64,000 bases of DNA, taken from positions 496,001-560,000 of the forward strand of contig NZ_NDFH01000003.1 in assembly GCF_002239585.1 (NCBI RefSeq), written 5' to 3'. Within the stretch, counting starts at the first letter, position 1, and each line of letters begins with the position of its first letter. The notes below the pieces were generated by a model. The model ran no database searches, had not been told where the DNA came from, and saw only the letters and a list, made by a program, of their open reading frames with translations. The stretch comes from Psychromonas sp. CD1. Its GTDB lineage: Bacteria; Pseudomonadota; Gammaproteobacteria; Enterobacterales; Psychromonadaceae. Positions 1 to 64,000 of this stretch are shown here, in pieces. The position numbers were made by a program, and so were the translations under genes.

Positions 1-105
1 GAGTGTTTTAGTCATTGTAATGGTTAATAAACTATCGACCCCCGGCATAATAACGAGGATGGTTACGGCGCTGATATAGCCAAATAAAAGCTCTGCTGGA
101 AACAT
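1..105 (-). CDS. LysE/RhtB-family amino-acid exporter, N-terminal fragment cut by window edge
   Basis: Reading the minus strand from the ATG at 105 gives 35 codons that stay open to the window edge. The protein begins with a hydrophobic helix followed by the motif MPGVD, a variant of the (T/M)PGPD signature at the end of TM1 in LysE/RhtB exporters. Members are roughly 200-residue inner-membrane proteins that export amino acids or related small molecules. Only the first helix is visible, so the substrate cannot be guessed. The family call rests on this short motif and its position near the N terminus. Confidence 0.6.
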   Translation of the reverse strand, partial: MFPAELLFGYISAVTILVIMPGVDSLLTITMTKTL

Positions 106-334
106 AAATGTACTCTTTTTAAATAATTTTTTAGGTTTGTATTATTATCTTATTCTAATAAGATGAATCGCTATTTTTTAAACATGACCAAATGTGTTGA
201 TCATCAATTAAACACATTGAGTGGTTGTTTTTATGGTTAATATACTTAAACATAAAAATGTGAATAGGGTGGTTTTAAATACTTATTGATAACTTACAAT
301 GCACTTAGCCGAATAAACAATATAGAGAAATAAT

Positions 335-555
335 ATGAGAAAAATCATTCTAACGTCAACTCTCACCTGTCCGGAATGCGGAGGCAAGAAAAAAGAAATT
401 ATGCCGACAAATGCTTGCTTATATTTTTATGAATGTACATATTGTCATAAAACATTTAAACATTTAAACCTTTAACGGGTGATTGTTGTGTGTTTTGTTC
501 TTTTGGTAACGTTAAATGTCCGCCTATACAAGAAAATATAGCGTGTACCCATTAG
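335..555 (+). pseudogene. GDCCVxC-domain small cysteine-rich protein, frameshifted by an 8-bp tandem duplication
   Basis: The ATG at 335 opens a 46-codon frame with CPEC and CTYCH pairs that stops at 473-475. In the frame starting at 475 the sequence continues T-G-D-C-C-V-F-C-S-F-G-N-V-K-C-P-P-I-Q and stops at 553-555. Together these match the whole small GDCCVxC family (about 70 residues, probable metal or thiol chemistry, function poorly known). The break lies at a tandem repeat of CATTTAAA (453-460 and 461-468). Deleting one copy joins the two frames seamlessly as H-K-T-F-K-P-L-T-G-D-C-C. The gene is therefore recently inactivated, or the repeat is a sequencing error. Confidence 0.8.
453..468. 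repeat. 8-bp tandem duplication CATTTAAA x2
   Basis: Two perfect adjacent copies of CATTTAAA lie inside the GDCCVxC gene. Removing one restores the reading frame, so the duplication is the derived state. Confidence 0.9.
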
Positions 556-590
556 TTTTAACCTAATACATTTAAAATAAGGAATTATAT

Positions 591-980
591 ATGCAGCCGG
601 CTCCTATTAAAAAACTAATAACCTTCGATGATTTTGAAAAGTTAGATATTCGTATCGGCACAATAATTTCTGTTTTGGACGTTGCAAAATCAAATAAATT
701 AATGAAACTTATCGTGGATTTTGGCGATCATACTCGTTCCATTCTTTCTGGTATTAAGCAGGAACGGGGGAATCCTCAAGAATTAGAAGGTAAGCAAGCA
801 TTATTTGTCGTCAATATTGCAGAACGTAAAATGGCAGGGGAACTATCACAAGGAATGTTATTTGACATCGGCTATGCAGATAAACAAGGAATGTTATTTG
901 ACATCGGCTATGCAGATAAACAATGTCCTTGTTTAGCGATGCCGGAAGTTCCGGTTGCAAATGGAAGTAGAGCTGGATAG
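591..980 (+). CDS. csaA: CsaA-like tRNA-binding (OB-fold) protein with an internal 12-residue duplication
   Basis: This 129-residue protein has the features of stand-alone tRNA_bind/EMAP-like OB-fold proteins (CsaA and the MetG C-terminal domain): FEKLDIRIGTI near the N terminus, an IAERKMAG segment in the middle, and a closing PEVPVANGSRAG. Such proteins bind structured RNA as dimers; in Bacillus CsaA has chaperone-like activity. The usual length is about 110-117 residues. The excess here is an exact in-frame repeat of GMLFDIGYADKQ encoded by a 36-bp tandem duplication near residues 90-113. This lies in a strand and turn of the OB fold, so folding may be affected. The ATG is preceded by an AAGGA-type ribosome site. 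Confidence 0.8.
   Translation: MQPAPIKKLITFDDFEKLDIRIGTIISVLDVAKSNKLMKLIVDFGDHTRSILSGIKQERGNPQELEGKQALFVVNIAERKMAGELSQGMLFDIGYADKQGMLFDIGYADKQCPCLAMPEVPVANGSRAG
849..920. repeat. 36-bp perfect tandem duplication inside the csaA-like gene
   Basis: The unit at 849-884 is repeated exactly at 885-920, and the next three bases continue the match. It keeps the frame and duplicates 12 residues. Deleting one copy gives a family-length protein. Confidence 0.95.
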
Positions 981-1418
981 TAGTAGAGATTTGATTTTAT
1001 ATTTAAGATAGTTAACCTTATTTTTCAGAGCATATCAATATCTGGCGATAACTGTAACAAGAATGGTTACAGCTTGTTTTAACTTCATCTTTAAATCCTA
1101 AATGTATAAAACACCTAAAGGATAATAGTATATTATACATTTTATGTTAAATACAATTATGTTCAATAGCAGGTAAAAAAACAGTAATAACTTCTTTTTA
1201 TTATCTTTACATTCAAGCTATTTAACATAATATGCATTATGCGCAGTATGTGGTTTTGATAAATAGTTGGTTTATCTTTCAATTGCTTATAGATTTATAT
1301 CTGGAACTCATCTTTAAGCCGTTACAGAATACAATTAACTAGCCAAAAGTGAAATACATTTAATAAAAGGAATAAAAAACACCCTATCATTTTACCTGCG
1401 TTTATATACAGTTATTTT
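981..1418. other. Intergenic stretch with no recognisable gene
   Basis: Very AT-rich, with short frames only. There is a small inverted sequence around 1048-1068 (TGTAACA / TGGTTACA) but no T-tract, so I do not call a terminator. I see no coding similarity. It is probably decayed DNA beside the IS remnants. Confidence 0.5.
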
Positions 1419-2097
1419 GAGATCGTCGCAAAAATGTGACTTTTTCTTAGATTAATAATTAGTATTCATACTTTTAAATATTTTATCTATGACACTTAAA
1501 ATATCACGAATACATTGAATTGAGGTATTTAACCGCTAATACTTCGACCATGCACAGCATGTACCCGCCAAACCAAAGGTGAATATTAAGAGTATCTAGC
1601 GCAGCTGCATTCGCACCACTTTTATCAATGACAACTTTACGGGGTAAGCCACTGCTCTTTATCGCTTTATCAAAGAATGCCCGTGCATCCTGCTCATTAC
1701 GGTTTTCACTTAAATAGAAATCAATAATGGCGCCATATTTATCGACAGCTCTATAGTAATAGACCCACTTACCTTTCACCTTTATGTAAGTTTCATCCAT
1801 TCGCCATGAGTCAGCTACTTTACGTTTGCTTTTTCTGAAACTGGCTTCGAGTAATGGAGCATATTTGGTCACCCAACGGTTTAACGTTGAGTGACCAAAA
1901 TGAATATTACGCTCAGCGAATATCTCTTCTATGTCACGATAGCTAAGTTTGTAAGCAAGATAATAACGCAGTGCCATTATGATGATATCTGGTGGGTAAT
2001 GTCGTCCTGAAAAGTTGATTGCCATGTTATTGATACTCCGAAAATATCGAAATAGTATTAACACTTTGATTTACGGAGTCAACTTTGCGACAGAACC
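1419..2097 (-). mobile_element. IS6-family insertion sequence remnant
   Basis: The right terminal inverted repeat is clear. On the minus strand from 2097 it reads GGTTCTGTCGCAAAGTTGAC, the classic IS6/IS26-type end. A degenerate left end with the shared core GTCGCAAA lies at about 1419-1440 in the correct opposite orientation. The span is about 680 bp against roughly 800 bp for intact members, and the transposase lacks its C terminus, so an internal deletion has occurred. The right end abuts an IS3-family fragment exactly at 2098, indicating insertion into it. Confidence 0.75.
1504..2025 (-). pseudogene. IS6-family DDE transposase, C-terminally truncated
   Basis: I chose the ATG at 2025 (start MAINFSGRHYPPD), which aligns with family starts such as IS26. 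The protein has the N-terminal helix-turn-helix region (LSYRDIEEIFAER), the first catalytic Asp in WRMDETYIKVKGKW, and the second in KVVIDKSGANAAAL. The frame then ends at VKYLNSMYS, just where the segment carrying the catalytic Glu (normally V-E-Q-D-H-R) should begin. About 60 residues are missing. Loss of the Glu makes the enzyme inactive. Confidence 0.85.
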
Positions 2098-2391
2098 CTC
2101 AATATACGAGTGGGCAATTTAGCCGTTTACTGAACAAATATAAAATAATAGCTTCAATGAGTAGTGTTGGTGCTTGTTTAGATAATGCCGTTGTAGAACG
2201 ATTTTTTGGCAGTTTAAAGAATGAATGGTTATTAAATATTGTTCACTTAACACGTGAAACAATGAAGATGGATGTTGAGGAATATATCCGTTATTACAAC
2301 CATGAACGACTTCATACAACACTGGGAAATTTAACGCCGATTAGCTATGAAAATTTACAAAGTCAGGTGTCCGGTTGGACTTGACCAAAAT
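2098..2391 (+). mobile_element. 3' end of an IS3-family element (OrfB C-terminal fragment)
   Basis: The frame to the stop at 2382-2384 encodes Q-Y-T-S-G-Q-F, then DNAVVERFFGSLKNEW (the catalytic-Glu region of the IS3 integrase core) and YYNHERLHTTLGNLTP, which is typical of the OrfB C terminus. The upstream part, with the two catalytic Asp residues and OrfA, is absent because the IS6 remnant begins at 2097. The last bases, TGTCCGGTTGGACTTGACCA ending at 2391, resemble an IS3-group right terminal repeat. The fragment is inactive. Confidence 0.8.
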
Positions 2392-2810
2392 ACTCTCTCG
2401 CTTATCACAGCACTCTGTCATTGTGATCTTTTAAAATTAAATATCAATGCTTTTTTATATTACGAAGTATTATCAAAGATCATGGGTATATCAGTCAATA
2501 TGTTTTAGAAGTAGGGAGCAAAGGCTTTGATAGATTGAAATTCATTAATGATATTTTTCTGAATATAGTTAAAATCAATCACTTAGAGTCTGCCTTTGTG
2601 AAGGGGGAAAAGTGTTAGATTTGGCTGTGGAACGGGTTCACTGATGAATGATATAGCAAAAACCATGTGAAAGTGGTCATCTTTTAGCGGTTGATGCAAG
2701 ATATAAGGTGGAGCAAGAAGGGATAATTAATTTGTAATTCGATGAGTAAAAGACTTACTTGGTGTAATGTTAAAAAGAGGCTTATTGTAAAAAAAAGCTA
2801 TCGGTGAAAC
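2392..2810. other. Decayed intergenic DNA between IS3 end and peptide transporter
   Basis: There is no intact gene. One frame stays open from about 2457 to 2615 (about 53 codons, containing DHGYISQYVLEVGSKGFD) and ends in TAG, without a start codon or ribosome site. I do not recognise it. It may be the relic of a gene broken by the IS elements. Confidence 0.4.
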
Positions 2811-2858
2811 AACTAACCCCTTATTGAGTGGTGAAGATATCTCAATAAGGGGTTAGTT
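2811..2858 (-). terminator. Strong hairpin downstream of the peptide transporter
   Basis: An 18-bp perfect stem (AACTAACCCCTTATTGAG and its complement) encloses a 12-nt loop and starts 20 bp after the transporter stop codon. The T-tract on the minus strand is poor, so the terminator call rests on stem strength and position. Confidence 0.65.
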
Positions 2859-2877
2859 ACTTAGATTTTAGATTGAG

Positions 2878-4296
2878 TTAAACAAGTTGATGTTTATTTT
2901 CGGTTGCTACTTCATCATTATCCGTCTGATTTTCAGGATGGATATGAGAGCAACTTCCATCTTCACTTTGATGCATCCAACGAATTAGAGTATTAGAGAA
3001 AGCAAGTAAGACGACACCCGCAATAATAGAAGAGATGGCAATGCCAGCAAAAATATCAAGAGCGCCTAATGTTTCTACATGAGCGCCAACCACTCCGGCA
3101 ATATAGTTTGATAGAGCATTAAAGGCAAACCAACTACCCATCATTAAGGATGCTAAACGGAGTGGAGCAAGTTTGGTTATCATTGCCATTCCGATAGGAG
3201 ATAAGCAAAGTTCTCCGAGCGTATGGAAAAAGTAAGCTCCCACAAGCCACATCATGGATGTTTTTACGGTAAGATCTCCGCCTTGTTCCATTACGGCTCC
3301 AATCATACAAAGAAAGCCAAGAGCAAGAAAGAAAAGAGCTAATGCAAACTTAACGGGTGTATTCGGTTCTTTAGGTCCCATTTTTCCCCATATGATAGCG
3401 AGAATAGGAGCTAAAATAATAATAAAGAAAGGATTAAGTGATTGAAACCATGAAGATGGGACTTCAAAGTTTGCGATGACTCTATCTGTATAGTCATGAG
3501 AATATAAATTCATTAAACCACCGGCTTGCTCAAAACCCGCCCAGAATACGACTACGAATAAGCCCATGATCATGATAACTTTTAAACGATCAATTTCAAT
3601 TTTAGTTAAAGGCTCTTTTTTAGATTTATTATTCTCTAATGCCAATTTAGCCCCTGGTATTTTACCAATATCTCCAAGATAGCGTTGTGCAAAGAGCATC
3701 TGAATAACTAAACTGATTAGCATACCAATACCGGCGGCGAAAAATCCTGATTTCCAACCCATGATGCCTGTGACAACACCGACAACAATCCCAGCAAGAA
3801 GAGAGCCAACGTTTATACCCATATAAAAAATAGTAAATGCACCATCTCGACGCTTATCGTTAGCTGGGTAAAGATCGCCTAGCATGCTGGAAACATTAGG
3901 TTTAAAAAGACCATTACCAACGATGATAAAAGCCAGGCCCAAATAAAAGCTATGCAGGGGAAGAATAGGTAGAAAACCATCGGGTAAAGCAAGTACAAAT
4001 TGACCCATTGCCATTAACGAGCCACCTAGAATCAGGGAGCGACGTTTGCTAATGTAATTGTCAGATAACCATCCACCGATAAGGGGGGTAAAATAAACGA
4101 GACCCGTATAAATACCATAAAGATTAAGTGCTTCTGCCGTCGTCCAACCCATACCTCCGTTGACTGTTTTATCGGTAAGGTAGATAACTAAAATTGCGCG
4201 CATTGCGTAATAAGAAAATCGTTCCCATAGTTCTGTACTAAAAAGTAAGAAAAGTCCTTTTGGGTGACCTAAAAGTGTATCTTTATCATTTAACAT
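2878..4296 (-). CDS. POT/PTR2-family proton-dependent oligopeptide transporter
   Basis: A 472-residue inner-membrane protein of about 14 hydrophobic helices. It carries the POT signature E22-x-x-E-R26-F-x-Y-Y in TM1 and the PTR2 motif FYMGINVGSLLAG near residue 155. These transporters take up di- and tripeptides with protons (DtpA/B/C/D of E. coli). Nothing in the sequence fixes which Dtp type this is. An AAGAGA ribosome site precedes the ATG. It is transcribed alone and diverges from brnQ across a 424-bp gap, so the pair sits between two nutrient-uptake promoters. Length is normal and no defect is visible. Confidence 0.9.
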   Translation of the reverse strand: MLNDKDTLLGHPKGLFLLFSTELWERFSYYAMRAILVIYLTDKTVNGGMGWTTAEALNLYGIYTGLVYFTPLIGGWLSDNYISKRRSLILGGSLMAMGQFVLALPDGFLPILPLHSFYLGLAFIIVGNGLFKPNVSSMLGDLYPANDKRRDGAFTIFYMGINVGSLLAGIVVGVVTGIMGWKSGFFAAGIGMLISLVIQMLFAQRYLGDIGKIPGAKLALENNKSKKEPLTKIEIDRLKVIMIMGLFVVVFWAGFEQAGGLMNLYSHDYTDRVIANFEVPSSWFQSLNPFFIIILAPILAIIWGKMGPKEPNTPVKFALALFFLALGFLCMIGAVMEQGGDLTVKTSMMWLVGAYFFHTLGELCLSPIGMAMITKLAPLRLASLMMGSWFAFNALSNYIAGVVGAHVETLGALDIFAGIAISSIIAGVVLLAFSNTLIRWMHQSEDGSCSHIHPENQTDNDEVATENKHQLV

Positions 4297-4720
4297 ATAT
4301 ATCTCTTTTGTTGCACATTAGTATTATTTAATGTGGAGATTTTCTAAACATATCTCTTTCATGGATAAGTACAATTAACGATTAAAGTGTTGCTATATTT
4401 TTATTGGTTTTAAAGCGTGCTTTCGTAATATGTAATATATCTAAAGTATCAGTTATGTTTTTTGTACTTTTTATTTTTAATAAACATTTGTATTTAGCAC
4501 GACTAGATAAAGATAACGCTTACGAAATAAATAAGGTATTATAATTTCAATCAAAGTAAGTTATATAATAATCTTATTATGATTATTTTATATTAACTTA
4601 TCTTTTGGTCAAGATTATATATTCCTATAGGCTGTTACTCTATTTATTTTAGATAATGTGACGAGTTATTAAAGGGAAATAACTAAATGACACATAAACA
4701 ACAAAAAGGAATAGGATAAT
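4297..4720. promoter_or_regulatory. Divergent intergenic region between peptide transporter and brnQ
   Basis: This 424-bp AT-rich region must hold promoters for both flanking transporters. Several TATAAT-like stretches are present, but I cannot choose one. No coding frame, hairpin or known operator could be supported. Confidence 0.45.
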
Positions 4721-6025
4721 ATGAATCAAAAATTATCAACATTCGATATTATCGGATTAGGTTTTATGAGTTTTGCTTTTTTTTTAGGTGCGGGAAACCT
4801 TATTTTCCCACCACTTGCTGGCTCTCTTGCAGGTGAAAACACTTTACTTGCTATATTAGGATTTTTAGTTACGGCAGTCGGTTTACCGTTACTAACTCTT
4901 ATCGCTGTAGCTAAAGCCGGTGGTGGGCTAACAGTCATGGCAAAATACTTACCGGGAAAAATAGCGACATTATTTGCTCTCATTATTTTTGTTATTATTG
5001 GTCCAAGCTTTGCAACACCTAGAACTGCACTGGTTGCTTTTGAAATTGGGATCCGTCCTTTTATAATGAATGAAACTTCAATGCATTTAGCTATCTTTTC
5101 AGTTTTATTTTTTACTATTGTTGCTGGACTCTCTATCTCAACGGGGAAATTATTAGATATGATTGGTAAAGTGATAACACCTTTGCTTATTGTATTATTA
5201 ATTATTTTAGCTACGGCGGTTGTTCTTCATCCACTTGCAGATATAGGTGCCGCATCTGCAGGTTATGTCGATACTCCTTTTATAACCGGTATTCTTGAAG
5301 GCTATAATACAATGGATACGTTAGGTGCACTTGTTTTTGGAATGCTCATCATCAATGTCATCAAATCGAAAGGGATAACATCGCGCGCAGTTCAATATAA
5401 ATACCTTATCATTTCAGGATTGATGACGGCAGTAGGTTTAACTTTTGTTTATGCTTCACTTTTCTATCTTGGAGCGACTAGCCATAGTGTCGCGATAAAT
5501 ATTAACAATGGAGGTGAAATAATATCTCTTTATGTGCAAGCTCTTTTTGGTATCTCTGGTCAATATTTACTTTCGTTAGTTGTTGGCTTAGCTTGTTTAA
5601 CGACAGCGGTAGGTTTAGTGAGTGCACTGTCAGATTTTTTGGTCGAGTTAAAACCTAACTGGAATAGAAAATTTTTAGTAATACTAAATTGTATCTTGTG
5701 TGCTTTTGTTACAAACGTTGGACTCAGCCAATTGATTCAACTCTCTATTCCCGTTTTATATACTGTTTATCCGGTGGCAATAGCATTAGTTGCTTTAACT
5801 TATGCTAAAGATAAATTAGCGAATAAACCGCTATCTTACTCTTTTGTATTAGGTACTTCTCTTGTATTTGGTCTATTAGATGGAATTAAAGTAACTGGAA
5901 TAAACATCGATATTTTATCATTCATACCTTTATTTGATGAAAATATGGAATGGTTCTTACCCTCAATATTAGCCTTGCTAATTTCTATTTTTATGTTTAA
6001 AAATAAAACAAAAAATTCTTCTTAA
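4721..6025 (+). CDS. brnQ: Branched-chain amino acid : cation symporter BrnQ
   Basis: A 434-residue membrane protein with about 12 helices, matching LIVCS-family BrnQ. It begins with an FMSFAFFLGAGNLIFPP segment typical of TM1 and has FATPRTALVAFEIG shortly afterwards. The protein imports leucine, isoleucine and valine with Na+ or H+. An AGGATAAT ribosome site precedes the ATG. A hairpin terminator follows at 6045, so the gene is probably monocistronic. Length is normal for the family (about 430-440). Confidence 0.93.
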   Translation: MNQKLSTFDIIGLGFMSFAFFLGAGNLIFPPLAGSLAGENTLLAILGFLVTAVGLPLLTLIAVAKAGGGLTVMAKYLPGKIATLFALIIFVIIGPSFATPRTALVAFEIGIRPFIMNETSMHLAIFSVLFFTIVAGLSISTGKLLDMIGKVITPLLIVLLIILATAVVLHPLADIGAASAGYVDTPFITGILEGYNTMDTLGALVFGMLIINVIKSKGITSRAVQYKYLIISGLMTAVGLTFVYASLFYLGATSHSVAININNGGEIISLYVQALFGISGQYLLSLVVGLACLTTAVGLVSALSDFLVELKPNWNRKFLVILNCILCAFVTNVGLSQLIQLSIPVLYTVYPVAIALVALTYAKDKLANKPLSYSFVLGTSLVFGLLDGIKVTGINIDILSFIPLFDENMEWFLPSILALLISIFMFKNKTKNSS

Positions 6026-6044
6026 ACAAGTGCTATATATGCCA

Positions 6045-6077
6045 GATAAAGTCTGCGATTGCAGACTTTATCTTTTA
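6045..6077 (+). terminator. Rho-independent terminator of brnQ
   Basis: A perfect 12-bp stem GATAAAGTCTGC / GCAGACTTTATC with a 4-nt loop, followed by TTTTAT, 20 nt after the brnQ stop. Confidence 0.9.
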
Positions 6078-6162
6078 TATTGCCATGATAAGCCATCTAT
6101 TATCTGTTATTATTCGCGCTGAACTTTGTAGTATATTTGAAAATAACCTATAGGATGTTTTT

Positions 6163-7272
6163 ATGCGTTTTACCGACCAAGTTTTAGCTGTTAATAATGA
6201 TCTGCCCATTCGTACAGAACAGCCCGTTCATAATGGGAAAGTACGGTCCGTATACTGGTTAACCCCTTCCGATAGCAAACGCCTCATTAAAGAAAAAAAT
6301 TATGATGTTGCCAGCGATGCTCCTTTAGCAATAATGGTTATCAGTGACCGCATTTCTGCTTTTGATTGTATTTGGCATGCTGAAGACGGCCTGCAAGGCG
6401 TCCCAGGTAAAGGGGCCGCTTTAAATGCTATCTCAAGTCATTGGTTTAATTTATTCAAAGAAAAAGGATTAGCAGATAGTCATATTCTTGATATTCCCCA
6501 TCCATTAGTTTGGATTGTTCAAAAAGCAAAACCCATTATGATTGAAGCAATTGCAAGACAATATATAACGGGATCAATGTGGAGAGCTTATTCTAAAGGG
6601 GAGCGTGATTTTTGTGGTATAAAAATCAAAGAAGACTTACAAAAAAACCAAAAGCTGGATTCATTATTGATAACACCTTCAACAAAAGGTATTTTAAAAG
6701 GTATACCTGACGTCCCTGCTAGCGATGATGTTAATATTACAAGAAAAAACATTGAAGATAATTTTGCTGCATTTAATTTTTCAAAAATTGAACATATTGC
6801 GTATTATGAAAAACTTCTAAATGATGGTTTTAATGTAATTAGTACAGCGCTTGCAGAAATAAAACAAATATTTGTAGATACCAAATTTGAATTTGGTTAT
6901 GTAACGGATAAAGCGGGTAATGAAAAAATCATTTATATGGATGAAGTGGGCACACCCGATTCATCTAGAATATGGGATCAAGATGCATTTGGAAAAGGCA
7001 ATATTGTTGAGAATTCAAAAGAAGATTTTCGACAATTTTTGTTAAATCATTTTTCTGATGCCGATGTTTTATTAAATAAAGAGCGTATGGTAGAACGTTT
7101 GGCTCTTGCTAAAAATAATGCACTACCTGTTTCTGCTTTATTAAAAATATCTGAAACCTATTGTCTCATTGCAGAAAAAATAATTGGCAAAAAAATAATT
7201 ATATCTAAAAACCCCAAAGCTGAAATCATTGCTATTTTAAAAGAGAAATATCAACTAATCGATGATGTGTAA
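6163..7272 (+). CDS. purC: Phosphoribosylaminoimidazole-succinocarboxamide synthase (SAICAR synthetase)
   Basis: This 369-residue enzyme of purine synthesis joins CAIR and aspartate using ATP in the cytoplasm. Visible features are the nucleotide-binding N terminus (KVRSVYWL), [10 protein letters not shown], and [15 protein letters not shown] near residues 263-277, the SAICAR synthetase signature. The length matches the long PurC form of Vibrio and Shewanella rather than the 237-residue E. coli form. The ATG has AGGATG 6 nt upstream. It is transcribed alone, between brnQ and the convergent bamC, and shares a terminator with bamC. Confidence 0.93.
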
Positions 7273-7285
7273 GCCTTTATAAGTT

Positions 7286-7329
7286 AACAACAAAAAGCCA
7301 ACAAAACTTATTGTTGGCTTTTTGTTGTT
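7286..7329. terminator. Bidirectional terminator between purC and bamC
   Basis: A long stem (AACAACAAAAAGCCAACA / TGTTGGCTTTTTGTTGTT) with a short loop and A/T-rich flanks on both sides lies between two convergent genes. Its edge overlaps the bamC stop codon. Confidence 0.9.
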
Positions 7330-8452
7330 ATAAATGGTTACTCTGTACTTCCTTTAACAATAAGACTTGTCGAACTTTATCTGTGATACTTAAATAAATT
7401 TCAGAAACTAATGCATCGCTTAATGGTGCTTTATCTGCATCTAACCAAATGATTGCACTGCTACTCTTAGTCAACTCCCCTAATTGAATAAAATATTGTG
7501 CACTGTCTAACTTAAATGGTTGTAAGTTATTTGTTTTCCAATAATCATTACTCGGCGCACTATATGATAACAACATACTTCCCAACTCTTTGTCTTCATT
7601 TATGATTTCAAAGTTAAGTAATTTGAATAAAGAAGGAAGCTCTTGCCATGTTTTTGTAAAACTCTCATCAATTAACCAAGCCATTTGATGATTCTCATCA
7701 AATCCAAGTTTAATTGGTAAAGGTTGAGATTCCAGACTAATAGATGTCTTTTTTTCTTTTTCTTGATAAGCAAATAACAAAAGATCGTTAATGAAGCTTG
7801 TCTCTATGTTTTGTTTGTTTTTATTGGTTAATTTAAACGGCAAAAGTGTACCGTCATTTGTTTCTGAATGTTTGAGTAATCGCACACTTAAACTGACTTG
7901 ATGTTGGTCTTGAAGAGTACTTACTTTTATCTCTAACGATGACTTCTTCATAATTACATTTTCATTCAAAAAGTTACCAAAAATAATTTCTTCCGTTACT
8001 TCTGCAAGTTCTACAAGTCCCCTTTGAGTTGCATTAACTCTAAATTGTGCATTTTTAGATGCTAAATAGTCCGAGACTAACGTCCTTATTTTTAAATTTA
8101 AATCGTTTTCTTGCAGAAAAGTATTAAAAATAATCGTTGTGCCTGATATATTACCTTTATCTTCTCTCACACCATCAATGATTTTTATTAATTGAGTAGG
8201 AGGACGGATATCAACATTTTTAGCTTTAAGCCCAATTTCTTTTTGGGTTTGATTGAGCAAAGGAATATCAAATGCATCCCTACTTTCTTCGCGACTATAG
8301 CCATTGGAAACATATTCAGGATTAAGTGTTGATTGTTGATAATCAAAAGGACCATTCGCTTGCATCCTAGTATCAAATCGAGCGCAACCCGTTAAAGAGA
8401 TAACGATTGCGATGCATAATGATATTTCTTTTCTTTTAAATTGTTGGCTCAT
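7328..8452 (-). CDS. bamC: Outer-membrane assembly lipoprotein BamC (NlpB)
   Basis: A 374-residue protein with a lipoprotein signal (basic N terminus, hydrophobic stretch, lipobox LTGC at residues 20-23). It has the gene context of bamC, directly downstream of dapA with a 4-bp ATGA overlap as in E. coli and Vibrio. BamC is the outer-membrane lipoprotein of the BAM complex that folds beta-barrel proteins; its two C-terminal helix-grip domains bind BamD. It diverges more than its neighbours, as is usual for BamC. Length is slightly above that of E. coli BamC (344). Confidence 0.88.
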   Translation of the reverse strand: MSQQFKRKEISLCIAIVISLTGCARFDTRMQANGPFDYQQSTLNPEYVSNGYSREESRDAFDIPLLNQTQKEIGLKAKNVDIRPPTQLIKIIDGVREDKGNISGTTIIFNTFLQENDLNLKIRTLVSDYLASKNAQFRVNATQRGLVELAEVTEEIIFGNFLNENVIMKKSSLEIKVSTLQDQHQVSLSVRLLKHSETNDGTLLPFKLTNKNKQNIETSFINDLLLFAYQEKEKKTSISLESQPLPIKLGFDENHQMAWLIDESFTKTWQELPSLFKLLNFEIINEDKELGSMLLSYSAPSNDYWKTNNLQPFKLDSAQYFIQLGELTKSSSAIIWLDADKAPLSDALVSEIYLSITDKVRQVLLLKEVQSNHL

Positions 8453-9330
8453 GAAATTAATTTAGCTTCCGTTAAAGCATTTGCTAATATTACTCGATAT
8501 TGAGGATCGAGTATCGTTAAAGGTAATCGACAGTCAGCAGTTGAAATTAGACCGAGTTGCGCACACGCCCATTTCACAGGTATCGGATTAGCTTCTAGAA
8601 AGAGCGTTTTATATAGAGGAGATAATTGTGCATTTATTTTCTCAGCGCTTTGCTTGTCACCTGAAAGTGCCGCTTTACACATTTCGTTCATTAATACAGG
8701 CGCAATATTAGAACTTACAGAAATAACGCCATCTCCTCCTTTTAGAAGAAATTCACAACATGTTAAGTCATCACCACTATAGAGAAGGAAGTTTGCAGGA
8801 ACTAATTTTTTTATTTCTAGAAATCGGGAGATATCACCGGTAGCTTCTTTAATTCCAATAATATTGTCTAGTTTGGCAAGTCTTGCAATGGTCTCAGGAA
8901 GTAAATCAACCCCTGTTCGTGCGGGTACATTATATAATATCTGAGGTAATTTAGACGCTTGTGCAATTTGTTTAAAATGTTGATAAAGCCCTTCTTGCGT
9001 AGGTTTATTATAATACGGTGTTACATTTAACCCCGCCACAATACCACTATTTTCTAAGCGTTTACTCAATGACACGGCAACAGCTGTCGAATTTGCACCA
9101 TTTCCGGCAATAATATCAATACGCCCGGCTGCATATTCAAGTGTTTTTAATACAACCTCCACATGCTCATCGGTCGTTAATGTTGCAGACTCCCCCGTCG
9201 TACCCATGGAAACAATTGCATCTGTACCTGATTCAATATGAAATTCGACAAGTTTTTTTATAGTAATGAAATCTATTTCACCATTTTCATTCATTGGTGT
9301 CACAAGTGCGACAATACAGCCTGTTAACAT
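8449..9330 (-). CDS. dapA: 4-hydroxy-tetrahydrodipicolinate synthase
   Basis: A 293-residue TIM-barrel aldolase. GTTGESATL near residues 43-51 is the pyruvate and allosteric loop, YNVPARTGVDL holds the catalytic Tyr, and GIKEATGD holds the Schiff-base Lys. It condenses pyruvate with aspartate semialdehyde, the first committed step of lysine and meso-DAP synthesis. It is translationally coupled to bamC. The ATG has AGGAGA upstream. No defect is seen. Confidence 0.95.
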   Translation of the reverse strand: MLTGCIVALVTPMNENGEIDFITIKKLVEFHIESGTDAIVSMGTTGESATLTTDEHVEVVLKTLEYAAGRIDIIAGNGANSTAVAVSLSKRLENSGIVAGLNVTPYYNKPTQEGLYQHFKQIAQASKLPQILYNVPARTGVDLLPETIARLAKLDNIIGIKEATGDISRFLEIKKLVPANFLLYSGDDLTCCEFLLKGGDGVISVSSNIAPVLMNEMCKAALSGDKQSAEKINAQLSPLYKTLFLEANPIPVKWACAQLGLISTADCRLPLTILDPQYRVILANALTEAKLIS

Positions 9331-9480
9331 ATTTATCTCCTCTTTAATATCCTTTCAATACTACTTTTGCCACGCGTGAAAGACAAGGGTTAATATAAAT
9401 AGAATTTGCGATAACAGGTAGGTATAAAAAACAGATAAAAAGATAATATATTAGCCAATATTTATCTTGTATTTTTTCGG

Positions 9481-9732
9481 TTAGATGCGCACATCAATTA
9501 AACTGCCGACTGCCTCGTCTGCGCTAATCGCTTTATTTGTTTGTAAAGCTTGATGTTCGATGACTCGTATCTTAATTTTTTCCGCACTTAAACTAGTGGG
9601 TACTGAAGCTGACGATTCTATATTGGACGTTCCTTTATTGTGTTCATTATTAGACGTAGTGATACTTTGTATATTGATACAATCAGGTGTTGTTACGGAG
9701 ATAGGTAAATTGAGTTGCGTAGAAACTTCCAT
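9481..9732 (-). CDS. Uncharacterised 83-residue protein
   Basis: I do not recognise this protein. The start is placed at the ATG at 9732 because AAAGGAG lies 5 nt upstream, an excellent ribosome site; a frame to 9759 exists but has no such site. The protein is hydrophilic, Ser/Thr/Asn-rich in the middle (about residues 25-50), has no membrane segment or signal peptide, and ends in an Ala/Ile-rich stretch (ISADEAVGSLIDVRI). It stands alone upstream of dapA on the same strand, 150 bp away. The good ribosome site and unbiased composition suggest a real gene. Confidence 0.6.
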   Translation of the reverse strand: MEVSTQLNLPISVTTPDCINIQSITTSNNEHNKGTSNIESSASVPTSLSAEKIKIRVIEHQALQTNKAISADEAVGSLIDVRI

Positions 9733-10098
9733 AATGACTCCTTTGTAAAGATAATACATTTATATATTAGCTTAAATAGAGCAGAAAACCAGCAGTTGGT
9801 ATCCGGTAAGTTTTACATATGACCTCACACTTTCTTATATCAAAGCATTTCTGGGCAAATAAATTAGTCTCGTAATGTTTAGAGCCCTGCGATAGGTTTT
9901 GGAGAAAGCATAAACAATAGCACTTAATACTTGAATTGAAGAGTCCCCAAAAAAAGAAGAAAGACAATAAATATCACATCATAAGTAAAGCAATACATAA
10001 AAAAGATAAAATCAAGAATTTTAAAATAGACCTGCAATCCAAGCTCATTCACTATATACTCTCGCTCCTAATTAGATTTTGAATAAAGTGGTGAAGGT
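9733..10098. promoter_or_regulatory. Divergent intergenic region upstream of rhlE
   Basis: A 366-bp AT-rich gap between the small unknown gene and rhlE. A 66-codon minus-strand frame at 9767-9967 has no plausible start context and an unusual Cys/Phe composition, so I do not call it a gene. Promoters for both flanking genes must lie here. Long 5' leaders are common for cold-shock DEAD-box helicase genes. Confidence 0.4.
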
Positions 10099-11400
10099 AT
10101 GAGTGTTGATGCGGCAGGTTTTTCTACAGAATTATTAAAAGCGGTTAAAGCATGTGGTTATACAAATTTAACCCCTATTCAGCAACAAGCAATACCGCTG
10201 ATCCGCTCGGGCTGTGACCTTCTTGCGAGCGCACAAACAGGTACGGGTAAAACCGCTGCATTTTGTTTGCCCCTGTTAGATTTATTAATGAAATCAGCCT
10301 CACAAAAAAAAGCGAATAATCGTGCTATCCGCGCGTTAATATTAAGCCCTACTCGTGAACTTGCGGCTCAAATATTAGAAAATATTAAACAATATTCTCA
10401 GTTTATGGATTTGTCTTGTGCGGTGATCTGTGGTGGTAAAAATATGGGTCCACAAATTAAAGTTCTTAAAAGTGGCGTAGATATTTTAGTAGCAACCCCA
10501 GGGCGTTTAATCGAGCATATCAATGCGCGTAGTGTCGACTTATCTCATGTAAAACATTTAGTATTAGATGAAGCAGATCGAATGTTAGATATGGGGTTTT
10601 TAACTGATATTCAATTACTTATGCAGAATGTTAAACAAAAACATCAAACACTTATGTTTTCAGCGACTTTCTCAAACAAAGTAAAAACACTTGCGAAACA
10701 GTTACTACATACCCCAAAAACGATTGAAGTATCCGCTCAAAATTCAACTGCGGGAAAAATTAAGCAACAAGTCTATTGGGTGTCTGAAACACGTAAGCAT
10801 GAATTATTATCTGAGTTAATAGGTGTTAAAAATTGGCAACAAGTCTTAGTTTTTGCTGGTACCAAAGAAAGCGCCGATTTACTCGCTAAAGAATTAAAAT
10901 TAGATGGTATTAAGTGTGCAGTTTGTCATGGTGATAAAAACCAAGGCGCTCGTAATAAAGCCATTGAAAAATTTACAAAAGGCGAAGTTCGTGTATTAGT
11001 GGCTACCGATGTTGCTGCGCGTGGTCTTGATATTCCCAACCTTCCTTACGTGGTTAACTTTCATCTGCCTTTCTTAGCTGAAGATTACATACATCGGATC
11101 GGTCGGACAGGACGTGCAGGAAAAAAAGGCATGGCAATCTCGTTAGTGAGCCCCAAAGATGAACAATTTCTAGATAATATAGAAGAGCTTATCGGTCGCA
11201 AATTTGAACGTATCATTTATCCAGGTTACGCGATGGATTCATCGTTACCTGAAATATATGAAGGAACGAACACCCCAAAATTAAAGAAAAGTCGTTATAA
11301 AGCAACACAAGAGCATAATCAGATGCTCGCTCGTAAACAAGAAAAAAATAAACCTTCCAATATTCGCCGTGAAAAGGCTAAACGCAGAAAAAAACGTTAA
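10099..11400 (+). CDS. rhlE: DEAD-box RNA helicase, RhlE type
   Basis: A 433-residue helicase with all core motifs in order: Q motif (GYTNLTPIQQQAIP), AQTGTGKT (motif I), PTRELA (Ia), TPGR (Ib), DEAD in VLDEADRMLDMG (II), SAT (III), ARGLDIPNL (V) and HRIGRTGRAG (VI). A short Lys/Arg-rich tail follows. RhlE-type proteins remodel rRNA and structured mRNA and often help growth in the cold. RhlE is favoured over SrmB or DbpA by length, the basic tail and the absence of a DbpA RNA-binding domain. GAAGG precedes the ATG. Confidence 0.85.
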   Translation: MSVDAAGFSTELLKAVKACGYTNLTPIQQQAIPLIRSGCDLLASAQTGTGKTAAFCLPLLDLLMKSASQKKANNRAIRALILSPTRELAAQILENIKQYSQFMDLSCAVICGGKNMGPQIKVLKSGVDILVATPGRLIEHINARSVDLSHVKHLVLDEADRMLDMGFLTDIQLLMQNVKQKHQTLMFSATFSNKVKTLAKQLLHTPKTIEVSAQNSTAGKIKQQVYWVSETRKHELLSELIGVKNWQQVLVFAGTKESADLLAKELKLDGIKCAVCHGDKNQGARNKAIEKFTKGEVRVLVATDVAARGLDIPNLPYVVNFHLPFLAEDYIHRIGRTGRAGKKGMAISLVSPKDEQFLDNIEELIGRKFERIIYPGYAMDSSLPEIYEGTNTPKLKKSRYKATQEHNQMLARKQEKNKPSNIRREKAKRRKKR

Positions 11401-11437
11401 TAATATTGTAAATGGGCCTATATATTTTTTTCTGAGT

Positions 11438-12292
11438 TTATGGGTCCCAATAAAATTCATAATAAGCATCAATGGCTTGATATAAGCCACTTGATGCTTC
11501 GATATAAAATCGATTAAAAACCTCGTAGCGTAACGCTAATATTGAGAAACTTTCAAATACACCAATACCATAACTTATTTCTACTCCGGGGGCTATTTCA
11601 GCGCGAATGCCAATCGATTGTTGATCACCACTGCCCTGTGCGGACAACGATAAATCTTTAATCCCTAATTTATCTCCAATATTACTAAATAAAGTATCTG
11701 ATTGAGCGGTTCCAAATTCAATTAACCAAGCAGCAAGTTGACTATTTGATCCCTTATTAATATCATTATTTAAAGATTGCCCCCTCGTTAAATAGGACAA
11801 AGCTTCTTGTTGCTCCATTTTTGGTTCTGAAAAAACCGATAATTTTAAGGCATCAGGGACTCCACTTAAGCGCACTCCTGCAATAACATTATCTTGTATT
11901 TTTTTAGGATCCCTAATAGCTTCTATATTAAGATAAGGGGCCTCCGGTATACCTTGAAAAAGTAAACTACTGTTTTGTAATTTTAAATATTGCCCAAAAG
12001 ATCGGTAGCTCCCTCTTTTAAAAGCAAGTTTTCCATGCACTGAAAAGTTACTGTTTACTTCTTTTTTAAGTAAGATATTACCGTTAATAAAACTATCTAG
12101 TCCAAAAGCTATCATATGGAAATTAGGACCAAGATCGAGATCTAAATTTAATTTTAATGGATACTTAGTTTGTTTTTTTATTGTTTTTTTATCAACGAGT
12201 ACAATATCCTTAGACAGCAAAATTGCCCCCTGAGATAATTCTTTAATCCATATTTTTGCTTTATTGATAAAGATATTTCCATCGATTTTTAA
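11438..12292 (-). pseudogene. tamB: tamB C-terminal remnant (translocation and assembly module)
   Basis: About 285 codons match only the C-terminal domain of TamB (DUF490): FKRGSYRSFGQYLKLQN, IAGVRLSGVPDALKLS, QQEALSYLTRGQ, and a terminal beta-rich stretch ending YYEFYWDP, as in intact proteins. TamB is normally about 1,250 residues, anchored in the inner membrane and spanning the periplasm to TamA. Here an in-frame TAG sits at 12293-12295 and about 950 N-terminal residues are missing. No tamA precedes it; ubiV does. It is a deletion remnant with no signal anchor, so it cannot function as TamB. Confidence 0.85.
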
Positions 12293-12329
12293 CTAGAAGC
12301 AAACATAATAAACATGCATTATTGCAATT

Positions 12330-13208
12330 TTAATTAACGCTTTCTAATCCTGCTATCTTATGCCAAAAACCGTTACATTCATAATGTGCGTGCGGATATT
12401 GTGTATGCTCACCTTGTAGTTCTTTTCTAAAATTCTCTAATATTTTAAAAGCTTGTACTGATGACGGGCTGATACGTAAAATATCCACCAACCCTTGCAT
12501 AGAAGGCAGATCATTGATTAAATTATAACAATATCCAGACTGTGTTTGAATGCCATTGAGTATAAAAACTTGCTGATCTTCTTGTGTGGTCGTGGCGCGA
12601 CCTTGTGGATATTTAATACAGCAAAGTTCACAATCATCTTTGGCTTTATTCTCTGAACGTGCAGTAAAGCACCGAGCAGAATAGGCAAGTGGCATAAAAC
12701 CATGTGCAAAAACTTCAATTTCAAATTGGTCTCGAATACCTAATGCCTGACAATCGAATACAATTTGCTGTAACCAATCTCGAGAAAGCTCAACGGGCAT
12801 GACCCAACGTTGCATTCCTTTATTCATGAATAGCTTGAGCACTGATGCATTATAACAATTAATGGCAGGACCACAGGTAAAGGGGACTTTTTTCTCATGT
12901 AGTAATTGAATTGCTCCCACATCATTAGCTTCTACGCTAAGTTCACCATTATCACACAGTTGTTGTAAAATTTTTATTTCAGACGGCGCCTCAAGTAATG
13001 CGAGGCTTGATAACACAACTTCTTTTCCTTGTTGGCTTAATGATTTAGCAAGCTCTATCCAATCACGTGTTTTAAGCTCTCGACGTTTACTACAGACGGT
13101 TTCACCTAAATATATAATATCGGCGGTGCTACTCAGCGCTTGATCATAAAAATCCATGATACTTTTTTCGGGCCAGTAATATAGAACTGGGCCTAATGAT
13201 AATTTCAT
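12330..13208 (-). CDS. ubiV: O2-independent ubiquinone hydroxylase subunit UbiV (U32 family)
   Basis: A 292-residue U32 peptidase-like protein, the length of E. coli UbiV (YhbV). I start it at the ATG at 13208 because AAAGGAG lies just upstream. Cysteines in TVCSKRRELK and in the cluster RCFTARS...DDCELCC fit the four [4Fe-4S] ligands known in UbiV. With UbiU it forms a heterodimer that hydroxylates ubiquinone precursors without oxygen, using prephenate as the oxygen donor. It lies directly after ubiU on the same strand, with its ribosome site overlapping the ubiU stop. This fits the nitrate respiration genes nearby. Confidence 0.93.
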   Translation of the reverse strand: MKLSLGPVLYYWPEKSIMDFYDQALSSTADIIYLGETVCSKRRELKTRDWIELAKSLSQQGKEVVLSSLALLEAPSEIKILQQLCDNGELSVEANDVGAIQLLHEKKVPFTCGPAINCYNASVLKLFMNKGMQRWVMPVELSRDWLQQIVFDCQALGIRDQFEIEVFAHGFMPLAYSARCFTARSENKAKDDCELCCIKYPQGRATTTQEDQQVFILNGIQTQSGYCYNLINDLPSMQGLVDILRISPSSVQAFKILENFRKELQGEHTQYPHAHYECNGFWHKIAGLESVN

Positions 13209-13219
13209 ATTTACTCCTT

Positions 13220-14215
13220 TTACTGCCATTTTCGGTGATATGCACCCAGCGTAGTTTGATTTCCTTCGGACACATTATCGAGCATGCTTGTCCAAGCATC
13301 TAGCACTTTATACTGAGCAGGAGAGGCTTGGTATGCATCAATAGCCGCTCGCCATACTTGTGTTATCTGCTCAACATAAGCCACACTGCGTTGGCGTCCT
13401 TCTATTTTTACAGAGCAAATATTTGCCTGCATCAATTCAGGTAGAATGGATAACGTATTTAAACTAGTGGGCTCTTCAATGACATGATATAGCTTACCAC
13501 CTACATTATATCGACCTTTACATAAGGTTGGGTAACCTGTTTTCTCATGCGATTGATAGCTATCTATTAAAATATTATTTAATCGAGATTCTAGACCGTT
13601 GTCTGTTTCTAGCCAGCGAACGAATTTTGCGGGTGAGCAGGCTCCGACTGTATTGGGCGATTCTCCCGTAAAATAAGAGGAAAGATAACAGCGTCCTTCT
13701 GCCATAATACATAAACTGCCAAAAGCAAAAACTTCTAAGGCGATATTTGTATTACGAGAGAGTTGTTTAACTTGTTGTATGGATAATACGCGTGGTAAAA
13801 CAACGCGTTTAATATTAAAGTTTTTTTGATAAAAATCTATAGCAGCGCTATTTGTCGCCGAAGCTTGCACGCTTAAATGTAATTCCAGTTCAGGGTATTT
13901 ATTGGCTGCATAATCCAGTGTTGCAATATCAGCAATAATTGCAACATCAGCCCCTAAATCGACACATTTATCGACTGCATTTCGCCAACGAATTTCATGG
14001 CCAGGGTGAGCAAAAGTATTGATGGCAATATGCAATTTTTTGTAATGATCTTTGACATATTGTGCACCTTTTACTATTTTTTTATCATTGAAGTTTAAAC
14101 CAGCAAAATGACGTGCATTGGTATCATCTTTTAAACCGATATATACGGCATCAGCACCACAATCAATCGCCATTTTTAAAGCCGGTAAACTTCCGGCGGG
14201 GCAAAGAAGTTCCAT
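13220..14215 (-). CDS. ubiU: O2-independent ubiquinone hydroxylase subunit UbiU (U32 family)
   Basis: A 331-residue protein very close to E. coli UbiU (YhbU). It starts MELLCPAGSLPALKMA and carries GLKDDTNARHFAGLNF, FGSLCIMAEGRCYLSSY, SPNTVGACSPA, YPTLCKGRY (the four cluster cysteines) and the terminal TTLGAYHRKWQ. The ATG at 14215 is preferred over an upstream in-frame ATG because it matches the family start. UbiU partners UbiV in anaerobic ubiquinone synthesis. It diverges from ubiT, the lipid-carrier protein of the same pathway. Confidence 0.95.
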   Translation of the reverse strand: MELLCPAGSLPALKMAIDCGADAVYIGLKDDTNARHFAGLNFNDKKIVKGAQYVKDHYKKLHIAINTFAHPGHEIRWRNAVDKCVDLGADVAIIADIATLDYAANKYPELELHLSVQASATNSAAIDFYQKNFNIKRVVLPRVLSIQQVKQLSRNTNIALEVFAFGSLCIMAEGRCYLSSYFTGESPNTVGACSPAKFVRWLETDNGLESRLNNILIDSYQSHEKTGYPTLCKGRYNVGGKLYHVIEEPTSLNTLSILPELMQANICSVKIEGRQRSVAYVEQITQVWRAAIDAYQASPAQYKVLDAWTSMLDNVSEGNQTTLGAYHRKWQ

Positions 14216-14340
14216 AATTACTCTCATTGCGAATAAAGTAATCTGATTGTAAAAAAAATGGAAAAACTTTTATTGATGTAGGGCAGGGTTGTGTGATTAT
14301 TTCCTTTTATAATAGTGTTTTTTACGTACAGGTATACATA

Positions 14341-14850
14341 ATGTTGAAAAAAGTTTTATTTAAATTACATAAAAATATTGTACAAAAAAGTCCGGAATTA
14401 TTAGTTCTGCCTTGTGCCTTTATTCCTTTTTTTATACAAAGGAAATTATTAACAGAATTATTAGCGCGTCTTTTTAAAGAGGCAATGGAAGATGATGAAT
14501 TATCTTTTTTAGAAAATAAATGGTTAAAAGTAGAAATAAAAGATCTGCCGTTAACTTGGTTTTTGAGTCTTGTACAGGGACAGTTAGTGATTCAGGAAAA
14601 TAGTCCTCGAGTAGATGTTTTTTTTAGCGCTAAAGTAAACGATCTTATTTTAATCGCTGGACGTAAAGAGGATCCGGACACACTTTTTTTTCAACGGCGA
14701 TTATCGATTCAAGGAGATACAGAGTTAGGCTTGGAGGTAAAGAATCTGTTAGATAATATTGATCATGATAGTTTGCCACTATTTATCAAAAATTCTATAC
14801 AATTATTTTCAACGTTTGTGCAACGAGGCTTACAAATAGATGTTAAATAG
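14341..14850 (+). CDS. ubiT: SCP2-domain ubiquinone-biosynthesis accessory factor UbiT
   Basis: A 169-residue SCP2 lipid-binding protein, divergent from ubiU. I start it at the ATG at 14341, which matches E. coli UbiT; the longer frame adds 16 unlikely residues. The C-terminal half contains ARKEDPDTLFFQRRLSI and GDTELGLEVKNL, nearly identical to the family signature. UbiT holds ubiquinone precursors for the UbiUV hydroxylases under anaerobic conditions. The conserved ubiT/ubiUV divergent pair strongly supports all three calls. A hairpin terminator follows. Confidence 0.92.
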   Translation: MLKKVLFKLHKNIVQKSPELLVLPCAFIPFFIQRKLLTELLARLFKEAMEDDELSFLENKWLKVEIKDLPLTWFLSLVQGQLVIQENSPRVDVFFSAKVNDLILIAGRKEDPDTLFFQRRLSIQGDTELGLEVKNLLDNIDHDSLPLFIKNSIQLFSTFVQRGLQIDVK

Positions 14851-14867
14851 CTTAATTCTTTAAGAGT

Positions 14868-14902
14868 AACAATGCACCTTTATTCAAGCTCGGTGCATTG
14901 TT
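14868..14902 (+). terminator. Terminator of ubiT
   Basis: An 11-12-bp stem AACAATGCACC / CGGTGCATTGTT with a 12-nt loop starts 18 nt after the ubiT stop. The T-tract is weak. Confidence 0.65.
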
Positions 14903-14981
14903 AACATCATACCTTTCTTGCATATGTTTTTCTCTTCTATCTATTTTAAAGAGAAACAGATGTGTATTTCTCTTCGTTATT

Positions 14982-15497
14982 TTAATTGCCGAGATGGGGT
15001 ATAAAGTTACAAGGTTTATGTGTTGCATCCATTTGTTCTTTAATTATTTTTGTCCATGCGGTTTTGCATGCACCCGTTGAACCCGGCATACAATATATTA
15101 CGGTTTTATTTGCAAAACCTGCCAGCGCACGACTTTGAATCGTTGACGAGCCAATTTCTAAATATGATACATGGCGGAAAAGCTCTCCAAATCCTTCTAT
15201 TTTTTTATCAAATAGTACACTAACCGCTTCGGGAGTCGTATCACGACAAGTAAAACCGGTTCCACCTGTAATTAATATACATTCAATCTCAGCATCGGCT
15301 ATCCAAGTCGAAACAATAGCTCTTATTTTATACGGACAATCAATGACAATTTTTTTAATGCATAGCTGATGACCAGCAGCCTGTAAAGATTCAACTAAAT
15401 ATCGCCCAGAGGTATCTGTTTCTTCATTACGAGTATCGGAGACCGTTAAAACGGCCATTTTAGCGCTTTTAAATTTATTACTGCTCTGGTGACTCAT
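14982..15497 (-). CDS. moaB: Molybdenum cofactor protein MoaB (MogA/MoaB family)
   Basis: A 171-residue MPT-binding domain protein with the family motif LITGGTGFTCRDTTPEA and a later MPGSTGACKTAW. The basic, short N terminus and length match MoaB of E. coli. The family adenylates molybdopterin or supports that step in cofactor maturation. It overlaps the end of mobA by 20 bp, so the two form one transcript serving NapA nearby. MogA would be the alternative name; length and sequence style favour MoaB. Confidence 0.88.
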   Translation of the reverse strand: MSHQSSNKFKSAKMAVLTVSDTRNEETDTSGRYLVESLQAAGHQLCIKKIVIDCPYKIRAIVSTWIADAEIECILITGGTGFTCRDTTPEAVSVLFDKKIEGFGELFRHVSYLEIGSSTIQSRALAGFANKTVIYCMPGSTGACKTAWTKIIKEQMDATHKPCNFIPHLGN

Positions 15498-16086
15498 TTC
15501 TTTTCCTTTGATTTTTTAATAAAGAATAAAGTGTTAAACAACGCTGCCATTGCTCAGGTGTATTACTATTTTGTAAATAGAAATTTTCCTCCTGACTAGC
15601 TTTAAGCGCATGTGATTTTAAGGTTTTTAATAATCCATATAATGAACGCTGACAAGATAAATCGCTATTGAATATCCGTGTTAACGCTTTTTTTAAGTGA
15701 CTATTTAACGGTATAATAAGTGGGAATAAGGCGTTTTCATAATAAATGCCTTCTTTATGATGCTTCGATTGCTGTAATAAAGACTGGCAAACAGATAAAT
15801 TTAAAAGAGGCATATCAACGGGAATAATAAACATTGCATCATAATCATCACAAAGTGTCTGCTCACAAGAATATAAAGCACCAATAGGTCCCATTCCTTT
15901 TTCAAGGTCGATAATACATCTATACCCATCATAAAAGCCACTTATAAATACATCTTTTAAAGGCAGCGATAGTAACAATTCTTGTGCCTTTTTTAATAAC
16001 GTTTTTTGCGCTAATAAAAGTGACGCTTTATCGCTACCCATACGACTTGATAAACCCCCTGCTAATACAACGCCTGCTATTCTCAC
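15478..16086 (-). CDS. mobA: Molybdenum cofactor guanylyltransferase
   Basis: A 202-residue nucleotidyltransferase with the N-terminal signature GVVLAGGLSSRMGSDKA, which binds GTP, and DAMFIIPVDMPLL, which carries the metal-binding Asp. It attaches GMP to Mo-molybdopterin, giving the bis-MGD form required by NapA. It lies between napC and moaB on the same strand, after a hairpin that may partly separate it from the nap operon. Length is normal (E. coli 194). Confidence 0.92.
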   Translation of the reverse strand: MRIAGVVLAGGLSSRMGSDKASLLLAQKTLLKKAQELLLSLPLKDVFISGFYDGYRCIIDLEKGMGPIGALYSCEQTLCDDYDAMFIIPVDMPLLNLSVCQSLLQQSKHHKEGIYYENALFPLIIPLNSHLKKALTRIFNSDLSCQRSLYGLLKTLKSHALKASQEENFYLQNSNTPEQWQRCLTLYSLLKNQRKRNESPEQ

Positions 16087-16107
16087 TAATTCCTCTCTTT
16101 TAAAAAA

Positions 16108-16120
16108 AGGGCAGAAGCCC
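16108..16120 (-). terminator. Terminator after napC
   Basis: On the minus strand the stem GGGGCTTCTGCCC is followed at once by seven T residues, 30 nt after the napC stop and just before mobA. It would end the nap transcript or reduce read-through into mobA-moaB. Confidence 0.75.
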
Positions 16121-16150
16121 CTTTAACTGTTTGTTTTTTAATAGTATCTT

Positions 16151-16729
16151 TTACCAGCCTTCAATTCCACTCATATCTGGTAATCGATGCGCAATGCCTT
16201 TATGACAATCCACACACGTTTTATCACCCGAGGCTAAAGCAGTGGAATGTTGTTTCACACTACGTCTACCTTGTTCACTAAAGTCCATATATTTAAATTG
16301 ATGGCAATTACGACATTCTTGAGAATCATTTTTCTTCATCCGTAACCATTCGCGATTAGCCAGATGACTACGACGAGCTTCAAATTTTTCTTGGGTATTA
16401 ATAGTGCCTAAGGCAAAGGCCACTAATTCTTTTGATGCCTGCACTTTACGTATTATTTTATCTGTCCAATTATGTGGAACATGACAGTCACTACAAATAG
16501 CTCGCACTCCTGAACGATTTGAATAATGAATGGTTTCTTGGATTTCTGCAACAATAGGCGCATGACAACCGCCACAAAATTCTTCTGAGTTAGTTAGCTC
16601 CATCCCTATGTTAAATCCACCCCAGAATATAATTCCTCCACTAAACCCCAATAATAAAATGAAGCCCATTGCCGCACTCGATGGCGTGCGCATAATAAGC
16701 CATAAACGCTTTAGTAAATTAATAAGCAT
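16151..16729 (-). CDS. napC: Tetraheme c-type cytochrome NapC
   Basis: A 192-residue NapC/NirT protein with one N-terminal membrane anchor (about residues 17-40) and four heme motifs: CGGCH, CSDCH, CRNCH and CVDCH. It takes electrons from quinol in the inner membrane and passes them to NapB in the periplasm. It is the last gene of the nap operon. Start and length match E. coli NapC (200). Confidence 0.95.
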   Translation of the reverse strand: MLINLLKRLWLIMRTPSSAAMGFILLLGFSGGIIFWGGFNIGMELTNSEEFCGGCHAPIVAEIQETIHYSNRSGVRAICSDCHVPHNWTDKIIRKVQASKELVAFALGTINTQEKFEARRSHLANREWLRMKKNDSQECRNCHQFKYMDFSEQGRRSVKQHSTALASGDKTCVDCHKGIAHRLPDMSGIEGW

Positions 16730-16742
16730 TAAAATTGCTCCT

Positions 16743-17210
16743 TTATTGTAACGATTTAACCGGTTGGAAAGTGTTTTTTACTAACGGTTTGGCCGCGACT
16801 TGAGTGACATGACACTGTAAGCAAAAATATCTTCGAGGCGATACATCAGATAACATCATCCCATCACGCGCTTCAAAATGCGTCACACTAATTTTAGGGG
16901 CGTCCATTTCTCCGGCATTTTTAAAACTATGACAAGATAAGCATTTATTTACATTTAAATTAATATAATACCCACGTGTACTATGTGGAATAATGGGCGG
17001 TTGCTGTACATAATTTCGGTCAATGAGTGTTTGTTCACGAGGAACACGTTTTAGCATCTCCGACTTATTAGTCGTTGATATTTCAACAAGTCCTCGCAAA
17101 GATCTTACGCCCCCATTATTGGAAGTTAAATCTTGCGTCACACTCATCGCAGGCAATGCGGTAAAGGTAATTAGTGTCGCGATACATAATGCTATTAATC
17201 GTTTTTTCAT
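16743..17210 (-). CDS. napB: Diheme cytochrome NapB, small subunit of periplasmic nitrate reductase
   Basis: A 155-residue protein with an N-terminal Sec signal peptide (cleavage near residues 20-24) and two heme motifs, CLSCH and CLQCH, with distal histidines in HSTRGYY and SVTHFEARDGM. It receives electrons from NapC and hands them to NapA. It sits 13 bp upstream of napC and is separated from napA by a hairpin. Confidence 0.95.
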   Translation of the reverse strand: MKKRLIALCIATLITFTALPAMSVTQDLTSNNGGVRSLRGLVEISTTNKSEMLKRVPREQTLIDRNYVQQPPIIPHSTRGYYINLNVNKCLSCHSFKNAGEMDAPKISVTHFEARDGMMLSDVSPRRYFCLQCHVTQVAAKPLVKNTFQPVKSLQ

Positions 17211-17231
17211 TTTAATCTCCGCCTTATTTAG

Positions 17232-17268
17232 ACTTCAACATTTACATTAAATAAACGTAAATGTTGAA
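17232..17268 (-). terminator. Intercistronic hairpin between napA and napB
   Basis: A perfect 13-bp stem CTTCAACATTTAC / GTAAATGTTGAAG with an 11-nt loop lies in the napA-napB gap. There is no proper T-tract, so it more probably stabilises or processes the nap mRNA, or attenuates partially, than terminates fully. Confidence 0.6.
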
Positions 17269-17288
17269 GCATAAAATCAAGATCGTGT

Positions 17289-19787
17289 TTATGATAATTT
17301 TTTCGTTATTTTAACTGCACACTTTTTATAATCCGTCTGTTTTGATAACGGATCTGTTGCATCTAGCGTGATTTTATTCACTAATTGCTTTGCATCAAAC
17401 CAGGGCATAAACACTAATCCAATGGGGGGACGATTACGCCCTCGCGTTTCAATACGTGATGTTAATTCACCACGCCGAGAAGCTAAAATAATTTCATCAC
17501 CTCGGCGTAAACCGCGTTTTTTAGCATCTTCGGGATGCATAAATACAACGGCATCCGGAAATGCTTTGTACAATTCAGGAACTCGACGGGTTAACGATCC
17601 GGAATGCCAATGTTCTAAAACACGACCCGTACATAACCATAAATTATATTCTTCATCCGGTGATTCTGCAGGAGGCTCATAAGGCAGTGCAAAGATGATG
17701 GCACGTTTATCTTTATGCCCATAGAACTGTACTTCAGAGCCTTTTTCAACGTAGGGATCAGAGCCTTCACGAAAACGCCATAATGTTTCTTTACCATTGA
17801 CAACAGGCCAACGTAAACCTCGTGCTTTATGATAATTATCAAAGGGGGCTAAATCATGGCCATGACCACGACCAAACGTTGCATACTCTTCAAAGAGACC
17901 TTTTTGTACATAAAATCCAAAATAATTAGATTCATCATTAAGTTTATCTTTGGGTACTTCATCTAGATCAAATGCATTTACATTTCCGTTTTCAAATAGA
18001 ATTTGATACATACTTTTGCCTTTTACAGAAGGCATTTTTGCGATTAAATCAGCTGGCCAAACTTCCTCTATTTTAAATCGTTTTGCAAATTCCATTAATT
18101 GCCACAGATCAGATTGAGCACCTTTAGGCGCTTTTACTTGTTGATACCAAAATTGTGTACGCCGCTCTGCATTGCCATAAGCCCCCTCTTTTTCAACCCA
18201 CATTGCCGTTGGTAATATCAAGTCAGCTAATTGTGCGGTAACAGTTGGATAAGCATCCGATACCACGATAAAGTTATCCGGATTACGATATCCGGGCACC
18301 ACTTCTTCATTAATATTAGCCGCTGCTTGTACATTATTATTACACATCACCCAATATGCATTTAATTTGCCATCTTTAAGCATCCGGCTTTGCTCTACCG
18401 CATGATATCCCGCTTTAGATGCAATGGTACCTTCGGGTAATTTCCATATTTTTTCAGCAATAGCGCGATGTTTAGGGTTGGTTACAACAAGATCTGCGGG
18501 CAGACGATGCGAAAAAGTACCGACCTCACGTGCCGTACCACAAGCTGATGGCTGACCGGTTAATGAAAAAGGCCCACAACCAGGTTTTGATATTTTACCT
18601 GTTAATAAATGTATATTATAAACTAAGTTATTGGCCCATACACCACGTGTATGTTGATTAAATCCCATGGTCCAATAAGATGTAACCTTAAGCTTTGGAT
18701 CCGCATAAACTTTTGCTAATTCAATAAGTTTAGTCTTTGATACACCCGACATTTTTTGTGCATATTCAACATCAAAAGGTTCAACATATTTTTTAAATTC
18801 ATCAAACGTCATCGGTGTCGATGCCCCACTATTCGGATTCTTTGCCTTTTTTTGTAGTGGATCTGTATCGCGTAAACCATAACCTATATCAGTGACACCT
18901 TTACGGAAATTAATATGCTTTTTAACAAAGTCTTGGTCTACTCCATTATTCTGAATAATATAATTTGCAATAAAGTTTAAAATTGCAAGATCAGATTGTG
19001 GTGTAAAAATCATGCCATTATCGGCTAATTCAAAAGAACGATGCGTATAAGTAGATAATACATGCACGCGAACACTTGGATGACTCAGACGACGATCGGT
19101 TAAACGCGACCAAAGAATAGGATGCATTTCAGCCATGTTAGAGCCCCACAAGACAAAGACATCCGCATTTTCAAGATCATCATAGCAACCCATAGGCTCA
19201 TCAATGCCAAACGTACGCATGAAGCCACCAACGGCAGATGCCATACAGTGCCTAGCATTTGGATCTAAGTTATTACTACGAAAACCAGCTTTCATTAATT
19301 TTAACGCTGCGTAACCTTCCCAAACAGTCCATTGTCCAGAGCCAAACATACCCACAGCCGTCGGTCCTTTATCACGTAATGTTTTTTTAAATTTATCAGC
19401 CATTACATCAAAAGCGGTATCCCAAGAAACAGATTTAAAGTCTCCGTTTTTATCATAAACACCATTTGTCATACGTAGTAATGGAGTGGTTAAACGATCT
19501 TCTCCATACATTATTTTTGACAAAAAATACCCTTTAATACAGTTTAAGCCTTTATTTACAGGCGATTCAGGGTCACCTTGTGTCGCAACTACTTTACCAT
19601 TTTGGGTGCCAACAAGCACACTACAACCCGTGCCACAAAATCTACAAGGGGCTTTGTCCCATTTTATTTTACTGGCATCTCGGCTCGCAATTAAATTACT
19701 TGCAGAAGCCGGTAAAGCAATTCCGGCCACTACAGATGCAGAGGCTATTGCCTGTATTTTCATAAATTCACGTCTGCTAAATTTCAT
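17289..19787 (-). CDS. napA: Periplasmic nitrate reductase catalytic subunit NapA
   Basis: An 832-residue molybdoenzyme. The N terminus has a twin-arginine signal (SRREFMK) cleaved after [20 protein letters not shown] with a later Cys holds the [4Fe-4S] cluster, and [18 protein letters not shown] supplies the Cys ligand of Mo. It reduces nitrate to nitrite in the periplasm. Its 5' end has undergone a 76-bp tandem duplication, so the ribosome site and first codons occur twice. The downstream copy at 19787 is in frame with the full gene. NapD and NapF, encoded upstream, help signal-peptide binding and maturation. Confidence 0.97.
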
Positions 19788-19888
19788 ATTATTTCCTTGC
19801 TGTATTGGTCTTTGCAGAGGCTATTGCCTGTATTTTCATAAATTCACGTCTGCTAAATTTCATATTATTTCCTTGCTGTATTGGTCTT
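19737..19888. repeat. 76-bp perfect tandem duplication covering the napA start
   Basis: The unit at 19737-19812 is repeated at 19813-19888. It includes the ribosome site (AAGGAAAT), the ATG and the first 16-17 codons of napA. The upstream copy therefore begins a second frame that cannot continue into NapA. Confidence 0.95.
19789..19863 (-). CDS. 24-codon leader frame made by the napA duplication
   Basis: The upstream copy of the napA start keeps AAGGAAAT and the ATG at 19863, and encodes the first 17 residues of the NapA Tat signal region. It then runs into the repeat junction (KTNTARK) and stops with TAA at 19789-19791, inside the ribosome site of the true napA and 1 nt before its ATG. Translation of the leader would be coupled to napA. 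The peptide has the SRREFMK motif but no hydrophobic core, so it is unlikely to be exported. This is a scar, possibly with a regulatory effect. Confidence 0.55.
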
Positions 19889-19898
19889 GCTATTTTTT

Positions 19899-20153
19899 CT
19901 AAGATTCGATTGTTTCAAATTCGTGGTAAACCAATCCGGTATTAAGTACGCCATCCAACGCATTAATGCTATCTATTATTTCCATTATCTGGCGCTGATG
20001 GGGAGCCTCTAATACAACAATTGCTTTACCCTCTGGAGATATAGTAATAACTTCCGCACCACTTAATGCATTAATGCTTTTTTTGATAGGCGTGGCCTTA
20101 TGAGCTCGCATCTGTACAATTAAACTTGATATATGTAACTCTTTTTTTTGCAT
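19899..20153 (-). CDS. napD: NapD chaperone for NapA maturation
   Basis: An 84-residue ferredoxin-fold protein of the NapD family, with HISSLIVQMRAH at the N terminus and a central VITISPEGKAIVVLEA strand pair. NapD binds the Tat signal peptide of NapA and holds back export until the cofactor is loaded. It lies 2 bp after napF. The napD-napA gap has grown because of the 76-bp duplication. Confidence 0.92.
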   Translation of the reverse strand: MQKKELHISSLIVQMRAHKATPIKKSINALSGAEVITISPEGKAIVVLEAPHQRQIMEIIDSINALDGVLNTGLVYHEFETIES

Positions 20154-20155
20154 CT

Positions 20156-20632
20156 TTATTCCTTAATTTCAATCGCATGAGTAGGACAAAGTGCAACACA
20201 TGCGCCACAACCATTACACAATTCATTATTAATCGTAGGTAACGCACTTATTCCAAGTTGAAAAGTTAATGCTTGTGCGGTGCAACTCTCCGCACAACTA
20301 CGGCAGTAAATATTTTCATAAGCTAAACAGGCATGACTTATCTGCGCTTTTTTCAGCCACGCAGGTTGAGTGGTGTCTAAAAAAATAGGTTGCGTACATA
20401 TATCGGCACATTTAGCACAAAAATCACATTCGCCTAAATTAAAGTCTATTTTTGGATAACCGCCATCCCCTTTTACAATTATTTTTGTTGGACAGACAAT
20501 TAAACACTCTGCACATTGTGTGCATTGATCAAAAAAAATATCCGCACTTTTTAACCAAGGTAATAAATGCTCTGCATTTGTTTTTTTGTTAAAACGCCAT
20601 AAATTGCGTTTTGCAGAATTTACTTTTAACAT
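20156..20632 (-). CDS. napF: Iron-sulfur protein NapF
   Basis: A 158-residue cytoplasmic ferredoxin-type protein with several [4Fe-4S] motifs: CTQCAECLIVCP, CDFCAKCADIC and CNGCGACVALCP. A further cysteine set (YCRSCAESC) is also present. NapF interacts with the NapA precursor and helps its activation. It is the first gene of napFDABC. A perfect FNR box lies about 100 bp upstream. Confidence 0.93.
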   Translation of the reverse strand: MLKVNSAKRNLWRFNKKTNAEHLLPWLKSADIFFDQCTQCAECLIVCPTKIIVKGDGGYPKIDFNLGECDFCAKCADICTQPIFLDTTQPAWLKKAQISHACLAYENIYCRSCAESCTAQALTFQLGISALPTINNELCNGCGACVALCPTHAIEIKE

Positions 20633-20730
20633 TAAGGCCTCTTTATTATAGGTAATGTTAACGCGTTGTATGCTTTGTTAATAAGTATGCGCTAAGAATA
20701 CAATCCAACAAGGGTATAAAACAGCTTAAA

Positions 20731-20744
20731 TTGATGCAGATCAA
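20731..20744 (-). promoter_or_regulatory. Perfect FNR-binding site upstream of napF
   Basis: TTGATGCAGATCAA matches the FNR consensus TTGAT-N4-ATCAA at every defined base. It lies about 100 nt before the napF start in the gap shared with the convergent end of moaA. It most probably activates napFDABC when oxygen is absent. The nearest -10-like sequence (TATTCT, 20695-20700 on the minus strand) would centre the box somewhat upstream of the usual -41.5, so the exact promoter is unsure. Confidence 0.85.
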
Positions 20745-20853
20745 AAGCTATTTTAATATGAATTATATGAAGTGTAGTCTTTGCGCTTAAATTTGGGATT
20801 GAGATGTGGGTTATTGATGATATTAAAAAAAGGCTTGCATCAAAACCTCTTTA

Positions 20854-21837
20854 TTAACCACCAATCGAAGCAAGATGTTGTGTTCCCCCCGTCTTACCTT
20901 GCTGCAAATAATGTGTACTTTTTTTATCTTGTAGTGCATCTAATATACGTTTCTTTAAGGCTAATTTATCCTTACTATTTTGTAAAAGATCTCGTAAATC
21001 AATCCCTTCTTCTCCAAAAAGACAAAGGTGTAATCGACCAGTCGAAGAAATACGTAAACGATTACAACTTTTACAAAAATCTTTGCTATAAGGCATTATT
21101 AATCCAATTTCACCTTTATATGCGGAGTGTTGAAATACTTGGGCCGGGCCATCATGGCTTAAGGGCTTTTTTTGTTGCCATCCATGTTCCAACAACCGTT
21201 TTTTTATCCATTGTGCAGAAAGATGATGTTTTTTAAAAAAAGGCTGATTATCTTCTGTTTGCATTAATTCAATAAAACGTAATTGAATTTTTTCTGTTTT
21301 TATCCACTGCAAAAATAAAGCAAGATCGTTGTCATTAACACCTTTCATTAATACACAATTCACTTTGACTTGTTTATAACCTGCATCAATACAGGCAGAG
21401 ACACCCTGCATCACTTTTTGAAATACATTTTTTCCGGTAATTAAATGAAAGGTGTTCGCATCTAAGCTATCAACACTAATATTAATAGCCGATAAGCCCG
21501 CCTCAAACCAATGTTGTACTTTTTTCTCCAATTGAAAACCGTTGGTAGTGGTTGCAACTTTCTGAATTCCCGGAATACTTGCCACTGTAGCGATGATCTG
21601 TGTGAAATCTTTACGTAAACTGGGCTCTCCTCCTGTAATACGTACTTTCTTAGTACCTAATTCAGCAAAAGCAACCACTAAATTGTAGATCTCTTGAGAG
21701 CTTAAAAACGATTTAGAATGCGTGCGGTGATATCCATCAGGTAAACAATAATTGCATTTGAAATTACATTCATCTGTAATAGATAAACGTAAATATTCAA
21801 ACTTACGTTCAAAATTATCAATAAGTTGTTGTTGCAT
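20854..21837 (-). CDS. moaA: GTP 3',8-cyclase, radical SAM enzyme of molybdopterin synthesis
   Basis: A 327-residue radical SAM protein. CNFKCNYC is the SAM-cluster triad, ITGGEPSLRKD follows, and CKSCNRLRIS with a later Cys binds the second [4Fe-4S] cluster. The C terminus ends in a double-Gly motif (SIGG). With MoaC it converts GTP to cyclic pyranopterin phosphate. It lies between the nap operon and narQ on the nap strand, with AAAGGA before the ATG. Its 5' edge abuts the broken end of narQ. Confidence 0.95.
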   Translation of the reverse strand: MQQQLIDNFERKFEYLRLSITDECNFKCNYCLPDGYHRTHSKSFLSSQEIYNLVVAFAELGTKKVRITGGEPSLRKDFTQIIATVASIPGIQKVATTTNGFQLEKKVQHWFEAGLSAINISVDSLDANTFHLITGKNVFQKVMQGVSACIDAGYKQVKVNCVLMKGVNDNDLALFLQWIKTEKIQLRFIELMQTEDNQPFFKKHHLSAQWIKKRLLEHGWQQKKPLSHDGPAQVFQHSAYKGEIGLIMPYSKDFCKSCNRLRISSTGRLHLCLFGEEGIDLRDLLQNSKDKLALKKRILDALQDKKSTHYLQQGKTGGTQHLASIGG

Positions 21838-21841
21838 TTAA

Positions 21842-23275
21842 GTTCCTTTAAACAGAGAAAGAAAATATTATATTCTTTCCCTCATCCTCTCTATAAACAA
21901 ATACAGGCGCCTTCATTTCAGGAATACAAACCTCACTAAAAAGAACATAATTTTTTTTATTAAAGCGATTAATAAGGTTAGAAAACAATATAAAGTACTC
22001 GCAGAGCAAAAAATGACACTGATACATATTTCCGAGTTCATTGCTTTTATTTTTATTGTCTGCACCGGAATGTTTCTTTATTTTTATTCTAAATATTATA
22101 TTTCTAATCCTATTACTAAACTTACCGAAAATATGAGGCACATTGAAAAGCATCGGTTTGATGTTGACTTTCCACATTGTAAGAATGAGATTGGCATTTT
22201 ATCTATCGGTATGAAAAACATGTCTGTTGAAATACAAAAACTAATTTTAAATATGCAGACACAAGTACAACAAAAAAATAATGAATTAGAAAATGCCAAT
22301 CAAACCATCGCGTTTTTATTTTCGATTTCACAACAATTCGGTTCAGTTAAATTAACCTCACCGGTTTTATTTGACGCCCTCAATGCGCTCGTAAAACAGG
22401 CGAATTTAAAATACGTATGTATTGAATTAAATGATGGTACTTTTATCCAGAGTAAGGAGACTTGCACGGAATCCCATATTGTAAACACACGTTTCCCCAT
22501 CATGATTAATGGTAAACCCTATGGTTTTTTAAACTGTTTTAGTGACGCTGAAAATCCCAAACAACGAGCGCTTATTGAAAGTTTTAGTACTCTCATTGCA
22601 CGAGCCCTCTGCCAAGAAGAAAATATATTACAAACACAAAAAATTCTTATTATGGAAGAGCGTAATATTATTGCTCGAGAATTACATGACTCCATTGCAC
22701 AATCACTTTCTTTTTTGAAAATACAATGCACGGTACTACAGCAACAAATCAGCCATCAAAATCAAAAGAAAGCATTACAAAGTATCAATCAAATTCAAGA
22801 TGCTATCAGCGATGCATACGTGCAACTACGCTCTCTACTTTCTACGTTTCGTTTGCCTATTAGTCATTCTGATTTTAAAAAAGCGCTACAAATATTAATC
22901 GCAACATTACAAAAACAAACGGAAGTGCGTATTACTCTCAAGGAATTTTCTTGCCAGCTTTATGCTCAGGCCAATCAACAAAATAATCTATTACAAATAG
23001 TACGTGAAGCCATTACAAATGCAATTAAACATGCTGACTGTGAAAATATTGATATCTCTTGCCTCATCACACCAGATAATAACGTTTGGATAAGTATTAT
23101 TGATGATGGTAACGGTATAAAAAACATTTCTTCGCCATCAAATCATTATGGTCTTTCCATTATGCAACAACGCGCCGATGAAATTGGTGCAACATTTTCA
23201 ATTTTACCCTTAACCCAGGGTACCGAAGTGAAACTTATTTTCCCTTATAAAAAACAACCCCCTTACAAGGAATAA
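21842..23275 (+). pseudogene. narQ: Nitrate/nitrite sensor kinase NarQ, 5'-truncated
   Basis: The open frame runs from the moaA start region through AINKVRKQYKVLAEQK, matching the end of the NarQ periplasmic domain. One membrane helix, a HAMP region (NPITKLTENMRHIE), a GAF-like part, the phosphoacceptor box ARELHDSIAQSLSFLKIQ and an HATPase_c domain (REAITNAIKHA; DDGNGI) follow. The kinase half is intact, but TM1 and the nitrate-binding P-box are gone; only some 50 codons remain before TM2 and no ATG precedes 22013. An ATG at 22013 gives a 420-residue protein with one membrane helix. It could signal constitutively or be dead. It overlaps or abuts narP by 1 bp spacing. Confidence 0.85.
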
Positions 23276-23276
23276 A

Positions 23277-23912
23277 ATGTTGAATATAATACGTGTCATG
23301 ATCATAGAAGATCATCCTTTAATGCGTAAAGGTATTACGCAACTCCTTAGTTTAGATAGTAAATTTAAAATTATTTTTGAAGCAAAAAGTGGAGAAGAAG
23401 GCATACAATTTGCGAGTCAGTACCCACTTGATTTAATCTTACTCGATTTTAATATGCAAGGGATTTCAGGATTAGAAACCTTAAAACGCTTACGTCGCTT
23501 AGGAAATTTAAGCAAAATAATCATTTTAACGGTATCAGATAATAAACAAGATGTAATTGCCATGATTAATCATGGTGCTAATGGCTACTTTTTAAAAGAC
23601 TCCGAGACTAACGTACTACTTAGTAATATTAATAAGGTACTAGAGGGCGAATTAGTGCTAAGTGAGAACTTAGTTGAGTACTTGAATAACTTAGATGAAG
23701 AAGAGAATATTCGGGAAAAATTAAATGACTTAACCAAACGTGAAAAACAAATACATCAAGAAATAGCCCAAGGAAAAAGTAATAAAGAGATCTCGATTAA
23801 TTTACATATTTCAGAAGGTACCGTGAAGGTACATGTTAAAAGTATATTAAAAAAATTACAGGTAAAATCACGTGTTGAAGCTGCAATTGTCTATTTACAG
23901 CAACCGAAATAA
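23277..23912 (+). CDS. narP: Nitrate/nitrite response regulator NarP
   Basis: A 211-residue LuxR/NarL-type regulator. The receiver domain has the acidic pair in MIIEDHPLMRKG, the phosphoacceptor Asp in LILLDFNMQG, and a Lys in YFLKDS. The C-terminal helix-turn-helix carries LTKREKQIHQEIAQG and ISEGTVKVHVKSIL. It follows narQ by 1 bp. In gammaproteobacteria having only one such pair, NarP activates nap. With a sensor-less NarQ its input is uncertain here. NarL would be the alternative name. Confidence 0.87.
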   Translation: MLNIIRVMIIEDHPLMRKGITQLLSLDSKFKIIFEAKSGEEGIQFASQYPLDLILLDFNMQGISGLETLKRLRRLGNLSKIIILTVSDNKQDVIAMINHGANGYFLKDSETNVLLSNINKVLEGELVLSENLVEYLNNLDEEENIREKLNDLTKREKQIHQEIAQGKSNKEISINLHISEGTVKVHVKSILKKLQVKSRVEAAIVYLQQPK

Positions 23913-23984
23913 AACACATAGACGATGATCCTTAAATAAAAATTTGCTAAAATACTATATGTGTTTCTCTCCGTGACGACTTAT

Positions 23985-26048
23985 ATGCTATCCAATTCTT
24001 TAAAAAAACAGATCCGTCATAACTATGATAAGATCACTCAAGCATTACCTCAGTTTAAAAAGCGCCCAGCCCAAAATGTACTTATCGCTGAAATCGCAAA
24101 AGTACTTTCTGGTGAATACAATCCTTTACGACGTATTTTAGTTGCAGAAGCTGGTACAGGTATAGGTAAATCACTGGCTTATATTTTAGCTGCGCTACCA
24201 GTTGCACAAAAAAACAATAAAAAATTAATTATATCTACGGCAACTATTGCACTACAAGAGCAATTAACACACAAAGACTTACCTTTTTTTCTCCGACATA
24301 GTGATTATAAGTTTTCATTTACTTTAGCCAAAGGTCGGCAACGTTATTGTTGTGAGCATAAATTATTTGATGCCCAACAAGAAAGTGCGCAAATGTTCTT
24401 GTTTGCCGAAAAGCCACAAAGTAGCGATATACTCCTATTAAAGAAATTAAATAAAGCTTATATTACGGGAAAATGGCACGGTGATCGCGATAGTTGGCCA
24501 GAATCTATTCCAAATCACGTTTGGCAATATATTGTTGCGGATAAATTTAGCTGCAAGCGTGCTTTATCCCAACATCGGCAATGCCCTTTCCACCGCGCTC
24601 GTGACGCGATTAATAAAGCCGACATTATTGTTGTTAACCACGCCCTTTTATTAGCCGACCTTGATTTAGGGGGAGGTATTATTTTACCCGAGCCTGAGCA
24701 ATGCTTTTATATTTTAGACGAAGCCCATCACCTGCCCAAAATTTCTCGTGATTTTTCCAGTGCACAAGTGAATATCAAAAGTAGTATTGATAATTTAAAA
24801 AAAACAAAAGGATTAAAACAACATATTGATCGTTTAGTAAAACGACAAACTATTATTGGTCCGGGTTTAAATTTACTTGAAAATTCACTTGATTTAGAAA
24901 GCCAATTAAAAGAGATACAACAATTTTTTAAAATTAACCCTCAATTTCTAGGTGAAAACAAACAGTTTCGATTTAAGTTAGGAGAGTTACCCAAACCCTT
25001 ATTTCAACTTATTCTAAATTTAAAAAGTGCGTCAAAAAATTGTTTAAGTGCCTTGAAAAAACTGTCAAATATCATTGATGAGGAAATTAAAGATGACAAT
25101 ATTAAACAAACGGAAATTGAAGCCTTATTAATTGATATCGGTTCTTTTATCCAACGCATCGAAAACATGAATTGTTTATGGCATATGTTAACCAAAGAGC
25201 GCAATGAAAAACATGCTCCAATAGCCGTTTGGGTTGAGATAGAAAATGAAGAATTATCACTGCAAGCCTCCCCTTTAGAAGTCGGTGCTATTTTAGAGAA
25301 CATTTTTTGGTCTAAGGCCTGTGCCGTTATATTATGCTCGGCAACATTAACCAGTTTAAATACCTTTGATTATTTTCAGCGCCAAAGTGGATTGCGCCAC
25401 GATGATGGTACACAATTCTTACGCTTAAAATCGCCATTTAATTATTCCCTTGTTTCTCTCATTGTTGCAGATATGCGATATGATCCCACACAAGATCCCT
25501 TTAATACCGAATTAGTAACAAAAATAGATTATTTTTTACGTGATAATGAAGCTAGTTTAGTACTGTTTTCCTCTTATTGGCAAATGAATTATGTTGTTCA
25601 AAAGCTACAAAAAAAATATAAATCAGCATTATTAGTTCAAGGTGAGTTATCGAGACGTTTATTAATAGAAATACATAAGAAACGTTGTGATAAAGGATTA
25701 ACAAGTATTTTATTTGGAACGGCGAGTCTTTCTGAAGGCTTAGATCTTCCAGGGCATTACTTAACTAATTTAATCATCACCAAGTTGCCTTTTGCGGTGC
25801 CGAATTCACCAGTAGAAGAAGCTCATTCTGAATGGATTCAATCTAAAGGCGGTAATGCGTTTATGCAATTATCAGTGCCTGAAGCCAGTAAAAAATTAAT
25901 TCAATCTTGTGGTCGTTTAATTCGTAATGAGCAAGATACGGGGCAAATTGTTATTTTAGATAAACGTATTAAAACAAAACGCTATGGCAAAGGTTTACTT
26001 GATTCTCTGCCACCTTTTAACATTAAATTTGAGGTAATATATGACTGA
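23985..26048 (+). CDS. dinG: ATP-dependent DNA helicase DinG
   Basis: A 687-residue XPD-like 5'-3' helicase. Walker A is AEAGTGIGKSLAY, motif II is LDEAHHLPK, and cysteines in GRQRYCC, FSCKRAL and QCPFHRA form the [4Fe-4S] cluster domain. The late motifs GTASLSEGLDLPG and SCGRLIRNEQDTG are present. It unwinds R-loops and D-loops and belongs to the SOS-linked set in E. coli. I use the ATG at 23985 because it fits the family N terminus; an in-frame GTG at 23961 is less likely. It overlaps the next gene by 8 bp. Confidence 0.93.
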   Translation: MLSNSLKKQIRHNYDKITQALPQFKKRPAQNVLIAEIAKVLSGEYNPLRRILVAEAGTGIGKSLAYILAALPVAQKNNKKLIISTATIALQEQLTHKDLPFFLRHSDYKFSFTLAKGRQRYCCEHKLFDAQQESAQMFLFAEKPQSSDILLLKKLNKAYITGKWHGDRDSWPESIPNHVWQYIVADKFSCKRALSQHRQCPFHRARDAINKADIIVVNHALLLADLDLGGGIILPEPEQCFYILDEAHHLPKISRDFSSAQVNIKSSIDNLKKTKGLKQHIDRLVKRQTIIGPGLNLLENSLDLESQLKEIQQFFKINPQFLGENKQFRFKLGELPKPLFQLILNLKSASKNCLSALKKLSNIIDEEIKDDNIKQTEIEALLIDIGSFIQRIENMNCLWHMLTKERNEKHAPIAVWVEIENEELSLQASPLEVGAILENIFWSKACAVILCSATLTSLNTFDYFQRQSGLRHDDGTQFLRLKSPFNYSLVSLIVADMRYDPTQDPFNTELVTKIDYFLRDNEASLVLFSSYWQMNYVVQKLQKKYKSALLVQGELSRRLLIEIHKKRCDKGLTSILFGTASLSEGLDLPGHYLTNLIITKLPFAVPNSPVEEAHSEWIQSKGGNAFMQLSVPEASKKLIQSCGRLIRNEQDTGQIVILDKRIKTKRYGKGLLDSLPPFNIKFEVIYD

Positions 26049-26820
26049 AATACTACTCGACCCGAGTAATCTCCTATTATTAGCAGGTGTTGGTTTCTTT
26101 GCAGGTTTTATTGATGCGATTGTAGGTGGTGGCGGGCTCCTGACGGTGCCGGCTTTACTCAGTATTGGTCTGTCTCCTCATTTAACGTTAGGTACTAATA
26201 AACTGGCGGCTTCTTTTGGCTCAGCAACCGCTGCGCTGACTTATTTTAAAAAGAATTTATTTGATCCTAATTTCTGGCGCCATAGTTTTTATAACACCTT
26301 ACTAGGGGCATTAGTCGGCACCATTTTTATAAATTTAATCCAGGCAAATTGGTTAGATAAATTTTTACCTGTTCTTATTTTTATTGTGGCTTTATATACC
26401 TTATTTAACCGTTTACAAGATATAGATAACCATGTTTTACCTAAAAAAAATCAATCTTTCAATTTTAAGCAAAGATGCCAAGCATTTGTTCTAGGATTTT
26501 ACGACGGAGCTGCAGGCCCTGGCACCGGCGCTTTTTGGGTTATTTCAAGTATGCGACTCTATAAAATTAACATTTTATTAGCTAGTGGTTTAGCTAAATC
26601 TATGAACTTTACCAGTAACATTACCGCATTATTAATCTTCATATACTTTGACCAAGTTGATTGGGTCATCGGCTTTACCATGGGCGCTTGTATTATGTTG
26701 GGTGCTTATATCGGCGCTCATTCAGCTATTCGTTTTGGCAGTAAATTCATACGTCCTATCTTTATCTGTGTCGTCTTAATAATGTCTATTAAATTAGGGT
26801 ATAGCGCATGGTTCGCATAA
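26041..26820 (+). CDS. TSUP-family membrane protein (YfcA-like)
   Basis: A 259-residue inner-membrane protein with about 8 helices, carrying the TSUP/TauE signature GFIDAIVGGGGLLTVPALL near residues 22-40 and a second half-motif GFYDGAAGPGTGAFW. TSUP proteins move sulfonates, sulfite, sulfoacetate and related organic anions; the substrate here is unknown. It overlaps dinG at its start and priC at its end, so it is co-transcribed with DNA-repair genes. Confidence 0.88.
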   Translation: MTEILLDPSNLLLLAGVGFFAGFIDAIVGGGGLLTVPALLSIGLSPHLTLGTNKLAASFGSATAALTYFKKNLFDPNFWRHSFYNTLLGALVGTIFINLIQANWLDKFLPVLIFIVALYTLFNRLQDIDNHVLPKKNQSFNFKQRCQAFVLGFYDGAAGPGTGAFWVISSMRLYKINILLASGLAKSMNFTSNITALLIFIYFDQVDWVIGFTMGACIMLGAYIGAHSAIRFGSKFIRPIFICVVLIMSIKLGYSAWFA

Positions 26821-27377
26821 ATAAAAATCAGCAGACACTACTTACACAATTAGAACAGCAACTCTCGCAACTAGCTCAACGGTGCCAGCCCTTAGATGCA
26901 AAAATAAAACAAACTGAAAATCATTACTTTGCTTTTGAAGTGCATGTTTTTAACAAAGCGAGCTTAACATTGCAAGGTTATATCAAGCAGATGCAATCCA
27001 CGTTGGTAAATCTGGATGATATTATTAATAAAAGTTTACCGGAAACGCTCATAAATATTGAATGTGCACGTTTTATTGAACAATATCAGCTCTTATTGCA
27101 ACTGGTTATTTGCATCGAAAAGGGTGAAGAGAAAAAACTATATAAATCTTACTCAACACCGAAAGAAAAACTCTATCAACAGTTAAAAAAGCAACACCAT
27201 TACGAGAAACGCTTATTAACCATGATTGCCGAGCAAGAAGAAGCACTAGCAATGCAAGTAAAGAGTGAAACTTATGCGCTTAAATATAAAATAGATGCTC
27301 TTAAAATACGTTATGAAAAATGTAATACATTCACTCAACACTTAGAATTTAAAATAGAGGCCATGTTTGATGAATAA
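26808..27377 (+). CDS. priC: Primosomal replication protein PriC
   Basis: A 189-residue helical protein of the PriC family, rich in Gln/Leu/Lys, with the typical N-terminal LLTQLEQQLSQLAQRC and a C-terminal YEKRLL..QHLEFKIE region. It reloads DnaB at stalled forks through the PriC-Rep route. The synteny (priC followed by a YbaM-like gene overlapping its stop) is the same as in E. coli and confirms the call. It overlaps the TSUP gene by 13 bp. Confidence 0.85.
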   Translation: MVRINKNQQTLLTQLEQQLSQLAQRCQPLDAKIKQTENHYFAFEVHVFNKASLTLQGYIKQMQSTLVNLDDIINKSLPETLINIECARFIEQYQLLLQLVICIEKGEEKKLYKSYSTPKEKLYQQLKKQHHYEKRLLTMIAEQEEALAMQVKSETYALKYKIDALKIRYEKCNTFTQHLEFKIEAMFDE

Positions 27378-27543
27378 AACGTTAAAAAGCGCCTCACCAA
27401 GCGTCCAAGTAGCCGTGGACATTATTCAAATTCTTGAACAAAATGAGATATTAAATGACATCGCTATCCAAGCTCTCGAAATAGCTTTAAATGATTTTAG
27501 AAAAAAGAAAAGGGAATATGATGGGCGCCGTACAGCTAAATAG
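27370..27543 (+). CDS. ybaM: YbaM-family small protein (DUF2496)
   Basis: A 57-residue protein starting at the ATG at 27370, overlapping the priC stop. The core VQVAVDIIQILEQNEI, followed by IQALEIALNDFRKK, matches E. coli YbaM (about 53 residues), which also follows priC. Function is unknown. It is acidic to basic along its length and entirely helical in appearance, with no membrane segment. Confidence 0.85.
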   Translation: MNKTLKSASPSVQVAVDIIQILEQNEILNDIAIQALEIALNDFRKKKREYDGRRTAK

Positions 27544-27561
27544 CTTACGGGATCATCTCTA

Positions 27562-27584
27562 TTAATAATGCTTAATAATGCTTA
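27562..27584. repeat. 10-bp tandem duplication TTAATAATGC x2
   Basis: Two perfect copies at 27562-27571 and 27572-27581, plus three further matching bases, between ybaM and the acylphosphatase gene. No reading frame is affected. Confidence 0.85.
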
Positions 27585-27610
27585 GTATACTTATACAGAG
27601 AGTATGGCCA

Positions 27611-27883
27611 TCATAAACATAAAAACTTTTGATGCGCGACATAAGGAATAGGTGTTTTTAACAGTCCATCGACTCTTGCCATCGTTGGACCTTTTTTTAT
27701 CCAGTGCAACAAATCATTCATATGCACCGTTTCACCAAAAAATAAGCACTCGACATCACCATTGGCTAAATTTTTCACCTGACCGGTCAACGCAAGGCGT
27801 TGTGCCTCTTGACGTGTAAAATAGCGAAAGCCAACCCCTTGTACATGGCCTGATACAATCACTCTATAAGCAATATTTTTGAT
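27611..27883 (-). CDS. Acylphosphatase, with no conventional start codon at the expected place
   Basis: The protein carries VSGHVQGVGFRYFTRQEA, with the catalytic Arg, and VKNLANGDVE, with the catalytic Asn. It is therefore an acylphosphatase of about 90 residues that hydrolyses acyl phosphates. The frame extends upstream as I-K-N-I-A-Y-R-V-I-V, the first beta strand. The codon where Met is expected is ATC (27881-27883), with AAAAGG about 10 nt upstream. A GTG at 27862 could start translation but would cut into that strand. The gene may use a rare start, use the GTG, or be impaired. The C terminus (HQKFLCL) also differs from the family's usual F-x-I-R. Confidence 0.8.
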   Translation of the reverse strand: MKNIAYRVIVSGHVQGVGFRYFTRQEAQRLALTGQVKNLANGDVECLFFGETVHMNDLLHWIKKGPTMARVDGLLKTPIPYVAHQKFLCL

Positions 27884-27962
27884 TTTATCACGACCTTTTA
27901 TTTTTAAATCTTAGCTAATAGAGAATAAGAGAATAGAGCATCACACTCTATTCTCTATACGC

Positions 27963-29345
27963 TTACTCTTTGCGCCAAGTAGTACCATTTGGCCCATCTT
28001 CTAAAATAATATTTAATGCACTAAGCTTAGTACGTGCATCATCAGCACTCGCCCAGTTTTTATTTTGACGCGCATCGTTGCGTTGTTTAATTAATATCTC
28101 AATATTTTTTACTTCATCAGAGCTCTCATTTCCTTGGAAAAACACATCAGAAACTTGTTGTAATAATCCTAAAACATTACCTAATGTTTTTAATAACAAA
28201 GCTAATTCTGCTGTGTTTTTAGCCTTTAAAAGTTTTGCTTTGTTTACTTCTTTTGCCAAATCAAAGAGCACAGCAAGTGCTTCTGGTGTATTAAAATCAT
28301 CGTCCATGGCTCGGCAAAAAGCGTGGTAATAGACATTGTTTTTATCAACAGGCTCTGTGCTGATTTTAACATCACGAAGCGCAGTATAGAGACGCTCTAA
28401 ACTTGCCCGTGATTGCTTTAAATTCTCTTCTGAGTAATTTAATTGACTACGGTAATGCCCAGAGATAAGAAAATAACGCACTGATTCTGCATCATAAACT
28501 TCCAACACCTCTTTGATAGTAAAAAAATTATTTAATGACTTAGACATTTTAACTTTATCAACTTGCACCATACCAGAATGCATCCAAGTATTGGCATACG
28601 TTGCATCATGCGCACAACACGATTGTGCAATCTCATTTTCATGATGCGGGAAAGTAAGATCCGATCCTCCGCCATGAATATCAAAAATAGAGCCTAAATG
28701 TTTATAGCTCATCGCCGAACATTCAATATGCCAACCAGGGCGACCTTCTCCCCATGGCGATGTCCAAGCAGGTTCATTTTCTTTAGACATTTTCCAAAGT
28801 ACAAAATCAAGGGGATCATGCTTACTTTCTGCAACGTCTACACGGGCACCCGCTTGTAACATTTCTAAATTTTGTCCACTTAATTTACCGTAACTGGCAA
28901 AACTAGAGACAGAAAATAAAACATCACCATTTGAGGCAATGTATGCATGTTGTTTTTTTATCAAGGTTTTAATCATCGCAATGACATCGGGCATATGCTC
29001 GGTTACACGAGGCTCAACATCTGGGCGGAGTATATTCAAAGCATCAAAGTCTAGATGCATTGCTTTTGTAAAACGTGCGGTTAATTGATCGCAACTTTCA
29101 TTGTTTTCATTAGCCCGATTAATTATTTTATCATCGATATCTGTAATATTACGAATAAAGTTTAACTCATAGCCTTTAAATCGTAAATAACGAACAACGC
29201 TATCAAACGCTACAAAAGTGCGACCATGACCAATATGACAATAATCATAAATAGTCACACCACACACATACATACTAACTTTACCCTCTATAAGGGGTGT
29301 GAATTCTTCTTTTTGTCTTGAGAGTGTGTTATATATTTTTAACAT
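27963..29345 (-). CDS. cysS: Cysteinyl-tRNA synthetase
   Basis: A 460-residue class I synthetase. CGVTIYD gives the first zinc Cys, [16 protein letters not shown] the HIGH motif, [10 protein letters not shown] further zinc ligands, and [10 protein letters not shown] the KMSKS loop. It charges tRNA-Cys. The gene stands alone and is divergent from ppiB, as in E. coli. Length equals that of E. coli CysS (461). No defect is seen. Confidence 0.97.
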
Positions 29346-29471
29346 TATGCTTCCAATTTATGATCTTAAAGGCTTATTCTAAATCACTATGACGACAAAT
29401 TCACCCTTTGTATTTAATCAAATTCATTGTTAATGTATGATAGCTTCTTTTTATTTCCTCAGGATCAACAA

Positions 29472-29966
29472 ATGATTACACTACATACGAATTTTGGTGA
29501 CATTAAACTTGCATTAAACACTGAAAAAGCACCAAATACGGTGGCTAATTTTCTTAAATATGCCACATCAGGTCACTATGATAATACTATTTTTCATCGT
29601 GTTATTTCAGGGTTTATGATCCAAGGTGGTGGATTTCAACCCGGTATGGATGAAAAAGACACGCATGAGCAGGTTAAAAATGAAGCAAATAATGGTTTGT
29701 TAAATGTAAAGTACTCTGTTGCAATGGCCCGCACAATGGAACCCCATTCTGCTTCCGCACAATTTTTTATTAATATTAATGATAATGCATTTCTTGATTT
29801 TAAATCTGAAACAAACGATGGATGGGGATATTGTGTATTTGCTGAAGTCGTTGAGGGATTTGATGTCGTCGATAAAATTCAAAATATTGCAACAGGTAAC
29901 TTTGGATTTGTACATCAAGATGTACCACTCGATGATGTATTGATAACACATGTGACAATTTCTTAA
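29472..29966 (+). CDS. ppiB: Peptidyl-prolyl cis-trans isomerase B (cyclophilin)
   Basis: A 164-residue cytoplasmic cyclophilin. I start it at the ATG at 29472 ([15 protein letters not shown]), which matches family N termini. The catalytic Arg is in [14 protein letters not shown], with [16 protein letters not shown] following. It speeds proline isomerisation during folding. It is divergent from cysS and abuts lpxH with no gap; the ppiB-lpxH pair is conserved in this group. Confidence 0.95.
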
Positions 29967-30695
29967 ATGCGTACGCTCTTTATTGCTGACTTACATTTAA
30001 GTGAGAATAATCCACAAATCACACAGGCATTATTTGCTTTTTTGAAAACAGAGACCTCAAATGTTGATGCTTTATATATTTTAGGCGATCTTTTTGAAGT
30101 GTGGATTGGTGATGATGAGCATACTCCTTTAATGGATGAGGTGGCACAGCAGCTATCTCATTATCATAAAAAGTTTAATATTCCCATTTACTATATACAT
30201 GGTAACCGTGATTTTATGATAGGCCGGCGCTATGCAAAACAAGCAAATATGCAATTATTAGCCGAGCATTATAAAATTGACCTATATGGCCAAGACGTTT
30301 TAATAATGCACGGGGACACACTCTGTCTTGCGGATAAAAATTATCAACGTTTACGTAAAATAATTCATAATCCTCTTCTGCAATTTATTTTTAATTGTTT
30401 ACCCTTAAACTTTCGCAAAAAAATTGGCTGGAAAATCCGAACGGCAAGTCAAGCCAAAAAAGCATATAAAAAGGGCCATATTATGGGGGTAACTGAGTTT
30501 GAAGTTGAACGTTTACTCTGCCTATTTGAATGTTCACTCTTAATTCATGGGCATACACATAAAGTAGGTCGTTATCCTGTAACCTGTAAAAACACAAATA
30601 AATTGCGTATTGATGTGGGTGATTGGTTTAATCAATATAGCTTTGTTGAAGTCACCCCAACATCGATTGATATTATTATTCGCTCTATTCCTTAG
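29967..30695 (+). CDS. lpxH: UDP-2,3-diacylglucosamine hydrolase
   Basis: A 242-residue calcineurin-like phosphoesterase. The metal-binding blocks appear in order: IADLHL, LGDLFEVWIGDD, HGNRDFMIG, MHGDTLC and HGHTHK. It cuts UDP-diacylglucosamine to lipid X in lipid A synthesis, at the inner membrane surface. It starts directly after the ppiB stop, so translation is probably coupled. Confidence 0.95.
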   Translation: MRTLFIADLHLSENNPQITQALFAFLKTETSNVDALYILGDLFEVWIGDDEHTPLMDEVAQQLSHYHKKFNIPIYYIHGNRDFMIGRRYAKQANMQLLAEHYKIDLYGQDVLIMHGDTLCLADKNYQRLRKIIHNPLLQFIFNCLPLNFRKKIGWKIRTASQAKKAYKKGHIMGVTEFEVERLLCLFECSLLIHGHTHKVGRYPVTCKNTNKLRIDVGDWFNQYSFVEVTPTSIDIIIRSIP

Positions 30696-30727
30696 ACTTA
30701 TTCATGTCTTTCGCTTATATATATCTA

Positions 30728-30786
30728 CATTAGTAAAGGCATACATCATTAGTAAAGGCATACATATAATGTACGCCTTTACTAAT
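30728..30786. terminator. Terminator hairpin with a 19-bp tandem duplication of one arm
   Basis: CATTAGTAAAGGCATACAT occurs at 30728-30746 and again at 30747-30765. The complementary arm ATGTACGCCTTTACTAAT is at 30769-30786. Only one of the two left arms can pair at a time, so the terminator between convergent lpxH and prc exists in two alternative registers. Confidence 0.8.
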
Positions 30787-30805
30787 AATGATGATTAAAG
30801 TGCCT

Positions 30806-32800
30806 TTATAACTTAGAAAAATCTAACGTGATATGCCCTGCCTCGATTAAAAAAATATCTGATATTTCAAAATCTTTAGGAATATCGTCAATGCTTTTCA
30901 CTTCTTTAAGGCCTGCGCGTTTTAAACGCTCGTTAATGCGCTTTAATCCTTCTTGTTCATTTTTCTCTTGCTTTGTGATCCGAACTTTTTCAACAAGTGA
31001 AATTGTTTTGGTATCTTTTTCTCTTTGATATTGCGCAATATCTTCCGCAAGATAACTAAATTCTATCTCTTTCTTTATGCGCGCTTTATTTTTTATTTTC
31101 AATTGTGCGATTTTTGTATCTAAGGACACCCATTGCGTATAATTCGTTTTTCTAACCTTATCCCAAGGTAATGCATTTTTTTCTAAACTTTCCCCTGTTT
31201 CATCAGGATCAACGGCACTCGGGAATAAAATATCCGGTGTCACACCTTTATTTTGTGTGCTACCTCCGGTAATACGATAAAATTTTGCGATGGTATATTG
31301 TACGGAGCCAATGGTTTCCGCATCTTGATCATAAAAACGGGCAATACGTCTATTCTGTTGTACAGTACCTTTACCGAAACTAGGCTCACCAATGATAATC
31401 GCACGATTATAATCTTGTAAGGCAGCTGCAAATATTTCTGAGGCAGATGCACTATAACGATTAATCAGAACTGTCAGAGGACCAGAATAGCTAATTTTAG
31501 GGTTTTTATCTTGATGAACAAATATTTCATTACGGCTATCACGAACTTGTACAACAGGACCGGTTGTAATGAATAATCCGGTCAATAACGTAGCTTCGCT
31601 TAATGCGCCCCCTCCATTATTACGTAAATCTATCACGATACCCGAAATGTTTTTTGTTTGTAATTTTGTCAGTTCTTTATCGACATCAACACTTAAATTC
31701 ATATAAAAACTAGGGATGCTGATAACGCCAATATTTTTCCCGTCAATAACTTCAACACTCGATTTAGCTTCACGTTCTTCAAGATGAATTTTTTCACGAG
31801 TCAATTCAATGATACGATTTTTATTTCCCGATTTTTTAGCCATAATTTCTAAAAACACTTTGGTGCCCTTAGGACCTTTGATCAAGTCAACAATATCATC
31901 AAGGCGCCAGCCGATAACATCGACCATTGCTTCATCTTTTTGACCAACACTAATTATTTTATCATCTTTAAATATTTCATTAGACTGCTCAGCAGGTCCG
32001 CCGGGAACTAAACTACGGATAATTGTGTAATCATCTTGTAATTGTAAAACCGCACCAATACCTTCTAAGGAAAGATTCATTTCCATTTCAAAGCGCTTCG
32101 CATTACGTGGTGACAAATAACTAGTATGCGGGTCAATCGCATGGGAATAAGCGTTCATAAAACTTTGAAATACATCTTCACTTTCTGTTTGAGTAAGATG
32201 AGTCATCGCCACTTGATAGCGTTTAGTGAGTAGTTTTTTAATGTCTTTCCATGTTTTACCGTTAAGTTTTAAACTTAACGCTTCGTATTTTACTTTTTCT
32301 TGCCACAGTTTATCTAATGCAGCTTGATTTTTAGCCCAAGGTAACTCTGTTCTATCAAACTCATAACTATCTGATACTTTAAACTTTATCTCTTTATCTA
32401 GTAATGTTAATGCATAACTAAAGCGTTCATAACGACGTTGTAAATTTAACTGAAATATTTGATAAATATCCGTTAGTTGCCCTTTTTTCAAATCATCATC
32501 CAAGCGATATTGATACTGTTTTAAAGTATCAATATCGCTTTGCATAAAAATTTGTCGATTGTAGTCTAATACTTCAATATAACGGTTAAATATCTGTGCG
32601 GATAATGCATCATCAAGTAGAATATATTTATAATGAGAGCGACTATATAAGTCGCTCACTCTTTTCGCCACTTTTCCATGTTGAGCTTGCTGCTTTAATT
32701 GCGGTATATCTTTAAGCGTTATATTCGCAGAAATACTAAATGCACTTCCAATATATAACGAACTAATCAAAAATAAACTATGACGAAAAAAATGTTTCAT
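30806..32800 (-). CDS. prc: Tail-specific C-terminal processing protease Prc (Tsp)
   Basis: A 664-residue periplasmic serine protease with an N-terminal signal peptide, a PDZ domain (LEGIGAVLQ...SLVPGGPAEQS) and an S41 catalytic core. The nucleophile is in NRYSASASEIFAAAL and the Lys in GEPSFGKGTVQ. It degrades proteins with hydrophobic C termini and matures FtsI and lipoproteins in the periplasm. It follows proQ by 10 bp, the same proQ-prc pair as in E. coli. Confidence 0.95.
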   Translation of the reverse strand: MKHFFRHSLFLISSLYIGSAFSISANITLKDIPQLKQQAQHGKVAKRVSDLYSRSHYKYILLDDALSAQIFNRYIEVLDYNRQIFMQSDIDTLKQYQYRLDDDLKKGQLTDIYQIFQLNLQRRYERFSYALTLLDKEIKFKVSDSYEFDRTELPWAKNQAALDKLWQEKVKYEALSLKLNGKTWKDIKKLLTKRYQVAMTHLTQTESEDVFQSFMNAYSHAIDPHTSYLSPRNAKRFEMEMNLSLEGIGAVLQLQDDYTIIRSLVPGGPAEQSNEIFKDDKIISVGQKDEAMVDVIGWRLDDIVDLIKGPKGTKVFLEIMAKKSGNKNRIIELTREKIHLEEREAKSSVEVIDGKNIGVISIPSFYMNLSVDVDKELTKLQTKNISGIVIDLRNNGGGALSEATLLTGLFITTGPVVQVRDSRNEIFVHQDKNPKISYSGPLTVLINRYSASASEIFAAALQDYNRAIIIGEPSFGKGTVQQNRRIARFYDQDAETIGSVQYTIAKFYRITGGSTQNKGVTPDILFPSAVDPDETGESLEKNALPWDKVRKTNYTQWVSLDTKIAQLKIKNKARIKKEIEFSYLAEDIAQYQREKDTKTISLVEKVRITKQEKNEQEGLKRINERLKRAGLKEVKSIDDIPKDFEISDIFLIEAGHITLDFSKL

Positions 32801-32810
32801 TAACGATCCT

Positions 32811-33425
32811 TTATTCGACGATCAAATGTTTAGCTTTCACTTTTACAACCATACCTGAATTTAATTGCACTTGAATTTCATCTTTCATTACTTCAATGAC
32901 AACACCTGCAACGGGTACTTTACCTAATAAAACTTTTACGGGTTGCTGAACTGACAGCTGTGAATGCGTCGCTTGTTTATAATTACTGATATCTTCAACG
33001 ACAACGACTTCTTTTTTCACTGGTGTGGTTTTACGGCGTGGTATCTTAGGCGTACGTTTAACACTTTCATTATTTTTTTTCTTATTTGCAAATACTTTAT
33101 CTTTGCTCTCTTTTAACGTTTTAAGGGCATGCTGTGCATGTTCAGCAGAAACGTCATCACCTTCTATACCTTCTAAATTAACTCGTTTTGTGCCTTCTTT
33201 TACACAATGTAAGTAACGCCAACTTAAAGTGTATTGTCGTAATGCGCCACGAAGCTGGGTTTTACTAACTCGAGATTCATCTTCTAAACATGCAACAAGT
33301 TCTTGGAATATTCCAATTTTTAATGGCTTAGCGAGCGTACTACCTGCCGTGAAACATAATGGGAATTTCTCAGTAATAAAATGGATTATCTGTTTGTTGT
33401 TAGTAAATTTTTCTGTGTTTTCCAT
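32811..33425 (-). CDS. proQ: RNA chaperone ProQ
   Basis: A 204-residue protein starting at the ATG at 33425; the longer frame adds 41 residues of unlikely sequence. The N-terminal FinO-like domain (about residues 1-115) contains [21 protein letters not shown] Lys-rich linker follows, then a C-terminal Tudor-like domain ending [14 protein letters not shown]. ProQ binds structured sRNAs and mRNA 3' ends. It forms an operon with prc. Confidence 0.93.
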
Positions 33426-33683
33426 GAAGAGCCTAATTAGTGATAACAATAGATGATGTCGTATTTTAATAACCGAAGTTGTTATTACGTACATCATAAT
33501 ATAAAAACGCTCAAGGAATGTGAAACTTAATTTGATATTATCCACCACTTTTTAACTTATCGCTTAAAAAACAGACAAGACAAACAGATAAAGAACACTA
33601 TCGTTCCTTTATAATTTCGCGTAAACTTCAGCCCCACTATCACGCGCTTGATTATCCAGATTTAATCTCAAAAGAGAACTTTT

Positions 33684-35027
33684 ATGAAACCAGAACTACT
33701 TTCCCCTGCTGGCACCCTTAAAAACATGCGTTATGCCTTTGCTTATGGCGCTGATGCAGTTTATGCGGGCCAACCCCGTTATTCTCTACGGGTGCGTAAT
33801 AATGAATTTAATTTAGAAAAATTAAAAATTGGCATTGATGAAGCTCACGCTCTAGGTAAACACCTATTTGTAGTCTGTAATATCCAACCACATAACTCTA
33901 AATTAAAAACATTTATTCGAGACATGAAACCGGTCATAGATCTTAAACCCGATGCATTGATAATGTCCGACCCAGGTTTAATCATGATGGTTCGTGAAGC
34001 TTTTCCCGATATGATCATACATTTAAGCGTGCAAGCCAATGCGGTTAACTGGGCAAGTGTTAAGTTTTGGGAAACACAAGGCATTAAACGCGTCATTTTA
34101 TCACGTGAATTGTCGTTAGATGAAATTGAAGAAATTCGCCAACATTGCCCCGACATTGAAATTGAAGTTTTCGTGCACGGAGCTCTTTGTATGGCGTATT
34201 CTGGGCGTTGTCTATTATCGGGATATATTAATAAGCGCGATCCAAATCAAGGAACTTGTACTAACTCGTGTCGTTGGAAATATAATGCACATGAAGCTAA
34301 AGAAAATGAAACGGGTGATATTGTTGCAATCCAAGAAGTGAGTCCTACGTTAGGGATCGGCCAACCTTCAGATAAAATATTCTTACTCCAAGAAGAAGGT
34401 CGTCCTAATGAATATATGCCAGCATTTGAAGATGAACATGGCACTTATATCATGAATTCTAAAGATTTACGGGCCATTCAACATATTGAGCGTTTGCTCG
34501 AGATTGGTGTCAACTCTTTTAAAATAGAAGGACGCACCAAAAGCTTTTATTATTGTGCACGTACAGCTCAAGTTTATCGTAAAGCGATGGATGATGCGAT
34601 TGCAGGGCGCCCTTTCGATGCCAAATTAATGGGTACACTTGAAAACTTAGCTCATCGTGGTTATACCGAAGGTTTCTTGAGTCGGCACACTCATGATAAA
34701 TACCAAAATTACGATTATGGTTACTCCATTAGTGACACACAACAATTTGTGGGTGAAATGACGGGTCGCCTTGAAAATGGTCTTGCTGAAGTCACGGTAA
34801 AAAACAAGTTTTTAGTTGGAGATAGTTTAGAGTTAATGACCCCACAGGGAAACATTAATTTTACACTAGAAGAATTACATAATCGTAGAGGTGAATTAGT
34901 TGACGTAGCACCAGGCTCTGGGCATATTCTCTATATACCCATTCCCAAAGAGGTTGATTTAAGTCACGCACTATTAATGCGTAACTTAAGCAATGGTAGC
35001 AACACACGCAACCCCCACAAAAATTAA
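33684..35027 (+). CDS. trhP: tRNA U34 hydroxylation protein TrhP (YegQ, U32 family)
   Basis: A 447-residue U32 protein, full length for TrhP. It begins KPELLSPAGTLKNMRYAFAYGADAVYAG and carries the U32 signature E-V-F-V-H-G-A-L-C-M-A-Y-S-G-R-C. Further cysteines in GTCTNSCRW and ARTAQ complete the cluster region, followed by a C-terminal U32_C domain. TrhP takes part in prephenate-dependent 5-hydroxyuridine formation at tRNA position 34. It is followed after one base by the ferredoxin gene yfhL, a suggestive functional pairing. Confidence 0.92.
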   Translation: MKPELLSPAGTLKNMRYAFAYGADAVYAGQPRYSLRVRNNEFNLEKLKIGIDEAHALGKHLFVVCNIQPHNSKLKTFIRDMKPVIDLKPDALIMSDPGLIMMVREAFPDMIIHLSVQANAVNWASVKFWETQGIKRVILSRELSLDEIEEIRQHCPDIEIEVFVHGALCMAYSGRCLLSGYINKRDPNQGTCTNSCRWKYNAHEAKENETGDIVAIQEVSPTLGIGQPSDKIFLLQEEGRPNEYMPAFEDEHGTYIMNSKDLRAIQHIERLLEIGVNSFKIEGRTKSFYYCARTAQVYRKAMDDAIAGRPFDAKLMGTLENLAHRGYTEGFLSRHTHDKYQNYDYGYSISDTQQFVGEMTGRLENGLAEVTVKNKFLVGDSLELMTPQGNINFTLEELHNRRGELVDVAPGSGHILYIPIPKEVDLSHALLMRNLSNGSNTRNPHKN

Positions 35028-35028
35028 G

Positions 35029-35274
35029 ATGGCATTATTAATAAAAGACAACTGCATTAATTGTGATATGTGCGATCCGGAATGTCCGAATGAAGCGATC
35101 ACTTTCGGTGCGGATATTTATGAAATAAATCCGGAATTATGCACTGAATGCGTTGGTTTTTATGAAAAACCAACGTGTATTGCTGTATGCCCTATTAATT
35201 GTATTATTGTAGATCCTGATAATGTTGAAAACGAAAAGCAATTATTAGATAAATTTGCACTTTTGCATGTTTAA
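35029..35274 (+). CDS. yfhL: YfhL-type 2[4Fe-4S] ferredoxin
   Basis: An 81-residue ferredoxin with motifs CINCDMCDPECP and CTECVGFYEKPTCIAVCP. The enlarged loop between the second-motif cysteines is typical of YfhL (Alvin family). The ATG at 35029 overlaps the end of trhP by spacing of 1 nt, and a frame starting earlier is an artefact of the trhP overlap. It probably supplies electrons or cluster support to TrhP; this is inferred from position and family. Confidence 0.92.
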   Translation: MALLIKDNCINCDMCDPECPNEAITFGADIYEINPELCTECVGFYEKPTCIAVCPINCIIVDPDNVENEKQLLDKFALLHV

Positions 35275-35286
35275 AAAAGGTCATTA

Positions 35287-36633
35287 ATGGCGACTCGGGC
35301 AAAGTTTTTACAAGGATCCATACTAAAACATGTTATTACCATGGCGAGCACTAATGCAATTGGTTTAAGTGTGTTGTTTATGGTCGACCTTATTAACATT
35401 TTTTTTATTAGCTCTCTTGGTAACTCATCCTATACAGCCGCCATCGGCTATGCTAGTGCATTATTATTTTTAAGCACGTCTTTATGCTTGAGTTTAGTCA
35501 CCGTTAATAGCGCTATTATTTCGAAATTAATTGGTCAGCATAAATATCAAAAAGCACGTCAATCGGTCAGTAATTTAAGTGTTTATGCTTTAATTATGAG
35601 TACGTTAATAAGTTTGCTTATTTGGATCTATACGCCGGCGTTATTAACACTAATCGGTGCAAATGGAGAAGAGTTACAAGGTGCAATACTCTATATACGC
35701 ATCATTATTCCTTCTTTACCTATTTTAGCTTTATCCATGCAAATGGGGGCTACTTTACGTAGCCTCGGTAATGCCAAACACGCAATGTACGCGTCTTTGG
35801 GTGGCGGGTTAATTAATGCTTGTTTAGATCCTATTTTTATTTTTGTATTACATATGGATATACGAGGAGCGGCAATTGTCAGCGTGATTGCTCGTATAAC
35901 CGCCTTAGGGTTAGGTTTTTATTTTTTAATAAAAAAACATGACATGCTAGCTCTTCCGCATTTTGATCTTTTTAAAAAAGATATTAAACGTATTTCAAAC
36001 ATTGCACTGCCCGCAACGTTAACCCAAATGGCAACACCCTTAGGCAATTTATATGTCACCTACGAAGTCGCAAATTTTGGCAGTAAATATGTTGCAGGCT
36101 GGGCAATCATTGGTCGTTTGATCCCCGTTGCTTTTAGTCTTTTATTTGCGTTGTCAGGCGCAATTGGCCCCATTATTGGGCAGAACTTTGGAGCCGGATC
36201 ATTCGCACGAGTACGCGACACATTAACGCAATCATTAAAGCTTTGTATCGCTTACACATCTTGTGTTGCTATACTCTTAGCTTTAGGTCAAGAAACTATA
36301 ATAAATATCTTTCACGCACAACATGAAAGTGCTGAAATTATTCAAGTTTTCTGTCAATATGTCGCGATTACGTTTGTATTTACGGGGTTTACATTTGTCT
36401 CTATGGCTTTTTTAAACAACTTAGGCTACGCCAAATATGCCACATTGCTTAATATTGGTAAAATGACTTTAGGCACCGTACCTTTTGTGTCTATCGGTGC
36501 TTTTTATTTTAATGCTCCAGGTATACTTTATGGACAAGCACTCGGTAATATTATTTTTGGTTTATTAGCCTTACGTTTAACTTATAAAATACTAAATTTA
36601 AGTGAAAACAAATACCAAAGTAACATCAGGTAG
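35287..36633 (+). CDS. MATE-family multidrug/Na+ efflux protein
   Basis: A 448-residue membrane protein with 12 predicted helices in two similar halves, typical of MATE transporters. Landmarks are the first helix region (TNAIGLSVLFMVDLINIFFISSLG), GATLRSLGNAKHAM, and PIIGQNFGAGSFARVRDT in the second half. It exports cationic compounds in exchange for Na+ or H+; the substrate is unknown. It starts 12 bp after yfhL and could share its transcript. Confidence 0.9.
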   Translation: MATRAKFLQGSILKHVITMASTNAIGLSVLFMVDLINIFFISSLGNSSYTAAIGYASALLFLSTSLCLSLVTVNSAIISKLIGQHKYQKARQSVSNLSVYALIMSTLISLLIWIYTPALLTLIGANGEELQGAILYIRIIIPSLPILALSMQMGATLRSLGNAKHAMYASLGGGLINACLDPIFIFVLHMDIRGAAIVSVIARITALGLGFYFLIKKHDMLALPHFDLFKKDIKRISNIALPATLTQMATPLGNLYVTYEVANFGSKYVAGWAIIGRLIPVAFSLLFALSGAIGPIIGQNFGAGSFARVRDTLTQSLKLCIAYTSCVAILLALGQETIINIFHAQHESAEIIQVFCQYVAITFVFTGFTFVSMAFLNNLGYAKYATLLNIGKMTLGTVPFVSIGAFYFNAPGILYGQALGNIIFGLLALRLTYKILNLSENKYQSNIR

Positions 36634-36739
36634 AAGGGATATATCACACATTAGGTTGGTGATAAATATGTCCTTTTATTTAAACAACAATATTTAAACT
36701 ATTTTTTCGCCAAAGGTATTGATAAATGGAATCTAGCAT

Positions 36740-38329
36740 ATGCGCATACTAATTGTTTTTGTTGCGTCTCTCTTTTTAAACGGTTGTTATCAAAAAGAGT
36801 CCGAAAAAATAGATAGCTTAGTATATTGTACAGAAAATGCGCCGCTCTCTTTTAATCCGCAAATAGCCCATGATGTTGCAACACTCGACGCCAGTACTTA
36901 TCAACTTTATAATCGTTTAATTAAAACAGATCCCATTAGTCAAAGTTTTGTTGCTGATTTAGCAACCGATTGGTCAATCAGTGCGGATAAACTTAGCTAC
37001 ACTTTTTATTTGCGAAAAAAAGTGCAGTTTCATCAAAGTGAACGTTTCACGCCAAGCCGATTTTTTAATGCGGATGATGTCTTATTTAGCTTTAAAAGGC
37101 TCTTAGATGAAAGTACAGCGTACTATGATCTTTATCAAGATAGCTTTACAATGCCCCTGCACTATTTATTACGTGACATTCAAAAAATAGATGATTATAC
37201 GGTTAAATTTATTCTTAAAAAACCCAACGCCACCTTACTGGCTAATTTAGCAGCACCCTATAGTGTAATATTATCCGCAGAATACGCTCAGCAACTGTCC
37301 GAAGCAAAGGATAATGAGCGTATCGATTATTCTCCTATCGGTACAGGCCCTTATCAATTAAAAAATGCAACACAAGCTCTGCAACGTTATGAAGCATTTC
37401 CACGTTATTGGGGTAAAAAAGCCCAGATAAAACACCTTATATATGCAGTGACCCCTAGTTCTACTAAACGTTATACAAAATTGTTGTCCGGTGAATGTGA
37501 TGTGATAACTTATCCTGCGCCGAGTCAGTTAAAACAAATTGGTCGTAATAGCCAAGTGATTTTAAACAGCACTCCCACTGAAAATGTTATTTATTTAGCG
37601 TTTAACACCCAAAAATATCCCTTTAAACGATTACAAGTTCGCAAGTCTATCAGCCTTGCCATTGATAGACAGACCTTAGTAAAAGCTTTATTTTTTCAAA
37701 GTGCGGTAATAACTAATAGTCTGCTTTCTAATCGCTCGTGGGCGTTTAATCCACAGGTTAAAGATGTCATCTATAATGCACAGGAAAGTCGTAAGCAATT
37801 ACAAAACTTAAATTTTGATTTTAAACAGAAGTTGATTATCTTAATTGCTAAAAATGACGCTGCAATAAGCCCTAACTTTCCTAAAACCGCTGAATTTATA
37901 CAGGCTAACTTAGCTGAAATCGGTGTAAATAGTAAAATAATATCACTTCCTCCCCGCGAACTTAAACGTCGATTAGTACGTGCCGACTATGATATTTATA
38001 TAAGTGGAATGAATATTCAAAGCAATGATCCCGATAGTTTATTTAGCTCCCTACTCAGTTGTAATATTAAAGTTTTAGAGGGCAATACAAGTCGCTGGTG
38101 CTCGCCAGAAACAGATAAGTTACTTACGGCGGCTCGCTTAGAAAATCGTTTTACACAACGCATTCTAAATTATTATAAGTTACAATCTTTTGTTCAAGAA
38201 ATGCGACCTTACTTAGCCATCGCCCATGTGTTCCGCATGGATGCTTTTAATATTAATATTAAGGGATTATATGTTGATCCTTTGGCTGGCATTAATTTTC
38301 AACATGTCAATAAAATAAAAGAGCCATAA
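36740..38329 (+). CDS. sapA: SapA-like peptide-binding lipoprotein of an ABC importer
   Basis: A 529-residue family-5 solute-binding protein with a lipoprotein signal (lipobox LNGC at about residues 13-16). It has the SBP_bac_5 landmarks WSISADKLSYTFYLRKKVQFH, YSPIGTGPYQL and AIDRQTLVKALF. SapA of enteric bacteria binds cationic antimicrobial peptides. The next gene, sapB, starts 2 bp later. The sap name rests on this pairing and on overall similarity. DppA- or OppA-like binding of other peptides is possible. Confidence 0.8.
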   Translation: MRILIVFVASLFLNGCYQKESEKIDSLVYCTENAPLSFNPQIAHDVATLDASTYQLYNRLIKTDPISQSFVADLATDWSISADKLSYTFYLRKKVQFHQSERFTPSRFFNADDVLFSFKRLLDESTAYYDLYQDSFTMPLHYLLRDIQKIDDYTVKFILKKPNATLLANLAAPYSVILSAEYAQQLSEAKDNERIDYSPIGTGPYQLKNATQALQRYEAFPRYWGKKAQIKHLIYAVTPSSTKRYTKLLSGECDVITYPAPSQLKQIGRNSQVILNSTPTENVIYLAFNTQKYPFKRLQVRKSISLAIDRQTLVKALFFQSAVITNSLLSNRSWAFNPQVKDVIYNAQESRKQLQNLNFDFKQKLIILIAKNDAAISPNFPKTAEFIQANLAEIGVNSKIISLPPRELKRRLVRADYDIYISGMNIQSNDPDSLFSSLLSCNIKVLEGNTSRWCSPETDKLLTAARLENRFTQRILNYYKLQSFVQEMRPYLAIAHVFRMDAFNINIKGLYVDPLAGINFQHVNKIKEP

Positions 38330-38330
38330 T

Positions 38331-39326
38331 ATGTTTATCTATCTCTTACGCCGATGTAATCTTATTTTCATCACCGCATTCATTTTAACCGTGCTAACTT
38401 TTATACTCGAACATTGGCATAATGGTGCGTTAAGTGGTGAAAGTAATTATGTCAGTGCTTATTATCAATATATTAAAGCTCTACTTGAAGGTGATTGGGG
38501 CTATTCGATTGTTGATAAACTACCTATTCTAGATAAAGGCTTAATTGCATTTGCCTCAACATTAGAACTTTGCTTTCTCGCCTGTTTATGTGCGAGTATC
38601 ATTGCTATCCCACTAGGAATTTTTGCTGGATTAGATAGAAATCATCGCCTTGATTATATCATTATGAGCATTGTTTTAATCACCTTAGCATTACCTGTCT
38701 TTTGGATGTCAATTCTCATGACGATGTTACCGCATTTCTTTGGTTTTAATCTCCCCATAGATGGTAATATAAGCCCTATTTATGAAGTGCCTGTCCGTAC
38801 GGGGTTTTTATTAATAGATAGTCTGCTCAGTGTAAATACATATCACTTCGATGCGTTTTTTGACCATCTGGCACACTTGATATTACCCACTATTGTACTT
38901 TCTCTTTTTCTAATAACTGAAATAATTCGCTTAACTCGGCATTCTATTTCCATCATCATGCAAACAAATTATATCAAGGCTGCCAAAGCTAAAGGATTAA
39001 GTCGACTTGAAATAATTTTCCGGCATGTACTTAAAAATGCTCTACCATCTATTATCCATCAGTTACGTGTACAAATAAGTACAATTATTTCTTTTGCAAT
39101 GACCATTGAAATTGTATTTTCTTTACCCGGCGCAGGGACTTGGTTATATAATAGCATTAATAATGCAGATTACATTGCGCTACCAACCGCTATATTAATC
39201 ATTTCGGGATTCATTTTAATATCGAGTATATTAATCGATATTTTTCTAATGCTTATCTCCCCTATCAAACGAGAGACTTTATATGTTAATATAAAAAATA
39301 AATGTTTACATATGTTTTATTTCTAA
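38331..39326 (+). CDS. sapB: SapB-like ABC peptide-transporter permease; sapC, sapD and sapF are absent
   Basis: A 331-residue inner-membrane permease with 6 helices and the BPD_transp_1 EAA loop (YIKAAKAKGLSRLEIIFRHVLKNALP). It follows sapA by 2 bp. A complete Sap importer also needs the SapC permease and SapD/F ATPases, but ttcA comes next. The last residues (NKCLHMFYF) look foreign after SPIKRETLYVNIK, so the end may be a deletion junction. Without partners the importer is incomplete unless subunits lie elsewhere. Confidence 0.8.
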   Translation: MFIYLLRRCNLIFITAFILTVLTFILEHWHNGALSGESNYVSAYYQYIKALLEGDWGYSIVDKLPILDKGLIAFASTLELCFLACLCASIIAIPLGIFAGLDRNHRLDYIIMSIVLITLALPVFWMSILMTMLPHFFGFNLPIDGNISPIYEVPVRTGFLLIDSLLSVNTYHFDAFFDHLAHLILPTIVLSLFLITEIIRLTRHSISIIMQTNYIKAAKAKGLSRLEIIFRHVLKNALPSIIHQLRVQISTIISFAMTIEIVFSLPGAGTWLYNSINNADYIALPTAILIISGFILISSILIDIFLMLISPIKRETLYVNIKNKCLHMFYF

Positions 39327-39342
39327 AAAGAAAAAGGTAACT

Positions 39343-39373
39343 AAAGAGTGTTTTGCTTATGCCCTCTTTTTTT
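39343..39373 (+). terminator. Probable terminator between sapB and ttcA
   Basis: A stem of AAAGAG with its partner CTCTTT, plus a few added pairs, is followed by eight or more T residues. The stem is weak but the T-tract is good. Confidence 0.55.
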
Positions 39374-39402
39374 TGTTACAATGACTATTTCCCCAGCTGT
39401 AG

Positions 39403-40338
39403 ATGAAAATGCCTGATTTACTCTCTTCGAAAGAAGACTTTACTCTTCGAAAATTAAATAAAAAATTACGTCGTTTAACCGGACAAGCTATTAGTGACCA
39501 TAATATGATCGAAGATGGCGACAAAATCATGGTCTGTCTTTCTGGTGGGAAGGACAGTTTTACTATGCTTGATATCCTATTACAATTACGGGTGGTTGCA
39601 CCTATCCATTTTGATATTGTTGCTATTAATTTAGATCAAAAACAACCTGGATTTCCAAGTCATATATTGCCCCAGTATTTTAAAAAAATAGGTGTCGACT
39701 ATCAAATAATTGAAGCAGATACCTATTCGATAGTCAAAGATAAAATTAAAGAAGGAAAAACAACGTGTAGTCTTTGCTCGCGCTTACGCCGAGGCATTAT
39801 CTATCGCACCGCGAAAGAAATAGGGGCGACTAAAATTGCATTGGGTCATCACCGTGATGATATGCTGGCAACGTTGATGCTAAATATGTTTTTTACGGGA
39901 AAATTAAAATCGATGCCTCCAAAATTAGTTTCTGACAACGGGGAGCATGTGGTTATTCGCCCCCTTGCCTACTGCAAAGAGAAAGATATCGAAGCATATT
40001 CCATTCTTAAACAGTATCCAATTATTCCTTGCAATCTTTGCGGATCACAACCTAATCTACAACGTCAGGTTATCAAAAACATGCTAAATGAATGGGACGA
40101 GAAATATCAAGGCCGTTTAGAATCCATGTTTACAGCAATACAAAATGTTGTCCCTTCACATTTAGCAGATAAGACTTTATTTGATTTCAAATCAATTAAT
40201 AAACAATCGGGCATTATCAATGGTGGTGATATCGGCTTTGATGAAGAGGATATTGTAGTAGAAGTCCCTCTTCAAGAAAATTTCGATACACAATTTTATC
40301 AACAACAAACAACGCTAAATATTAAAGAACTTAATTAG
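39403..40338 (+). CDS. ttcA: tRNA 2-thiocytidine synthetase TtcA
   Basis: A 311-residue PP-loop ATPase with SGGKDS (near residue 47), the CxxC pair in [21 protein letters not shown], and the third cysteine region [12 protein letters not shown] that completes the [4Fe-4S] site. It thiolates cytidine 32 of tRNA. Length equals the E. coli protein (311). It is normal, sits between sapB and the broken tpiA, and has an in-frame second Met two codons downstream that could also be the start. Confidence 0.95.
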
Positions 40339-40409
40339 ATTTGTTTTAGATCATCCTATTGTTTTTTTATGTCATTTAATCACGTGAAAGATAAAAAAAG
40401 GATAGGTTT

Positions 40410-41072
40410 CAGGACACTGAAAATATTGAAGTTGTTGTTTGTCCACCTGCGATTTTTATGGAGCAGGTTGCAGATCTAACGGCAACTAATCGCATTGAAT
40501 TTGGTGCACAGGATATCAGTACACATGTAAATGGAGCATATACGGGCGAAACATCTCCAGTTATGGTTAAAGAATTTGGTGCAAAATACAGTTTAGTCGG
40601 TCACTCAGAGCGTCGTCAATATCACAACGAAACAGATGCAGTTGTCGCAGCTAAATTTGTTGCAATACAAGCACAAGGTCTTGTGCCTGTTCTTTGTATT
40701 GGAGAAACACTTGAAGAACGTGAAAGTAATGTCACTAAACAAGTCGTTGAAACTCAACTTAAAGCAGTGATTGATGTTGCCGGCATTAATGCATTTGAAA
40801 ATTGTGTCATTGCCTATGAGCCTATTTGGGCAATTGGTACAGGTAAAGTTGCAACATCAGCACAAGCACAAGAAGTTCATGCACATATTCGCGGTTGGTT
40901 AAAAGCACAAAGTGAAGTGGTTGCAGAAAAAGTACAAATTCTTTATGGTGGTAGTGTTAAAGCTGCTTCTGCAAAAGAGCTTTTTGCACAAAAAGATATC
41001 GATGGTGGTTTAGTCGGTGGTGCAGCACTTATCATTAGCGAATTTGTAGGTATTATTGAAGGCGCTAAATAA
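40410..41072 (+). pseudogene. tpiA: Triosephosphate isomerase, 5' end deleted
   Basis: The coding match starts at about 40410 (Q-D-T-E-N-I-E-V-V-V-C-P-P-A-I-F) and runs to the stop. It carries the active-site His (VGHSERR), the Glu loop (AYEPIWAIGTGKVA) and the phosphate loop (YGGSVKA). The first 30-35 residues, including the N-W-K-x-N strand with catalytic Asn and Lys, are missing. Upstream, the frame meets TAA at 40392 with no start codon. A ribosome-site-like AAAGGATAG at about 40398 seems retained, so an internal deletion removed only the gene start. An ATG at 40458 would give a 204-residue inactive protein. Confidence 0.88.
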
Positions 41073-41088
41073 ATATTCATGTTTTTTA

Positions 41089-41118
41089 AGAAAGGTGCAT
41101 TGTAAGCACCTTTCTTTC
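41089..41118 (+). terminator. Terminator of tpiA
   Basis: A 10-bp stem AGAAAGGTGC / GCACCTTTCT with a 7-nt loop and a T-rich tail starts 17 nt after the tpiA stop. Confidence 0.85.
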
Positions 41119-41350
41119 TTATTTTGTTTATCACCTTATGAGTTTTCCCCTAATAAACCCAAAGCAAAACATTGAACCTTAATGCTTCACTCCCTCTATT
41201 TTTTTGTTTATCCACATTTAATTTAATCTAACATATTGTTAAATCCTCTATGCAAACGTATCATTTAAGGCTAATATAAAAAAGAATAAACATCATCTGT
41301 AGTAGTTTATCAATGATGAGCATTCCTTTATGTCAATCACTGGAGAACAT

Positions 41351-42004
41351 ATGAATACCCCTTTAACACAGACTTATAACCGTACGATCTCAGTAAATAA
41401 AGTGCTTAAAAACACCTATATTTTACTGGCTTTAACTTTAGCATTCTCTGCAATTACCGCGACTATTTCAACGCTAATTGGTATTGGTGCAATGACATCT
41501 TTAGTGTTAATGGTCATTGGCTTTGCTTTATTATTTGTTGTTTCTAAAACCGCAGATTCCAGCAAAGGCATTTTTTGGATATTCATGTTTACCGGTGTTC
41601 TTGGTGCATCATTAGGTAATATACTTAACCATTATTTGGCGATGCAAAATGGCCCTGCGATGATTCTACAAGCATTAGGCACTACAGCCCTCATCTTTTT
41701 TGCACTTTCAGCTTATGTATTGACGTCTAAAAAAGACTTCTCATTTATGGGTGGATTTTTAATGGCGGGTATGATTGTTGTCGTTATTGCGATGATTGCC
41801 AATATTTTCTTACAGATCCCATTAATGCAAGTGGTTATTAGCAGTGTTGTTGTTTTGATAATGTCAGGCCTCATCTTGTTTGACACCAGCCGTATTATTA
41901 ACGGTGGTGAAACAAACTATATTCGAGCCACTGTGTCGCTTTATTTAAACTTATATAATATGTTTATTCATCTTCTTGTTCTTTTAAATGTACTGGATGA
42001 TTAA
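41351..42004 (+). CDS. Bax inhibitor-1 / YccA-family membrane protein
   Basis: A 217-residue protein with seven predicted helices. I start it at the ATG at 41351 because GGAGA lies 5 nt upstream; a longer frame adds seven residues. The C-terminal segment LFDTSRIINGGETNYIRATVSLYLNLYNMF matches the TMBIM/BI-1 family signature. In E. coli, YccA interacts with and inhibits FtsH; YbhL is the other paralogue type. I cannot tell which role this one has. Two tandem terminators follow at once. Confidence 0.85.
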   Translation: MNTPLTQTYNRTISVNKVLKNTYILLALTLAFSAITATISTLIGIGAMTSLVLMVIGFALLFVVSKTADSSKGIFWIFMFTGVLGASLGNILNHYLAMQNGPAMILQALGTTALIFFALSAYVLTSKKDFSFMGGFLMAGMIVVVIAMIANIFLQIPLMQVVISSVVVLIMSGLILFDTSRIINGGETNYIRATVSLYLNLYNMFIHLLVLLNVLDD

Positions 42005-42006
42005 CC

Positions 42007-42097
42007 CATCATGTAAAAAACGCACAAAGTGCGTTTTTTACATATTAAGAACATCATGTAAAAAACGCACAAAGTGCGTTTTTTTGCATATTAAGAA
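42007..42097. terminator. Two tandem copies (45 bp each) of the same terminator
   Basis: The unit at 42007-42051 recurs at 42052-42097 with a small change in the T-tract. Each holds AAAAAACGCAC / GTGCGTTTTTT with a short loop and acts as a rho-independent terminator in both directions, between the YccA-like gene and convergent lolE. Confidence 0.92.
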
Positions 42098-42230
42098 CAA
42101 CCTTCCTAGCGCATCAATAGTAAAACAAACCTCTAGATACATAACTTAATCATTGAACGAACTTCTTTACGTTTATCATAAATTCATCGACTTCTATACA
42201 TAAGCCAATCTCAGTAGCAAACGAAATTAG

Positions 42231-43475
42231 CTAGTGAGCATAACCTAATTCTTGTGCTGGTAAAATCTCGCTCGCACGCCATGCAGGGTAAAGCGTAGCG
42301 ATAACACTCATACTAAAAGCTAAAATAGCAATGTATATAACTTGGGAATAAATGACTTCTGAGGGTAAAAAATCAATGAAATAAATATCTCCAGAAAGGA
42401 ATTTATGCCCAATCAACGATTCCAAAACTTTAATCATATGTGTTAAATTTAAAGCCAAATATACACCACTAGAGACTCCGATAAACGTCCCCATTAACCC
42501 ATTGAATGCACCCTGCACAATAAAAATAAAGCGTAACATCCATTTAGAAGCTCCCATTGTTTTTAAAATGGCAATATCCGCGCGTTTGTCATTAACCGCC
42601 ATCACAAGTGTTGAAATAATATTAAAGCAAGCAACTGAGATAACTAATAATAAAACAATATACATTAAGGTTTTAACCATTTTGATATCTTGATAAAAAG
42701 ATCCCTGTGAGGTTATCCAACTATTGATATACAAGTATTCATTCAATTTATAAGCCACTTGACGAGATATTTTTTGTGCATCTAATATATTATGCACCTT
42801 AAATGCAATGGCATTAGCGCTGCTGAGGCCTAATATTTTTTTAGCATTATCAATATGTATAAAGGCTAATTTACTATCTAATTGTCCGCCCATTGCAAAA
42901 AGACCAACCAAAGTAAACCTTATTTTACGAGGAGATTTTAAGCGATTATTCGCCCCACTTTGAGGCAATAATAATAATAACGGATCACCCACTTTTAATG
43001 CTAACTTTTGTGCGACCGTTTTACCTAAAATAATAGTGTATTTATCTTTATTGAGTAGTTCCCAACCACCCTGCTGGATGAACCGCTCAATATGCGTGAC
43101 ATTACCCTCAGTTTCAGGAGTAATCGCACGGACTTGTAATGCCTGCATTTTATTATTATTTTCAAGTAAAACATCCAATTTAATAAACGCACTGGCAGCA
43201 TCGACACCGTCACTATTTTCAACGATTATGAGATCATTTTGTAAATGTTTAAATGACCCGCTAACCATACTTAATTCTGCATGTGGCACCACTGATAATA
43301 ATTGATCGCGTAACGCTTTTTCAAAGCCATTCATCGCTGACAATCCAACAATTAATGCCATCACACCTAATGCAATGCCCAATATTGAGGCTAGAGAAAT
43401 AAATGAAATAAACTTATTTTTATGCTTCACCAAGCTATAACGAGTACCAATATAAAGGGATAAAGGTCTAAACAT
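42231..43475 (-). CDS. lolE: LolE, inner-membrane subunit of the lipoprotein-releasing ABC system
   Basis: A 414-residue protein with an N-terminal helix, a large periplasmic domain (about residues 50-265) and three C-terminal helices, typical of LolC/E. I start it at [10 protein letters not shown] (43475), overlapping lolD by 8 bp. The start region [26 protein letters not shown] is the MacB_PCD signature. With LolC and LolD it hands outer-membrane lipoproteins to LolA. Gene order lolC-lolD-lolE is canonical. Confidence 0.93.
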
Positions 43476-44172
43476 CCGAAGTGCCTTGTAATATTCCATT
43501 GATCATTAATTCTACTCTATCAAGTTTATGCGCAAGCGATAAGTCATGGGTTACCACTACAAACGCGGTGCCAAATTCCGCATTCAATGTACGTAATAAT
43601 TGATAAACACTTTCTGCATTACGCGCATCTAAGTTTCCGGTAGGTTCATCCGCTAAAACCAATTTGGGCTCATTAATGAGTGCTCGAGCTATCGCAACGC
43701 GTTGCCGTTCACCTCCCGAGAGTTTTGCAGGTCGATAATCCATGCGCTTGCTTAACCCCACTCGTTGCAATATCTTTTGCGCTTTTATGGTGGCGGTTTT
43801 AATATTAACACCGGCAATTAAAAGTGGCATGGCTACATTTTCTAATGCTGAAAATTCAGAAAGTAGGTGATGAAATTGATAAATAAATCCCATTTCTTGA
43901 TTGCGCCATTTTGCTTGTACCTTATCTTTCCATGTATGTATATTCTGGCCTTGATAATAAATCTCGCCTTGCGTCGGTTTATCTAAAGCGCCTAACAAAT
44001 GTAATAATGTACTTTTCCCTGAGCCTGATGATCCAACTATCGCTAATAATTCACCTTCTTTAACACTCAGATCAACCCCCTTCAAAACCTGACTTGTTAA
44101 ATTACCATCCGCATATGTTTTAGTAAGCCCGGTACAAACTAATAATTCAGGGCTGTTTTTTTTATTACTCAT
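43468..44172 (-). CDS. lolD: LolD, ATPase of the lipoprotein-releasing system
   Basis: A 234-residue ABC ATPase. Walker A is [12 protein letters not shown], the LolD-specific region is [21 protein letters not shown], the signature is [15 protein letters not shown], and Walker B is [12 protein letters not shown]. The family-specific segment separates it from MacB and FtsE. It overlaps lolC and lolE by 8 bp on each side. Confidence 0.95.
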
Positions 44173-45391
44173 CTCTTAATGCCTCAACAGGACTCTCTTT
44201 TCCAGCACGATATGCAGGGTATAAGGTCGCTAATAAACTTAATAACATTGCACTACATAAAATCATAATGATTTGTGTACTTTGATGCTCAACAGGTAGA
44301 TGGCGACTTTCGCCAAAAGCATCCTCTACTAAATGAATCCCCAAAAAAGCAATTATTTCGTTAATATAACTACTTAATAACAGCCCTAATCCAGTACCAA
44401 AGAGCGCCCCCCATAAACCACTCCACGCTCCTTGAATGATAAAAATGAAATTTATTTTGGCTCTCGATAGCCCTAACGTTTTTAAAATCGCCACTTCACT
44501 TTTTTTATCATTAACAATCATTACGGAAGACGATAAAATATTAAAGGCTGCCACGACAATTATTAAGCAAAGCAGTAACCAAATCATGTTTTTTTCCATT
44601 TTTACTGCGGCAAATAACTCACCATGCGTACTTCGCCAATCCGTTAATTGTAATGATGATGGTAGTGTTGGTGGGGTCCACGTTTCTATATCAAAAGGGT
44701 CATTTAAATACAACCGAATGTCGGTGATATCCCCAGGCGCAATACGGATTAATTTCCCCGCATCGGTTGCATGCATCAATATTAAGGATTGATCAACATC
44801 TGAGCCCACACTAAAAAAACCCGCAACTGTAAATTTACGTTCACTCGGCAATCGACCGAGTGGCGTGAACCGGCTACCTCGAGCTGAAACGATGCGAACT
44901 TTATCACCCACACTAACGCCTAATAAACGGCCTAAGCGATCACCCATTAACACGCGATATTTCCCCGCTTCTAATGAGTGGAGACTTCCTATAAAAATAC
45001 TTTTTCGGAGAACTTTACTGCTATATTTATCTGGATAAATCCCCTCAATTTGAACACCTTGTATATTTTGAGTGCTCAGAATAATAGCCTCACTCGAGAC
45101 CATCGGATCGACCGCGCGCACATCTGGGTTATTTTTCAATATAGGCAACAAATATTGCCATTTGTTTAGCAGTCTATTGCTGTTACTCACGCTGACATGT
45201 GGCACCGCACCCAATATGCGAGTTTTAAGCTCTTTTTCAAACCCATTCATTACCGAAAGAACTGTAATTAAAGCCAGTACACCTAAGGTAATACCCCCCG
45301 TAGAAAAAACAGAGACAAAAGAGATAAAGGCATTATTACGTTTTGATTTTGTATAACGTAATCCTATAAATAAACTTAAGGGATAAAACAT
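44165..45391 (-). CDS. lolC: LolC, inner-membrane subunit of the lipoprotein-releasing system
   Basis: A 408-residue protein homologous to LolE. I choose the ATG at 45391 ([10 protein letters not shown]) over 45403 because AAGGAT lies 6 nt upstream of it. It has one N-terminal helix, a periplasmic domain with the Hook region that recruits LolA in LolC (near [19 protein letters not shown]), and three C-terminal helices. In E. coli the lolCDE operon lies close to mfd; here mfd is next door but separated by the 3' part of rlhA. Confidence 0.93.
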
Positions 45392-45509
45392 AACATCCTT
45401 CATAAAAATTAATAAACGTAAAAATGATTTCTAAATTAAAGTAATACGTACTACCTATGCAAGCTTAATTTGCAAATATATTGCCGACTCTTATCTCTAC
45501 CTTTATAGA

Positions 45510-46550
45510 TTAGAGACCTTGTATATATTGCGCATCTGTTGTGCAATGTAACCCTTCCTCTAATTCTTTTTTCGCATCTTCCCGTCTCGAATTTTTGTTG
45601 ATAACTAAATCATTAAATAATCGTATCAAATTCTCTTTTTCAGGTACTTCTTTATCTCCCATACCTATATGTGTTAAATCAATAAAAAACTCATCAAATA
45701 AAGAAGATAAATCCTCAACAATTTGCGTATTAAAAAACTGCTCATTATTATAGATACTAGGATAACCACCTTTTTGCTTATCGACAGCAAAGGTAAAACC
45801 TTTTATATTAATAATAGTTGTCGACTTTTCACACTTCAACATACAACCATCTTCTATCGCGACTTTTTTGCAGCCGACCGTTTGCTGGAAAAAACATTGC
45901 CGGCTGGTCATCATTAAAATAGGATGATAAATACTATAAAGTAATTTAAAATTCTTAGGCCTTTTAATATTTCTAATTTGTAATGCATTAAGCTCATTAG
46001 AAATAAAAGCACCGCTACAATTTAACTCTTCTTGTAAACTAAGCAAAGCGTATGAATTTGTAGTATTTAAGAAAGGCCCCGCTATCCATTGAATACCCAA
46101 TTTATTGGCGATAAATGCAATACCAGTATTATTTGATACTATTCGTTTAGGCTTAACCTCTTCTAAGAAACGGACCGCTTCTTGATAATCTTTACCGATT
46201 AAAATAGCGGGAAACCAAGGGATCAGATGAGAATATTGTAAAAACAAATCAATATATTTATTATCATTTGTTTTAAAACTTTCAGGTAATTTAAAATATA
46301 AATCACCATCAAAAAATGTATGAAGATGTATATCCTTTACGGCACTGATAAGAACACACAGCTTTAATTTACTCAATACTTTAGGATGCGTTTCTAGAGT
46401 CGGTAAATTTACAGATACAATCGGTTTCAACTGCCCATTTAATAAAAAAGCCACTTCTTTTTTCATTAAAGTTAGCTCTTTAAAAGGAACACTTAAACCT
46501 TCATCAAGAGAAGAACAATCAATATGTTTTAATGAATACTCACCTTGTTT
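45510..46550 (-). pseudogene. rlhA: rlhA 3' portion, separated from its 5' portion by mfd
   Basis: The frame opens at 46550 with K-Q-G-E-Y-S-L-K-H-I-D, then VPFKELTLMKKEVAFLLNG and the C-terminal U32 domain with the cysteines of MMTSRQCFFQQTVGCKK and EDGCMLKCEKS, as in E. coli RlhA (YdcP). The first Met inside is at 46466, giving a possible 318-residue fragment with no catalytic core. The matching 5' portion lies at 50047-51270 on the same strand. Joining the two across one ACCCGG copy gives a continuous frame of about 754 residues. RlhA hydroxylates C2501 of 23S rRNA, so this half cannot work alone. Confidence 0.9.
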
Positions 46551-49500
46551 ACCCGGACTCCCAGACCTGGATGACCCAATCTACTCTGTTTGATTTTCCA
46601 ACACAAAAAAAAAGAAAAAACCGATTATTACTGGCTAATTTACAAGGTGCATCCTCGACACTCGCGATCAGTGAATTAAGTAAACAACAACAAAACCCGC
46701 TTATATTGATTGTGAATGACACACCGAATGCATTGAAATTAAAAAAAGAACTCCACTATTTTCTTGAAGATGAAATTGAAATTATAAATTTCCCTGATTG
46801 GGAAACATTACCTTACGATCATTTCTCACCTCACCAAGATATTGTCTCAACACGAATTGAAACGCTATATCGACTTCCTGCACTAAAAAAAGGCATTTTA
46901 ATTGTTCCTATCACCACATTACTGCTTCGTCTTGCTCCACCGAGTTACTTCAAAAAACATGCTTTGATTGTAAAAACCGGTGACAATATTGAATTACAAT
47001 CCTTACGAGCTAACTTAGAAAGTTCAGGTTATTACGCAGTTGAAAAAGTCCTGGAACATGGTGAATTTTGTGCTCGAGGATCGCTATTAGATATTTTCCC
47101 AATGGGTGCAACGCAACCTTACCGTATTGATTTTTTTGATGATGAAATAGACTCAATACGTACTTTTGATAGAGAAACCCAACGCTCGTTAGGTGTAGTT
47201 AAAGAAATAAAACTACTACCAGCTCATGAATTTTGCACCGATGACAAGGCAATTCAATGCTTTAAAGAAAAATTTACTAGAAAGTTTAAATCGCCTTCCA
47301 GTCAAGGAAAAGGCTCTATTTTTAGCGACATATCCCAAACGAATTTACCTGCGGGCATTGAGTATTACTTGCCTCTTTTTTTTGAACGTACCGCCACCCT
47401 TTTTGATTACTTCCCGAAAGAGTCAACGCTGCTTATCAGTGGCGACATTAATCAAGCGACCTTAGATTTTTGGGTTGGTTTAGAAAAACGTTATATCGAT
47501 CGCAGTGTCGACTTGCACCGCCCATTACTTGAGCCTAATGCGCTGTATTTACGTCATGAGCAATGTTTTGAATTATTAAATGCATGGCCCCGCTATTATT
47601 TACAAAATACGCCCTGCCAAGTAAAAGCAGGACGCACAAATTTCTATGTCTCCTTATTACCTGATGTACAGGTAAACACTAAATTAAAAGATCCCTTATC
47701 TGCTATTCGTCAGTTTATTAGCGATTTTGATGGGCGCATTGTCTTTAGTGTTGAATCTGTGGGCCGTCAACAATCTTTACTTGAATTATTAGCCCCGTTA
47801 AAAATTAAAATCGCGTCTTGTGATAATTTCTCTGCGTTTATTAAAAGCAAAAAACAGATAGCTATCATCATCAGTTGTATTGAAAACAGTTTTATTTTAG
47901 CGCATAAAAAAATCGCGTTTATTACTGAAAATGAACTTCTGGGCTTTAAAATAACGCAGCGTCGTGGCAACACGGATCATCATGATGAGAACTACAGCAG
48001 CGAACATATTTTACGTAACCTAGAAGAGCTTAAAATAGGTCAGCCTGTGGTACATATTGATTATGGTATCGGCCGCTATTTAGGGTTACAAAATATTGAA
48101 AGCGCCGGTGCGATCACCGAATTTGTTGCCCTTGAATATTTACGTGGCGATAAACTCTATGTGCCAGTCAGTGCATTACAACTTATCAGTCGCTACAGTG
48201 GGCACGATGTCGAAAACATCAAACTCAGTAAACTGGGCACCGAAACATGGCAAAAATCCAAACAAAAAGCCGCTGAACGCGTCCGTGATGTGGCAGCCGA
48301 GTTACTTGATATCTACGCGCAGCGCGCCGCTAAGATTGGCTTTAAATATACACTCAATAAAAACAATTATGCCCTGTTTAAACAAGCTTTCCCGTTTGAA
48401 GAGACGCCGGACCAAAGTAATGCTATCAATGCCGTGCTTAACGATATGTGTAGCCGCCAACCGATGGATAGACTTATCTGTGGTGATGTAGGCTTTGGTA
48501 AAACAGAAGTTGCCATGCGCGCCACCTTCCTTGCCGTAGATAACACGCGCCAAGTCGCTATCCTTGTGCCCACAACGTTACTCGCGCAGCAACATTATGA
48601 GAATTTTAAAGATCGCTTTGCAAGTTGGCCGGTACGCGTTGAAGTGCTATCGCGTTTTAAAAGTGCAAAAGAGCAAAAACAAATATTATTGGAGTTACAA
48701 GAAGGTAAGATTGATATCTTAATTGGTACGCATAAACTACTCAGTAGCACTGTTGTTTATGCCGATCTTGGCTTATTGATCATTGATGAAGAGCATCGTT
48801 TTGGAGTGCGCCAAAAAGAAAAAATTAAAGCGCTGCGCGCCCAAATTGATATTTTAACGCTCACCGCAACCCCTATTCCACGGACCTTAAATATGTCCAT
48901 GAATGGCATGCGCGACCTTTCTATCATTGCAACACCGCCCTCTAAACGCTTAGCGGTTAAAACCTTTGTAGAGCAAAAAACAGATGCACTGATAAGTGAT
49001 GCTATCACGCGTGAGATCATGCGTGGTGGGCAAGTTTATTTCTTGCATAATAATGTTGAAACCATTAATAAAGCGGCGGCCGACATTGAAGCCTTAGTGC
49101 CTAGCGCCAAAGTGTCTGTGGCGCACGGACAAATGAATGAGCATCAACTCGAACGCATTATGAGTGATTTTTATCATCAACGTCAAAATGTACTGGTATG
49201 TACCACTATCATTGAAACGGGTATTGATATTCCCAGTGCCAATACCATCATCATTAATAGAGCGGATCATCTAGGGCTTGCACAATTACACCAATTGCGA
49301 GGCCGTGTGGGGCGCTCGCACCATCAAGCTTATGCCTATTTATTAACACCAACGCGAAAATTAATGAGCAAAGATGCTAAAAAACGTCTGGATGCTATCT
49401 CCTCTTTAAATACCTTAGGTGCAGGCTTTACGCTGGCAACCCACGATTTAGAAATACGTGGCGCGGGCGAACTCTTAGGCGATGAACAATCGGGACAAAT

Positions 49501-50052
49501 TTCAAGTATTGGTTATAACTTATATATGGAAATGCTTGATCAAGCCGTTAACGCATTACAAAATGGTCAAGAAACAACGCTAGAGCAATTATTGTCAAGC
49601 CAAGCGGATGTCGAGTTACGCATTCCGGCGTTGATCCCCAGTGATTATATTATGGATGTTAATACACGCTTGTCTTTATATAAGCGTATTGCCAACAGCA
49701 AAGATAAACATCAGTTAAAAGAGCTCCAAATCGAACTCATTGATCGTTTCGGTTTACTGCCTGCAATCACTAAAAATCTTATTCATATCACCCAAATGAA
49801 ACAACTGTGTAATAAATTAGGCATAAAACGCCTTGATGCACACGCCAAGGGTGGCAATATTATTTTTACCCAAAATACCAAAGTCGATCCCATGTTCTTA
49901 GTTTCTTTACTGCAAACACAAGCAAATACCTTTAAACTAGAAGGGCCGACAAAACTAAAATTTACACACCAACTCGAAGATACACAGCAACGCATTAACT
50001 GGATCACTCAGTTATTACACCGTTTTGTTGAACACTTGCTAAAATAACCCGG
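46551..50052. other. Insert of about 3.5 kb carrying mfd, flanked by ACCCGG direct repeats, inside rlhA
   Basis: ACCCGG is found at 46551-46556 and 50047-50052. Deleting the DNA between them with one repeat (3,496 bp) restores rlhA in frame: V-P-G, then K-Q-G-E-Y-S-L. The insert starts 14 bp before the likely mfd ATG and ends with the mfd stop codon. There are no terminal inverted repeats, transposase or integrase inside. The six-base repeat could be a target-site duplication or microhomology used in a rearrangement. Confidence 0.85.
46571..50047 (+). CDS. mfd: Transcription-repair coupling factor Mfd
   Basis: A complete 1,158-residue Mfd. It has the UvrB-like N-terminal module, the CarD-like RNA-polymerase-interacting domain (GQPVVHIDYGIGRYLGL), and a RecG-like motor with Walker A GDVGFGKTEVAMR, DEEHRFGVRQKE and TATPIPRTLNMS, TTIIETGIDIPSAN and QLRGRVGRS. 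The TRCF C-terminal domain follows. It removes stalled RNA polymerase and recruits UvrA. The ATG at 46571 begins MTQSTLFDFP; frames further up run into antisense rlhA. Only 14 bp of its own upstream DNA remain, so its natural promoter and perhaps ribosome site have been lost. Confidence 0.95.
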   Translation: MTQSTLFDFPTQKKRKNRLLLANLQGASSTLAISELSKQQQNPLILIVNDTPNALKLKKELHYFLEDEIEIINFPDWETLPYDHFSPHQDIVSTRIETLYRLPALKKGILIVPITTLLLRLAPPSYFKKHALIVKTGDNIELQSLRANLESSGYYAVEKVLEHGEFCARGSLLDIFPMGATQPYRIDFFDDEIDSIRTFDRETQRSLGVVKEIKLLPAHEFCTDDKAIQCFKEKFTRKFKSPSSQGKGSIFSDISQTNLPAGIEYYLPLFFERTATLFDYFPKESTLLISGDINQATLDFWVGLEKRYIDRSVDLHRPLLEPNALYLRHEQCFELLNAWPRYYLQNTPCQVKAGRTNFYVSLLPDVQVNTKLKDPLSAIRQFISDFDGRIVFSVESVGRQQSLLELLAPLKIKIASCDNFSAFIKSKKQIAIIISCIENSFILAHKKIAFITENELLGFKITQRRGNTDHHDENYSSEHILRNLEELKIGQPVVHIDYGIGRYLGLQNIESAGAITEFVALEYLRGDKLYVPVSALQLISRYSGHDVENIKLSKLGTETWQKSKQKAAERVRDVAAELLDIYAQRAAKIGFKYTLNKNNYALFKQAFPFEETPDQSNAINAVLNDMCSRQPMDRLICGDVGFGKTEVAMRATFLAVDNTRQVAILVPTTLLAQQHYENFKDRFASWPVRVEVLSRFKSAKEQKQILLELQEGKIDILIGTHKLLSSTVVYADLGLLIIDEEHRFGVRQKEKIKALRAQIDILTLTATPIPRTLNMSMNGMRDLSIIATPPSKRLAVKTFVEQKTDALISDAITREIMRGGQVYFLHNNVETINKAAADIEALVPSAKVSVAHGQMNEHQLERIMSDFYHQRQNVLVCTTIIETGIDIPSANTIIINRADHLGLAQLHQLRGRVGRSHHQAYAYLLTPTRKLMSKDAKKRLDAISSLNTLGAGFTLATHDLEIRGAGELLGDEQSGQISSIGYNLYMEMLDQAVNALQNGQETTLEQLLSSQADVELRIPALIPSDYIMDVNTRLSLYKRIANSKDKHQLKELQIELIDRFGLLPAITKNLIHITQMKQLCNKLGIKRLDAHAKGGNIIFTQNTKVDPMFLVSLLQTQANTFKLEGPTKLKFTHQLEDTQQRINWITQLLHRFVEHLLK

Positions 50053-51270
50053 TACGAAAGACTTAAAACGTTTTTCTAATACGGACGCATTAACAGGCGC
50101 ATCGGATGCTTTTTGTAATAGGCTAGTAGAAAAAACTTGATACGATTGGCCCGAAAAAACAATGGTTATCTTCAAAGGTTGATTTAATCCACCTGAGAAA
50201 CATAGGCTTAATAATGGTTTTTCAATACTCAAATACTTTATTTTTTCAGCCACATCGGCACTGATCACATTTTTTTGCTGTGCTAATTTTGTTTGTACTT
50301 CTTGAATCTGCACGATTGATATCGCGTTGTCTTGTTCATTTGCGTGTTTAAAACTATGATCGCGCGGATCATCAATAAACATGTTTTTAGTCAACTTACC
50401 TTGTAGAAAAGAATTGGTAAAATTACGATTAAAAACTTTATAAAGAGCACTATTATCCGTAATTAATTGGCCCGTACTGACAAATTTATCAATCTGTTTC
50501 CGCCAGCTATCTACAACCGTATAAACATATTGCGCACCCTTGATGCGTCCCTCTATTTTTAAAGAATCAACGCCCGCATCCACTAACTCGGGTAAATCAA
50601 AATAAGCAGAATTATCTTTTAAATTTAAAGGATATCTATTTCCAGCAGCCGTCAACTCATATTCATCTCGACACGCTTGACTACAACGACCTCGATTACC
50701 TGAATTACCCACACTTACCGAACTTGAATAACATTGTCCTGAAAATGCAACACATAAAGCGCCATGCACAAAAACTTCAGTTAAAACATCTACATCATGC
50801 GCTAAACGCGTTAAGCTTTTTATTTCACCTAAATTTAGTTCGCGCGATAAATTTACTCGACTGGCCCCAATTTTGGCCAAAAATAATATTTGACCTTCAT
50901 TATGCGAGGTCAATTGTGTTGAAGCATGTATCAATAAACTTGGAAAATATTTTTTTACTAAATTAAAAACACCTAAATCTTGCACAATAATGCCATCAAT
51001 ACGCGTATTAACTAATTTATTTAATAATTTAACAACGCCTTTAATCTCATGCTCTAATATCACAATATTAAGCGTTAAAAAAACCTCACAATCAAATTTG
51101 TGAGCAAGACGGATAATCCCTTGTAATGCATCAAATGAGATATTAGTGGCACGATTACGTGCATTAAACATATCTAAGCCACAATAAATGGCGTTTGCCC
51201 CAGCAATAATAGCCGCTTTAATGGCATCAATATCACCACCAGGCGCTAATAACTCAATTTTATTACTCAT
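50047..51270 (-). pseudogene. rlhA: rlhA 5' portion (U32 catalytic half), cut by mfd insertion
   Basis: From the ATG at 51270 (MSNKIELLAPGGDIDAIKAA) the frame encodes the U32 domain with VFVHGALCVAFSGQCYSS and GRCSQACRDEY cysteines. GVDSLKIEGRIKGAQYV and part of the DUF3656 region follow. True RlhA sequence ends with F-K-S-F-V-P-G at the ACCCGG repeat. Translation then reads 12 codons antisense to mfd before a stop near 50008. This leaves about 420 residues that lack the C-terminal domain, so activity is doubtful. It is one of four U32-family genes in the window. Confidence 0.92.
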
Positions 51271-51337
51271 TTTTAACTCACTCAATCGCATTCAATTTGG
51301 ATGCGAGTTTACCTGCATCATTGCGCGATTGAAAGGA

Positions 51338-51838
51338 TCATTTATTCCATGGATTACTTGGATCATAGGGCGCTTCATTTTGAGACTCTTTCGTTTTATT
51401 CGCGCGCCTATCTTGGGGACGTGTGTTTCCCATGCGTTCTGATTGATGTTGTTGCCGCTTTAATTGGCTATGTTGCTGATGTGCAGAGGCCGCTTTTGCT
51501 TGTGAAAGTTCAATAGATTCTATGGTCAATTCCATTGGCGAGCGTGGCACAATATGCACAGAAAAACCCCGTTCACGTGGTAACAAATCCAATTCATAAT
51601 CCAATGGTCGAGGCATACGTTTAAAACGTGATAAATAAAAGTTTTCTATTTTTACGCGAGCCCATTGTGTGTTTTTTAAAAAAGTTAAACTTCCTTCTAT
51701 AGTAGGGTTTACTTTAAAACAGTGAAAACGCATCGCAGTATATAGTATTTTCCAGCCATAATATTCGACCAATTCACTGAGTAAAACTTCCGTCTTTAAA
51801 CCATGTAATGGATTATTTTTTTGTTCTTCGATATTCAT
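51338..51838 (-). CDS. VF530-like DNA-binding protein (DUF2132) with a long charged tail
   Basis: The first 70 or so residues match the VF530/DUF2132 fold: NPLHGLKTEVLLSELVEYYGWKIL and SLTFLKNTQWARVKIENFYL. Family members are small presumed DNA-binding proteins, normally 70-90 residues. This one has 166 residues. After PLDYELDLLPRERGF it continues into a Gln/Arg/Lys-rich low-complexity tail (about residues 110-166) ending DPSNPWNK. AGGATAAAT precedes the ATG. Function is unknown. It lies upstream of rlhA on the same strand. Confidence 0.75.
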   Translation of the reverse strand: MNIEEQKNNPLHGLKTEVLLSELVEYYGWKILYTAMRFHCFKVNPTIEGSLTFLKNTQWARVKIENFYLSRFKRMPRPLDYELDLLPRERGFSVHIVPRSPMELTIESIELSQAKAASAHQQHSQLKRQQHQSERMGNTRPQDRRANKTKESQNEAPYDPSNPWNK

Positions 51839-51973
51839 TATTTATCCTAGACATAAAACGACGCTTCACTTTTTAAAAAAATGAAGCGTTAACATACCTT
51901 GTTTACATACTTACATCTCGACAGATATGTAAACAAGATGCGTAGTCTAACCAAAAACGGCCACTATAGCATC

Positions 51974-53566
51974 CTAACTCACACTATATTTTTGCAAATC
52001 TATTTGTAACTGCACACCTTGTAACTTCAACTGATTGATACGTTGTAAGTACGCAGCACCATTAAGAAGATGCAAGGCAACATCTACAGCTTTTCGTTGT
52101 CGATAATCAGCTAAGTAAGTACCTTTTACCCATTGATTAAAAGCCCCCAAACTAGGACCTGCCCAAATTTGATAATCCATTTCTCGCCCTTTTTCTCCCT
52201 CATTAGACCAACGAGATGAAAGCCCTAGATACCAACGAAATATTAAAGCCATTTTCCGTTTTGGATTTTGCATCGCTCGCGCTAACATATCGGCATCACG
52301 TGCAGCAAAAAAAGTTTGGGTTATTTGCCAAACACTTTCTAAGCTTTGTCTAAATATTTGTTTCTCAATTTGCTCCCGCTGAGCACTCGGAATCTCGTCA
52401 ATGCTATTGTAATTAACATAAAGTTCATACAATTTATTAGCACGCATCGCAAACATTGAACCTCGTTTCACGACTTGTAATTTAACTCCCATTTCAAACA
52501 TGTCAGCAGCAGGTGCCATTGTAACATCCGCCATTTCAACCTGAGCCAATAATTTACGCGTATGCTCGGAAGCCCCGGCCTCTACACATGCTTGGTTCAC
52601 AGAACCTAGAACAATGTAAGCGGCTCCCATATTAAAAGCAGCTAAAGCGGCCTCTGGGGTGCCAATTCCCCCACCCGCTCCAACCCGTAGCGTGGTGGCA
52701 TATTGATATTGCGCTTGTATTTCATCGCGTAAGGCAATAATCGTCGGTAACAAAGTTAAAAACGGACGATTATCCGTATGCCCTCCAGAGTCTGCCTCTG
52801 CGCTAATGTCATCGGCCATTGGAACTTGTAAAGCAAGCTTTGCTTGTAATGGCGTTATTTTTCCTTGCTCCAATAACTTATCTAATAATTTTTGAGGTGC
52901 AGGTTGCATAAAATGACGCGCGACTTCAGTGCGTGATACTTTCGCAATAACCTTATTTTTTATGCGGATGCTACCATCTGGGTTTTCACTGAGGCCTGCG
53001 ACCCGAAACCAAACAATATGTTCGGTTAAACTTAAATAAGCCGACGCTTCAACCGTTTCAACTCCCAATTTCAAAAACGTTTGTACCGCCCCACGCTCCA
53101 GTGCTTCTTCCGTAGGAGCATGAATTAAATTGACCGCATACGGCCCATCCGGCAATTGAGCTTGAATACGTAAGATTGAATCTTCAATCACTTTCGGTAC
53201 TAAACCTGCCGCCCCAAAAGAGCAAAGCATGCCGGCTTTACCTAGAGCCACAACAAGCTCTACCGAGGCAATTCCATTTGCCATAGCACCACCATGATAA
53301 GCATATTTTACATTATGTTGTTTTTTAAATTCAGGATCGCCTAAATCTATTGCCTGTAAAGCCTGTGCAAATGCTTGCACAGGCTTATCTCCAACTTGAG
53401 ATGTTTCTTGCGCCACGCCAAAAACAGTGCCTACCTGCGCCATATATATGGGTTTATGTAAACACATTAACACCTCTTTTACGTCTAACATTTGAGTTTT
53501 AACATCTTTACTTTTAACTTTCCAAGCCCAGTCAATACGCGACTCTTGTAATTTTAAAACAGCCAT
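51974..53566 (-). CDS. pfaD: PfaD, enoyl reductase of the polyunsaturated fatty acid synthase
   Basis: A 530-residue FMN-dependent enoyl reductase of the 2-nitropropane dioxygenase type, collinear with PfaD of Shewanella, Photobacterium and Moritella. Landmarks are SRIDWAWKV at the N terminus, KYAYHGGAMANGIASVELV, SFGAAGLVP, ADSGGHTDNRPFLTLLP, RVGAGGGIGTPEAA, and MALIFRWYLGLSSRWSN near the C terminus. It reduces double bonds during EPA or DHA synthesis. AAAGGA precedes the ATG within 10 bp of the pfaC stop. It appears intact. Confidence 0.95.
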   Translation of the reverse strand: MAVLKLQESRIDWAWKVKSKDVKTQMLDVKEVLMCLHKPIYMAQVGTVFGVAQETSQVGDKPVQAFAQALQAIDLGDPEFKKQHNVKYAYHGGAMANGIASVELVVALGKAGMLCSFGAAGLVPKVIEDSILRIQAQLPDGPYAVNLIHAPTEEALERGAVQTFLKLGVETVEASAYLSLTEHIVWFRVAGLSENPDGSIRIKNKVIAKVSRTEVARHFMQPAPQKLLDKLLEQGKITPLQAKLALQVPMADDISAEADSGGHTDNRPFLTLLPTIIALRDEIQAQYQYATTLRVGAGGGIGTPEAALAAFNMGAAYIVLGSVNQACVEAGASEHTRKLLAQVEMADVTMAPAADMFEMGVKLQVVKRGSMFAMRANKLYELYVNYNSIDEIPSAQREQIEKQIFRQSLESVWQITQTFFAARDADMLARAMQNPKRKMALIFRWYLGLSSRWSNEGEKGREMDYQIWAGPSLGAFNQWVKGTYLADYRQRKAVDVALHLLNGAAYLQRINQLKLQGVQLQIDLQKYSVS

Positions 53567-53575
53567 GGTTTTCCT

Positions 53576-56500
53576 TTAATTATTGAGGCTATGCCTATAT
53601 ATTTTATTTTTGATCTGTAATTTTATTAATATGGCAATTTGTTGTTCTGCGACTTGGCGAGCACGTAGAAATACTTGCTGTGCTTGCGCTTGTTGATGAA
53701 TTTCACTACTTATTTTAGTTTTTACTGGCGGCTTCATAGTGGCTTCCAATGAAATGAGGGGCGCAACGAGTACGGACGTATCTTTAAATATCTTTAACGG
53801 ACTAAGATTAATGCCATTAGAAAGCGTTCCGGCCGGTTTATTTTGTAATTGTGTTTTAATACGTTTAAATACATTCTTAACAGGCGCATTTAATATTGTT
53901 TGCTTAATATCCACGCCCCCTAAATAAATAGGTTTAACTAACGAAAATGCGCGTTCTGGCGTCGTAATATATTTGATTTTCCGTTCAGGTTGGGCACTAG
54001 ACATAAGTAAATGAGCGCAACTCATATCCTTACCAAGCCCATTAATAGCCACACATTTTATCTCTTTTGCATTCACTAATAAAGCTGATTTTATTAAACT
54101 AAACATACCTGAGGCATTAAATAAATGCCCTATTTGACGTTTAATACTATCAATTTTAACTTTAGGGTAAAGATGTGCAAATGCTTTTATTTCCGCTTTA
54201 TTATCTAAATCAAAACCACTTGCAAAAGCTTCAACATAATCAATATCTGCACATTTTATCTGTGCTAATTGACATGCTTTATAACTGGCATCTTTAATCG
54301 CCTGAGCATCACTGCCTGTGGCAAAACTGAGTGCGTCAATCTGTGCGTAACGCATATCTTGTGCGTGACTTCGTTGTAATACAATTGCCCCCGCACCTTC
54401 ACCAATCAACCACTCTTTATTGAGTAACGGATCAGAGTGGCTGATGGCAGATTCACTAACCGGCCCATAACGCTGACGTAAACTAATGTTTTCAAAAGAT
54501 CCCGCTAAATCAACACTGGCAATAATTACCGCTTCGACATCTGAGGTTGCAAATAAACTTTGCGCTATTTGTACACAACGATAAACAGAATTTTCTTCAC
54601 TTGAAACGGTAAAAGCAGGACCCGAGAAATCCCAAAGAGCGGCAATACGTGAGGCCATTAAATTACCAATAAAACTTGTATATTGGTTTAACTGCGCAGG
54701 AGAGGCAATACTTTCTTTCGCGATATTAATCAACTCTTCTTGTTGTTCTGCTGTTAAGTCTATGCCCTGCTCTTGCAAACTTTGTCTAATTTGCGTGCTT
54801 AAATTTACTCGCCCACGATATTGATGCATTTCTAATTCCATACCCATTGCCACTAATACCGCAACATTCGTACCTTCTTTTAAATTTGCATCTCTTGCTG
54901 CATTATCTGCGACTTTCATCATCATTAACTGTTGTGGAATCAAACAGTCTTGGGCATTAGGTGGCACTTTAAAACGTAAAAAATCAATATCAAACTTCTC
55001 TATATAGCCTCCACGAGGAACTTTCCCAAGACCCAAAGTACGCATAACATTCGCATTATTTTGTATGCCTTTCCAACGATTAAGAGGTAAGTCTGTGAAT
55101 GTATTCTTATTGTTTTTCAACAAAGCATCAAATTGTACTAGCGAGTTTATCCCTGTAAGTAAACAGTCCATTCCTACAATACTCATTAATCTACGGGGCT
55201 CTGGTCGCTTAAAATTTGTAATAGAAGGTGCGTTCGCACCTTCTAAAACTAAATGTGCATTACTGCCACCAAATCCAAATACACTAACTCCCGCAATACG
55301 TGGCTTATTTTCAGAGGTTTCCCAAACAACAGTTTCTGTCGGCATTTGCGCTTGAGTTAAATAACCTTGTTTGGTTTTTATGGCATTCTTTAAACTAATT
55401 GTTGCTGGAATTTGACCTTCATTAAGCGCATAAATAGCTTTGATCATCCCCGGCATACCCGCTGCCGTTAATAAATGCCCTAAATTTGATTTAGCAGAGC
55501 CTAAAAAAGGTTTGTTCTGATATAAAGAAAAAAATGTTTCCATTGAATTTAATTCAACTTTATCGCCTTTAGGGGTACCTGTCGTATGACATTCAATATA
55601 ACCAACATCACTTGGTGACACATCTGCATCCGCATACGCACGGTGATAGGCAAGTACCTGTCCCTTACTACTTGGACTTAATATAAACTCACCTTTACCA
55701 TCGTTAGATAACGCGCCTCCTTTAATAACGGCATGGATTGTATCTCCATCTCGCAATGCATCACTGTGTCGTTTTAAAACCATCATACCTGCGCCTTCGC
55801 CTGCAAATAATCCTTTTGAAGCACTATCGAAGGGAGCGTGTATATCATTATCAGGAAACGCATGGAAAATAGAAAAACCCATATTAACAAACATAGGATC
55901 TGCTGCAGAAACTGCTCCTGCGAGCATCATATCGACTTCGCCAGTATGCAACATATCACACGCCAACTTTAAACTATAACAAGATGATGCACAGGCCGCA
56001 TCTAAGGAAAAATGCGCGCCACCAATACCCGCTATTTTAGCCAACAATGCTGAGGGGTAACCAGCAACTAACCCATTATCTGCCTCGATCTTTCTCGGTG
56101 TACTGAAATTTTTCAGTCGTAACGAACTCTGTGTTACATGTTGTAATGCTTGCTCAACAATATGATGATAAAAAGGTAAAAAAAGATGATTTGAGGAACG
56201 AGTTGGAAAAGATAAATTACCTAAGATCAAACCACATTTTTGTAAACAAGCACTTCCCCAATACCCTGCATTTTGTAATGCTTGATAGGTGACGTATAGA
56301 GCCCACTTATTGAGCTCATCAAGACTCATTAAATAATTTTCATCAAAATCAGGATGTTTAAAGACTGAAACATCAAAGTTAAAGTTTCGAATATAACCAC
56401 CATAAAGACAATAAAATTTGTCAACATCTCCTTGCTGACCAAAATATTGCATTGGATCGACACCCATTTCTTGTTCGGTTATCTTTGTCCGTAGATCTTG

Positions 56501-56587
56501 TTTATTTAATAACTGGGTCCAAAACTCATCCGGTTGACTCGATCCTGGGAAAAGATTGGCAATACCCACAATGGCTATGTTTTCCAT
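53576..56587 (-). CDS. pfaC: PfaC-like KS-CLF protein lacking the dehydratase domains
   Basis: I start it at the ATG at 56587 (MENIAIVGIANLFPGS) because of AAAGAGAGA upstream. Residues 1-450 form a ketosynthase with the nucleophile in DAACASSCYS, HTTGTPKGD and KSNLGHLLTAAG. Residues about 480-890 form a chain-length-factor-like domain in which the Cys is replaced (TVSSEENSVYR). A linker rich in Gln/Ala then ends abruptly at residue 1003. PfaC in Shewanella, Moritella and Photobacterium is about 2,000 residues with two FabA-like dehydratase domains after the CLF. Both are absent here. The stop lies 10 bp before pfaD, so the 3' half has been deleted. Confidence 0.9.
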   Translation of the reverse strand: MENIAIVGIANLFPGSSQPDEFWTQLLNKQDLRTKITEQEMGVDPMQYFGQQGDVDKFYCLYGGYIRNFNFDVSVFKHPDFDENYLMSLDELNKWALYVTYQALQNAGYWGSACLQKCGLILGNLSFPTRSSNHLFLPFYHHIVEQALQHVTQSSLRLKNFSTPRKIEADNGLVAGYPSALLAKIAGIGGAHFSLDAACASSCYSLKLACDMLHTGEVDMMLAGAVSAADPMFVNMGFSIFHAFPDNDIHAPFDSASKGLFAGEGAGMMVLKRHSDALRDGDTIHAVIKGGALSNDGKGEFILSPSSKGQVLAYHRAYADADVSPSDVGYIECHTTGTPKGDKVELNSMETFFSLYQNKPFLGSAKSNLGHLLTAAGMPGMIKAIYALNEGQIPATISLKNAIKTKQGYLTQAQMPTETVVWETSENKPRIAGVSVFGFGGSNAHLVLEGANAPSITNFKRPEPRRLMSIVGMDCLLTGINSLVQFDALLKNNKNTFTDLPLNRWKGIQNNANVMRTLGLGKVPRGGYIEKFDIDFLRFKVPPNAQDCLIPQQLMMMKVADNAARDANLKEGTNVAVLVAMGMELEMHQYRGRVNLSTQIRQSLQEQGIDLTAEQQEELINIAKESIASPAQLNQYTSFIGNLMASRIAALWDFSGPAFTVSSEENSVYRCVQIAQSLFATSDVEAVIIASVDLAGSFENISLRQRYGPVSESAISHSDPLLNKEWLIGEGAGAIVLQRSHAQDMRYAQIDALSFATGSDAQAIKDASYKACQLAQIKCADIDYVEAFASGFDLDNKAEIKAFAHLYPKVKIDSIKRQIGHLFNASGMFSLIKSALLVNAKEIKCVAINGLGKDMSCAHLLMSSAQPERKIKYITTPERAFSLVKPIYLGGVDIKQTILNAPVKNVFKRIKTQLQNKPAGTLSNGINLSPLKIFKDTSVLVAPLISLEATMKPPVKTKISSEIHQQAQAQQVFLRARQVAEQQIAILIKLQIKNKIYRHSLNN

Positions 56588-56665
56588 ACATTCTCTCTTT
56601 GATAACAGAAATGCCACCGTATATATCACCTCTATGACACATACATAATCGCATTTCTTTTTTAT

Positions 56666-58786
56666 TTATTTAATAAGTGATCCACTAAAAAAACACTCTA
56701 TATTAATTTCCACACCAAAACTTAATAGCTTAGCTAAGGCGCGTAATAAACTCAGACTCTGATCCATACCTTTTACATTTATAGGTACACTGACATGCGC
56801 AGAATCTAATTGCCCTTTTAAAATTTTATCCGTCCATCCAGATAAAGAGCGCCCAGCACCCATTTCAATATAAACTCTCACTTTATCCTTCGCTAACGTA
56901 TTAATTAATCGAGGAAAATCAACAGGATCACACAAGCATTTAGCAATGCTCACGGCAATAGCTTGTTGATGCTGTGGGATAGGTAAATAACAAGAGCTAG
57001 ATAACATTTTGGTATGAATACGTGGCCTAACCGGCATAGCGTAGAGGGCTAGCATATTATTGTATTCTAAATAAGCGGGGGCACAGTGCAGAGCATTGCC
57101 AATGTTAAGGGCAATCGCACGGACCCCTAAACGCTGGCATAAAGCCAAACAATGCTCAGGATATCCGGCTATTAATAAATTATTAGACGTATTAATAATT
57201 GTAATATAAACACGCTCGGTATCTTTAAGCGCTGCGTTAACTTGCTTAAACGTACCTTTTATCGCATAGGTTTCCCATATTTCTTTTGCTTTGTGCTCCT
57301 CTGTATCTATTAATTCCCAATATTTCCGTACGCTATATAATTCATGAGACAATTGATGATTAAAGGTGTCAGAATGTGCTAAACGCTCACTCATATCACC
57401 CGGATTTTGCCAACAACCTAAGGCGGCAAACATACTTACCTCCCCCATACTGTAGCCACAGGCGTTATCCGCTTTTAGCTTAAAAACAAGTTCAAAAACA
57501 GCAGTGAAAACACATGCATAGCCTACTCCGCATTCAGCTATATTCGCTAAATCGTGGCGAAACTTAAGCTCTAGGGCATTGAGCTCTGCGCTATTTAATG
57601 CGCAAAGAGTGCGCGGGTTTAAATGCGTATCTTTGAGTGATGCACCAATATCTTTAGATAATTTGCATATCTGAGGATAAATATCTGGAAACATCTGAAA
57701 AATCATTTGCCCCATTCCGAGATAAGACGCGCCAATACCTGGAAATAAGAACGCTACTTTTGCGTCTCTATTTGGCTGACTAAAAAAACAACTCCCTTTT
57801 GGTGTTGTCCACGTGCAGTTGTTAGTAAATGCTTGGCGTATCCCTTTTAACGCTAATATTTTTTCGCTCTCTAATTGTGCCTCAGAGTCCGCAATTAAAA
57901 CCAATGTATAACACTGTTTTTTTAATTTATATGCCTCGTATAAAGCGCAAGATAATGCATTAAATGTAACGGGTACCGTTAATAGATCTAATTTTTGTAT
58001 TAACGAATCAATATTATTTGCACTTAATATAAATAACCGATTTACCGAACAAGCATTAAATCCATTCGGATGTACTAAGCCATCTTCATAGGCATTAACA
58101 ATTAGATGCGTATATTGCTGAGCATCTAACAAACTCAATGCATTACTACGCACTTTAGCGCCTGTAGCACTAAAAACGGAAGCGGCTTTTGCCAAAAAAT
58201 AAAACGGTGAGTCTTGCCATAATGCTAATAACTGCCCCGTTGGTGCGGTCCAATCCGCAACGGCGGGTCGATAACGTTGATACAAAGAAAGTACACTATG
58301 TACCAAAGCCATAAGCTGGGATAAGGCCCCATTTTCACCCAAAACGCTTTTTTGACAACTGATAACAGTCTGCATCTTCTGCGGACTACGATAGGCCTGC
58401 AATAGACCTAGTTGTTCTTTCTCTCGAAGACTATGTTGCGCACAGGCCGAAACTTCAAGCGTACATATATCTGCACTTTTTAAATCACTATATTGCAATG
58501 ATGTACTAACAATCTCAGCTATCTTCGTATTTTCACCCCAAGCCATATTATTGAGCGTGGCATAACAAATATATTGTCGTGCTTGCACAAAATTAGCACT
58601 CGCTAATAACAAACAAGCACCTCCTTGACGGTTTGCATAATGACTAAAATCTGTCGCAAAACTAATATTAGCAGGCGCATCAATGACTTCCTGAGCAATG
58701 CAAGAAGATGCTATTAATAAAACAGCAACATCAGCTTCTTGCGTAATAGCCGTCGCACGTAACAGAGCCTTATTTAACGAATTCAT
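56666..58786 (-). CDS. pfaB: PfaB, acyltransferase subunit of the polyunsaturated fatty acid synthase
   Basis: A 706-residue protein: an N-terminal degenerate ketosynthase-like half and a C-terminal acyltransferase with FLFPGIGASYLGMGQ and the nucleophile motif GYSMGEVSMFAALG. PfaB influences whether EPA or DHA is made. It lies upstream of pfaC. The 96-bp inverted repeat begins only 2 bp before its ATG, so its own promoter and ribosome site, and perhaps some N-terminal codons, have been lost. An in-frame stop lies two codons upstream. pfaA, normally the gene before it, is not in the window. Confidence 0.9.
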   Translation of the reverse strand: MNSLNKALLRATAITQEADVAVLLIASSCIAQEVIDAPANISFATDFSHYANRQGGACLLLASANFVQARQYICYATLNNMAWGENTKIAEIVSTSLQYSDLKSADICTLEVSACAQHSLREKEQLGLLQAYRSPQKMQTVISCQKSVLGENGALSQLMALVHSVLSLYQRYRPAVADWTAPTGQLLALWQDSPFYFLAKAASVFSATGAKVRSNALSLLDAQQYTHLIVNAYEDGLVHPNGFNACSVNRLFILSANNIDSLIQKLDLLTVPVTFNALSCALYEAYKLKKQCYTLVLIADSEAQLESEKILALKGIRQAFTNNCTWTTPKGSCFFSQPNRDAKVAFLFPGIGASYLGMGQMIFQMFPDIYPQICKLSKDIGASLKDTHLNPRTLCALNSAELNALELKFRHDLANIAECGVGYACVFTAVFELVFKLKADNACGYSMGEVSMFAALGCWQNPGDMSERLAHSDTFNHQLSHELYSVRKYWELIDTEEHKAKEIWETYAIKGTFKQVNAALKDTERVYITIINTSNNLLIAGYPEHCLALCQRLGVRAIALNIGNALHCAPAYLEYNNMLALYAMPVRPRIHTKMLSSSCYLPIPQHQQAIAVSIAKCLCDPVDFPRLINTLAKDKVRVYIEMGAGRSLSGWTDKILKGQLDSAHVSVPINVKGMDQSLSLLRALAKLLSFGVEINIECFFSGSLIK

Positions 58787-58788
58787 AA

Positions 58789-60226
<1,438 letters not shown>

Positions 60227-60240
<14 letters not shown>

Positions 60241-61168
60241 CTAAACGCTTATGATAGTTTCTAAACTCCGCCTCGGTTAATTTTTCTCGTTCTGCATTTA
60301 GCACGATACAATCAAATTCATCCGCCATTTGTTCCACTGCAATAAGCATCATATCAAAAGCCTCTTTTATACTTATCTCTGTATTGGGAGCACTTAGGAA
60401 AAAAGAAACACCAGAACAATCAAATTGCTTCATATTTATCGGATCAAATGTGCCTGGCAACATCATATTCGCAATACTAAAAAGAATGGGACCCGTGCCA
60501 TCAGAATGTTGATGTCGATGAAAAAGAGACATTTCACCAAAACGAAAACCCGACGTTAAAAAGAATTGTAATAGTGCATGTCCATGTAATCTACGTCCTT
60601 CTTTGGCAACAACATTAAAGATGAATATATCATCTTTAGATATCTCTTCTTCTTCGTTTTTTAACTCTATCTCTGATTGTGAATTTTCATCGCTGATAAG
60701 GGTTTCTTCACACGTCTCCGTATCTTTCTCTGAAACGTCTACTTGTTGTTGGTCAATTGGTAATGTTTTTTCTGTACTGCAGAATACATCTTCTTGCTTG
60801 TCATCTAACTCTTTTTCGACCTCACCCAAAGACGTTTCTACCTTTTCAACGGTAGATATAACTTTTTCAAAAATCACATCATTAATGATGCCTTCTGTTT
60901 GTTTATCTTCCTCTGGATTTAACACCCCCGAAAAATCAATATCAACCGTGTCATTAAAATCATTTTCTTTATTTAAAAATGGAACGTTATCAACGTTTAG
61001 CATCCGTTCATCATTATGGAACATATTGTCTTCATTTAATGAATCAGCTTCGATTTCAAAGTGATTGATACTTTTTTTCTCTTTGCGCCCTAATAAATAT
61101 CCATGGACCAAAACACCTGAAATTGCGACTAATCCGATAACAATTAAAATAGACTGAAAATGTTGCAT
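60227..61168 (-). CDS. zipA: Cell division protein ZipA
   Basis: A 313-residue protein with an N-terminal membrane anchor (about residues 6-25, ILIVIGLVAISGVLVHG), a long Glu/Asp-rich unstructured linker (about residues 35-180), and a C-terminal FtsZ-binding domain from FIFNVVAKEGRRLHGHALLQFF to RLAHYL. It tethers FtsZ to the inner membrane. It is divergent from cysZ, as in E. coli. Its normal downstream partner ligA is broken and inverted. The linker is more acidic than the Pro/Gln-rich linker of E. coli. Confidence 0.93.
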
Positions 61169-61318
61169 AATAAATTTGCTCTTTTATTAGGGAATTATAA
61201 GTAAATTACCTTGAAATACACACATCGTCCAATAATTAACAGATTTTTATTAAAAAACTGTTATCTGTTAAGCTAAACACGCTAAAATATCCTTCATTGA
61301 CCTTTAAAAGAGAGATTT

Positions 61319-62080
61319 ATGTTACACAACTCAATTCTAAAACAACCACTCTCAGGGGTGGGTTATTTACTACAAGGCCTAAAATTATTAAGCCATCCTA
61401 AGCTACGTTTATTCGTTTTGATTCCTTTATTCATTAATCTACTTATTTTTTCTAGCGCTTTTTGGTTTCTTTTTAGTGCGATAATGCAATGGATTGACCG
61501 GTATATTGCAGAACTCCCCGATTTTTTAAACTGGCTTTCTTATATTATTTGGCCTTTTTTAATCGTGTCTATTCTCTTTTCTTTTTCTTTTGTATTTTCT
61601 AGTGTCAGCAATTTTATTGCTGCACCTTTTAATGGCTTATTAGCCGAGAAAACGGAGCAATTATTAACAGGACAAGAAGTTGACAATGGTGGTTTAAAAG
61701 AATTAATACAAGATTTACCTCGTATCTTTAAACGCGAATTACAGAAATGGGCTTATTTTTTACCGCGCTTAGTTTTTTGCGCCCTGCTTTTTTTTATTCC
61801 TGCCTTTGGTCCTGTTATTGCACCTTTAATTTGGTTTATTTTTGCAAGTTGGATGATGGTAATACAATATGCAGATTTCCCTTTTGACAACCACAAAATA
61901 TCTTTTAAACAAATGCAAAAGTCATTGGCTCAACACTTCGGTAAAAACTTAACATTCGGAATGTTGGTAAGTTTTTTTACTACGTTGCCTATTTTTAACT
62001 TTATCATTATGCCTATTGCTATTTGTGGTGCCACCGCTTTTTGGGTTGATATCTATAAGAAAGAACTTTCGAAAAAATAA
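61319..62080 (+). CDS. cysZ: Sulfate transporter CysZ
   Basis: A 253-residue inner-membrane protein with long hydrophobic helices and the CysZ/EI24 landmarks GVGYLLQGLKLLSHPKLR, FNGLLAEKTEQLL and LPRLVFCALLFFIP. It imports sulfate for cysteine synthesis. The cysZ-zipA divergent arrangement is the same as in E. coli and supports both calls. Length equals that of E. coli CysZ (253). Confidence 0.95.
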   Translation: MLHNSILKQPLSGVGYLLQGLKLLSHPKLRLFVLIPLFINLLIFSSAFWFLFSAIMQWIDRYIAELPDFLNWLSYIIWPFLIVSILFSFSFVFSSVSNFIAAPFNGLLAEKTEQLLTGQEVDNGGLKELIQDLPRIFKRELQKWAYFLPRLVFCALLFFIPAFGPVIAPLIWFIFASWMMVIQYADFPFDNHKISFKQMQKSLAQHFGKNLTFGMLVSFFTTLPIFNFIIMPIAICGATAFWVDIYKKELSKK

Positions 62081-62214
62081 ATCAATACACGAATTAAATT
62101 AACGAGATATCTCAACATATCTTTTTTAAAATCGTAAAGTCTAACAAGACCGATTCGGTGTAATTCACATGGCACCTAGCATGGTAATTTTTATATTTAC
62201 ACCCAGGAGATAAT

Positions 62215-64000
62215 ATGCACAATCAACAAGAGCATGACGACGACATCTCAACAATAGATACTTCTAAGATGAACAGTGAACAAGCAGCCGCAATGCGCTT
62301 AACAGAAGCGGCTAGAGATAGTAAAGATTGTATTAATAGTTTTGCTGGGCAATTATTTATGGGATCGTTTAAAAAAGATCTTATTTTCCCATTTCCCACA
62401 CAAAGTGCTTCGGAAAAAGAGATTGGAGATAAACTAGTTGCTAAAGTTTCAGAATTTCTAAGTAAAAACTTGGATGCAGAGCAAGTCGATGCAACGCAAA
62501 AAATCCCCGACAAAGTAATACAAGGCTTAGTTGACTTAGGGTTATTTGCCATGAAAATATCTAAAGAACACAATGGCCTTGGACTATCACAAGTCAATTA
62601 TAATCGAGTAATGTTAACTATTTCTGCCTATTGCGGTAGTACGGCCGTTTTACTCAGCGCGCATCAATCCATAGGTCTGCCACAACCTTTGAAATTATTT
62701 GGAACCCAAGCTCAAAAAGACAAATACTTGCCCTTATTTATACAAGGTAAAATATCTGCCTTTGCATTGACTGAGCCTGAAGTCGGATCAGATCCTGCTA
62801 AAATGGAAACCACTGCGACGTTGACAGAAGATGGCAAACATTACCTCATTAACGGTTTAAAACTCTGGTGCACTAATGGTTTGATAGCAGATGTTATTGT
62901 TGTGATGGCTAAAACAAAAGATAAAGTATTAAGCTCGGGAGAAAAAATACAACAGATAAGCGCATTTATTGTAGAAAGAGAATATCCCGGTATAGAAATA
63001 TTACATCGTTGTGATTTTATGGGGATCCGAGGCATTGAAAACGGTTTACTCAAATTTACGAATGTTAAAGTTCCGGTTGAAAACCTTATTCTTGGTGAAG
63101 GTAAAGGCTTAAAAATTGCCTTAGCAACATTAAATACAGGTCGTTTAACATTACCAGCTGCGGCTACTGGGATGGCGAAATACTGCCTTGCAGTTGCCCG
63201 TGAATGGGGTAATGAACGCGTACAATGGGGTCGCTCAATTGGTCAACATGAAGCCGGCGCTAAAAAAATAGCTTTTATTGCGAGTAGCACGTTTGCCATG
63301 GAAGCTATCACATCCTTAACATCTCATATGGCCGATGATGCCAATCTTGATTTACGCATTGAAGCCGCCATGGCAAAACTATTTTGCTCCGAACTTTCAT
63401 GGCGAGTCATTGATGAAACCATGCAACTTCGAGGTGGGCGGGGTTACGAAAAAGCCAGCTCATTGAAAGCACGAGGTGAAAAAGCCTATCCTATTGAACG
63501 ACTCATGCGTGACTGTCGGATTAATCGCATTATAGAAGGCACTAGCGATATTATGAAGCTATTTCTCGCCAGAGAAGCGATGGATCCACATCTAATAAAT
63601 GTGACAAAAGCCCTTAAAAAACAAGAAGACACTAACAAAAAAATTGAGGCGGGACTAAAGCTAGCAACTTTTTATGCGAGTTGGTACTCTAAACAGTGGT
63701 TAAATAGTTCACACTTTTCAACGCATCATGAATTAGGGAAACTAAGCAAACACATCCGTTATGTTGAATATACCAGTCATAAACTCGCGCGAACGATTTT
63801 TTATTATATTGGTTATTATCAAGAAAAATTAGAGAGTAAACAGCATGTTTTAGGCCGATTAATGGAAATTGGTACCGAGTTATTTGCAATTAGTGCGACA
63901 TGCTCTTTTGCTCAACTTAAACATCAGGAAAACAGTCGTGATTTAAGCCCCCAATATCTTGCGGATGTCTTTTGTTTGAATGCGAGACGTAAAATAAATC
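62215..64000 (+). CDS. Acyl-CoA dehydrogenase family protein, 3' end beyond window
   Basis: The ATG at 62215 follows AGGAGAT by 4 nt and stays open for 595 codons to the window edge. Features: ACAD N-terminal domain, FALTEPEVGSDPAK (FAD and substrate contact), LKLWCTNG, MGIRGIENG, and NRIIEGTSDIMKLFLARE, where the Glu is the usual catalytic base. A C-terminal extension after about residue 470 suggests a VLCAD/ACAD9-like long form. It oxidises acyl-CoA esters with FAD; chain length cannot be read. It stands apart from cysZ by 134 bp. Confidence 0.9.
   Translation, partial: MHNQQEHDDDISTIDTSKMNSEQAAAMRLTEAARDSKDCINSFAGQLFMGSFKKDLIFPFPTQSASEKEIGDKLVAKVSEFLSKNLDAEQVDATQKIPDKVIQGLVDLGLFAMKISKEHNGLGLSQVNYNRVMLTISAYCGSTAVLLSAHQSIGLPQPLKLFGTQAQKDKYLPLFIQGKISAFALTEPEVGSDPAKMETTATLTEDGKHYLINGLKLWCTNGLIADVIVVMAKTKDKVLSSGEKIQQISAFIVEREYPGIEILHRCDFMGIRGIENGLLKFTNVKVPVENLILGEGKGLKIALATLNTGRLTLPAAATGMAKYCLAVAREWGNERVQWGRSIGQHEAGAKKIAFIASSTFAMEAITSLTSHMADDANLDLRIEAAMAKLFCSELSWRVIDETMQLRGGRGYEKASSLKARGEKAYPIERLMRDCRINRIIEGTSDIMKLFLAREAMDPHLINVTKALKKQEDTNKKIEAGLKLATFYASWYSKQWLNSSHFSTHHELGKLSKHIRYVEYTSHKLARTIFYYIGYYQEKLESKQHVLGRLMEIGTELFAISATCSFAQLKHQENSRDLSPQYLADVFCLNARRKIN

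Follow-up and report, generated by a model that had tools for sequence, protein, structure and literature searches.

An incomplete PUFA synthase locus beside an inverted, truncated ligA in a Psychromonas draft genome

The window studied here is a stretch of 64,000 nucleotides of Psychromonas DNA, and all coordinates refer to it. It holds an incomplete PUFA synthase locus at 51974-58786 on the minus strand, made up of an intact pfaD, a shortened pfaC and a pfaB. The pfaD gene (51974..53566, minus strand) encodes the FMN enoyl reductase subunit found in the marine Pfa synthase. Its frame of 530 aa scores 660.6 bits against NCBIfam TIGR02814 (cut-off 449.25), which bears out an initial sequence-only reading of PfaD as intact.

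What is left of pfaC (53576..56629, minus strand) is 1017 aa long when counted from its GTG, although relatives begin to align only at or near codon 15. A full PfaC has KS, CLF and FabA-like dehydratases. This frame matches only ketosynthase-type domains, KS and CLF, with no match to PF07977 (the FabA/FabZ family). In the 1896-aa PfaC of Psychromonas sp. CNPT3 (CP004404), the aligned segment is residues 1-1000. This means that the gene does stop after KS-CLF, as had been read, and that about 890 residues are gone, near the earlier figure of 1,000. At the deletion junction with pfaD (53587..53616, minus strand), about 2.75 kb of CNPT3 is absent, which is the dehydratase half of pfaC, and homology restarts some 20 nt upstream of the pfaD start. 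The gap is clean, with no foreign sequence at the junction. PfaC relatives were located at 35 named loci. In 33 of these the frame is complete, at 1928-2057 codons from stop to stop; in the other two it runs off the contig end. The frame is unbroken in 10 of the 11 relatives that were fetched, and in the remaining one pfaC and pfaA are each split into two frames.

The pfaB gene (56666..58786, minus strand) starts at an ATG beside the second junction. It scores 184.9 bits against TIGR02816 (cut-off 144.3), and its AT domain is retained, including the GYSMGE motif. The first 97 or so residues of the 811-aa CNPT3 frame are gone, and these fall within the KS' pseudo-domain in the published domain layout (PMC12895367). 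The initial impression that PfaB looks functional has to be qualified by this N-terminal cut. As had also been noticed, pfaA is not upstream of pfaB. Nor was it found anywhere in the 1.69 Mb draft (three contigs), either by family search or with the CNPT3 PfaA as a query: no protein combines KS, malonyltransferase, tandem ACP and KR, and the family matches are to PfaC, other ketosynthases and a FabD-like protein. The CNPT3 query matches only PfaC, in two places, and three FAS-II proteins, which we read as FabF, FabB and FabD.

Beyond pfaB lies the inverted repeat that was seen at first reading. Its arms (58786-58884 and 60145-60243) are 99 nt long, 98% identical and 1.26 kb apart, and one of them carries a derived base. 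The left arm holds the last zipA codons, an intergenic stretch with, by eye, a hairpin and a T run, and the ligA start. The right arm lies beside the flanking zipA (60227..61168, minus strand), which is in its CNPT3 orientation and is 55.8% identical to its CNPT3 counterpart over its full length. Between them, ligA (58875..60194, plus strand) runs opposite to its CNPT3 counterpart and breaks off after roughly codon 425. Of the parts expected in a functional LigA (nucleotidyltransferase, OB, four-Cys zinc finger and HhH), the nucleotidyltransferase and OB domains are retained; the zinc finger is interrupted by the end of the frame, leaving two cysteines (408 and 411), and HhH and BRCT are absent. 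BRCT loss by itself is tolerated in LigA (PMC10504179). The C-terminal 246 residues of the CNPT3 LigA were not found in the draft, nor was an intact DNA ligase. No ligase other than the truncated ligA was found, and this should be lethal. A replacement ligase was also considered: PF01068 has matches in five of seven genomes searched, but neither in this one nor in CNPT3.

A survey of self-inverted matches of at least 50 nt and less than 20 kb apart lists three in 333,001 bases of this genome, one of which is a single-site palindrome, and six in 428,403 bases of CNPT3, three of them single-site palindromes. Aside from the ligA-pfaB repeat, the nearest separated pair in that survey is 4.5 kb apart. 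This genome's part of the survey holds one more separated pair, 70 nt long and 9.4 kb apart; it is not a tRNA and presumably resembles an insertion-sequence end.

CNPT3 has the gene order of the locus and its neighbours (trhP, a VF530-like gene, ligA and zipA) in common with the window, and for 40 of the 49 window frames the CNPT3 pieces fetched contain a counterpart that covers more than 60% of the frame. In CNPT3 the order is zipA, ligA, an acyl-CoA ligase-like gene, a 168-aa frame on the other strand, an IS481-like gene, pfaA, pfaB, pfaC and pfaD. Compared to this, the window lacks a further stretch of about 14.3 kb: the ligA 3' end, the intervening genes, pfaA and the first 97 or so pfaB codons. 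Because of the CNPT3 order from ligA to pfaB, one deletion joins ligA to pfaB and also removes pfaA. The sequence-only reading had suggested a single event, and for pfaA and the ligA 3' end this fits. The loss in pfaC, however, is a second and separate gap.

The missing functions do not turn up elsewhere in the draft. In each of 23 other genomes of the genus searched there are four or five PF07977 matches (FabA-like, FabZ-like and two in PfaC). The sole match in this draft is a FabZ, whose gene sits between genes read as lpxD and lpxA, and no PfaC-type dehydratase was found elsewhere in the three contigs. The fabA gene is missing at its own syntenic site, along with sppA-like and transporter genes, and the site adjoins an inverted NADH-dehydrogenase-like gene. 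The pattern at ligA, an inverted gene beside a deletion, is thus repeated at a second site. A systematic fold-back signature was not borne out: near that ndh-like gene, the sole inverted pair of at least 20 nt measures 30 nt at 80% identity, and its arms lie 4.5 kb apart, away from the gene edges. Desaturases (PF00487) were absent from the four genomes searched. There is one phosphopantetheinyl transferase (PF01648), a candidate PfaE, here and one in each of three relatives searched; it presumably acts on the ordinary acyl carrier protein as well, and given one match in each of the four genomes, its retention is not evidence for the pathway.

The remnants show little decay. There is no internal stop in pfaB, pfaC or pfaD. 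Lineage-unique amino-acid changes, here versus CNPT3, number 86:59 in these three genes and 134:104 in 12 control frames (Fisher p 0.6). Of these controls, seven have one outgroup and five have three, and two are the trhP halves; mfd (17:10) was excluded because it is partly CNPT3-identical, and genes without an outgroup carry no count. This relative-rate comparison found no significant relaxation of selection on pfaB, pfaC, pfaD or the retained part of ligA. At otherwise invariant columns, pfaC has 5 changes versus 1 in CNPT3 and pfaB 4 versus 1, while pfaD has changed at 1 of 273; this count collapsed duplicate sequences into one and kept only proteins with coverage above 85%. If all such changes were free drift, the 95% caps per site are 0.008 for pfaD, 0.013 for pfaC and 0.040 for pfaB.

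The genome is almost certainly that of Psychromonas sp. CDP1, a reduced gut symbiont of the deep-sea amphipod Hirondellea gigas. It measures 1.69 Mb, versus 3.05 Mb in CNPT3. Gene loss of similar scale has been published for CDP1, including deletion of the torCAD operon (PMC5893861). The main text of that paper does not contain the words 'polyunsaturated', 'ligase', 'ligA' or 'desaturase', and has 'fatty acid' once, about the community. A literature search covering main text and passages did not find PUFA-synthase loss in CDP1 in print.

On balance we lean towards a recent and real loss of PUFA synthesis, with the locus a remnant of a marine pfaABCD synthase in a reduced symbiont genome. Two deletions would be responsible, one inside pfaC and one running from ligA, itself inverted, into pfaB. 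Gone with these would be PfaA (KS, malonyltransferase, acyl carriers and ketoreductase) and the FabA-like dehydratases. The remaining KS-CLF, AT and enoyl reductase would have no carrier, ketoreduction or dehydration/isomerisation of their own, which means that EPA or DHA should not be made, and the initial prediction to that effect stands for the locus as assembled. With fabA also lost, the bacterium would probably take unsaturated fatty acids from the gut contents. Gene content, synteny and the absences from the rest of the draft are direct observations; we infer that the cells truly carry the draft sequence, and that the loss is very recent. The little decay in pfaB, pfaC and pfaD, the lethal-looking ligase loss and a nearby CNPT3-identical tract were counted against a real loss.

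That tract lies at 47388-50047, inside a split trhP. Its 2,660 bp match CNPT3 with 100% identity, compared with 73-83% for the window's remaining aligned pieces. The tract stops exactly with the final base of the mfd stop codon and lies 1.9 kb from the pfaD end. In CNPT3, mfd adjoins an intact trhP frame of 756 aa. The initial reading had not picked up the cut in PfaB, or the loss of fabA with no desaturase found. It had also missed the lack of an intact ligase and this tract, and so did not weigh misassembly as the chief alternative. The search for further such tracts tells little about the rest of the genome, since fetched counterparts were available for only some 80.6 kb of the 333 kb, and 51.0 kb of that lies within the window.

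It is less probable, but a serious alternative, that ligA, pfaA and a full pfaC are intact in the cells and that the window around 45-61 kb is a faulty join. The draft was assembled from pooled short reads of six metagenomes, its contigs were ordered by other Psychromonas genomes, and gaps were joined by hand with cloned PCR products (PMC5893861). The identical tract, the fold-back inverted repeat at the join, the lack of an intact ligase in the draft and the absence of significantly relaxed selection all point the same way. So does a completeness of 79.9% in one genome table; PMC5893861 gives 99.3%, and because of this disparity "absent" here means absent from the draft. Conversely, the pfaC/pfaD junction is clean, and pfaA, a PfaC-type dehydratase and the ligA 3' piece are nowhere in the three contigs. 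The fabA-ndh rearrangement is a similar event at another site. A derived base in one repeat arm is what an older duplication should show, although mixed strains could produce it as well, and the slight excess of invariant-column changes over CNPT3 in pfaC and pfaB is a weak hint of decay.

It is very unlikely that the locus is a slimmed-down but working synthase, in which KS-CLF, AT and enoyl reductase under selection borrow the ordinary carrier, FabG and FabZ for a different long-chain product. The cut of pfaC at the KS-CLF end, the retained pfaD start region, the structure of a KS-CLF-sized chain solved alone (6riw, 1014 aa) and low change rates, which show ongoing or recent constraint, would suit it. 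This architecture occurs in none of the 33 complete named loci, however, PfaB is truncated, PfaD lacks the FabX cysteine pattern, and the isomerisation is not a known activity of FabZ. Equally unlikely is the form of this reading in which the minimal synthase was retained because FabA was lost, and supplies some other unusual long-chain membrane lipid at hadal pressure.

Unsaturated membrane lipids are thought to be important at low temperature and high pressure. FabA and the PUFA synthase dehydratases are kept in every one of the 23 other genomes searched in the genus. If the draft is right, a bacterium at 10.9 km depth has lost the genus's known unsaturated fatty acid genes and needs uptake from its host's food, which would offer a clear test of the role of those lipids. 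If it is wrong, the published record of genome reduction includes a case with a reference-like patch and a misjoined stretch, both in need of correction.

The pfaC remnant resembles a known structure. PDB chain 6riw, labelled ORF10, matches its residues 1-931 with 1273 bits and is similar in length. We take 6riw to be the KS-CLF didomain of a PUFA synthase, presumably excised from a full PfaC for crystallography; here, unlike there, the gene itself stops at the KS-CLF end. For PfaD, a role like that of FabX, a Helicobacter flavoprotein making unsaturated fatty acids (here without FabA), was ruled out. FabX has a [4Fe-4S] motif of CxxxCxxxC plus a fourth Cys (PMC8626469), and PfaD here has three cysteines and no such motif. 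The system to compare with is CNPT3, to which PfaD is 86% identical, the PfaC part 80% and the PfaB part 66%. It has full PfaA, PfaB, PfaC and LigA, and makes EPA and DHA traces (PMC3668011).

Three genes of the PUFA synthase locus remain in the window, all on the minus strand and all with intact reading frames. The pfaB gene (56666-58786) keeps its AT domain, but the N-terminal pseudo-ketosynthase domain described in PMC12895367 is short by about 97 residues. pfaC (53576-56629) encodes KS and CLF and nothing beyond, aligning to residues 1-1000 of the 1896-aa protein of Psychromonas CNPT3. pfaD (51974-53566) is ordinary and full-length. The sequence-only reading had described a broken locus, with PfaC ending after KS-CLF, an undamaged PfaD and no pfaA, and this is borne out.

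By PfaD, CNPT3 is the nearest relative (86%). It is available as one contig of 3,052,410 bases, while the source draft has 1,688,234 bases in three contigs. The draft is almost certainly that of Psychromonas sp. CDP1, an amphipod gut symbiont (host Hirondellea gigas, 10,929 m depth), whose deposited assembly, NDFH00000000, likewise has three contigs and totals 1,688,241 bp (PMC5893861).

In CNPT3 the genes run, on one strand, zipA, ligA, an acyl-CoA ligase-like gene, a 168-aa frame (on the other strand), an IS481-like gene, pfaA, pfaB, pfaC, pfaD, a VF530-like gene and trhP. Relative to this order the window has two gaps. The first, of about 2.75 kb (CNPT3 1588785-1591531), takes out the dehydratase half of pfaC, with homology returning some 20 nt ahead of the pfaD start. 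The second, of about 14.3 kb (CNPT3 about 1596777-1611106), takes out the 3' third of ligA, the intervening genes, pfaA and the start of pfaB.

The retained part of ligA is inverted relative to CNPT3. It is flanked at both ends by a 99-nt inverted repeat, made up of the zipA end, an intergenic stretch and the ligA start. The single mismatch in this repeat has the CNPT3 base in the arm before the ligA frame, and a different base in the zipA-side arm. An earlier suggestion that one event removed both pfaA and the end of ligA is consistent with the span of the second gap. One template switch of the replication type, or a fold-back, could have both turned ligA and caused the 14.3-kb loss. pfaC would have been cut by a separate deletion.

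The draft holds no substitutes for the two lost intervals. A CNPT3 PfaA query returned only PfaC and proteins read as FabF, FabB and FabD. PF07977 has a single match in the source genome, FabZ, against 4-5 in each of the 23 other genus genomes searched. Thus neither pfaA nor PfaC-type dehydratases, which the sequence-only reading had allowed might lie elsewhere, were found in the draft. With E values up to 1 allowed, the C-terminal 246 residues of CNPT3 LigA have no match there. Like three relatives, the source genome has one phosphopantetheinyl transferase. Completeness is 79.9% in the genome table, which leaves room for missing sequence; PMC5893861 gives 99.3% for CDP1.

The source genome also lacks fabA. 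In CNPT3 its site reads nagZ-like(+), ycfP-like(+), ndh-like(+), a transporter gene(+), sppA-like(-), fabA(-) and a Lon-like protease gene(-), where names other than fabA were assigned by reading the sequence. In the corresponding piece of the source genome (L119, G000:C3:458500-467500) the ndh-like gene lies in the opposite orientation, and the transporter gene, the sppA-like gene and fabA are missing. No fatty acid desaturase matched in the source genome or the three relatives searched. fabB-like and fabF-like genes are retained. Close to the start of the fabB-like gene (901-2316, +, of the fetched piece L005), a short segment, TSPSNKGLMMKRAVITG, is duplicated in tandem and in frame.

In the assembly as it stands, no unsaturated fatty acid route among those looked for is left. 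With carrier, ketoreduction and dehydration lost, the PUFA pathway would be dead. The symbiont would then depend on dietary unsaturated fatty acids.

The remaining pfa genes look well kept. Between the source genome and CNPT3, dN/dS is 0.059 for pfaD, 0.099 for pfaC and 0.121 for pfaB; the values available for 35 further window frames (mfd excluded) run from 0.020 to 0.157. Lineage changes, source to CNPT3, are 11:13, 39:22 and 36:24 in the same order, not significantly different from the 134:104 of 12 control frames. At columns invariant in other sequences, the source changed 1 of 273 (pfaD), 5 of 347 (pfaC) and 4 of 98 (pfaB), and CNPT3 changed 2, 1 and 1. The excess in pfaC and pfaB leans slightly towards relaxation. 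Free drift is limited to about 0.008 (pfaD), 0.013 (pfaC) and 0.040 (pfaB) changes per site. Therefore the usefulness of these genes ended very recently, or persists, or the genes are not truly broken.

Misassembly of this stretch is a serious rival to a real recent loss, given the cut ligA without substitute, a CNPT3-identical tract within a split trhP, and the assembly method. What remains of LigA comprises the nucleotidyltransferase and OB domains, with just two cysteines of the zinc finger. According to PMC10504179, LigA without BRCT remains functional, and the HhH part aids clamp closure on DNA. Given that role, and since searches of the draft yielded no further ligase, NAD- or ATP-dependent, a cell with LigA as assembled should not be viable.

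The tract at 47388-50047, the 3' part of mfd, is identical to CNPT3 over 2,660 bases, where other aligned window pieces are 73-83% identical, and identity stops exactly at the final base of the mfd stop codon. The mfd insertion splits trhP (U32 peptidase family) into 50008-51291 (residues 1-415) and 45510-46466 (residues 439-756). In CNPT3 the two parts correspond to one frame of 756 aa, with mfd beside it. Either the tract was transferred recently from a CNPT3-like strain, or it is a patch derived from a reference. No second one was seen in the 80.6 kb of source genome comparable with fetched CNPT3 pieces. The published assembly pooled reads from six metagenomes and joined PCR clones manually (PMC5893861). 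Two points speak against misassembly: a clean junction at pfaC, and a similar case of an inversion beside a deletion, at the ndh-fabA site elsewhere in the genome.

Two other observations were made in fetched genome pieces. A perfect 70-nt inverted repeat in L134 (2688-2757 and 12174-12243) has arms 9.4 kb apart and no tRNA there; it may represent leftover insertion-sequence ends. In another Psychromonas (G022, piece L040), pfaC and pfaA (4181-9980 and 12397-19822) each appear as two overlapping frames, either from frameshift or from sequencing error.

The window is of interest because a hadal symbiont may have lost the ability to make unsaturated fatty acids, and because of the doubts raised about the draft. 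The locus itself represents no new system but a well-known pathway in degraded form.
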